Below are positions 1-34,589 of a stretch of DNA of 34,589 nucleotides, piece after piece. The notes under the pieces were generated by a model. That model did no database searches, was not told where the DNA came from, and saw nothing but the letters and a program-made list of their open reading frames with translations. The stretch is taken from assembly GCA_021777225.1 (NCBI GenBank), contig JAJYDQ010000042.1:1-34589 (forward strand). The letters are read 5' to 3'. This DNA comes from Deltaproteobacteria bacterium. GTDB taxonomy: Bacteria > Desulfobacterota > Desulfomonilia > Desulfomonilales > Desulfomonilaceae. Each line of letters begins with the position of its first letter. Within the stretch, counting starts at the first letter, position 1. A program made the translations under genes and the position numbers.

Positions 1-300
1 ATTACGGTGTTTGGACTGCAATTTTTCGAGAGACCGCATCTGACTAGGCCACTGAGCAGTTTCAACCGTCCAAAAACTCAAAATGACAACTTTCCCTTCA
101 AGTTGGCGTAAATCGATCTCGGCGCCATTTATGGTTGTGAACCGCATATTATTTGCAGGAGCTTCAAAGCCCAGTTCATGAAAATTTGTGCCTTTTAAAC
201 GATCGATTAAATTTGAGGCGTCTTCACCGCCTATAGCGCCGAATGCCCACTGAAAACCAAGAAATATTAAAAGAAAAATTGTTGCGCAAAGTCGAATCAT
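1..300 (-). CDS. Exported thioredoxin-fold (TlpA/redoxin-like) protein, partial, lacking CxxC
   Basis: This is an open frame of 100 codons from an ATG at 298-300 that runs off the left edge, so the C-terminus is missing. It starts with a Sec-type signal peptide: M-I-R-L, then a hydrophobic stretch (residues 5-19) and a likely cleavage after AFGA near residue 22. No lipobox is seen. Residues 40-95 follow the TlpA/AhpC-TSA pattern: a TTINGAEIDLRQLEGKVVIL segment, then FW, then PSQMRSLEKLQ. Family members have W-C-x-x-C at this point; here the aligned residues are T-A-Q-W, so both redox cysteines are absent. A TGGAG ribosome-binding site lies upstream of the ATG. The fold assignment is by motif recognition. 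Function is unknown, and without the cysteines it is unlikely to be a disulfide reductase. Confidence 0.7.
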   Translation of the reverse strand, partial: MIRLCATIFLLIFLGFQWAFGAIGGEDASNLIDRLKGTNFHELGFEAPANNMRFTTINGAEIDLRQLEGKVVILSFWTVETAQWPSQMRSLEKLQSKHRN

Positions 301-388
301 CAGTGGGCTCCAGTAAAGATATAACAAATCTATTTAATTATATATCATAATCGCAAGTATTTCAAGGCTTTTGGCGTGCAACCAACTC

Positions 389-417
389 TTGCTTTTTTGG
401 AAGTCCCGCTATATAAG
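389..417 (+). promoter_or_regulatory. Sigma-70-type promoter of RNase P RNA
   Basis: TTGCTT at 389-394 and TATAAG at 412-417 are separated by 17 bases. The predicted start, 7-8 bases after the -10 box, falls at about 424-425, exactly where the RNase P RNA P1 helix begins. The agreement with the RNA 5' end is the main support. Confidence 0.6.
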
Positions 418-424
418 GCAATTG

Positions 425-780
425 TCCGGGGTGGCTAGACGATCGCCCGCAATAAAGCGAGAGGAAAGTCCGAACTCCATAGGGCAAGATGCCGGGTAAC
501 ACCCGGTGGGGGAAACCCTGAGGAAAGCGCAACAGAAAGTAAACCGCCTTCGGGAACGGAGGTAAGGGTGAAACGGTGAGGTAAGAGCTTACCGGTTCTC
601 GTGGTAACACGGGAAGCCAGGCAAACCCCATCCGGAGCAAGACCAAATAGGGAAGCGATTGAGGGCTGCCCGTCCGATGCTTCCGGGTTGGTCGCTGGAG
701 GTGGCGGGTAACCGTCATCCTAGATGAATGATCGTCGTCCGGTTTTCCGGAAACAGAATTCGGCTTATTGCTACCCCGGA
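425..780 (+). ncRNA. rnpB: RNase P RNA (bacterial class A)
   Basis: This is the catalytic RNA of ribonuclease P, which matures the 5' ends of tRNAs. The bacterial core signatures are all visible: GAGGAAAGTCC (450s-470), CTCCATAGGGCA, GGTAACACC, AACAGAAAGTAAACCGCC, GGTAAGGGTGAAA, GGTAAGAGC, AGCAAGACCAAATAGG and CTAGATGAATGATCG. TCCGGGGT at 425-432 is the exact complement of ACCCCGGA at 773-780 and forms the closing P1 helix, which fixes both ends. No U-rich terminator hairpin is obvious after 780, so the primary transcript may extend further. Any reading frame on the opposite strand here is a shadow of the RNA. Confidence 0.97.
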
Positions 781-940
781 CTAATCTCTCAAAGCTTCGT
801 AGCTCGATTTAGTTTAGTGAAGTGTTTCGTGATACGATTTTATTATTGACTGAATTTTGTCATATGGGCCTATTGCGGTGTGTCGCAGGCATATTGAAGT
901 CATTTAGTCAGACCCGAATCGGGAACAAAAGGAGCTTGCA

Positions 941-2551
941 ATGACTGCGTCAGATAATCATTCCGAAGACCCACAGATTACGGATGAGAATACAATAAAA
1001 CCTGGTGATTCTCGGCAGGGGCCTACCAGATTATCTCTTATGCTGCTCATCGTAGTAGTTGTAATTGTCACAGCCGTATGTTCCGTATATAGAAATGAAG
1101 TTTTTTCTACAATGCGATTTGCGTCGGCGAAAGTTCTATCATTACTGGCCGGTCATTCACAAGTTCCCGATGTTAAGAGCACGAAATCGGTTACGTCTGG
1201 TCCAGAAGTTTCCGTAGTAGCCCCATCAACTCCTACCGCAACAATCGATACGGAAAAAGCCGACAAGTTAGCTTTGTCGTCTGAGACCTCCGAAAATGCC
1301 CCGGCGCCGGGGACTCCGTATTCCACTTCACCCAAGAGTCAGGAAACCCTTCAGGCTGCTCCCAACGACTCACAGGCTCCTACCGCTAATATCGCTCCTG
1401 CCACTTCCGCGCGGAACCTGCCGTCGTTGGTCTCGGACCTGCAAAAAAGCTCGTCCCAGTCAAAAACTGACACAGAAAACAAATCTAAGCCCATCAACGT
1501 GTCTCAAACAAAATCCGGTGACCAGGCTGCTGTCGCTAACCAACCCAAGGAGTCAGTCAGCAAAGGTGAACTTGCTGAGTCTTCTGTCGGGCCGCAATCA
1601 GGCGTAAAAAGTGGGGAACCGTCAAACGACGGGAAACCTCTTAAGGCAAATGTTTCCCAGGAATTTCAGTTGCCGGGGTCTATTCGCATCAAGATTCATA
1701 ACTACTCTGGTGTGTATAATAAGTGGGCGCTCATGGTTATCATGGATAATTCAGCGGTCATGAATCGCGAGTCCAAACGCTGGAAACCAGCGAGGGTCAA
1801 GTTGTCCAAGGAGTTCGCGTCGGCGCTCCCGGAGGCGATTCCTCCGGGTTCAAAGATCGCTATGAAAGATTTTTCATGTAAGGGAGATCCAGCCAAGGAA
1901 ACTGGCCCCTGTCCGGTTCACATTGTCTATAATTGGGCCGAATACCCATATAAAGGTCTTAAAGAAAAAATCAATGCTTTGGGATCCGGGAAAGTGACCA
2001 ATCCTTGTGGCGCTGTAATAGGCTCAATTAAAAGGGACTTTGGAGGAATAAGCTCTCATGTTCCCAGGCTGTTGCTGGTGACGTGCGGACAAGCCAAATG
2101 CCCGTCAAAGGAAACTTCTCGGGTCTTAAATCGACAGAGTCCGGGAGCGAAGGTAACCGTGGATGTCCTGGCCATAGGCGCGCCAATCAAGAGACACCCC
2201 ACCTATTCGCTACTTGCAAAGAAATCTGGAGGGCTTTTTCTAGCCATCGAAACCCCCGCTCAGTTGGAGAGCGCCATGGATCGTTACAAAAAGGCGCTCA
2301 GGGTTTCCACATTCCAAAAAGTGGAAATTAGAAACGACAAGGCCACCGTAAGTGTGCCACCTGATGAAGACATGGCTCTGGCCCCAGGAATGTACACTGT
2401 TATTTTACCCAAACTTAAAGGCATAGCGGAATCTCATAGGGCCATACCCAACGTCAAAATAAAATCCGGCCATGCTACACTCATTGAAGTGAACCCTAAG
2501 AAGGGAAAAGCCACGATACGAGTTGTGGATAAACAGCGTTCCGAGAAATAG
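941..2551 (+). CDS. Membrane-anchored von Willebrand factor A-like protein
   Basis: This is a 536-residue protein with an AAGGAG ribosome-binding site 7-8 bases before ATG. Residues 1-30 are polar. Residues 31-50 form one transmembrane helix (LMLLIVVVVIVTAV), and the rest is probably outside the cytoplasm. Residues about 60-235 are a low-complexity linker rich in Ser, Thr, Pro, Lys and Gln. Residues about 248-450 resemble a vWA domain: beta-strand MVIM, then D269-N-S-A-V where MIDAS proteins have DxSxS, later LLLVTCG and VDVLAIGAP. The second serine of the MIDAS is missing, so metal binding is uncertain. A small beta-rich C-terminal domain (about 455-536) follows. It is transcribed alone between rnpB and a pseudogene. 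The ligand and role are unknown. Confidence 0.7.
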   Translation: MTASDNHSEDPQITDENTIKPGDSRQGPTRLSLMLLIVVVVIVTAVCSVYRNEVFSTMRFASAKVLSLLAGHSQVPDVKSTKSVTSGPEVSVVAPSTPTATIDTEKADKLALSSETSENAPAPGTPYSTSPKSQETLQAAPNDSQAPTANIAPATSARNLPSLVSDLQKSSSQSKTDTENKSKPINVSQTKSGDQAAVANQPKESVSKGELAESSVGPQSGVKSGEPSNDGKPLKANVSQEFQLPGSIRIKIHNYSGVYNKWALMVIMDNSAVMNRESKRWKPARVKLSKEFASALPEAIPPGSKIAMKDFSCKGDPAKETGPCPVHIVYNWAEYPYKGLKEKINALGSGKVTNPCGAVIGSIKRDFGGISSHVPRLLLVTCGQAKCPSKETSRVLNRQSPGAKVTVDVLAIGAPIKRHPTYSLLAKKSGGLFLAIETPAQLESAMDRYKKALRVSTFQKVEIRNDKATVSVPPDEDMALAPGMYTVILPKLKGIAESHRAIPNVKIKSGHATLIEVNPKKGKATIRVVDKQRSEK

Positions 2552-2623
2552 AAGTACTGTACCGGTCATGACCGTTCAAAATACAACTATTGACTTGAAA
2601 TCTTCACGGTCAAAAGGCCGCCC

Positions 2624-3076
2624 TTGAAAAAAATCCTTGGGGACTTGGTCGTGTATTACGGAAAACCTAGGGAACGATCAAGTTCCATACACCTTTGGAT
2701 CTGCGCGGCCATATCCCATCCTTCATCCACATATATAGCCCCCGCCTTTTCAATTGCCCCAATGGTTCTTTATTCGTGTTTGGACCTGGATCAAGGCCCT
2801 GAAACCCTGTCTGCAAATTTTAATAGCCTAATCTACGAAAAATTGAGACGACAATTCGACAATTCTCCTCGTGTGGTAGCTGTCGAGGTCAAAAGGGCCG
2901 AACATTGGGACCGGGCTTGGGGAAAGCCCCTAAGATCCATAGCCAGTGGCTCTGGACCTAAAATTGACCGCCTGATCTGAATTTATTGCGGATCAAGGAC
3001 TTATCATTTTGATGATGTCACTGTGTTCCCTGTAAGAGAATTTGTCTCGGCCCTTTTTGATGGAGAAATTGTTTAG
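2624..3076 (+). pseudogene. Decayed C-terminal piece of an AAA/DUF4143-type ATPase, interrupted by TGA
   Basis: From about 2860 the frame reads VVAVEVKRAEHWDRAWGKPL, then KIDRLI, stop (TGA at 2978-2980), and continues without a shift as IYCGSRTYHFDDVTVFPVRE and on to a TAG at 3074-3076. Related ATPases have a similar tail with glycine where the TGA lies, so a GGA to TGA change is the simplest explanation. The ExK in VEVKR belongs to the C-terminal nuclease-like fold of this group. The upstream part (2624-2850, opened only by a TTG) is not recognisable, and no Walker motifs are present. It is therefore a 3' remnant. Assignment rests on remembered family motifs, not on an alignment. Confidence 0.55.
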
Positions 3077-3093
3077 GTTCAAACCAATAGTGA

Positions 3094-4368
3094 TCATCCA
3101 CAGCCCAATCCGTTTCCCGAGCATCCACAACCCTTTCTGTTCGTTAACGGTCTTGATTTCAGACTCGCCAAATTGCCACCCTCGTAAACAGTTTTTAACC
3201 CTTCAGCGATAAAGCCGTTCATCTCGATCGGGATGATCCCATTTTCCTCAAGGACCTCTCTCGGATTACCTCCAATTCCACTCACCAGCACGGCTCTGCA
3301 ATCCTTGAAGATACGAACCATCTCATTCCATCGTTCCGTGCCTCCGCCAGTTTCAGGAGCTTCCCGTTCCTCCACAAGCACGTAGTCACCGTTCCCTTTT
3401 CCCCAGATCTGGAACTTGTAAGCCTCGCCAAGGTGCTGATTGACGAGCATGCCTTCAAGTGTCGCTACCGCCACATATGGCCGTCGGTCAAGCGAAGGGC
3501 CGGCAGTGGTCGCCTGCCTCATGAGTTCATTGGTCCTTTCCGGGCTCAGGTCTTTCCCAAGGAGCCCCACAGCATCGGCTCTGCAACGAGTGCAATGTCG
3601 CATCTGTGGAAGATGTTTTTCCGCTTCCTTGCGTATTGCGCCTATTTCTTCAGGAGATGGCTCCTTAATATTCTCAAACGGGGTCCCCTGATTCGGATAA
3701 ATCACCATGCAATTCTGGATATCTACTCCGAGTTCAGCCATCTTTTTTGACACTTCCAGGACATGATGGTCGTTAATACCGGGTATAGTAACGGTATTCA
3801 CCTTTACTATTATACCCGCTTCCTTGAGCGTCTTTACAGTGGCAAGTTGTCGTTCCAGGAGAATTTGAGCCGCCTGCCTGCCTCTATGGATGACTTTGCC
3901 GTCCCTTATCCAACTGTAAATCCTTTCTCCTATCGCCGGGTCAACAGCGTTTATTGTAATGCTCATGTGTGAAAGATTGAGTTGTTTGAGATCCTCGACA
4001 TATGGCAATACATTCAAACCATTACTGGCGAGACACAGTAGCAGATGAGGAAATTTCTCACGCACTAGATTCAATGTCTTGATAGTCAGTTCCGGTTTTG
4101 CAAACGGGTCGCCAGGTCCGGCTACACCCACAACACTGAGGTTTGGGACCTCGGCCACTATTTTCTCTAGATAATCAACGGCCTGCGACGGGGTAAGTAT
4201 TGCGCTGGACACCCCTGGCCTGCTTTCATTGATGCAGTCGTTCCGTCGATTGCAGTAATTGCACTTGATGTTACAATCCGGGGCTATTGGTAAGTGGACC
4301 CGGGCGTAAGTATGTTTAGCCTCAACATTGAAGCACGGATGAGTTTTCGTGTTAATTAGCTGGTTCAT
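3094..4368 (-). CDS. nifB: Nitrogenase FeMo-cofactor biosynthesis radical SAM protein NifB
   Basis: NifB joins two 4Fe-4S clusters, with insertion of carbon and sulfur, to make NifB-co (the 8Fe core), the precursor of FeMo-co. In this 424-residue protein the radical SAM motif CNIKCNYC (about residues 32-39) is preceded by HPCFN and followed by NRRNDC, all typical of NifB. The GVAGPGDPFA and ASNGLNV segments of the SAM-binding barrel are present. Residues from about 295 form the C-terminal NifX/NafY-like cofactor domain (YVAVATLEGMLVNQHLGEA). The tail is rich in Cys and Gly (CGCSGNGLGCG). An AAGGAG site lies 7 bases upstream of ATG. It is the last gene of the nif run, 45 bp after nifN, and probably part of the same transcript. 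Confidence 0.97.
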   Translation of the reverse strand: MNQLINTKTHPCFNVEAKHTYARVHLPIAPDCNIKCNYCNRRNDCINESRPGVSSAILTPSQAVDYLEKIVAEVPNLSVVGVAGPGDPFAKPELTIKTLNLVREKFPHLLLCLASNGLNVLPYVEDLKQLNLSHMSITINAVDPAIGERIYSWIRDGKVIHRGRQAAQILLERQLATVKTLKEAGIIVKVNTVTIPGINDHHVLEVSKKMAELGVDIQNCMVIYPNQGTPFENIKEPSPEEIGAIRKEAEKHLPQMRHCTRCRADAVGLLGKDLSPERTNELMRQATTAGPSLDRRPYVAVATLEGMLVNQHLGEAYKFQIWGKGNGDYVLVEEREAPETGGGTERWNEMVRIFKDCRAVLVSGIGGNPREVLEENGIIPIEMNGFIAEGLKTVYEGGNLASLKSRPLTNRKGCGCSGNGLGCG

Positions 4369-4413
4369 GGGTAACTCCTTAGTCTTGGCGCCGCTTGTAT
4401 AATTGAAACCGGC

Positions 4414-5811
4414 TCATATGTAAGTGTAACCGATAGGGGAGCGGTCCTGCTTCGCCTGTATTACGGCATTGACAATCATATCAAAAAGGTCTTGAGTCCC
4501 TTTATAGCCTAGTTGGCAAATTCGTTGGGCCCCAAAACGGTCGTGGATGGGAAATCCCAACCTTACAAGAGGGATGTTCCATTTTCTGGACAGCTTGTAA
4601 CCCTTGCTGGAACCGAGAAGAACATCTGGTTTCAATTCCTCCGCTGTCTCCTCTATGTCGTAAAAATCCACATTATCTAAAACTTCAGGTGATTCATCCA
4701 GAATTTCTTCCGTCACTGTTTTAATAGCGGTTTTGAAAAGTTGACTCTTGGCGCCGGTAGCGCAAAGGACTGGCCTAATCCCAATCTCCGTCAAAAAAGA
4801 TGTCAATGCTACCACCATGTCGGGGTCACCGTAAATTACGGCCTTTTTGCCGGAAATATATTTGTGACCGTCCACATAAGAATCAACTAGTCGACCTCTT
4901 TCCAGTTCATATTTGATAGGAATCGTCCTGCAGGTAATTTCTTTCAGCGCATCCATAAAAATGTCTGTTTCCCTGAGCCCGATCGGGGTCCCCAGTCTCC
5001 TGGAGCGGACGTTGAATCTGTCCTCCAGGACGTTCGCAGCGCCCATTGAATTAGCCAGGCATCGACCGAATTCTATCGAGGATAGAGCCGTTCCCATTCC
5101 CTTAATGCTGGCGACCGGTGTCCCACCGGACGGAACTTTTTCGTATTCAGACGCAGCGGGACCGTCGAGCGTTTCAGAAATGTCCGGTAAGACGACCGGA
5201 TTTAGTCCAAAATCATGGACAATCTCTTTGAGGTAACGAATATCCGCCGGAGACACAAAACCAGGCAACAGATTCACAGTATTCTCCATGGCTGGAACAT
5301 TAGAAGCTAACTGATCAACAATCGCCCGGACCGCTGAATGGAACCCGTCAACGTGTGAACCTGCGTAACTCGGAGTGGAAACATTAACAATTGATGGGTT
5401 TCCGTGACATTCCAACTCATCAGCGAACTCGTCCCGGAACTCTTTCACCAGCCTTGGAGTGTCATCTCCAATTGTTTCGGTCAAACATGTAGTCGCCACT
5501 CCAATGACACCGCAGTGATACTTGGCCATCACGTTCTTGAGACCCAATTTGAGGTTAGGTCCGCCTCCGTAAATCGCGTGCTTCTCTCCCAGAGATGATG
5601 ACGCGATATCAACAGGTTCCCTAAAATGACTTATTACGTATCGCCTCATATATGTTGCGCATCCCTGCGACCCATGGAGGAAAGGAACCGATCCTTCCAC
5701 ACCCTTGAAAGCCAGGCATGCCCCCAAGGGCGCACACTGCTTGCAACTATCAGTTGTGGCCACATATGGTTCTTTTTCAGTTTTCAATAGCTTTGATTTC
5801 ATGACACACAT
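4414..5811 (-). CDS. nifN: Nitrogenase FeMo-cofactor assembly scaffold subunit NifN
   Basis: This is the beta-like subunit of the NifEN scaffold, on which NifB-co is matured with molybdenum and homocitrate before transfer to NifDK. It is 465 residues long. NifK-like segments are present: CKQCAPLGACLAFKGVEGSV, FLHGSQGCATYMRRY, TTCLTETIGDD and VNVSTPSYAGSHVDGF. The start overlaps the 3' end of nifE by about 35 bases (ATG at 5811) or 26 bases (ATG at 5802, the M of MKSKLL). The ribosome-binding site is weak (GGAAACGG), which fits translational coupling to nifE. Distinguished from NifK by position after nifE and by the N-terminus (MKSKLLKTEKEPYVATTDSC). Confidence 0.93.
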   Translation of the reverse strand: MCVMKSKLLKTEKEPYVATTDSCKQCAPLGACLAFKGVEGSVPFLHGSQGCATYMRRYVISHFREPVDIASSSLGEKHAIYGGGPNLKLGLKNVMAKYHCGVIGVATTCLTETIGDDTPRLVKEFRDEFADELECHGNPSIVNVSTPSYAGSHVDGFHSAVRAIVDQLASNVPAMENTVNLLPGFVSPADIRYLKEIVHDFGLNPVVLPDISETLDGPAASEYEKVPSGGTPVASIKGMGTALSSIEFGRCLANSMGAANVLEDRFNVRSRRLGTPIGLRETDIFMDALKEITCRTIPIKYELERGRLVDSYVDGHKYISGKKAVIYGDPDMVVALTSFLTEIGIRPVLCATGAKSQLFKTAIKTVTEEILDESPEVLDNVDFYDIEETAEELKPDVLLGSSKGYKLSRKWNIPLVRLGFPIHDRFGAQRICQLGYKGTQDLFDMIVNAVIQAKQDRSPIGYTYI

Positions 5812-7183
5812 CCGTTTCCAGGGCCTTTGAATAAAGCGCCTTTTTTCGTGGGGTAAAACGCCACACAGGACTCATGACTGTTGAATAAACTTCCTTGGCA
5901 AAATTCAACATCCCAATAAAGCCCTCGAGCGCCTCTTTTCGTTCGTGATTGTGGTCACAGAACCCTACGCCGAGTTTATATGCTATAGGACGTTCTTTGA
6001 CTCCTCCGACGAATATGTCTACATCCTTTTCTTGAAGAAATGACGACAGTTCAAGTGGGTTGGAATCATCAACAATTATTGTCCCCGGATCAGTTATTTC
6101 GTGGAGTTCCTTATAATCTTCCTCAGTCCCGGTCTGGGAACCAACCAGTTCAACGGTCATCCCCAAATGCCTAAAAGCTTTTACCAGAGAAAACGCCTTA
6201 AAAGCCCCTCCAACGTAGATTGCGGCTTTTTTGCCTTCGAGCGCTTGCCTGTATTCCCTCAACTTTGGATAGAGTTCACTCAATTCATCCCGGACGAGCG
6301 CTTTGGTCCGTTCCATGACTTGTGGATCGACATCCTTGAAAAACTCCGCAATATTATAGAGTGACTCAGCCATATCTTCGACCCCAAAATAGGAAACTCT
6401 TAAAAATGGTATCTGATATTCGTCCTCCATCATCTTGGCGAGATCTATTGTAGATCCCGAACACTGCACAAGATTCAACGCAGCTCCATGGGCCCGACGG
6501 AGGTCATCAACCCTGCCGTCTCCAGTAATGTTGGCGACGACCTGTACTCCCATCCGTTCGAGGTATTCACGAACAATCCATATCTCACCGGCGAGATTGA
6601 AATCGCCGAGAATGTTCACACTAAGTGGACTAATGTCATCTGTTGGGGCAGTGCCCACAAGTTGGAACATGGCCCTGCAGGCAGCGTTATATCCCGCTCT
6701 CTTGTTTCCCTTGAAACCTTCAGATTCCACTGGGATCACCGGAATACCTTTTTCCCGTTCCACTTTCCTGCATATACCGGCCAGATCATCGCCTATGATT
6801 CCGACTATACATGTCGAGTAAACAAAAGCCGCTTTTGGACTAATCCGGTCAATCAACTGTGTAAGGGCCCTGTACAGTTTGTCTTCACCTCCAAAAATTA
6901 CATCGCTCTCCTGCAAGTCAGTGGAATAGCTGTGACGGTGTAGCTCAGGGCCCGACGATAATGCGCCTCGGATATCCCACGTATATACGGCGCAACCGAT
7001 TGGGCCGTGAACGAGGTGCAAAGCGTCCGTTATTGGATAAAGGACAACTCGGGAGCCGCAGAAAACACAAGCCCTCTGGCTTACAGCTCCGGCCAGGCTT
7101 TCTTTGTCACAGGCCATCTGAAAAGGCTCTTCGCCTTTTCGATGGACCTGATCTTTTCTTTCTGCAAAAATTGTATTTGTCAT
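5777..7183 (-). CDS. nifE: Nitrogenase FeMo-cofactor assembly scaffold subunit NifE
   Basis: This is the alpha-like subunit of the NifEN scaffold, homologous to NifD. With the ATG at 7183 the protein is 468 residues and begins MTNTIFAERKDQ. The longer open frame to 7264 adds 27 residues that run through the end of the upstream ferredoxin gene. The chosen start has an AGGAAGG site at a suitable distance. Cluster-ligand regions are visible: CVFCGSRVVLYPI, HLVHGPIGCAVYTWDIRG and VYSTCIVGIIGDDL. The C-terminal region contains GFCDHNHERKEALEGF, where NifD has the FeMo-co histidine loop. It overlaps nifN downstream and follows the ferredoxin by about 22 bases. Confidence 0.94.
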   Translation of the reverse strand: MTNTIFAERKDQVHRKGEEPFQMACDKESLAGAVSQRACVFCGSRVVLYPITDALHLVHGPIGCAVYTWDIRGALSSGPELHRHSYSTDLQESDVIFGGEDKLYRALTQLIDRISPKAAFVYSTCIVGIIGDDLAGICRKVEREKGIPVIPVESEGFKGNKRAGYNAACRAMFQLVGTAPTDDISPLSVNILGDFNLAGEIWIVREYLERMGVQVVANITGDGRVDDLRRAHGAALNLVQCSGSTIDLAKMMEDEYQIPFLRVSYFGVEDMAESLYNIAEFFKDVDPQVMERTKALVRDELSELYPKLREYRQALEGKKAAIYVGGAFKAFSLVKAFRHLGMTVELVGSQTGTEEDYKELHEITDPGTIIVDDSNPLELSSFLQEKDVDIFVGGVKERPIAYKLGVGFCDHNHERKEALEGFIGMLNFAKEVYSTVMSPVWRFTPRKKALYSKALETDVCHEIKAIEN

Positions 7184-7205
7184 TGCAGGGACCTTCCTAA
7201 TAATT

Positions 7206-7508
7206 TCATGCCAGGAGATGGGACTCGGCGGCGTGGCCTTTTTCCAGCGCGTCCAGGATCTCATCTACGACTTCCTCGCTGATAACCTCACGGTACCAAT
7301 ATCCCTGAGGATAGATGATCATCACCGGTCCATCCTCACAAAGTTTTAAACAACCCGTGCTTGAAACCATTGCGTTCAAGCCACGATCGGCCAGTTCTTC
7401 CTCGAGATACGGGATAAGCCGGAGAGATTCTTTTTTGATACATTTACCTTTGGCTTCCGTGCCTCTAAAACTCGCGCAAACGAAAATATGATAATCCGGT
7501 TTGTTCAT
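7206..7508 (-). CDS. Nif-associated thioredoxin-like [2Fe-2S] ferredoxin
   Basis: This is a 100-residue protein of the thioredoxin-fold 2Fe-2S ferredoxin family, related to the Clostridium pasteurianum 2Fe ferredoxin. Four cysteines are arranged as the family expects: C11, C23, C53 and C57, in HIFVCAS, GKC and STGCLKLCEDGPVMIIYP. Similar genes occur next to nif genes in many anaerobes and may donate electrons to, or interact with, the MoFe protein or its assembly machinery. That role is inferred from context. It lies between nifK (13 bp) and nifE (22 bp) in the same orientation, so it is cotranscribed. Confidence 0.88.
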   Translation of the reverse strand: MNKPDYHIFVCASFRGTEAKGKCIKKESLRLIPYLEEELADRGLNAMVSSTGCLKLCEDGPVMIIYPQGYWYREVISEEVVDEILDALEKGHAAESHLLA

Positions 7509-7521
7509 GTATCGTCTCCTC

Positions 7522-8898
7522 TTACATCACTAGTTCAAAACTTTCTTCAGGGGCGTCCCGATCCTGTCGATCCAGGATAGCGTCAAGGATTTTTTCCAAC
7601 AGACGCATACCACCACGATAGCCAACAATCGGAAAATAGCTGTGGCCGATTCGATCCAGGATGGGAAAGCCCATCCGAATCAGAGGAATGTCCTCATCAC
7701 GGGCGATGTACTTCATGTAGGTGTTTCCCATAAGCAGGTCCACCGGTTCATTTTTGATCCACTGGTGCAACAGGAACATGTCTCCCGGCGCCTTTACATT
7801 TATGGGGTAAGGAGAATCTTTGGTAATTTCACGAATACGGGATTCGAATTTTTTCCCCGATGTGCCGGTAACAATGTGGATCGGCCACATGTCAATCGAA
7901 ACGAGGAATTCAGTCATGGCGATCAGGTGGTCAGGGTCACCCGCCAGCGCGACCTTTTTCCCGTAGAAGTACTGATGCATGTCGGTTATGATATCCAACA
8001 ACTGGCCGCGCTCATTATTGATGATGTCTGGCACGGTTATCCCAAGGGTTTTTCTCAGCGTATCCACGAATCGATCAGTTGCTTTGAATCCAATCGGCAG
8101 ATCAAGGATTTCACACGGAACATTGCATTTTGTGTCAAGCGCCTGCGCCGCTGGTCCTGAAGCCAGTCGTCCCAGACCAATCGTAGCCAGGCTGTCTCCT
8201 GTAGTTTTCAGCGCTTCCACCGTCACGCCACCTTCGGGAAACATTTCGTATTTTCCAGTCTGTGGCCGATTGAGCACCTTGGATGTGTCGGGAAACATCA
8301 CAACACGTACGCCCATCATTGCCGCTATTCTTTTGATTTCCTCCATGTCGGATGGTTCTACGTAACCTGGCACAATGTTGATTTGATCAATCTTGTGCCC
8401 GGTGGACTCTGCAAAATAGTCCACCATTGCTTTAGTCATGTTCGCAAATCCGGTCACATGCGTTCCAACATAACTCGGTGTATTCACATGTATGACGTAT
8501 TTACCTTCAGGGATTTTGCCGTCCGCTTCGGCTTTACGTGTTATCTGAGGAATGTCGTCGCCGATTGTCTCGGATAGACATGTAGTGTGAACGGCTATCA
8601 CTTCCGGTTCGTAGATGGTAAAAATGTTATCTATAGCCTGAACCAGGTTGGCCTGTCCGCCGAAGACGGAAGCTCCTTCTGTGAAGGAACTGGTGGCGGC
8701 CATTACCGGTTCTTTGTAATGGCGTGTAAGAGCGCTTCGATGATATGCGCAGCAACCCTGCGAGCCATGACTGTGCGGGAGGCAACCGTGAATACCCAGG
8801 GCGGCGTACATGGCGCCAATGGGCTGGCAGGTCTTGGCCGGGTTGATGGTCAAGGCGCTTCGTTCAGTAATTTCTTTTGGAGTATGTCGCAGTAACAT
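7522..8898 (-). CDS. nifK: Nitrogenase molybdenum-iron protein beta chain NifK
   Basis: This is the beta subunit of dinitrogenase, which shares the P-cluster with NifD. The start at 8898 (MLLRHTPKEITERSALTINP) gives 458 residues and has AAGGAAGG upstream. The frame open to 8988 would add 30 residues lying inside the 3' end of nifD. P-cluster cysteines sit in KTCQPIGAMYAALG, HGSQGCCAYHRS and TTCLSETIGDD. At 458 residues it lacks the extra N-terminal segment of the Azotobacter protein (about 520), as expected for clostridial and anaerobe-type NifK. The C-terminus contains RMGFPILDRIGHSYFPIVGY. It begins 23 bp after nifD. Confidence 0.97.
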   Translation of the reverse strand: MLLRHTPKEITERSALTINPAKTCQPIGAMYAALGIHGCLPHSHGSQGCCAYHRSALTRHYKEPVMAATSSFTEGASVFGGQANLVQAIDNIFTIYEPEVIAVHTTCLSETIGDDIPQITRKAEADGKIPEGKYVIHVNTPSYVGTHVTGFANMTKAMVDYFAESTGHKIDQINIVPGYVEPSDMEEIKRIAAMMGVRVVMFPDTSKVLNRPQTGKYEMFPEGGVTVEALKTTGDSLATIGLGRLASGPAAQALDTKCNVPCEILDLPIGFKATDRFVDTLRKTLGITVPDIINNERGQLLDIITDMHQYFYGKKVALAGDPDHLIAMTEFLVSIDMWPIHIVTGTSGKKFESRIREITKDSPYPINVKAPGDMFLLHQWIKNEPVDLLMGNTYMKYIARDEDIPLIRMGFPILDRIGHSYFPIVGYRGGMRLLEKILDAILDRQDRDAPEESFELVM

Positions 8899-8921
8899 TG
8901 GTCTGTTCCTTCCTTTTCGGC

Positions 8922-10574
8922 TCAATCGCAGGCGTATTTGGCCGCTAGTTCGGGGCTTTCCTGCCAGGGGGCCTTTATGCTCTTCCAAATCTTGCTGTTG
9001 ACCATTCTGTCAATCTCCCGATAAAAATTGATAGCCCCCCTGAAGCCGGCGTATGGGCCTCCTGAATCGTAGCTATGGAGCTGTTTCATTGGGATGCCTT
9101 TCTTTTGGATGGCGAATTTTTCCTTGATGCCTGCACAAAAGATGGCTGGTTTGTAAATTTCAATCAGTTGCTCGGATTCGTATTGGCTTATGTCATCAAT
9201 CACCAAGCTCCGATCAGACATCTCTCTCATCATGCCGTCATAATCCTTGAATCGGAAACCTTCATCCTGGAGCTTCTTCAGTTGTTCATTCGTTTTACGG
9301 GGCCGGAATCTTTCAGGGTCAGGGTGGATTTCCAGTTCTTCGATGTTACGGCTATCCGCATCGACTTTAATGGATGGCAGCACTGTCCGTCCCTCGTAGT
9401 CGTCTCGATGCGCAAATTCATATCCCGCGGAGATGGTTTTCATCCCTATTTCCTTGAAGAGTTCCTGATAATGATGGGCGCGTGATCCACCCACAAAAAG
9501 CATCGCCACCTTTCCCTCGCAGCGGGCCCTTACTTCATCACGGACTTTGATTACTTCAGGCATCTCCCTGGCGATTACCTCTTCGACTCGCTGTTTAAGT
9601 TCTTCGTTTTCAAAATAATTGGCGATCTTTCGTAACGTTTTTGCGGTGGCCTCTGCCCCAATGAAATTGATCTTGATCCATGGAATACCGAACTTGGTCT
9701 CCATCATCTCCGCTACATAGTTGATCGACCTGTGGCACATAATTGTGTTCAGATCGGCTGTATGGGCGTTAGCAAACTGGTCATAAGTGGAATTGCCGCT
9801 GAACGTGGACACCACTGTTATTTCACAGTCGTTAAGGATACGGTCGATCTCAAAGGCGTCGCCTCCGATATTGTATTCTCCAAGAAGGTTGATCTTGTAT
9901 TTGCCTTCCTTGACGTTGTCATTGAGCCCAACAACATTTTTGAAAATCCCGTTATTGGCGATGTGATGGCCTGCCGACTGACTAACGCCCTTGTACCCTT
10001 CGCAACTGAACCCGAAAATATTGATGCCGAGTTCTTCTTTCATTTCACGGGCTACCGAGTGCACGTCATCGCCAATCAGCCCTACCGGGCAGGTTGAAAA
10101 AATGCTGATGGCCTTGGGTTTGAACAGGTCATAGGCTTCCTGTATGGCGGCACGCAGCTTCTTTTCACCACCAAACACGATATTTTCTTCCTGCATATCC
10201 GTGGAAAAACAGTAAGTCATGAAGTTTTCGTCTTCCGGGCCATCTGGACGGGTCTGGTTGCGACGTGTCAGCCAACTGTAAAAGCCGCAGCCTATAGGAC
10301 CATGGGTGATATTTACTATGTCACGGGTCGGACCCATGATAACCCCTTTACAGCCGGCGTATGTACACCCTCGCTGTGTGATGATCCCGGGGATGGTTCG
10401 GGTGTTGGCGCCAATTTCCTGCATTTCCTGTTCTTCAGCAACCTTGTTGACTATGATCTGCTTCGCGCGTTTGCGAGCCACTTTAGTAGGATACTTTCTC
10501 AGCAATTCCTGCTTGACTTCCTGAGGATCAATTTGTTCGGTTTCAATCGGTATATTTTCATTCAATGCTTTCAT
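8922..10574 (-). CDS. nifD: Nitrogenase molybdenum-iron protein alpha chain NifD
   Basis: This is the alpha subunit of dinitrogenase, carrying FeMo-co, where N2 is reduced. The ATG at 10574 (MKALNENIPIETEQ) has AGGAG 7 bases upstream and gives 550 residues. The longer frame to 10646 overlaps nifI2 and is not needed. P-cluster cysteines are in RGCTYAGCKGV, HGPIGCGFYSW and FSTCPVGLIGDD. The FeMo-co cysteine is in IMCHRSINY, the catalytic-pocket Gln and His in SQSAGHHIAN, and the Mo-ligand His in LHSYDSGGPYAGF. Residues about 385-440 (EGRTVLPSIKVDAD through FRFKDYDGMM) are the insert typical of clostridial and methanogen-type NifD. It is a Mo-type NifD rather than VnfD or AnfD, judging by these motifs and the linked nifE/nifN. 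Confidence 0.97.
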   Translation of the reverse strand: MKALNENIPIETEQIDPQEVKQELLRKYPTKVARKRAKQIIVNKVAEEQEMQEIGANTRTIPGIITQRGCTYAGCKGVIMGPTRDIVNITHGPIGCGFYSWLTRRNQTRPDGPEDENFMTYCFSTDMQEENIVFGGEKKLRAAIQEAYDLFKPKAISIFSTCPVGLIGDDVHSVAREMKEELGINIFGFSCEGYKGVSQSAGHHIANNGIFKNVVGLNDNVKEGKYKINLLGEYNIGGDAFEIDRILNDCEITVVSTFSGNSTYDQFANAHTADLNTIMCHRSINYVAEMMETKFGIPWIKINFIGAEATAKTLRKIANYFENEELKQRVEEVIAREMPEVIKVRDEVRARCEGKVAMLFVGGSRAHHYQELFKEIGMKTISAGYEFAHRDDYEGRTVLPSIKVDADSRNIEELEIHPDPERFRPRKTNEQLKKLQDEGFRFKDYDGMMREMSDRSLVIDDISQYESEQLIEIYKPAIFCAGIKEKFAIQKKGIPMKQLHSYDSGGPYAGFRGAINFYREIDRMVNSKIWKSIKAPWQESPELAAKYACD

Positions 10575-10599
10575 TTCTTTCTCCTGGGAGAGACCGGGT

Positions 10600-10980
10600 T
10601 TATATTTCATCGAGGACTTTGTCGCCCCCTTCGCCTGTGCGGACACTTATGGAACTGGAGATCGGCATTACGAATATTTTACCATCGCCGGATTTACCGG
10701 TTTGGTTGACTTTGATGATAGTTGTAACCGCCTTTTTCTTGAGCTTCTCCGGGACGACAGTGAACAGCAGCCTCTTGGGAATCAGGCGTTGACTGTGACC
10801 GAGTTGAGCTATTGCTTCTTCGTAACCTTTTTCAGCGCCTTCAAGTAAGCTGTAGTCAACCAGACCCTTGCCTCTGCCCAGGACGTCCTTGGCGGTCATA
10901 GACGGTATGCCGGCGTCGGAAAGCGCTTTCTTTGTTTTGTTCATCATGTTCATGCGGATGATGGCCATAATTGCTTTCAT
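10600..10980 (-). CDS. nifI2: Nitrogenase-regulating PII-like protein NifI2
   Basis: This is a 126-residue PII-family protein. NifI2 acts with NifI1 to inhibit nitrogenase by binding NifDK when 2-oxoglutarate is low (ammonium switch-off in methanogens and other anaerobes). Family features are the N-terminal MKAIMAIIRMNMMNKTKKAL strand-helix, AKDVLGRGKG, a long T-loop region (VDYSLLEGAEKGYEEAIAQLGHSQRLIPKR), LLFTVVPEKLKKKAV and TGKSGDGKIFVMPI. It lacks the GlnB uridylylated-Tyr motif context. The start codon overlaps the stop of nifI1 (ATGA at 10977-10980), so translation is coupled. nifD follows 25 bp after its stop. Confidence 0.95.
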   Translation of the reverse strand: MKAIMAIIRMNMMNKTKKALSDAGIPSMTAKDVLGRGKGLVDYSLLEGAEKGYEEAIAQLGHSQRLIPKRLLFTVVPEKLKKKAVTTIIKVNQTGKSGDGKIFVMPISSSISVRTGEGGDKVLDEI

Positions 10981-11333
10981 ATCTTTACCTCTTCAATTTC
11001 GCCGGAAGCTGTCTCCTTGATGCCCGAACTGATAGTGTAGACTTCATCCACCTGGCTCACGAAGACCTTGCCGTCGCCGAAAGCGCCCTTATCGCCGGTC
11101 CGGGCGGCCTTTATAACTGTTTTGATGACAAAATCCTTATCCGAGTCGGGCACTACCGTTAGAAGCATTTCCTTGGGGATCTCGTCGTAGGTGATTTCAC
11201 CGATTTTTATGCCTCGTTGTTTACCGCGGCCAACGACCGATATTTTTGTTACTGCGGGAAAACCGGCTTCCATTAAGGCCGCCAGCACGTCGTCCACTTT
11301 TGTGGGCCTCACTATGGATCTGATCATCAACAT
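10977..11333 (-). CDS. nifI1: Nitrogenase-regulating PII-like protein NifI1
   Basis: This is a 118-residue PII-family protein and the partner of NifI2 in post-translational control of nitrogenase. Visible features are MIRSIVRPTKVDDVLAAL, ISVVGRGKQRGIKIGE, a short T-loop with YDEIPKEMLLTVVPD, and TGDKGAFGDGKVFVSQVDEV, a typical PII C-terminal strand and loop. Two in-frame ATGs (11333 and 11327) are possible; the second gives MIRSIV and better spacing from AAAGGA. It lies 48 bp downstream of nifH. Location between nifH and nifD separates it from GlnB or GlnK. Confidence 0.95.
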   Translation of the reverse strand: MLMIRSIVRPTKVDDVLAALMEAGFPAVTKISVVGRGKQRGIKIGEITYDEIPKEMLLTVVPDSDKDFVIKTVIKAARTGDKGAFGDGKVFVSQVDEVYTISSGIKETASGEIEEVKI

Positions 11334-11381
11334 GTCCTTTACCTCATTTTCCTTTTCTTTAATTTCACTATTTATAGATAG

Positions 11382-12308
<927 letters not shown>

Positions 12309-12377
12309 TTAATTCTTTTGGGTGTCTTTGAGATCAGGAAGGAAAGAGCCGGTCAAAATTGACAATGTTTACAATAA

Positions 12378-12393
12378 TGTAATAGTTGTTACA
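12378..12393. promoter_or_regulatory. Putative NifA upstream activator site (proximal)
   Basis: TGT-AATAGTTGTT-ACA fits the NifA binding consensus TGT-N10-ACA, which is palindromic. It lies about 150 bp upstream of the predicted nifH transcription start, the usual distance for NifA-mediated looping. Confidence 0.6.
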
Positions 12394-12502
12394 GTTTTGT
12401 ACACATTGTTCTTGAATGTCCCTTTTTTGTTAGGATTGTTCAATTTTGGGGATGTTCAAAGAGTTGAAACAGGAGCGTCGACTTTCGATGAGAAACCAGC
12501 GT

Positions 12503-12518
12503 TGTCATACATTACACA
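12503..12518. promoter_or_regulatory. Putative NifA upstream activator site (distal)
   Basis: TGT-CATACATTAC-ACA is a second match to TGT-N10-ACA, about 275 bp upstream of the predicted nifH start. The distance is longer than usual, and such a short pattern can arise by chance in AT-rich DNA. It is therefore less certain than the proximal site. Confidence 0.4.
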
Positions 12519-12592
12519 GCAGTCTTAAGAGGCGGGTAAACAGAAAATCGACGCTCTAAAGTGAAATCTTCCGGAGTTTAGAAAATGGCCAT

Positions 12593-12616
12593 GGGAGTGA
12601 AAAACGAATTACTCCC
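12593..12616 (-). terminator. Possible hairpin after nifA
   Basis: GGGAGT at 12593-12598 can pair with ACTCCC at 12611-12616, 10-33 bases beyond the nifA stop. There is no clear T-run on the minus strand, so it may only attenuate readthrough or may be unrelated. Confidence 0.25.
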
Positions 12617-12625
12617 GATTTACTT

Positions 12626-14167
12626 TCAAATAAAGATCTTCTTTTTCTTCAGGTAATCTTCGAGTCCGAACTTCTTGACACGATAACCCATTTGTCTGAG
12701 CGATATTCCGAGGTCTCTGGCCGCGCGGGACTGGATCCAGTTGTTGCGCTGCAGAGCGGCTACGATGCCTCTTTTTTCCATCTCAGTAAGTGAATCCAGT
12801 CGTGTTTCGATTTCAAAAGAGGTCTCTTTGACAGTATGAGTGATATAAGGCGCCAGGTCATCTACATGAATAAGACCGTTTTCAGAGATTATTGCGAGCC
12901 TTTCCAGAAGATTTTCCATTTCCCTGACATTACCCGGCCACGAATAACGAATTAGAGCTTCTATTGCTTTGGGTGAAAAATGAAGTTCCGATCCGTACTC
13001 CTTGACTAGAGACTTTGTAAAAAAACTCAACAGACCTACGACGTCTTCTCTTCTTTCCCGAAGTGGGGGCACGCGAATGGGGAATACATTGAGCCGGTAA
13101 TAGAGGTCCTGCCTGAATTCGCCTGAAACGGTAGCTTTGGCCAGATCACGATTCGTAGCGGTAATTATTCTGGCGTCAACTTTCCTGGTCTTTGAACTTC
13201 CGAGACGTTCGAATTCCTTATCCTGGAGGAACCGGAGCAGTTTTGCCTGAACAGGCAGGGACATTTCCCCGATTTCGTCAAGGAAAAGGGTACCGCCGTC
13301 AGCTTCTTCAACTCGACCCGATCTTGTTTCCGCGGCGCCTGTAAAGGCCCCTTTTTCGTATCCAAACAGTTCAGCTTCAAGAAGATTTTCTGGCAGGGCG
13401 GCGCTATTGACCTTAATGAAAGGGTTTCTGGACCTTGCGCTCAATTCATGAATTATCTGGGCTACCAAAGTTTTTCCGGTCCCGGACTCGCCCAGTATCA
13501 GGACCGTGGCTTTGGTGGGCGCCACCTTTTTGACGAGTTGTTGAGCTTCCAGCATTGCGGGACTTCTCGCAATTGAAAAGAACCCGCTGCTCTTGCGTGA
13601 GATCTTTTCCTTTAAGAATAGATTGGCCCGGACAAGGTGGTTCTCCCGTGCTTTGACCTGCTCATTCAAACTGATCAACTGGGCAATGAACGCTGCTAGA
13701 ATAGATAAAAAACGTACATCCTCCTCAAATGAGACATCTTCATCGAACAACCTGTCTACGCTTAAGACGCCTATCGGGAAGTTGTTAAGAGTAATTGGCA
13801 CTCCGATAAAAGAAAGCTTACTTTTTTCAAGGTCCCTTGAACCCGTTTTATTTAAGAAAAGAGGGTCGTTACTAATATCAGGGACCACAATTGGCTCATT
13901 TGAACTAAAAATCTTTCCGGTGACCCCTTCGTCATATCTGTAAACTCCTCTTTTCCGTTCCTGACTGGTCAATCCGTGGGAAGCCCTGATTACCAATTTA
14001 CCCGTTTCAGAATCAATTATTGTTACAGCCCCACGTTTCATCGTTAAATCTTCGGAGAGTATGGAAAGAATAATCTCCAGGGATTGGTCCAGATTCAAAG
14101 CTTGCCCGGTTACCTGACTAATTTTGTGTAGAGCCTTCAGTTCTAGTTGATTTATGCGAGCCTTCAT
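12626..14167 (-). CDS. nifA: Sigma-54-dependent transcriptional activator NifA
   Basis: This is a 513-residue enhancer-binding protein. Residues about 14-175 are a GAF domain. Residues about 200-430 are the AAA+ domain, with Walker A GESGTGKT (226-233), the sigma-54-contacting GAFTGA loop (273-278), Walker B GGTLFLDE (291-298) and the arginine-rich PPLRERREDV segment. Residues about 461-505 are a Fis-type helix-turn-helix (NNWIQSRAARDLGISLRQM). The whole protein contains no cysteine, so it lacks the interdomain cysteine motif of the oxygen-sensing rhizobial NifA class. GAAAAGGAC precedes ATG. It lies upstream of nifH in the same direction, and the TGT-N10-ACA sites between them support NifA rather than another GAF-containing activator. 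Confidence 0.92.
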   Translation of the reverse strand: MKARINQLELKALHKISQVTGQALNLDQSLEIILSILSEDLTMKRGAVTIIDSETGKLVIRASHGLTSQERKRGVYRYDEGVTGKIFSSNEPIVVPDISNDPLFLNKTGSRDLEKSKLSFIGVPITLNNFPIGVLSVDRLFDEDVSFEEDVRFLSILAAFIAQLISLNEQVKARENHLVRANLFLKEKISRKSSGFFSIARSPAMLEAQQLVKKVAPTKATVLILGESGTGKTLVAQIIHELSARSRNPFIKVNSAALPENLLEAELFGYEKGAFTGAAETRSGRVEEADGGTLFLDEIGEMSLPVQAKLLRFLQDKEFERLGSSKTRKVDARIITATNRDLAKATVSGEFRQDLYYRLNVFPIRVPPLRERREDVVGLLSFFTKSLVKEYGSELHFSPKAIEALIRYSWPGNVREMENLLERLAIISENGLIHVDDLAPYITHTVKETSFEIETRLDSLTEMEKRGIVAALQRNNWIQSRAARDLGISLRQMGYRVKKFGLEDYLKKKKIFI

Positions 14168-14779
14168 GTCCTTTTCTCAGCCATTCGCAGAGTGATCCGT
14201 ATGTTGCTGCACAAAAAACTTGCAATAAGTAAGCCAGAAGAGCGGGCCATCGGATTAGATCAATAGTGTCAATTAGTTGAGCATAGCTTCCGTTTGGAAT
14301 GAATTGTTTGTTTTGCGACACACAGGTATTGATCGATTGAGAAAAGCTACATAGACGTAGGATCACAAACGATGTTTTGGGAAACGTGGCCCGTAATATG
14401 CGGATTGAATGATGAATTCCTGCCGGTGTTAGATTACTACGAAAGCAGGAGCAGCACGCAAAAATCGCCTATTTTAACTTTGGGAATGGCCGTTGAACGA
14501 GGTCTGATCCACGACGCCTGGCCTTCCTGAGTCTTTCGAGGGATTCCCTGGAGCTTTCCATCGACTCTGTGACATTACTCTTGCCACGCCCGGAATTGGC
14601 TAAAGCCAGGATTTGTTCTGTCAACGAATTAGTCTTTGGATTCTGGTCAATTTCTTTTATGTTTTTATTCAAAAGTTATTCTTTCATGCCAAGAAGTTCA
14701 ATTATCTAGTGAGAACTTCATTCATTGACCGATTTTTGTCAAGGCGAATCATCGATAAAAAAATTATTGTAACACCATG
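14168..14779. other. Intergenic region upstream of nifA
   Basis: This 612-bp stretch between nifA and hicB must hold the nifA promoter, but no convincing -24/-12 or -35/-10 pair was identified. A TTGACA at about 14270 on the minus strand lacks a good partner. The only gene-like item is the small doubtful frame at 14469-14672. Confidence 0.5.
14469..14672 (-). CDS. Small basic hypothetical protein (doubtful)
   Basis: This is a 67-codon frame from a TTG, with a charged sequence: NSLTEQILALANSGRGKSN, then a helical Arg/Glu-rich part (SSRESLERLRKARRRGSDLV). The composition is protein-like and a short coiled coil is possible. The start codon is weak and no good ribosome-binding site is seen. It belongs to no family I recognise and could be a remnant or a chance frame. 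Confidence 0.3.
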   Translation of the reverse strand: MNKNIKEIDQNPKTNSLTEQILALANSGRGKSNVTESMESSRESLERLRKARRRGSDLVQRPFPKLK

Positions 14780-15019
14780 TTATGCTATTTTCTGCAACGA
14801 ATTGACAAGATCTCGTCCCGATATGGCTGCAGGTAACGACTTGCCATCCTGTTCGTAAAGTAGGATGGTTTCTTCAATGATCTCGCACAACTCAGCGAAG
14901 ACAGCCTTGGCGTCTGAACCATGGCAGCCCCCATAAAACAATTCAGGGCAACTCCCAATAAAACACCCGTCCTCGTCGGACCACTCGACTATCTTGAGAT
15001 ACTTATCGCCTCTGCTCAT
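14780..15019 (-). CDS. hicB: HicB-family antitoxin
   Basis: This is a 79-residue protein with the HicB N-terminal fold: KYLKIVEWSDEDGCFIGSCP, then ELFYGGCHGSDAKAVFAEL and an acidic helix, IIEETILLYEQDGKSLP. HicB neutralises the HicA mRNA interferase and usually represses the operon. No separate C-terminal DNA-binding domain is evident at this length. Its ATG overlaps the hicA stop as ATGA (15016-15019), so the two are translationally coupled in toxin-first order, as usual for hicAB. Confidence 0.85.
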   Translation of the reverse strand: MSRGDKYLKIVEWSDEDGCFIGSCPELFYGGCHGSDAKAVFAELCEIIEETILLYEQDGKSLPAAISGRDLVNSLQKIA

Positions 15020-15213
15020 TTCTTGGACTCCTGAATCGCCAGGCGGATCGCTCTTTCTTGATAGCGTAGAGCGTCGTCGCCAATATTTCCTGAAACAGTT
15101 ACTGGTTTACGAACGTTGGGGTGGGTAAAGTTCCTGTGGCTTCCTTTCCCTCCTCTGTCTATGAAGCCGGCATTCTTCAAGTCCCATATAAGGTCGCGCA
15201 CCTTTCTCGGCAC
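15016..15213 (-). CDS. hicA: HicA-family mRNA interferase toxin
   Basis: This is a 65-residue double-stranded-RNA-binding-fold toxin that cleaves mRNA. The family core is GFIDRGGKGSHRNFTHPNVR, with catalytic His26 in the GSH motif, followed by VTVSGN and the C-terminal helix RYQERAIRLAIQES. Translation starts at GTG (15211-15213) with AAGGA upstream. It has its own promoter about 45-70 bp upstream and is the first gene of the pair. A broken second copy of the same gene lies at 16093-16172. Confidence 0.88.
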   Translation of the reverse strand: MPRKVRDLIWDLKNAGFIDRGGKGSHRNFTHPNVRKPVTVSGNIGDDALRYQERAIRLAIQESKK

Positions 15214-15255
15214 TCAAAATCCTTTTCGAAAAACCAATATTTTTTCTATTCCCTA

Positions 15256-15284
15256 ATTGTACAGTGTTAGAGCCTGATTTTCAA
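15256..15284 (-). promoter_or_regulatory. Sigma-70-type promoter of hicAB
   Basis: On the minus strand, TTGAAA (15279-15284) and TACAAT (15256-15261) are separated by exactly 17 bases. The predicted start is near 15249, about 36 bases upstream of the hicA GTG. Confidence 0.6.
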
Positions 15285-15331
15285 CGCCGTGACGGTAACG
15301 TCGCGTTGTGTATGTGCGGTAGGATGGTAAC

Positions 15332-16019
15332 ATTTGTCCTGATTTGACACACGTCCAAATTAGAATAGGGGATCTGACGAATTAGCGATGTGTCATTTTG
15401 ACCGTCAGGGAAAAATCTTTTACCGAGGAAGTAACCATTGAAAGGATATGATGGCGCTAATCACATAGAAGTCCTGAGAAGTTTTCTGGAGATCCCGTTG
15501 GGAAGCGCTGATGGCGTTTTCAATCGCTTCCTGGAAATCCCCGGAGCAATTTATCGTGGTGAAGGTCTGGAAAGGTTCCTGTATGTCAGAGGTTCCAGAA
15601 GCAACAAGGTATTGCTCGTGGCACATGCGGACACCTATTGGGATCATGAGTACGGATACGATACCGCACCAACACACACAATCAAGATTGAAGATGGCAA
15701 TATTACAGCCGTCAATGAAGAATTCGGGCTCGGCGCTGATGATAGAGCTGGATGCGCCATGCTCTGGCTACTCAAAGATTTGGGACATTCCCTGCTTGTT
15801 ACCAATGGTGAGGAAGATGGCCAAAAAGGAGCTGCTTGGTTGATGAGTCATAACAAGGACATCGCTCACGAGATCAACCACGACCACCAGTTTGTCATTC
15901 AATTTGACAGGCGCAATGGCCGGGATTTCAAGTGTTACGACGTGGGCACGGACGAACATGGAAACCAGGAACATTTAAATATCGCAGAATGGGAGCACAC
16001 ACTAAATTTGTGCTGTAGA
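15332..16019 (+). repeat. Duplication unit, left copy (peptidase gene plus upstream 100 bp)
   Basis: This region matches 17951-18757. The match begins in the intergenic DNA (TTGTCCTGATTTGACAC against TGTGTCCCCATTTGACAC), runs through a near-identical leader (TTTTGACCGTCAGGGAAAAA) and most of the peptidase gene. The left copy lacks 123 bp present in the right copy. Confidence 0.85.
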
Positions 16020-16073
16020 TGGATGGCTAAAAAAGAATTACCCAGATTCAAAATGAATCGATCTACTCCATGA
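15438..16073 (+). CDS. M20/M28-like metallo-exopeptidase, copy 1, with internal deletion
   Basis: This is a 211-residue protein, TTG start with GAGGAAG upstream. The first 171 residues align without gaps to the intact-looking copy at 18050 and include the zinc-peptidase motifs: VAHADT (H63, D65), GLGADDRAG (D101), NGEE (E125, E126) and an Asp near 157. After CYDVGT, 41 residues of the other copy (its 172-212) are missing in frame, then alignment resumes at DEHGNQEHLNIAEWEHTL, keeping the histidine that should be a metal ligand. The last 12 residues diverge. The lost segment probably includes part of the core or lid, so activity is doubtful. Substrate is unknown. Confidence 0.6.
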   Translation: MKGYDGANHIEVLRSFLEIPLGSADGVFNRFLEIPGAIYRGEGLERFLYVRGSRSNKVLLVAHADTYWDHEYGYDTAPTHTIKIEDGNITAVNEEFGLGADDRAGCAMLWLLKDLGHSLLVTNGEEDGQKGAAWLMSHNKDIAHEINHDHQFVIQFDRRNGRDFKCYDVGTDEHGNQEHLNIAEWEHTLNLCCRWMAKKELPRFKMNRSTP

Positions 16074-16092
16074 GCCACTGATCATTTTGTGT

Positions 16093-16172
16093 ACGGTTAC
16101 AGGCTTGCGGACATTAGGGTGGGTAAAATTCCTGTGACTTCTTTCCCCTCCTCTGTCCACAAATCCTGTTTT
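16093..16172 (-). pseudogene. Remnant of hicA
   Basis: On the minus strand the DNA encodes KTGFVDRGGERSHRNFTHPN and VRKPVTV, nearly the same as the centre of the intact HicA at 15016-15213. The first 15 or so residues and the C-terminal helix are missing, and no hicB partner is present. It lies just after the 3' end of peptidase copy 1, so it probably came with the local duplication or rearrangement. Confidence 0.75.
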
Positions 16173-16328
16173 TTTGTCGCAAGCAGGTTTTGAACGAGCC
16201 GTAAGGCCGGAGCTTGATATAGCTCGACATGGGAAGAAAAATAGGAAATATTCCCTGTCATGAATAAAATCATTCCACAAGCTGGAACATATTAAAAAAA
16301 GAGAAGAATTGCCCCTATTATCAGAGAG

Positions 16329-17507
16329 ATGGTCGGCTCAATGCCTGTCGTGGTTATCACCGGCGCACGACAGGTCGGCAAAAGCACCATGCTACGCAAT
16401 GAGTTTGCCGACTATCATTATCTGACACTTGACGACTATGGGGTTCTGGATCAGGCGCTTCTCGATCCCCAGAGTCTATGGCAGGACAAAGACAGAGTCA
16501 TTATTGACGAAGCGCAGCGACTTCCTCAAATCTTCCCGGCCATTAAACTTGCAGTGGACCGGTCCAACCGCCATAAGCGATTTATTCTTTCAGGTTCCGC
16601 TAATCTTTATCTGATGGAGAAAGTAACCGAATCGCTTGCAGGGCGCGCCATATATGTCGATTTACTGCCAATGTTGTTCGGAGAGGCTTCCGGGATAACC
16701 ACAGGCGATAATTTCTTGTCGCTGTGGGAACCGGGACATCAGCCTCAAGGCGCCTCACCGCCGGAAGTGGACCTGATTGACATTATGCTCCGGGGATTCA
16801 TGCCACCGGTATTGGAAATGCAGGCGCCTCGCGATGTAATTCTCTGGCTGGACGGGTACGTCAAAACATATTTGGAACGTGATCTGAGGGAGTTGTCCCA
16901 GGTCGAATCCTTAATAGATTTCCGTAGGCTCATGCAGTGCCTGGCGCTGCGAACCGGAACAATTCTCAATCAGGCTGATGTGGCAAAAGACTGTTCCCTG
17001 AGTCACACTACGGCACACCGTTATATCAGGTTGATCGAGGTCTCGAACATTATCAGCCGAGCGCCTGCCTATTATGCAAGCCGGAGCAAGAGGATCGTAA
17101 AGTCTCCCAAGATTTTTTTCCTCGACCCGGCATTGAGCATTTTCCTGTCCGGGTATACGGATGCTGAATCGCTTCGCAAGAGTCGCGAATTGGGGGGCTA
17201 TTTCGAGACATTGGTGTATCTGAGCCTCAGGGGGCTTTGTGAGGTCTTGACGCCTAGAGCGGAGATATATTACTGGCGCACATCGACCAAGCGGGAAGTC
17301 GATTTTGTCCTCGAACATGGCCGCAAAATCTTGCCTGTTGAGGCAAAGATTACCAGGAATCCAACTATTTCCGACGCCAAGAACCTCCTGGCATTCATGG
17401 AAGAACATCCTCGAGCTTCACAGGGTGTGATTGTTCATGGAGGTAACGAGTTATTACGACTTCACTCCAGGATTCTTGCCGTCCCCTGGTGGTGGCTGGA
17501 CAGGTAA
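16329..17507 (+). CDS. AAA+ ATPase with DUF4143-type C-terminal domain
   Basis: This is a 392-residue protein. Walker A is TGARQVGKST (11-20) and Walker B is VIIDEAQ (57-63), followed by sensor-like FILSGSANLYLMEKVTESLA. Residues about 170-275 contain YVKTYLERDLREL and a winged-helix stretch (NQADVAKDCSLSHTTAHRYI). The C-terminal YWRTSTKREVDFVLEHG and PVEAK form a D-x(n)-ExK nuclease-like motif. Such ATPases are common in accessory regions; their function is unsettled. The frame also encodes IAPIIRE directly before the ATG, which resembles the family's N-terminus, but a TAA at 16293-16295 blocks it. The gene may have lost 10-20 N-terminal residues, or may use an ATT at 16308. Confidence 0.8.
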   Translation: MVGSMPVVVITGARQVGKSTMLRNEFADYHYLTLDDYGVLDQALLDPQSLWQDKDRVIIDEAQRLPQIFPAIKLAVDRSNRHKRFILSGSANLYLMEKVTESLAGRAIYVDLLPMLFGEASGITTGDNFLSLWEPGHQPQGASPPEVDLIDIMLRGFMPPVLEMQAPRDVILWLDGYVKTYLERDLRELSQVESLIDFRRLMQCLALRTGTILNQADVAKDCSLSHTTAHRYIRLIEVSNIISRAPAYYASRSKRIVKSPKIFFLDPALSIFLSGYTDAESLRKSRELGGYFETLVYLSLRGLCEVLTPRAEIYYWRTSTKREVDFVLEHGRKILPVEAKITRNPTISDAKNLLAFMEEHPRASQGVIVHGGNELLRLHSRILAVPWWWLDR

Positions 17508-17829
17508 ACCAGGTTGAAAACCTGTTTGAGATACATGTGACGTGATCGAACCCGATAGCGTATTTTTGTGATCATCTTCATGATGCGGGTCTAACACCCG
17601 ATGAGTTCAAAAAATTACTGTAAATTGTTCAGTGTTTGAAATGGGACGATCGCTGGGATGTTCGTCGTGATATGGATCCCGGGTAGCCGCCATCGGAATG
17701 TGTCATTTGGAACGCCCAGCCCTATTTTCCCATGGCGCTGCCATAGGCTATTCTGGAGCTTCCCCGCACGGGGCGCAGACAAATTCCTCCTGAGAGCACA
17801 TCATATTAACCCTTCAGGGGTTACGCAGA

Positions 17830-17860
17830 ATAGACCATAGCAGCGCTATGGGAGGTCTAT
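17830..17860. repeat. Inverted repeat
   Basis: ATAGACC and CCATAGC pair with GCTATGG and GGTCTAT around a three-base centre (AGC). It is adjacent to the second inverted repeat and may be part of a small non-autonomous or REP-like element. Confidence 0.5.
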
Positions 17861-17865
17861 GGACG

Positions 17866-17912
17866 GGGCAGAGACGCCACTACCTCCTCAGCAGTGGCGG
17901 GCGTCTCTGCCC
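17866..17912. repeat. Strong inverted repeat (13-bp perfect arms)
   Basis: GGGCAGAGACGCC at 17866-17878 is the exact reverse complement of GGCGTCTCTGCCC at 17900-17912. Inside are ACT...AGT and GCCACT/AGTGGC pairings. It is followed on the plus strand by GCAATAAAAATTT, so it could act as a weak terminator or be a mobile hairpin element. Confidence 0.65.
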
Positions 17913-17950
17913 GCAATAAAAATTTCCCCACACGAAAATAATTCAGGAAC

Positions 17951-18757
17951 ATGTGTCCCCATTTGACACGCGTCCGAATTAGAATAGGGAATATGACGAT
18001 GGCGTCATTTTGACCGTCAGGGAAAAATCTTTTGCCGAGGAGATAACTATTGAAAGGATATGAAAAAACTAATCATATTGAAATCCTGAGAAGTTTTCTC
18101 GAGATCCCGCTGGGAAGCGCTGATGGCGTGTTCGAACGCTTTCTGGAAATTCCCGGTGCAATTTATCGTGGTGAAGGTCTGGAAAGATTTCTATACGTTC
18201 GAGGTTCCAGAAGCAACAAAGTCTTACTCGTGGCTCATGCTGACACTGTTTGGGACCGTGAGTACGGATCCGATCCTAGCCCAACAAATGAAATAAGAAT
18301 CGAAAATGGCGAAATCAGGGCTGTCAATGATGAATTTGGGCTCGGCGCTGATGACAGGGCCGGGTGCGCCATGCTCTGGCTACTTAAAGATTTGGGACAT
18401 TCCCTGCTTGTTACAAACGGCGAGGAACACGGCCAGACAGGCTCTTCCTGGTTGATGGATCATAACAAGGATATCGCTGACGAGATTAATCAGGACAATC
18501 AGTTTGTAGTTCAACTTGATCGTTGTGGAGGAACTGACTTCAACTGTTACAAGGTGGGAACTGGCAAGTTCAAAGCCTACATAAAAGCTGTCACAAATTA
18601 TTTTGACGCTGGTGCGAAAAGGTCGACCGACATCTCAGAACTCTGCAGAGATATTACCGGTGTTAATCTCAGCATTGGCTATTATAACGAACATCATGAA
18701 AATGAATACTTAAAGATCGCAGAATGGGATCATACACTTAAAGTAGCTAAAGAGTGG
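17951..18757 (+). repeat. Duplication unit, right copy (peptidase gene plus upstream 100 bp)
   Basis: This is the right-hand partner of 15332-16019, collinear except for the 123 bp missing in the left copy. Upstream leader and coding sequence are both conserved, so DNA rather than only protein has been duplicated. Confidence 0.85.
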
Positions 18758-18826
18758 CTTTCAGAGCCAAATTTGGAGAGATTTGCTTTGCCGTTTGGAG
18801 AAGAGACAACTTCTCCACAAATCTAG
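18050..18826 (+). CDS. M20/M28-like metallo-exopeptidase, copy 2
   Basis: This is a 258-residue protein, TTG start with GAGGAGA upstream. Zinc-peptidase motifs are in order: VAHADTVWD (H63, D65), FGLGADDRAGCAML (D101), VTNGEEHGQTGSSWL (E125/E126), VVQLDR (D157) and YYNEHHENEYL (H215/H216 as final ligand). This layout fits the M20/M28/M42 clan of cocatalytic dizinc aminopeptidases or carboxypeptidases. No signal peptide is present, so it is cytoplasmic. It is not obviously in an operon. The close copy at 15438 is probably its degraded duplicate. The physiological substrate cannot be told. Confidence 0.75.
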   Translation: MKGYEKTNHIEILRSFLEIPLGSADGVFERFLEIPGAIYRGEGLERFLYVRGSRSNKVLLVAHADTVWDREYGSDPSPTNEIRIENGEIRAVNDEFGLGADDRAGCAMLWLLKDLGHSLLVTNGEEHGQTGSSWLMDHNKDIADEINQDNQFVVQLDRCGGTDFNCYKVGTGKFKAYIKAVTNYFDAGAKRSTDISELCRDITGVNLSIGYYNEHHENEYLKIAEWDHTLKVAKEWLSEPNLERFALPFGEETTSPQI

Positions 18827-18921
18827 CTTACTCGATCTAATGACGTCAGAGACCAAAATGGTAACCTCAAATGGACCGAGGAAAATAGGCGTTGACGCCC
18901 TGTCTAAATTAGGATTCTTTT

Positions 18922-18951
18922 TTTACGAGACTTGCTGGAATGTGTTATAAA
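18922..18951 (+). promoter_or_regulatory. Possible promoter of the defence-like operon
   Basis: TTTACG (18922-18927) and TATAAA (18946-18951) are 18 bases apart, 141 bp before the helicase ATG. The -35 match is only moderate. Confidence 0.35.
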
Positions 18952-18959
18952 TTAACCAC

Positions 18960-18983
18960 ACTACTGTCTGTGCAAACGGTAGT
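18960..18983 (+). promoter_or_regulatory. Inverted repeat in the leader of the defence-like operon
   Basis: ACTACTGT and ACGGTAGT can pair over 8 bp with one G-T wobble around an 8-base centre. It lies 9-32 bases after the possible -10 box, where an operator or leader hairpin would sit. The RhuM-family protein in the operon is one conceivable DNA-binding partner, but there is no direct evidence. Confidence 0.35.
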
Positions 18984-19091
18984 TTACTAGCCAGAAAATA
19001 TGCGATACGGGCTCAACCTCATCTGGTAAGGATTTCCTTACATAATCCAAAAGATATTACTGGTTAAGCTCTCAATGGTGGCAGCGCCCAG

Positions 19092-21989
19092 ATGCCTATA
19101 ACAGACTATCACGCCAAATATTACGCTCTCGAATTGAGTCGCGCGGGAGGAAAAGGGGTAAATCGACTGGGCCGTGCCTTATTTGACGCCTGTGTGGATT
19201 TGAACCCTCATCAGATCGAAGCAGCCCTTTTTGCCCTGCGCTCTCCAATTTCGAAGGGCGTCCTTCTTGCTGATGAAGTTGGTCTGGGAAAAACTATCGA
19301 GGCTGGTTTGGTTCTGTGTCAATACTGGGCCGAACGCCGCCGCAGCCTTCTTGTAATAATTCCAGCGTCCCTTCGTAAACAGTGGGCCATGGAGCTTTCT
19401 GAGAAATTTAACCTGCCATCAATTGTGCTTGACGCCAAAATATACACCGATCAGAAGACAAACGGGACCCCAAACCCATTTAGAGATGACAAAATAATCA
19501 TCTGTTCCATGCATTACGCCGCAAGCAAAAGCGAAGAGATCAGGGAAATTCCATGGGATCTTGTGCTTATAGATGAAGCCCACAAACTCAGGAACGCTTA
19601 TCGTCAAAGCAACAGAATTGGGCAGGCGATTCGTTGGGCGATAGCAGACCGTAAGAAAATCCTGTTAACGGGAACACCTCTCCAAAACTCACTCCTGGAA
19701 CTTTACGGCCTCTCTACGATCATCGATGATCGTCTTTTCGGAGATCCAGCTTCATTTCGTTCACGATATTTGAATTACGGTGGTGACCTTTCGGGGTTAC
19801 GTGATCGGCTGAAGAATTTCTGCTGGCGGACACTACGCAGCCAAGTTGTTGAGTTTGTGCGTTACACCGAACGAAGACTCATCACCCGTCCCTTTAAGCC
19901 TAATGAACAAGAGCAGAAATTATATGAAGCAATTTCCTCCTATTTACAGAGACAAGGGACTTATGCGTTGCCAAGCGGTCAAAAGCATCTCCTGATACTT
20001 CTGGTGCGAAAGGTTCTCGCGTCTTCCCCCTACGCTGTCGCAGGGACACTTGGAATATTGAGGGATCGCTTAATTAGACTGCGCCAGGAGGCCATAAAAA
20101 ATTCCAATGACGCGGATCTATTACTAACAGAGGAGGGAACAGAGGGAGATTTACTTGCTGAGTTATTTCAGGATGAAGAGGATGGTCTGGTGGAACTAGA
20201 CATTGCCCCTGAGATTCCCCCAATTTTGGAAACCAACCCCACCATCGATTTGCAGAAGCTGGAAGCCGAAATCAAAGAGCTTAATGATTACATCCGCTGG
20301 GCCAGGATCATTGGCGTCGATACAAAGACAAAGGGCCTGCTCAAGGCGCTTGAAATCGGATTTGCTCAAATGGCGGCAATGGGCGCTGCAAAGAAAGCGG
20401 TGATTTTCACTGAGTCCAGACGCACCCAAGCCTGGCTAAAAGAATTCCTGGAAGGAAACGGGTATTACGGTGAAGTAGTAACTTTTAATGGAACAAACCA
20501 GGATGACGTTTCTGGACAAATATACAAAGACTGGCTTTTAGAAAATCGGGATTCTGGGAGAGTAACAGGTTCGAAGCAAATTGATCTACGTGCCGCTATA
20601 ATAGATCGCTTTAAATCACAGGCCAATATTCTTGTAGCCACGGAAGCCGGAGCGGAAGGGATTAACCTTCAGTTTTCCTCGTTGATAATTAATTTTGATC
20701 TCCCCTGGAATCCACAACGCATTGAGCAACGCATAGGGCGGTGCCATCGCTATGGTCAAAAACATGACGTAGTGGTTATCAACTTTTTAAATGAGCGAAA
20801 CGAAGCAGACCGGAGGGTCTACGAGTTGCTTGAACAGAAATTCAACCTGTTCACAGGTGTTTTTGGCGCATCGGATGACGTACTGGGTTCAATAGAATCG
20901 GGTGTTGGTTTTGAACGCCGTGTCCTCGAAATTTACCAGAAATGCCGCACGGAACAAGAGATAAAAGATGCTTTTGAGCGCCTCCAAGCTCAATTAGACG
21001 ATCAGATCCAGACGAAAATGAGAGACACTAGAAAACTTCTAATGGAGCATTTCGATGAGGATGTACATGAGCGTTTGAAAGTCAACATGTCTGGAGCTGT
21101 AGAAAAGCTCGACCGTATCGCTTATCTTTTTTGGAACATTACAAAACATGCCCTTATTGACCATGCTGAATTCAATGATACAGATCTAACTTTCAGCCTG
21201 AATAATTCACCGATATCAGAAGCCATAACAGGAAATTATCGTCTTGTTTCCAAAGATAGAACCAACATTATTGGCGAATATCTGTACCGGTTGAGTCATC
21301 CACTTGGAGAACATGTCATTGCCGAAGCCAGTTCCTACGCATGCCCCATGGCGGAGGTCATTTTTGACATCACCAGGCATCCAACACGGATTTCAATTAT
21401 AGAAAAGCTTAAAGATAGGTCCGGCTGGCTAAGCCTGCAAAAATTGTGTATTGATTCCTTCCAAAGTGAGGAGTTCCTACTATTTTCCGCTGTAGATGAT
21501 CGGGGGAAAAACATAGATCAGGAAACGTGCGAGAAGCTTTTCAATTGTATGGGAGGCGTTGTTAGCTCGAATCCAATGCCTGGGAAAATTGAGGCTCGTC
21601 TGTTGGCGGATTGCGAAAGGCATACTCAAGCGACCATCTCTAAAAATCTCGAAGAGAATAATAGATACTTTAATGAAGCGCGTGATCAACTCGACAAATG
21701 GGCTGAAGATATGGAAATGGCGATTCAGAAAGACCTGGACGACACCAAGAAACAAATCCGTGATCTTCAACGTAAGTCCAGGCAAGCCCCAACAGTCGAA
21801 GAGCAGCACAAACTGCAAAATGACATGGCAAACCTCGAACGTAAAAAGCGTTCATTGCGTGAGAAAATTTTCGACATGGAAGACGAAATAGCCCTAAAAC
21901 GGGATCGTCTTGTGGAAGCTCTAGAAAAGCGCATGCAACAAAAAACAACTATCGTTCCAGTTTTTACAATAAGGTGGAGAGTCGTTTAG
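19092..21989 (+). CDS. SNF2-family DEAD/DEAH helicase (DrmD-like)
   Basis: This is a 965-residue superfamily 2 helicase or translocase. Motif I is DEVGLGKT (61-68), motif Ia VIIPASLRKQW, motif II DEAH (161-164) in LVLIDEAHKLRN, and motif III LLTGTPLQNSLLELYGL. The second RecA lobe has AVIFTESRRTQAWL, VATEAGAEGINLQFSSL and motif VI RIEQRIGRCHRYGQ. Residues about 825-950 form a long charged coiled coil. Class 1 DISARM has an SNF2 helicase (DrmD) beside an adenine methylase, as here, so a role in phage DNA recognition is likely but inferred. It is the first gene of the operon, with 15 bp to the methyltransferase. Confidence 0.9.
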   Translation: MPITDYHAKYYALELSRAGGKGVNRLGRALFDACVDLNPHQIEAALFALRSPISKGVLLADEVGLGKTIEAGLVLCQYWAERRRSLLVIIPASLRKQWAMELSEKFNLPSIVLDAKIYTDQKTNGTPNPFRDDKIIICSMHYAASKSEEIREIPWDLVLIDEAHKLRNAYRQSNRIGQAIRWAIADRKKILLTGTPLQNSLLELYGLSTIIDDRLFGDPASFRSRYLNYGGDLSGLRDRLKNFCWRTLRSQVVEFVRYTERRLITRPFKPNEQEQKLYEAISSYLQRQGTYALPSGQKHLLILLVRKVLASSPYAVAGTLGILRDRLIRLRQEAIKNSNDADLLLTEEGTEGDLLAELFQDEEDGLVELDIAPEIPPILETNPTIDLQKLEAEIKELNDYIRWARIIGVDTKTKGLLKALEIGFAQMAAMGAAKKAVIFTESRRTQAWLKEFLEGNGYYGEVVTFNGTNQDDVSGQIYKDWLLENRDSGRVTGSKQIDLRAAIIDRFKSQANILVATEAGAEGINLQFSSLIINFDLPWNPQRIEQRIGRCHRYGQKHDVVVINFLNERNEADRRVYELLEQKFNLFTGVFGASDDVLGSIESGVGFERRVLEIYQKCRTEQEIKDAFERLQAQLDDQIQTKMRDTRKLLMEHFDEDVHERLKVNMSGAVEKLDRIAYLFWNITKHALIDHAEFNDTDLTFSLNNSPISEAITGNYRLVSKDRTNIIGEYLYRLSHPLGEHVIAEASSYACPMAEVIFDITRHPTRISIIEKLKDRSGWLSLQKLCIDSFQSEEFLLFSAVDDRGKNIDQETCEKLFNCMGGVVSSNPMPGKIEARLLADCERHTQATISKNLEENNRYFNEARDQLDKWAEDMEMAIQKDLDDTKKQIRDLQRKSRQAPTVEEQHKLQNDMANLERKKRSLREKIFDMEDEIALKRDRLVEALEKRMQQKTTIVPVFTIRWRVV

Positions 21990-22004
21990 ACCTAGGAGAA
22001 CAAT

Positions 22005-25000
22005 ATGCCGACAGCGGAACAACTTCGCGATCATTTAATGAAAAAACTCAAAGAATTATTTCAACTGGACCAGCCGGATCTGGATTTTGGTTTTTACCGG
22101 ATCATGCACGCCAAGTCTAAACAAGTCTCCGAGTTTATAGAAAAAGATCTTCTGAAAATTGTAGAGAACGCTTTTGGGACAGCGGATGAAAGTCGTAAGG
22201 CGAAATTGCAAGCGGAATATGATGACGCTCTTCGCAAAGCAGAAGAATATGGGGCCCCAAATCCTGACGAAGCACCGGTAGCTAGGAAGGCGAAGGCAGC
22301 CCTGGATGCGCTCAAAGATTCTACCTCCGCCGAAGCAGACATATATGATCATCTGTACCGTTTTTTTGAACGCTATTATGATGATGGGGATTTTATATCA
22401 CGCCGTTACTATTCCCGTGAAACAACTGACAGAGCTGCGCCATTTGCAATCCCTTATAACGGCGAGGATGTCAAACTTCATTGGGCGAATGCGGATCAGT
22501 ATTATGTAAAGACATCCGAATATTTTAACAACTTTACCTTCGATTTACGGCAGGCCAAGGAGGCTATACTCCCTAAACTAAGCCTGGACTTCGGTAAAGA
22601 TGTAAATCCACTAAAGGCACATTTCCGCATTGTTGAAGCCACAGAGGGTGAACACGGGAATGTGAAAGCCGCTGATACAAACAAACGTTTTTTCATAATA
22701 CATGGTGAAAACCCAGTCGTGATTTCAGAAGGCGGGGAATTAATAATCAATTTCGAATATCGACCTGACCCTGAAAAGACCGGACAGGATGGAACCTGGC
22801 GCAATAGGCGTAACGCAGAGGCTGTAGAAACCGTTCTTTCCGAGTTGGAAGAATTGGTTAAAGACAACAAGAGCCTGGAAGAATATCTGCGACTGTTTAA
22901 AGTACCTGCGCCAACGGATTCCGATAAGAAACGACCGCTGTTAGCCAAGTATATATCACAGTACACAGCCCGCAACACCATGGACTACTTCATCCACAAA
23001 GACCTGGGCGGTTTTCTGCGTCGAGAGCTGGACTTCTACATTAAGAACGAAATCATGCGCCTTGATGACATAGAGGATGCTGAAATTCCAGCGGTAGAAA
23101 CGTATCTATCGAGAATCAAGGTCCTACGAAAAATCGCAACCAAGCTGATCGATTTTCTGGCGCAACTTGAAGACTTTCAGAAAAAACTGTGGCTTAAGAA
23201 GAAGTTCGTTGTCGAGACTAATTATTGTATGACCCTTGATAGAGTGCCAGAGGAACTGTACCCCGAAATAGCCTCCAATCAAGCCCAGCAAGATGAATGG
23301 GTTAAGCTTTTTTCGATCAACGAAATAATAGAAATACAAGGTAATCTTCTGGAAAGTGCTTTACCAGGCTATTCAAATCCTCTGACGACGGAGTTCCTTA
23401 AAGCGTATGACAAGTTGATGCTAGATACAAGATTCTTTAGTGAAGACTTCAATGCCCGGCTTCTCGGGTCGATTGACGATTTAGATAGCAAATGTGATGG
23501 TTTACTAATTAATTCCGAAAATCTCCAAGCAGCGATCTTTCTCGGTTGTCGCTACCACAAGCTTGTAGATGGTGTATATCTCGACCCACCGTACAACACT
23601 GACGCCTCGGAGATAATTTACAAGAATGGTTTTAAAAAGAGTTCCTGGGCATCACTTATGTTTGACAGACTTATTTATTCAAAGCTGCTTCAGAAGAATG
23701 AAAGCTGTATTTGCGTGACAATCGATGATTTTCAAAAGCACATTTTGAAGAACCAGCTAGATATAATCTATGGTGAAGACAATCATCTTGCGACTGCTGC
23801 AATAAGAAGTAACCCACAGGGTCGGTCTACCGTTCAAGGTTTCTCAATAAACCATGAATACGGGCTGTTTTATCGCGTGACTAATCTGGGACAGTCTGTT
23901 GGTCGATTAACCCGGTCTGAAAAACAAATTGGCCGTTACAACAAAATTGATGAACGTGGTCAGCGGTATTTGTGGGAAAACTTCAGAAAAACCGGCACTG
24001 ACTCGGCAAGACTAGACAGACCAAAACAATTTTACCCGATTGTAGTGGGAGAAGTCAGCTTGAGGGTTCCTAAAATGTCTTGGGATGACTCAAGTAATGG
24101 GTGGGTCATTGAAGAAGATATCGATGAAAAAATTGAGAAGATTGTTTTCCCTATTGATGAAGATAGAAACGAAAGGGTTTGGAAGTGGGGGCATGATCGA
24201 GTGCGTCAGTTCCCAAATCACCTTAAAGTCGAGGTTGAGAAAAACGGTAACGTACAAATCTACCGTCGAAATTATTTGAATACGCGAGGATCACTCCCTG
24301 GAACCTGGTGGGACAAGGGAAAATATGGAGCAGGCTCGCATGGCTCCAATCTATTAACAGCAATGTTTGGTAAGGCGCATGTCTTTTCATTTCCTAAATC
24401 CGTCTATGCAGTCGAAGATTGCATTCGTGTAATAACCAACAACAATGACAAGGCATTGATTCTTGATCTTTTTGCGGGATCAGGAACTACTGCGCAAGCT
24501 ACCATTAACCTCAACAGATCCGACCAAGGATTCCGAAAATACATTTTGTGTGAAATGGGGGGGCATTTTGACGAGATATTAAAACCCAGACTTGAAAAGG
24601 CTGTTTTTTCAGCAATATGGAATAGTGGAAAGCCGAGAACTTATGAAGACTATCTAATTTTCTTAGAAAAGAAAATTGAAGAAGCAAAAAGAGAGCTGGC
24701 TGAGTTGCTCGGTATTCAAGATGAAATGTCTTACGAGTTTCAACGGCAGTTCATCGAGGGAGAAATGAAACTGCTTGAACATCAGCTTCAAAATGTGGAG
24801 TGCCTCGGTGAAAATTATCAGAAAATGTTTCCGGGAATTAGCCATTGTTTTAAATACCTCCGCCTCGAATCTTATGAAGACACGCTCAATAATTTGGTTT
24901 TTGATGAGAACCTTATTCGCGAAAAGGCCATTACAACTAACCCATCCCTCAAAGAAGACTACATGCTCCACTATTTTCTCAATGTGGAGACAAATAGTAG

Positions 25001-25565
25001 CCAGTCCCTTCTGAACACTGACGATTTCGCTGACCCGCTGGCCAGTAAACTGAAGTTGAAAAAACCTGGCAGCGACGAATACACGGATCAGAACGTTGAT
25101 CTAATAGAGACTTTTAACTATTTGATCGGTCTGCGAGTAATTCATATAGGTTTGCCGCAAATTTTCAGCGCAAAATTCACACGTAATACAGATCCAGAGT
25201 TGCCAGAGGACCAGCATACCAAGTTGCTGATTGATGGAAAGATTAAACAAGATGAGGATGGCCCCTGGTGGTTCCGAAAGGTTGAGGGCTGGGTTCCTAA
25301 AGACTCATCCAATCCTAACAACGGCCAGAGAGAGAAGATACTTGTTGTCTGGCGCAAGTTGATTGGAGACATCGAGCAAGACAATCTCATGTTGGACGAA
25401 TGGTTTCAGAAAAACCGTATTTCAACGAGAGACTTTGAATTTGACACGATCTATGTGAATGGCAGTAATAACCTCCCAAACCTTCAACTTGAAGGCGATA
25501 CCTGGAAAGTCCGTCTCATTGAAGAAGAGTTTCACAAGAGAATGTGGGATGTAGAGGGGGCATGA
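22005..25565 (+). CDS. Mod-like N6-adenine DNA methyltransferase (beta class)
   Basis: This is a 1186-residue protein with AGGAG 7 bases before ATG. The catalytic motif IV DPPYNTD is at 527-533 and the SAM-binding FAGSGTT is at 823-829. This order (IV before I) is that of the beta class, which includes type III Mod subunits. The roughly 500-residue N-terminal region contains KLHWANADQYYVKTSEYF and TNYCMTLDRVPEELY, as in large Mod-like enzymes. The 290 residues between motifs IV and I probably hold target recognition. The C-terminus (865-1186) is a further unassigned domain. It would mark host DNA at a specific site. The target sequence cannot be read from the protein. Its stop overlaps the rhuM start by 4 bases. 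Confidence 0.92.
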   Translation: MPTAEQLRDHLMKKLKELFQLDQPDLDFGFYRIMHAKSKQVSEFIEKDLLKIVENAFGTADESRKAKLQAEYDDALRKAEEYGAPNPDEAPVARKAKAALDALKDSTSAEADIYDHLYRFFERYYDDGDFISRRYYSRETTDRAAPFAIPYNGEDVKLHWANADQYYVKTSEYFNNFTFDLRQAKEAILPKLSLDFGKDVNPLKAHFRIVEATEGEHGNVKAADTNKRFFIIHGENPVVISEGGELIINFEYRPDPEKTGQDGTWRNRRNAEAVETVLSELEELVKDNKSLEEYLRLFKVPAPTDSDKKRPLLAKYISQYTARNTMDYFIHKDLGGFLRRELDFYIKNEIMRLDDIEDAEIPAVETYLSRIKVLRKIATKLIDFLAQLEDFQKKLWLKKKFVVETNYCMTLDRVPEELYPEIASNQAQQDEWVKLFSINEIIEIQGNLLESALPGYSNPLTTEFLKAYDKLMLDTRFFSEDFNARLLGSIDDLDSKCDGLLINSENLQAAIFLGCRYHKLVDGVYLDPPYNTDASEIIYKNGFKKSSWASLMFDRLIYSKLLQKNESCICVTIDDFQKHILKNQLDIIYGEDNHLATAAIRSNPQGRSTVQGFSINHEYGLFYRVTNLGQSVGRLTRSEKQIGRYNKIDERGQRYLWENFRKTGTDSARLDRPKQFYPIVVGEVSLRVPKMSWDDSSNGWVIEEDIDEKIEKIVFPIDEDRNERVWKWGHDRVRQFPNHLKVEVEKNGNVQIYRRNYLNTRGSLPGTWWDKGKYGAGSHGSNLLTAMFGKAHVFSFPKSVYAVEDCIRVITNNNDKALILDLFAGSGTTAQATINLNRSDQGFRKYILCEMGGHFDEILKPRLEKAVFSAIWNSGKPRTYEDYLIFLEKKIEEAKRELAELLGIQDEMSYEFQRQFIEGEMKLLEHQLQNVECLGENYQKMFPGISHCFKYLRLESYEDTLNNLVFDENLIREKAITTNPSLKEDYMLHYFLNVETNSSQSLLNTDDFADPLASKLKLKKPGSDEYTDQNVDLIETFNYLIGLRVIHIGLPQIFSAKFTRNTDPELPEDQHTKLLIDGKIKQDEDGPWWFRKVEGWVPKDSSNPNNGQREKILVVWRKLIGDIEQDNLMLDEWFQKNRISTRDFEFDTIYVNGSNNLPNLQLEGDTWKVRLIEEEFHKRMWDVEGA

Positions 25566-26626
25566 CAATGCCCGAAAAATATCCGGATCTCCCCGTAGCA
25601 AGTGAATTCTTGCTGTATCAAACCGAAGACGGACAAACGCGCATTGAAGTCCGACTACAAAATGAAACAGTTTGGATGACCCAAATCGGGATGGCGGAAC
25701 TTTTTCAGACTTCAGTTCCAAACATCAATATTCATGTGAAAAACATTTACGAAGAAGGGGAACTTGCCCCTGGCGCAACTATTAAGGATTACTTAATAGT
25801 TCGAATGGAAGGCTCCAGACAGATCAAACGCAGCGTCAAGCATTATAACCTGGAAACCATCATCGCTGTTGGATACCGGGTAAAGTCCCATCGAGGCACA
25901 CAGTTTCGGAAATGGGCGACAGATCGTCTGAATGAATACCTAGTCAAGGGATTTACTATGGACGATGAGCGTCTAAAAGCGGGCGTGAATATTGGATCAG
26001 ATTACTTTGACGAACTATTGGAGCGGATACGAGACATCCGTTCCAGTGAGAAGCGCTTTTATCAGAAAATCAAGGACATCTATAGACTTGCCGTAGATTA
26101 CGACCCCAAGACCCAAGAAACATTGGAATTCTTCAAAATTGTCCAGAACAAGTTACATTTCGCTATTTCCGGGAAGACGGCAGCGGAACTCATATATGAG
26201 CGGGCTGATTCCACCAAGCCGAATATGGGGTTAACTGCATGGAAAGGATCCAAAGTTCGCAGGGGTGACGTGACGATTGCCAAAAATTATTTGAATTATG
26301 ACGAACTTCAGCAACTAAACCGAATCGTGGAAATGTATCTAAATTACGCTGAAGATCAGGCGAGGCGGCGAAAGCAGATATTTATGAGGGACTGGCGAGA
26401 GAAATTGAATGCTTTCTTGCAATTCAACGAGAGAGAAATTCTAGAAAATCCCGGGCAAGTGAATAAGGCCGTTGCTGATAAACTGGCGCTCGAAATGTAT
26501 GACATTTTCAATGCCAACCGTTTAAGTCTCGAAGTAGAGACGGAGATGCTGGCGGATGATCGGGAATTGAAGAAGCTTGAATCAGTTATTGAAACCAGAA
26601 AACAAAAAGGGCGTGACAATGGCTAA
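25562..26626 (+). CDS. RhuM-family protein
   Basis: This is a 354-residue protein from the ATG at 25562, which overlaps the methyltransferase stop (ATGA) and follows GAGGGGG. The N-terminal third is the RhuM signature: VWMTQIGMAELFQTSVPNIN, then IKRSVKHYNLETIIAVGYRV and FRKWATDRLNEYLVKGF. It resembles phage anti-repressor-type DNA-binding modules. The C-terminal part is helical and charged. The family was named for a Salmonella virulence-island gene and its biochemical role is not established. Placement inside a restriction-type operon with overlapping neighbours suggests a regulator or accessory subunit of that system. Confidence 0.88.
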   Translation: MTMPEKYPDLPVASEFLLYQTEDGQTRIEVRLQNETVWMTQIGMAELFQTSVPNINIHVKNIYEEGELAPGATIKDYLIVRMEGSRQIKRSVKHYNLETIIAVGYRVKSHRGTQFRKWATDRLNEYLVKGFTMDDERLKAGVNIGSDYFDELLERIRDIRSSEKRFYQKIKDIYRLAVDYDPKTQETLEFFKIVQNKLHFAISGKTAAELIYERADSTKPNMGLTAWKGSKVRRGDVTIAKNYLNYDELQQLNRIVEMYLNYAEDQARRRKQIFMRDWREKLNAFLQFNEREILENPGQVNKAVADKLALEMYDIFNANRLSLEVETEMLADDRELKKLESVIETRKQKGRDNG

Positions 26627-29600
26627 GAAGAAATCTAAAGGAGCAAAGCCGCACGCCTTTCGCAATAGGCTTGTCCTTAACCAGTGGTTGATGAGTCTTT
26701 TCGGCGTCGATCCACTTGACCAGCGTTATCAGGGTACCGCAAAACGTCCGTTTCATGATCTGATCGAGTCGATCAAATCCTCCAATCTGGAGGGGCTGGA
26801 TCACGACAATGTACACAAATTTTACCATGCGCTTGTAAACAGCGACATGTTTTGGAATGACATCAGCATACTTAGCAAGGAGGAGATTCTCGTTTATGAA
26901 GAGAACATTGTAAGACATACCCAAACCATTAATGAGAGGCGAGTAAGGCCGGTAGTCTGGAAGTATTTCCAATGGCTGAGCTTACTTTTTGTGGAAATTT
27001 ACCTGGATCGCTTCTTTGGTAACCGGGATATCCTCCGGAATGATCTAAATGGTTTTATAGAAAGATTCAACCGCCGCTGGCCGGATTATGACAATATTCC
27101 TCCATATGAAATAGATGATCTAAACAAGATTTGCCTGCAAAATGCGACTGGAAGCGGCAAGACGTTGCTGATGCATGTCAATTTACTTCAGTACAGGCAT
27201 TTCTCGAAAAAATATGGAAAAGATAAGGATCTTTCCCGGGTCATTCTGCTCACCCCCAATGAACGACTGAGCGAGCAGCATGTTACCGAGTTCAAGGAGA
27301 GCAATATATCAGCAGATCCATATCTGCAGACTCGAAGCGGACTATTTGGATGGGCCACGTTGCTTAATCATGTGGATGTTCTCGAAATCACCAAATTGGC
27401 TGACCAGGAAGGCCCAAACACAATCGCCACCAGGAGCCTGGGCGATCAAAACCTGTTGCTCGTGGATGAGGGGCATAGGGGTATGAGCGGCAAAGACGAG
27501 GGGGTTTGGTTTACACGCCGTTCAGATCTATGCGCCAGAGGCTTCAGTTTCGAGTATTCGGCAACCTTCGAACAGGCTGTAAAGGCAGCTAATAATCAAG
27601 ACTTCGAAAATAGTTACGCCAAGAGCATTTTATTCGATTACTCTTACCGATGGTTCTACGAGGATGGTTTTGGCAAGGACTATCAGATCATAAACCTACC
27701 CGAGTCTTTTGACGAGATTAAGTCTGTTTATCTGACGGCTTGCTTGCTCAAATACTACCAGCAGCTCCATATATATGAAAATGACAAAAAGTCTTCAAAT
27801 TTTAAGCCTTTTAACATAGAGAAGCCACTCTGGGTATTTGTCGGGAGCACCGTTTCCAAGGCCAAGGGTGGTTCGGATGACGAAAAAATAGTCGCCACTG
27901 ATGTTGCGCAGATAATTCAGTTTATTGCAGATTTTCTTGAAAACAAAGAGGCTTCCTGCCGCCGAATTCATACGATCCTTATTGGTAATGGTGAGGATAC
28001 AGGGCTCATTGATAGCAAAGGGAATGATATTTTTGCCGGAGCCTTTAACTATTTGACCAGGAACATGAATGCATGTGAGACGATAGAAACGCTATATCAC
28101 GATATCCTTGGACGTCTTTTTAACAATCGGGCTGGCGGACAACTGGTTCTCTCTCGGATCAAGGGTGAATCCGGCGAAATAGCCTTAAGAGTTGGCCAGG
28201 CTGAAACTCCTTTTGGTCTGATAAATGTTGGAGACGCCAAAGGGCTCTGTGATCATGTTGCGGATGTCGCCTCAACGAATGGTACCAAATTGTCCGTAGA
28301 AGATAGTGACTTTTCAGAAGCCATGTTCGCGTCGGTTAAGGATTCCAGCTCTCCTGTTAATCTTCTAATTGGCTCTAAAAAATTCGTAGAAGGTTGGGAT
28401 TGCTGGCGAGTGAGTGCTTTGGGGCTCATGCATGTCGGGCAAAGCGAAGGAGCCCAGATTATCCAGTTATTCGGACGAGGAGTTCGTCTGAAAGGATATG
28501 AGTGGAGCTTAAAACGCAGTGGACACATAAATGTTCCGGTAACGATACCGAGTTGTATTGAAGAACTGGAAACACTGAATGTATTTGGCATTGAAGCCAA
28601 CTTCATGGAGAAATTCAGGGAATTCCTCAAGGATGAAGGTTTGCCTGGTAACGAGCAAAGACAGACTTTTACTATTCCGCTAAATGTGACTTATGATTTT
28701 GGGAGTAGGCTCAAGATTCTTAGGCCCAAACGTAAGCTTGATGGGAAAGAATACGACTACAAAAAGGATGGGCCAGTCCCAACAATTGGCGATGTTCCTA
28801 AATATTTCTACCGCAACAAGGTGGTAACTGACTGGTACCCTCGCATTCAGGCTATTCAATCTCGCCAATCTAATCATACAACCATCAAGAATCAAGCTTG
28901 TCTAAGGGAGCAGCATTGCGTTTGGTTGGATTATGACGAATTGTTCTTTGATCTTGAGCGATTCAAAAGGGAGCGAAGCTGGTACAATCTGAACATAACA
29001 ACAGGAAGCATCAAAGCATTACTTTCTAACCCCAATTGGTACACCTTATACATACCTGAAAACACACTAAACCCAAAAGGATTTGAGGGCGTTAGATTAT
29101 TACAGCATGTTGCCAATGAACTTGTGCGACGATACTGCCAAAAATATTATAATTATTGCAAACGACAATATATTGAGCCACGCCTGGAACTTCGAGAACT
29201 CACTAGGACTGATGACAACATTCCTAAAGATGAATTCTATCAACTAATTGTTGATGGCGATGAAGCGCAGGTCATTCAAGGAATTCAGCAGATTAAGCAA
29301 GACCTGGCATCTAGCAAAGATGACCTTATACGGGTCGGCGATCTTAATGCCTGCAACTTCGGCAAACATCTGTTTCAGCCCCTTTTCCATGTCCGTCGGG
29401 GTGGGAAGATAACAATTCTACCTGTGGTTCTAAATGAAAGCGAATATCAGTTTGTCACGGATTTGAAAGACTGGTGCGATTCAAATAAGCATATAATTGA
29501 ATCGAAAAGGCTGGAGCTCTTCCTGCTCAGGAACATGAGTAGAGGCAAGGGGGTTGGCTTCTTCGAGGCCGGTGGTTTTCATCCCGATTTTATCCTATGG

Positions 29601-29888
29601 ATACTGGATGGGGACAAACAGTACGTAACCTTCATAGAACCCCACGGGCTTGTTTATGAGAGCATTGCAAATGAAAAGTTTCTTTTCTACCAGCGCATCA
29701 AGGATATAGAGAAACGCCTCAACGATCCGATCGTCATATTAAATTGCTTTATTCTATCATGGACTCAGTATCCTCGTTTACAGTGGGGAAAGAAAAGAGA
29801 AGAGCTGGAAGACCAGAATGTCCTTTTTATGACAGATGATCGGGACCACTACATAGAAAAACTGTTAGGGCGGATTATTGATTTTTAG
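26619..29888 (+). CDS. Type III Res-like DEAD/DEAH helicase with C-terminal PD-(D/E)xK-like domain
   Basis: The protein has 1089 residues from the ATG at 26619, overlapping the RhuM stop by 8 bases; an upstream TTG at 26577 is unlikely. Walker A is ATGSGKT (176-182) in CLQNATGSGKTLLMHVN, and motif II is DEGH (283-286), followed by FSFEYSATFEQ. The helicase C lobe has GSKKFVEGWDCWRVSALGLM and IIQLFGRGVRLKG. Near the end GFHPDFILW (PD at 989-990) and TFIEPHG (E at 1007) have the spacing of a PD-(D/E)xK nuclease, with His where Lys is usual. This fits a Res-type cleavage subunit working with the Mod-like methylase. Whether it cuts DNA is not shown. Confidence 0.87.
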   Translation: MAKKKSKGAKPHAFRNRLVLNQWLMSLFGVDPLDQRYQGTAKRPFHDLIESIKSSNLEGLDHDNVHKFYHALVNSDMFWNDISILSKEEILVYEENIVRHTQTINERRVRPVVWKYFQWLSLLFVEIYLDRFFGNRDILRNDLNGFIERFNRRWPDYDNIPPYEIDDLNKICLQNATGSGKTLLMHVNLLQYRHFSKKYGKDKDLSRVILLTPNERLSEQHVTEFKESNISADPYLQTRSGLFGWATLLNHVDVLEITKLADQEGPNTIATRSLGDQNLLLVDEGHRGMSGKDEGVWFTRRSDLCARGFSFEYSATFEQAVKAANNQDFENSYAKSILFDYSYRWFYEDGFGKDYQIINLPESFDEIKSVYLTACLLKYYQQLHIYENDKKSSNFKPFNIEKPLWVFVGSTVSKAKGGSDDEKIVATDVAQIIQFIADFLENKEASCRRIHTILIGNGEDTGLIDSKGNDIFAGAFNYLTRNMNACETIETLYHDILGRLFNNRAGGQLVLSRIKGESGEIALRVGQAETPFGLINVGDAKGLCDHVADVASTNGTKLSVEDSDFSEAMFASVKDSSSPVNLLIGSKKFVEGWDCWRVSALGLMHVGQSEGAQIIQLFGRGVRLKGYEWSLKRSGHINVPVTIPSCIEELETLNVFGIEANFMEKFREFLKDEGLPGNEQRQTFTIPLNVTYDFGSRLKILRPKRKLDGKEYDYKKDGPVPTIGDVPKYFYRNKVVTDWYPRIQAIQSRQSNHTTIKNQACLREQHCVWLDYDELFFDLERFKRERSWYNLNITTGSIKALLSNPNWYTLYIPENTLNPKGFEGVRLLQHVANELVRRYCQKYYNYCKRQYIEPRLELRELTRTDDNIPKDEFYQLIVDGDEAQVIQGIQQIKQDLASSKDDLIRVGDLNACNFGKHLFQPLFHVRRGGKITILPVVLNESEYQFVTDLKDWCDSNKHIIESKRLELFLLRNMSRGKGVGFFEAGGFHPDFILWILDGDKQYVTFIEPHGLVYESIANEKFLFYQRIKDIEKRLNDPIVILNCFILSWTQYPRLQWGKKREELEDQNVLFMTDDRDHYIEKLLGRIIDF

Positions 29889-30042
29889 ATGCAACCGCTG
29901 CGCTATCTGAAAGCATTTCGGCCGATAAAAGATGCGGATTTTCCCAACGGATTTTCACAATCATCAAAGGGAAATTCACACCGAGTTTTTCAACGGACCA
30001 AATAAATCAGCACAGACGTCTTTAGGGTCAAGGTCAAGGCAC

Positions 30043-30954
30043 ATGGAGCGAACGCCAAAATATTATCTTGCAGTTTGTTACAGTGAAATCAAAACGGATT
30101 CTGAAGGTTCAGAAGAAACTGGTCAGGTTATCAATGCGATTAGAGAATTATCGACCAATGAACTCCGAAACTTTCGACGCTACGTGAAGAAGATAGTCGA
30201 ATACAGTCAAAACAGACATCTGTCCAAGGGCTTGCTCCTAAATTATCACGATTTTCAAGATGCTTGCGAAGAATATTTAAAAAATTATCATGAGACCCAA
30301 GTAATAGATTGGGGCGTGGTGGAACAAATGTCTATGAATCTGGGAAGGCTTTTCCTCAACACTTTAAATTTGTTCAGATGTTTTTTGGACCACACAGGAA
30401 CTACCCTGAAGAGAACATTTAGAAAGAATCCTAGCACAGTTGGAAAATGGGAAGCGGCTACCCATAGGTGTTATGACGAATCTTTTGCGTATCGTTTCAT
30501 GTATCAACTGAGGAATTACGGCCAGCACGTTGGCATGCCGCCACTGAATTTAGAAATATCTTCTGAAGGAGCCGAACCCTTCAACGATAAAGATTCCATA
30601 ATTTCACATTTTCATGTCGGTCTTCAGACTCAGCCCCTCCTAAAAGACAAGAAAATTTTCAAAAAGCTGGCAGACGATATCAACTCATACGGAAAAGTTA
30701 TCGACTTGATACCGTTATTAGATGAATGGTTCAAGTATGTGAGTGACCTTTTTAAGACAAGAGGGGAAATTGAAATCCGTTCAGCAAGGAACGCAGCTAA
30801 CAAAATAGTCAGTCTGAGAAATGAAATATCTGCGCCAGATCAGGCCGCAATGTGTATTCTCAAGATACCTAATGATCATGGAGAAGATCAATTATCTCCG
30901 ACAATGGAATGGTTCCCAGAACGGGAGGCTGAAGCGATCCTGAAACAATTATGA
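30043..30954 (+). CDS. Hypothetical protein with HEPN-like R-x4-H signature
   Basis: This is a 303-residue protein from the ATG at 30043 (MERTPKYYLAVCYSE), with AAGG close upstream. An earlier in-frame ATG at 29932 would add 37 residues and leave a 43-bp gap to the helicase gene, but has no ribosome-binding site. It is mostly helical and charged. R157-NYGQ-H162 in MYQLRNYGQHVGMPP matches the R-x4-6-H motif of HEPN ribonucleases, with the usual polar residue after Arg. Around it are helices such as GRLFLNTLNLFRCFLDHTG. I do not recognise a named family. The HEPN idea rests on one short motif and the defence context. It follows the Res-like gene in the same direction. Confidence 0.65.
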   Translation: MERTPKYYLAVCYSEIKTDSEGSEETGQVINAIRELSTNELRNFRRYVKKIVEYSQNRHLSKGLLLNYHDFQDACEEYLKNYHETQVIDWGVVEQMSMNLGRLFLNTLNLFRCFLDHTGTTLKRTFRKNPSTVGKWEAATHRCYDESFAYRFMYQLRNYGQHVGMPPLNLEISSEGAEPFNDKDSIISHFHVGLQTQPLLKDKKIFKKLADDINSYGKVIDLIPLLDEWFKYVSDLFKTRGEIEIRSARNAANKIVSLRNEISAPDQAAMCILKIPNDHGEDQLSPTMEWFPEREAEAILKQL

Positions 30955-31095
30955 GGTTAACTGTAGCCAATTAATCTAAGTTATTTAAAGGAGTTGAAGA
31001 CTTAAATGTATTTCTTGTTTGAATCAAGTTAATTTCTTGAACTCAGAGAACTGATTTTTTCTCAATGATATACGGCAAACGCGGGGTGGCACCAA
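30955..31095. other. Spacer before the PIN-domain gene
   Basis: This 141-bp gap is the largest inside the cluster after the 154 bp before the HEPN-like gene. It contains AAGGAG at about 30988, without a start at the right distance, and no clear terminator. The PIN gene could therefore be in the same transcript or have its own promoter. Confidence 0.3.
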
Positions 31096-32556
31096 ATGAA
31101 GGTTTTCTTTCTTGATACAAACATATTTCTCCAATGCAAAGATGTAGACAAATTGCGCTGGAATGAGGTGGCTGGAAATGAGGATGAAATTTTGCTCTTG
31201 ATTCCAACGCCCGTTGAAAAGGAAATTAACAACCTTAAACAAGACGGGAATAGACGCCGCAGTAAACGAGCGAGGATTGCGAATTCCATGATGAGAGATA
31301 TTTTGAAAGCCAACGATGCGAAATTGATTCTCAAAAAATCTAAGCCCTTCGTTGAAATTTCATTTGTACCAACAGACATATTGAAAATAGCGCCACCCCA
31401 CATAGATACTTCTACATCAGATGACCGTATTGTGGCAGAAGCTGTTTCATATACAAATCTGCATCCGACAAGTAATGTCTTCATTCTAACCAATGACACT
31501 CTGTTGATGCGGACTGCCCAGCGAAACAAACTGCAATACGTGGAAATTCCTTCCGATTGGTTTTTAGATCCAGAACCAGATCCCAAGGAAAAGATAATCA
31601 AAGGATTAGAAGATCAGCTAAAGCAGCTCCAAAAGACGTTACCCTTGATCGATGTGACCATCTCCGACATCAACGGAGCGATCTTGAAACAGTCTGTTAC
31701 TATTGTAGTGAGAAACTTCAGGGAACTTGATGGCTATGAGATAGAAGAACTGATAATGGCAGCAAGAAACGAGCGTACGTTTCTTTCTAAATCTGAAATT
31801 GAGAAGAATGCCGAACTAGCTTATCAATTGGCTCCATCTCTTATGGGTTTCAACAAGTACTATGAACCTCCAAGTGATGCGGATATCCAAAACTACTTTG
31901 AAGAATGTGAAAAATGGGCTGGTGAACTCGAAGCATTTGTCAAAGAGCTTCCGGGCAGGATAAGTTCGATATCCAGAAATTTTCGAATGGTTGTCTCTAT
32001 TCGTAATTCTGGTTCAGTTCCAGCCGAAAACGTCGTGGTTGAGTTCAAGCTTCCCAATGGTCTTCTTCTAAGACCACCGTCTGATTCGTTCGATTTTGAC
32101 ATAGCTAGTCTTGTCCCAAAATGTCCGCAACCACCTGAAGGCCAATGGATCAGCCGCCCAGATCCAGTTGCTCACAGTCCTTACTTTTCTAAACTTGAAC
32201 CAACCTTTCCGAGGTTTGAGCCCTTACAAAATGCCACATCTGTAGTTCCTCTGGTAGTACCCGTAATACCGCATCGGCGAGACAGGCACTGTTTTTATCC
32301 GAAACAAAGTAAGCCTTCTGATTTCAGTCACCTATGGAAATTTGAGTGTGAGGAATTCCGTCACCAGGTTGACCCAGAACAGTTTGAAGTGATCATTAAT
32401 GTGCCGGACGCCTTCAGTAAAATAAATAGCGTTTTTGAATACCGGATCACTGCCAAAAATTTACCAAACCCTCACAAGAACTGTTTGAGACTGACTATCG
32501 AGTTCTTGAAAGGAGACACCCTAGCTGAAGTACGTAAGTTTTTGGGGCTATGTTAG
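31096..32556 (+). CDS. PIN-domain ribonuclease-like protein with large C-terminal extension
   Basis: This is a 486-residue protein. Residues 1-155 are a PIN domain with the acidic residues in place: D7 (FFLDTN), E41/E43 (PTPVEKEI), D109/D110 (TSDDRIVAEA) and D134 (ILTNDTLLM). These normally bind Mg2+ or Mn2+ for RNA cleavage. Residues about 165-195 may form a short coiled coil. Residues about 295-345 (FRMVVSIRNSGSVPAENVVV, EFKLPNGLL) look like an immunoglobulin-like beta domain, and the last 120 residues are also beta-rich. It is much longer than VapC-type toxins (about 130 residues), and no antitoxin gene is adjacent. Position suggests an RNA-targeting arm of the defence-like operon. Confidence 0.82.
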   Translation: MKVFFLDTNIFLQCKDVDKLRWNEVAGNEDEILLLIPTPVEKEINNLKQDGNRRRSKRARIANSMMRDILKANDAKLILKKSKPFVEISFVPTDILKIAPPHIDTSTSDDRIVAEAVSYTNLHPTSNVFILTNDTLLMRTAQRNKLQYVEIPSDWFLDPEPDPKEKIIKGLEDQLKQLQKTLPLIDVTISDINGAILKQSVTIVVRNFRELDGYEIEELIMAARNERTFLSKSEIEKNAELAYQLAPSLMGFNKYYEPPSDADIQNYFEECEKWAGELEAFVKELPGRISSISRNFRMVVSIRNSGSVPAENVVVEFKLPNGLLLRPPSDSFDFDIASLVPKCPQPPEGQWISRPDPVAHSPYFSKLEPTFPRFEPLQNATSVVPLVVPVIPHRRDRHCFYPKQSKPSDFSHLWKFECEEFRHQVDPEQFEVIINVPDAFSKINSVFEYRITAKNLPNPHKNCLRLTIEFLKGDTLAEVRKFLGLC

Positions 32557-32872
32557 TCTTTAAGCACCGTGAATCGTCCGGTTAGATGTGTATGTCTATT
32601 TAATAGGCCACCGTGACCGTTAGTCTCTTCGAACAGTGTTTACGGTGCGTTTTATGCCAATTTTGGGGCCGCCCGGCCAAATTGAATCAGGCGGCAGTCC
32701 CTTTCAGATGTTTGGTTTCAGAGCAGTGCCCGATTTGATCTACATTACCGCATCGTTTTAGAGTTTGGTCCTGCAGGGCCAGCGGAGCGAATGGTCAACG
32801 ACAATTACATCTGTTCAGTTGTCGGCGAGTAGATGTCCGTTAGGAAGGTCCTTAACTCGTTTGGAAGGGGGC
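32557..32872. other. Non-coding stretch before the transposase remnant
   Basis: There is no supported gene. It contains the possible terminator and an inverted CGACAA/TTGTCG pair near 32797-32823 just before the IS21-like frame. That could be part of a decayed insertion-sequence end, but true terminal repeats were not identified. Confidence 0.4.
32609..32647 (+). terminator. Possible terminator of the defence-like operon
   Basis: CACCGT (32609-32614) pairs with ACGGTG (32642-32647), followed by CGTTTTAT. The loop is long and the T-run short, so this is only a candidate, 53 bases after the PIN gene stop. Confidence 0.3.
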
Positions 32873-33082
32873 ATTGTTTTGCAGACGACTGACGCTCAGG
32901 TGAGGAAACTAATGAAGGAGATTCGCAAGGCAGGCAAAATTGGAGATTCAGCTTTACGATCCGGGATGAGCCGTAAGACAGCAACCAAGTATGTAAAGAT
33001 TGAGAAGCTACCGTCGGAACTGACGGAGCCAAGAACATGGCGGAGCTCTCTGAATCGCAGAGGGCCGCTGTCACGGAATTGA
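32873..33082 (+). pseudogene. IS21-family transposase (IstA-like) N-terminal remnant
   Basis: The frame reads IVLQTTDAQVRKLMKEIRKA, GKIGDSALRSGMSRKTATKY and VKIEKLPSELTEPRTWR, the N-terminal helix-turn-helix of IS21-type IstA transposases. Relatives start MVLQTT; here the first codon is ATT, with TTG two codons later. After RTWR (about 33042) similarity stops and the frame ends at 33082. The DDE catalytic domain and istB are absent. It is a dead fragment marking past insertion. Confidence 0.75.
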
Positions 33083-33121
33083 GGCCTTTCATCTATAGCG
33101 GACATAATCCTGCCTGTATGA

Positions 33122-33310
33122 TCAGGAAAGATCTTCCTTATTTCTGGACTTCTTGAGGAAGCCGGCAAGGTATTGAATCCTTTCTCGATAAGAAACTATC
33201 TGGTTTATAATCTCATCTCTGAGCCGAATGCGCTCCTTTGACGGTCCAAAATTGAAGGATGTAGTAAGGGCGTTAAATTCAATGCTTGGCGCCACTAAAC
33301 ATCTCTTACT
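33122..33310 (-). pseudogene. Unidentified C-terminal gene fragment
   Basis: This is a stop-to-stop frame of 62 codons with no ATG. It includes APSIEFNALTTSFNFGPSKE, then RIRLRDEIINQIVSYRERIQ and YLAGFLKKSRNKEDLS. The amphipathic, charged helix and codon pattern look like a real protein tail. I do not recognise the family. The fragment lies between other broken genes. Confidence 0.35.
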
Positions 33311-33367
33311 CTAGATTCACAGTCCCAAGCTCGCTAAAGAATTTTGGAATTATTGGAGCCGTTGCTT

Positions 33368-33532
33368 ATGGACCGATCAACAATACACTACTACAACAAA
33401 AACGCCGACAAGTTAGCCGAATTGTACGAAACCGCTGACATGTCGGAAATTCACGCCCTGCTTGTCCGGTTCTTATCCGAAAAGGCTAGGATCCTGGAGA
33501 TAGGGTGCGGGTCGGGACGCTGCTCCCACTAG
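33368..33532 (+). pseudogene. Truncated class I SAM-dependent methyltransferase
   Basis: The frame opens at ATG 33368 (GGAG upstream) and encodes MDRSTIHYYNKNADKLAELY through ARILEIGCGSGRCSH. ILEIGCGSGR is the SAM-binding motif I of Rossmann-type methyltransferases, found at the normal distance from the start. A TAG follows three residues later, leaving 54 of an expected 200 or more residues. No continuation was found downstream. Confidence 0.75.
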
Positions 33533-33814
33533 GATCCGGAAGTTGTAGATTGAATTCCTTAATGGCAAGTTCGGCCCCGCTGCCCAGTCTGACCATTTTC
33601 GTGCCGCCACGAAAAAGGTTGTCCGGGTCGTAACCTGTTGTTTCACAAGGCTCTATGGCTCGCTTCATGCTGTCTCCGCAAGATCTCGTCGCTATGCTCG
33701 CTCGAGATGACATGGTGGGTGGCGTTGGGCGGACTATTCCTGGCAATTAAATCACTTCAGTGGCAAACATCAATATTCAGCATGAAAAAACATTTACAAG
33801 GGGGGCGGTACAGC
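33533..33814. other. Broken sequence between methyltransferase remnant and NYN gene
   Basis: No intact gene is present. On the minus strand about 33545-33650 a frame reads TTGYDPDNLFRGGTKMVRLG and SGAELAIKEFNLQLP, which looks protein-like but is unidentified. Around 33665-33710 the sequence GATCTCGTCGCTATGCTCGC has the look of an interspersed repeat. Confidence 0.3.
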
Positions 33815-34447
33815 TTACCATTTCTTGGGTTTTGATATCGTCGTTCCGGGGATTAGATCTGGGAGTTGAGAAGTCTTTAAAATTGATTCTCTAATTCTTC
33901 TAGTGAATGTGGCATACTGATTGAGCTGTTTATTGTTGGTCTTGGCCTTGACCTGGGGATTTATGATGCCGATTATTTTGTTGTGGCGGACTTTGACGAG
34001 TCTAACAGCCTCGGCCAAATCACTATCATTTGAGATTATGACTCCACAGTCATAATTATCCAACCAGGCGTCATCAAGAAAATGAAGGGCTAGATTCACA
34101 TCAGAGCCCTTTTCTTCTGTAAATATTACATCCTCGGTGTACCGGGGTGGTTTAGGTTGGGCAAGAGGAGCCATTTTAGTGTGGCTGAGGAAATGTCCGT
34201 AAACGATTTCTATTTCAGGAATATATGCATTTAAAGCTCTTATGTAGGTTTGTTGTCTGATATGTTTTTGTGGATCATGTTGCGTAGGATGAACTCGGGC
34301 AGTGAAATACTTGATTCGCTGGATATCGTGACTTGGATTCAACAACCCTTTACACATAGCCATCAGATTCAGCCATTTGTAAGGAGTGTTTTTTACCGCT
34401 CCATAATAAAGATTGAACCCGTCAATATAGATATAGGTTCGTGACAA
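33815..34447 (-). CDS. NYN-domain (LabA/DUF88-type) nuclease-like protein
   Basis: This is a 210-residue protein of the PIN-like NYN fold, predicted to be a metal-dependent ribonuclease. The three acidic motifs are visible: YIYIDGFNLYYG (Asp near residue 9), EEKGSDVNLALHFLDDA (Asp about 115) and GVIISNDSDLAEAVRLV (Asp about 140-142). Translation probably starts at TTG (34445-34447), preceded by GGGGGT. The C-terminus is basic. It has a strong own promoter about 90 bp upstream and a structured leader. No partner gene is seen within the window. Confidence 0.88.
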   Translation of the reverse strand: MSRTYIYIDGFNLYYGAVKNTPYKWLNLMAMCKGLLNPSHDIQRIKYFTARVHPTQHDPQKHIRQQTYIRALNAYIPEIEIVYGHFLSHTKMAPLAQPKPPRYTEDVIFTEEKGSDVNLALHFLDDAWLDNYDCGVIISNDSDLAEAVRLVKVRHNKIIGIINPQVKAKTNNKQLNQYATFTRRIRESILKTSQLPDLIPGTTISKPKKW

Positions 34448-34466
34448 TCAGACCCCCAAATAAGCA

Positions 34467-34486
34467 GGGGCCCCAAAAGGAGCCCC
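34467..34486 (-). promoter_or_regulatory. Stable hairpin in the NYN gene leader
   Basis: On the minus strand GGGGCTCC-TTTT-GGGGCCCC forms an 8-bp stem with one G-T pair and a four-base loop, 20 bases upstream of the TTG start. A second possible stem (CCTCAC/GTGAGG with CGTCG/CGA inside) lies at about 34490-34513. Together they could attenuate transcription or limit ribosome access. Confidence 0.5.
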
Positions 34487-34535
34487 GCACCTCACCGTCG
34501 AAACGAGTGAGGGGATTAACCAACTTTTCGCTTCC

Positions 34536-34564
34536 ATAATAAATGACACCCTTCCCTGCGTCAA
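34536..34564 (-). promoter_or_regulatory. Sigma-70-type promoter of the NYN gene
   Basis: On the minus strand TTGACG (34559-34564) and TATTAT (34536-34541) are exactly 17 bases apart. Start of transcription is expected near 34529, giving a leader of about 80 bases. Confidence 0.65.
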
Positions 34565-34589
34565 GTTCTTGTTACCAAGCTGTTAGCAG

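Follow-up and report, generated by a model that had tools for sequence, protein, structure and literature searches.

Putative HEPN-type and PIN-domain ribonuclease genes downstream of a Snf2-type III restriction module belong to two separately occurring protein families

Two adjacent genes downstream of a type III restriction-like module in a Deltaproteobacteria bacterium (contig JAJYDQ010000042.1; the window is the whole 34,589-nucleotide stretch that was analysed) encode proteins of the HEPN and PIN types and, judging from their sequences, both are probably nucleases that act on RNA. We favour, with moderate confidence, the reading that they are independent single-gene anti-phage RNases, inserted serially behind a Snf2-type III module in a defence island, because relatives of each gene are found by themselves in phages, on plasmids and in chromosomes. 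For both, defence against phages is the most probable role. What had been described as a restriction-coupled suicide pair is thereby replaced by two testable, uncharacterised protein families. The laboratory strain B. subtilis NCIB 3610 carries a relative of one of them (phrog_30874) on its 84-kb plasmid, while members of the other lie in P2-type prophages of E. coli, within or close to established defence loci.

The upstream module, like the two genes behind it, is encoded on the forward strand and was recognised from profile matches. It begins with a Snf2 helicase (19092..21989) that is DrmD-like but falls under the DrmD (DISARM) cut-off, and continues with a type III Mod-like N6/N4 methyltransferase (22005..25565), a RhuM-family protein in a variable slot between Mod and Res (25568..26626; Pfam Virulence_RhuM, 2e-113), and a type III Res-like subunit (26622..29888; PADLOC REase_III, 5e-175), which is the final gene of the conserved module. 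These four genes either overlap or are separated by gaps of 15 nt or less. The HEPN gene (30043..30954; 303 aa) begins 154 nt after Res, or 43 nt if an alternative in-frame ATG at 29932 is used, and the PIN gene (31096..32556; 486 aa) lies a further 141 nt downstream. We favour the start at 30043, as relatives begin at the matching point and lend no support to the upstream ATG. Both reading frames were thus recovered with the coordinates and strand given in the preliminary description. Its placement of them at the end of a restriction operon holds in so far as they share a strand downstream of Res, with which they may be co-transcribed, but tight operon packing stops at Res. In addition, GC3 was 0.40-0.41 in the HEPN and PIN genes, 0.44-0.48 across Snf2-Mod-RhuM-Res and 0.52 in a minus-strand gene block, and this small difference is consistent with separate acquisition of the two genes, without proving it.

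Linkage to the restriction module was assessed at other Res loci and, conversely, at other loci of the two families. Res relatives were present in 22 of 395 genomes of the phylum, the window's own counted, and among the 14 other Res loci that span at least 1.5 kb past Res none carried a HEPN or PIN gene behind it; these include two at which Res is 72% and Snf2 74% identical to the window proteins. The genes following Res instead vary by locus (AAA_21; AAA_15 and then SIR2 and TIR genes; a HATPase protein; or nothing recognisable), and slot X between Mod and Res is filled by RhuM in the window, by Fic in two relatives and by an AAA_15 ATPase in a third (L033, L034, L035). Likewise, when every window protein and both family HMMs were run against 22 HEPN- or PIN-family loci outside the window, Snf2, Mod or Res was detected at none of the 11 HEPN-family and none of the 11 PIN-family loci, and the two families occurred together only in the window, although these counts are modest and some loci are short (L052 and L108 end at the gene), and L004, L005 and L053 are mutually near relatives. 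Conserved linkage of the HEPN and PIN genes to Res was therefore not observed.

It had been proposed that the pair constitutes an abortive, RNA-degrading arm of the restriction operon, a back-up for cases in which DNA restriction fails, and it was to be checked whether homologues always follow the Res-like gene. PrrC, which guards a type I enzyme, would be a parallel. The location of the HEPN gene on the Res strand, 154 (or 43) nt downstream, agrees with such an arm, linkage of HEPN genes to restriction systems is frequent, with PrrC and RloC as precedents (PMC3710099), and some PIN relatives adjoin other DNA-acting systems, as set out below for L007 and L008. Against this, homologues of both genes occur without the operon, and neither the Res loci nor the HEPN and PIN loci show the linkage, so that we now regard a back-up arm as unlikely. 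Functional layering within one island would nevertheless be possible without a conserved operon, because the links between HEPN genes and restriction and the PrrC/RloC precedents are real. Of the original interpretation, the assignment of both proteins to nucleases of the named kinds, the lack of antitoxins and a likely anti-phage role are retained, while membership of the pair in the restriction operon is not.

The HEPN-type protein was assigned from a conserved motif and a structural model. Its R157-NYGQ-H162 (30511..30528), previously read as a HEPN R-x4-H signature, is by itself no evidence, because R-x4-H arises in 42% of composition-matched shuffles of the 303-residue protein and R-x4-6-H in 81%. 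In an alignment of 10 family members that are 17-30% identical to the window protein and were drawn from plasmids, viral contigs, genome contigs and same-phylum genomes, R157, N158, Q161 and H162 were, however, invariant, which upholds the reading of this motif, present as numbered before; M1, N67, N106, R112, Y150 and L156 were invariant as well. Alignments of closer relatives were used for the genome-contig search with the HEPN family and for the viral search with the PIN family. The window protein matches phrog_30874 (PHROGs, function not recorded) at E 9e-14, and a pBS32-type protein does so at 3e-194. There was no Pfam HEPN match for the window protein or six relatives and no NCBIfam match for the window protein, and the AbiV and RiboL-PSP-HEPN proteins compared with it showed no detectable homology. 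PADLOC matches to Csx21 and Csm2 (E 3e-4 to 0.03, within residues 19-104) were attributed to coil similarity. As the family is unseen by Pfam and NCBIfam models and its PADLOC matches are weak and coil-like, it has probably been overlooked by defence annotation. One further candidate, a match at G113/L051, was dismissed as a family member since its alignment lacks the motif and it looks like a universal-stress protein. A search of a phage collection returned no match for the window HEPN protein or for the PIN relative from L060, and two viral scans (A9, A10) gave no matches.

Using AlphaFold2 with seven family members we obtained a model of the HEPN protein with a pLDDT of 86.9, in which residues 38-85, 90-125, 130-160 (with a break at 147) and 222-261 form a four-helix bundle, as had been anticipated, and R157-NYGQ-H162 ends the third helix and is followed by a beta hairpin. 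Within the HEPN superfamily, which includes AbiV and RiboL-PSP-HEPN, the published pattern is that helix 3 closes with an Rx4-6H motif in which R is followed by a polar residue, usually N, D or H (PMC3710099), and the window protein combines the conserved R-x4-6-H, with N after R, and a four-helix bundle in which the motif is correctly placed. It also shares the acidic residue of helix 2 (D or E at position 116), but differs from the superfamily in its long helices 1 and 2, an N-terminal beta hairpin, the second hairpin past the motif and the lack of Pfam recognition. Comparison with VIA-align placed the HEPN toxins 7ae6 (Z 6.5) and 8xeh (Z 6.4) among many unrelated helical bundles with similar Z; as unrelated bundles score equally, the match in fold is by itself unspecific, and a Foldseek search with the model against PDB and BFVD gave no match at E <= 0.001. 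The protein is thus probably of the HEPN type on the basis of its motif and predicted topology.

HEPN-family relatives were found as single genes in differing surroundings. In L055 and L056 the gene lies in contigs with Zot and Rep_trans genes, which are of filamentous phage type, in L052 it comes directly after a gpD (GPD-family) gene where a phage contig ends, in the viral contig L097 it sits between methylase genes, and in Martelella (L058) it is alone. The 84-kb plasmid of B. subtilis NCIB 3610 carries a family member, and on pBS32-type plasmids the gene adjoins terminase and portal genes; among the papers searched, none tied pBS32 to anti-phage function. In a Flavobacteriales genome (L057, 7147-8810) an AbiV gene and the HEPN-family gene share 4 nt, placing two HEPN-type proteins in one operon. 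The gene was also observed behind DUF4238, among other genes, in two unrelated genomes, namely at 6679-10876 of L003 (Rhizobium, with DUF2971) and at 7372-10550 of L050 (G029), which suggests a recurrent neighbourhood, and a DUF4238 protein is a validated single-gene defence system (PMC9122126).

Residues 5-147 of the 486-residue protein (31108..31536) match Pfam PIN_4 at E 4e-13, with 50.2 bits against a cut-off of 21.9, and alignment of nine family members, full-length relatives included, showed D7, E43, D109 and D134 to be invariant, so that the expected acidic residues are retained as first noted. K48, P183, N304, A310, P344 and P347 are also invariant in the nine members, and because several of these common residues fall in the long C-terminal part, this part belongs to the family. 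The Ig-like domain reported earlier is less secure, as residues 300-328 (31993..32079), which hold the invariant N304 and A310, do match the DUF11-type model TIGR01451 (E 8e-5), but this single match lies below threshold at 22.5 bits against a cut-off of 24. Structure prediction of the PIN protein without an alignment gave a pLDDT of 36 and was unusable. A typical VapC has about 130 aa, and at about 3.7 times this length the window protein is, as stated previously, more than three times its size. The two share the PIN fold family and the four acidic residues, but the window protein is PIN_4 (PhoH-type) rather than VapC-type, and unlike VapBC, in which a small PIN toxin adjoins an antitoxin gene, it has neither a VapB partner nor an antitoxin-like ORF beside it.

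The spacers around the HEPN gene were likewise searched for an antitoxin. Neither the 154-nt nor the 141-nt spacer holds a convincing ORF, an Rfam family at threshold, an unusually stable RNA fold (z 0.05 and 0.23) or a repeat array, in keeping with the earlier statement that neither gene has a recognisable antitoxin, and the adjoining repeat array or structured RNA of type III toxin-antitoxin and AbiF-like systems was not found.

Relatives of the PIN protein also occur in several kinds of mobile DNA. In the P2-like phage of L060 the gene is flanked by gpA and the portal gene, and the gpA-gpQ region of P2 is an established defence hotspot (PMC9122126; PMC9519451), while in an E. coli O111 prophage it lies between a gpD-type gene and ogr; relatives are present in 59 of 5426 E. 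coli genomes, O111 being the one whose setting was inspected. On the Blastomonas plasmid pBSY18_4 (L007, 4059-9341) a HamA-HamB (Hachiman-like) pair is followed by an overlapping PIN-family gene as the third gene, which may be an add-on component, and in L008 the gene is two genes beyond an HsdS/AlbA_2/HsdR cluster. Further plasmid hosts are Robbsia, Rhizobium, Acidovorax and Phyllobacterium. PMC13092281 cites Brenes and Laub 2025 for the validation of a prophage PIN domain, and the present family could already have been tested there.

A second tandem was observed at L063 (G114:C7, same phylum), in which a RiboL-PSP-HEPN gene (5847-6539) directly precedes a PIN-family gene (6728-8041) after a 188-nt gap, the HEPN protein being of a family unrelated to that in the window. 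This tandem, and the fact that the HEPN and PIN genes of the window adjoin on one strand, would fit a two-gene system of their own in which one protein restrains or activates the other. We consider such a system improbable, as the two families co-occur only in the window, where 141 nt separate them, and as one more HEPN-PIN tandem among 11 PIN loci may be due to chance. A still more tentative idea, which we think rather unlikely, is that HEPN and PIN genes recur together as a defence unit of two nucleases, pairing a variable HEPN RNase with a conserved PIN protein whose C-terminal half is sensor-like, and added behind different DNA-targeting systems; the tandems of the window and L063, whose HEPN families are unrelated, and the PIN gene that follows HamA-HamB would accord with this, but two tandems are too few to tell from chance in defence-rich DNA.

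Under the favoured reading of independent genes, the proteins may be self-restrained single-gene RNases that work by analogy with Tha or with antitoxin-less PIN systems. Tha, a HEPN protein of S. aureus prophages, is a phage-activated RNase triggered by phage tail proteins (PMC11087260) and resembles the window HEPN protein in its length of about 300 aa, its single gene and its RN-x3-H motif, both being prophage-borne in many cases. However, the HEPN part of Tha is C-terminal with the motif at 265-270, as against 157-162 with a beta hairpin after it in the window protein, and no antisense inhibitor gene, such as that of Tha, was identified beside the window gene. Furthermore, the family HMM matched Tha-1 at E 0.075 and hhalign gave a probability of 0.4%, values that do not indicate homology. 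In the predicted mechanism, two R-x4-H motifs would be brought together in a HEPN homodimer to form a composite, metal-independent endoRNase site, which the protein's own beta-rich and C-terminal parts would keep inactive. A phage product or an infection-induced change, for which Tha is the precedent, might then free the HEPN domain, and the freed enzyme would cut host and phage RNA and stop growth. The PIN protein would similarly act as a putative metal-dependent RNase, with a large C-terminal half that both holds it in check and detects the trigger; DS-3 (PMC13092281) is the precedent. Like the window protein, DS-3 and DS-5 are PIN proteins without an antitoxin, and their catalytic residues are required for defence (PMC13092281), but the PIN domain of DS-3 is split between the N- and C-terminus and DS-5 requires a second protein, whereas the window PIN is one N-terminal block, a distinction drawn from the descriptions of these systems, with either of which the window protein could still prove identical.

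The N-terminal PIN domain is related to widespread PhoH-type proteins, and about 70 PIN profile matches in the phylum, which align over the PIN part only and were read as PhoH-type proteins, were dismissed as family members. This relationship would suit a role in RNA processing or regulation rather than in defence, or else inactive leftovers of genes on mobile DNA. We judge this very unlikely, since each family is very rare in the phylum, where two of 395 genomes, one of them the window's own, were found to have it (HMM searches across 350 genomes gave the same result for HEPN and for full-length PIN), and since phage and plasmid carriage, invariant catalytic residues and neighbours such as AbiV, DUF4238 and HamA-HamB speak against it.

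Other features of the window were also recorded. A NYN-domain protein with a PIN-like fold is encoded on the opposite strand at 33815-34447, making it a third putative RNase near the HEPN and PIN genes, and between the PIN and NYN genes, at 32765-33400, there are frame-broken coding remnants, possibly of a transposase, with no Pfam match. Upstream of the Snf2 gene, a PepT/M28-like peptidase gene is present twice (15438-16073, apparently truncated, and 18050-18826), with the gene for a DUF4143 AAA protein between the copies. Positions 12626-14167 encode a sigma-54 activator, and a nitrogenase component 1-type oxidoreductase (8922-10646, reverse strand) lies inside the long minus-strand gene block.
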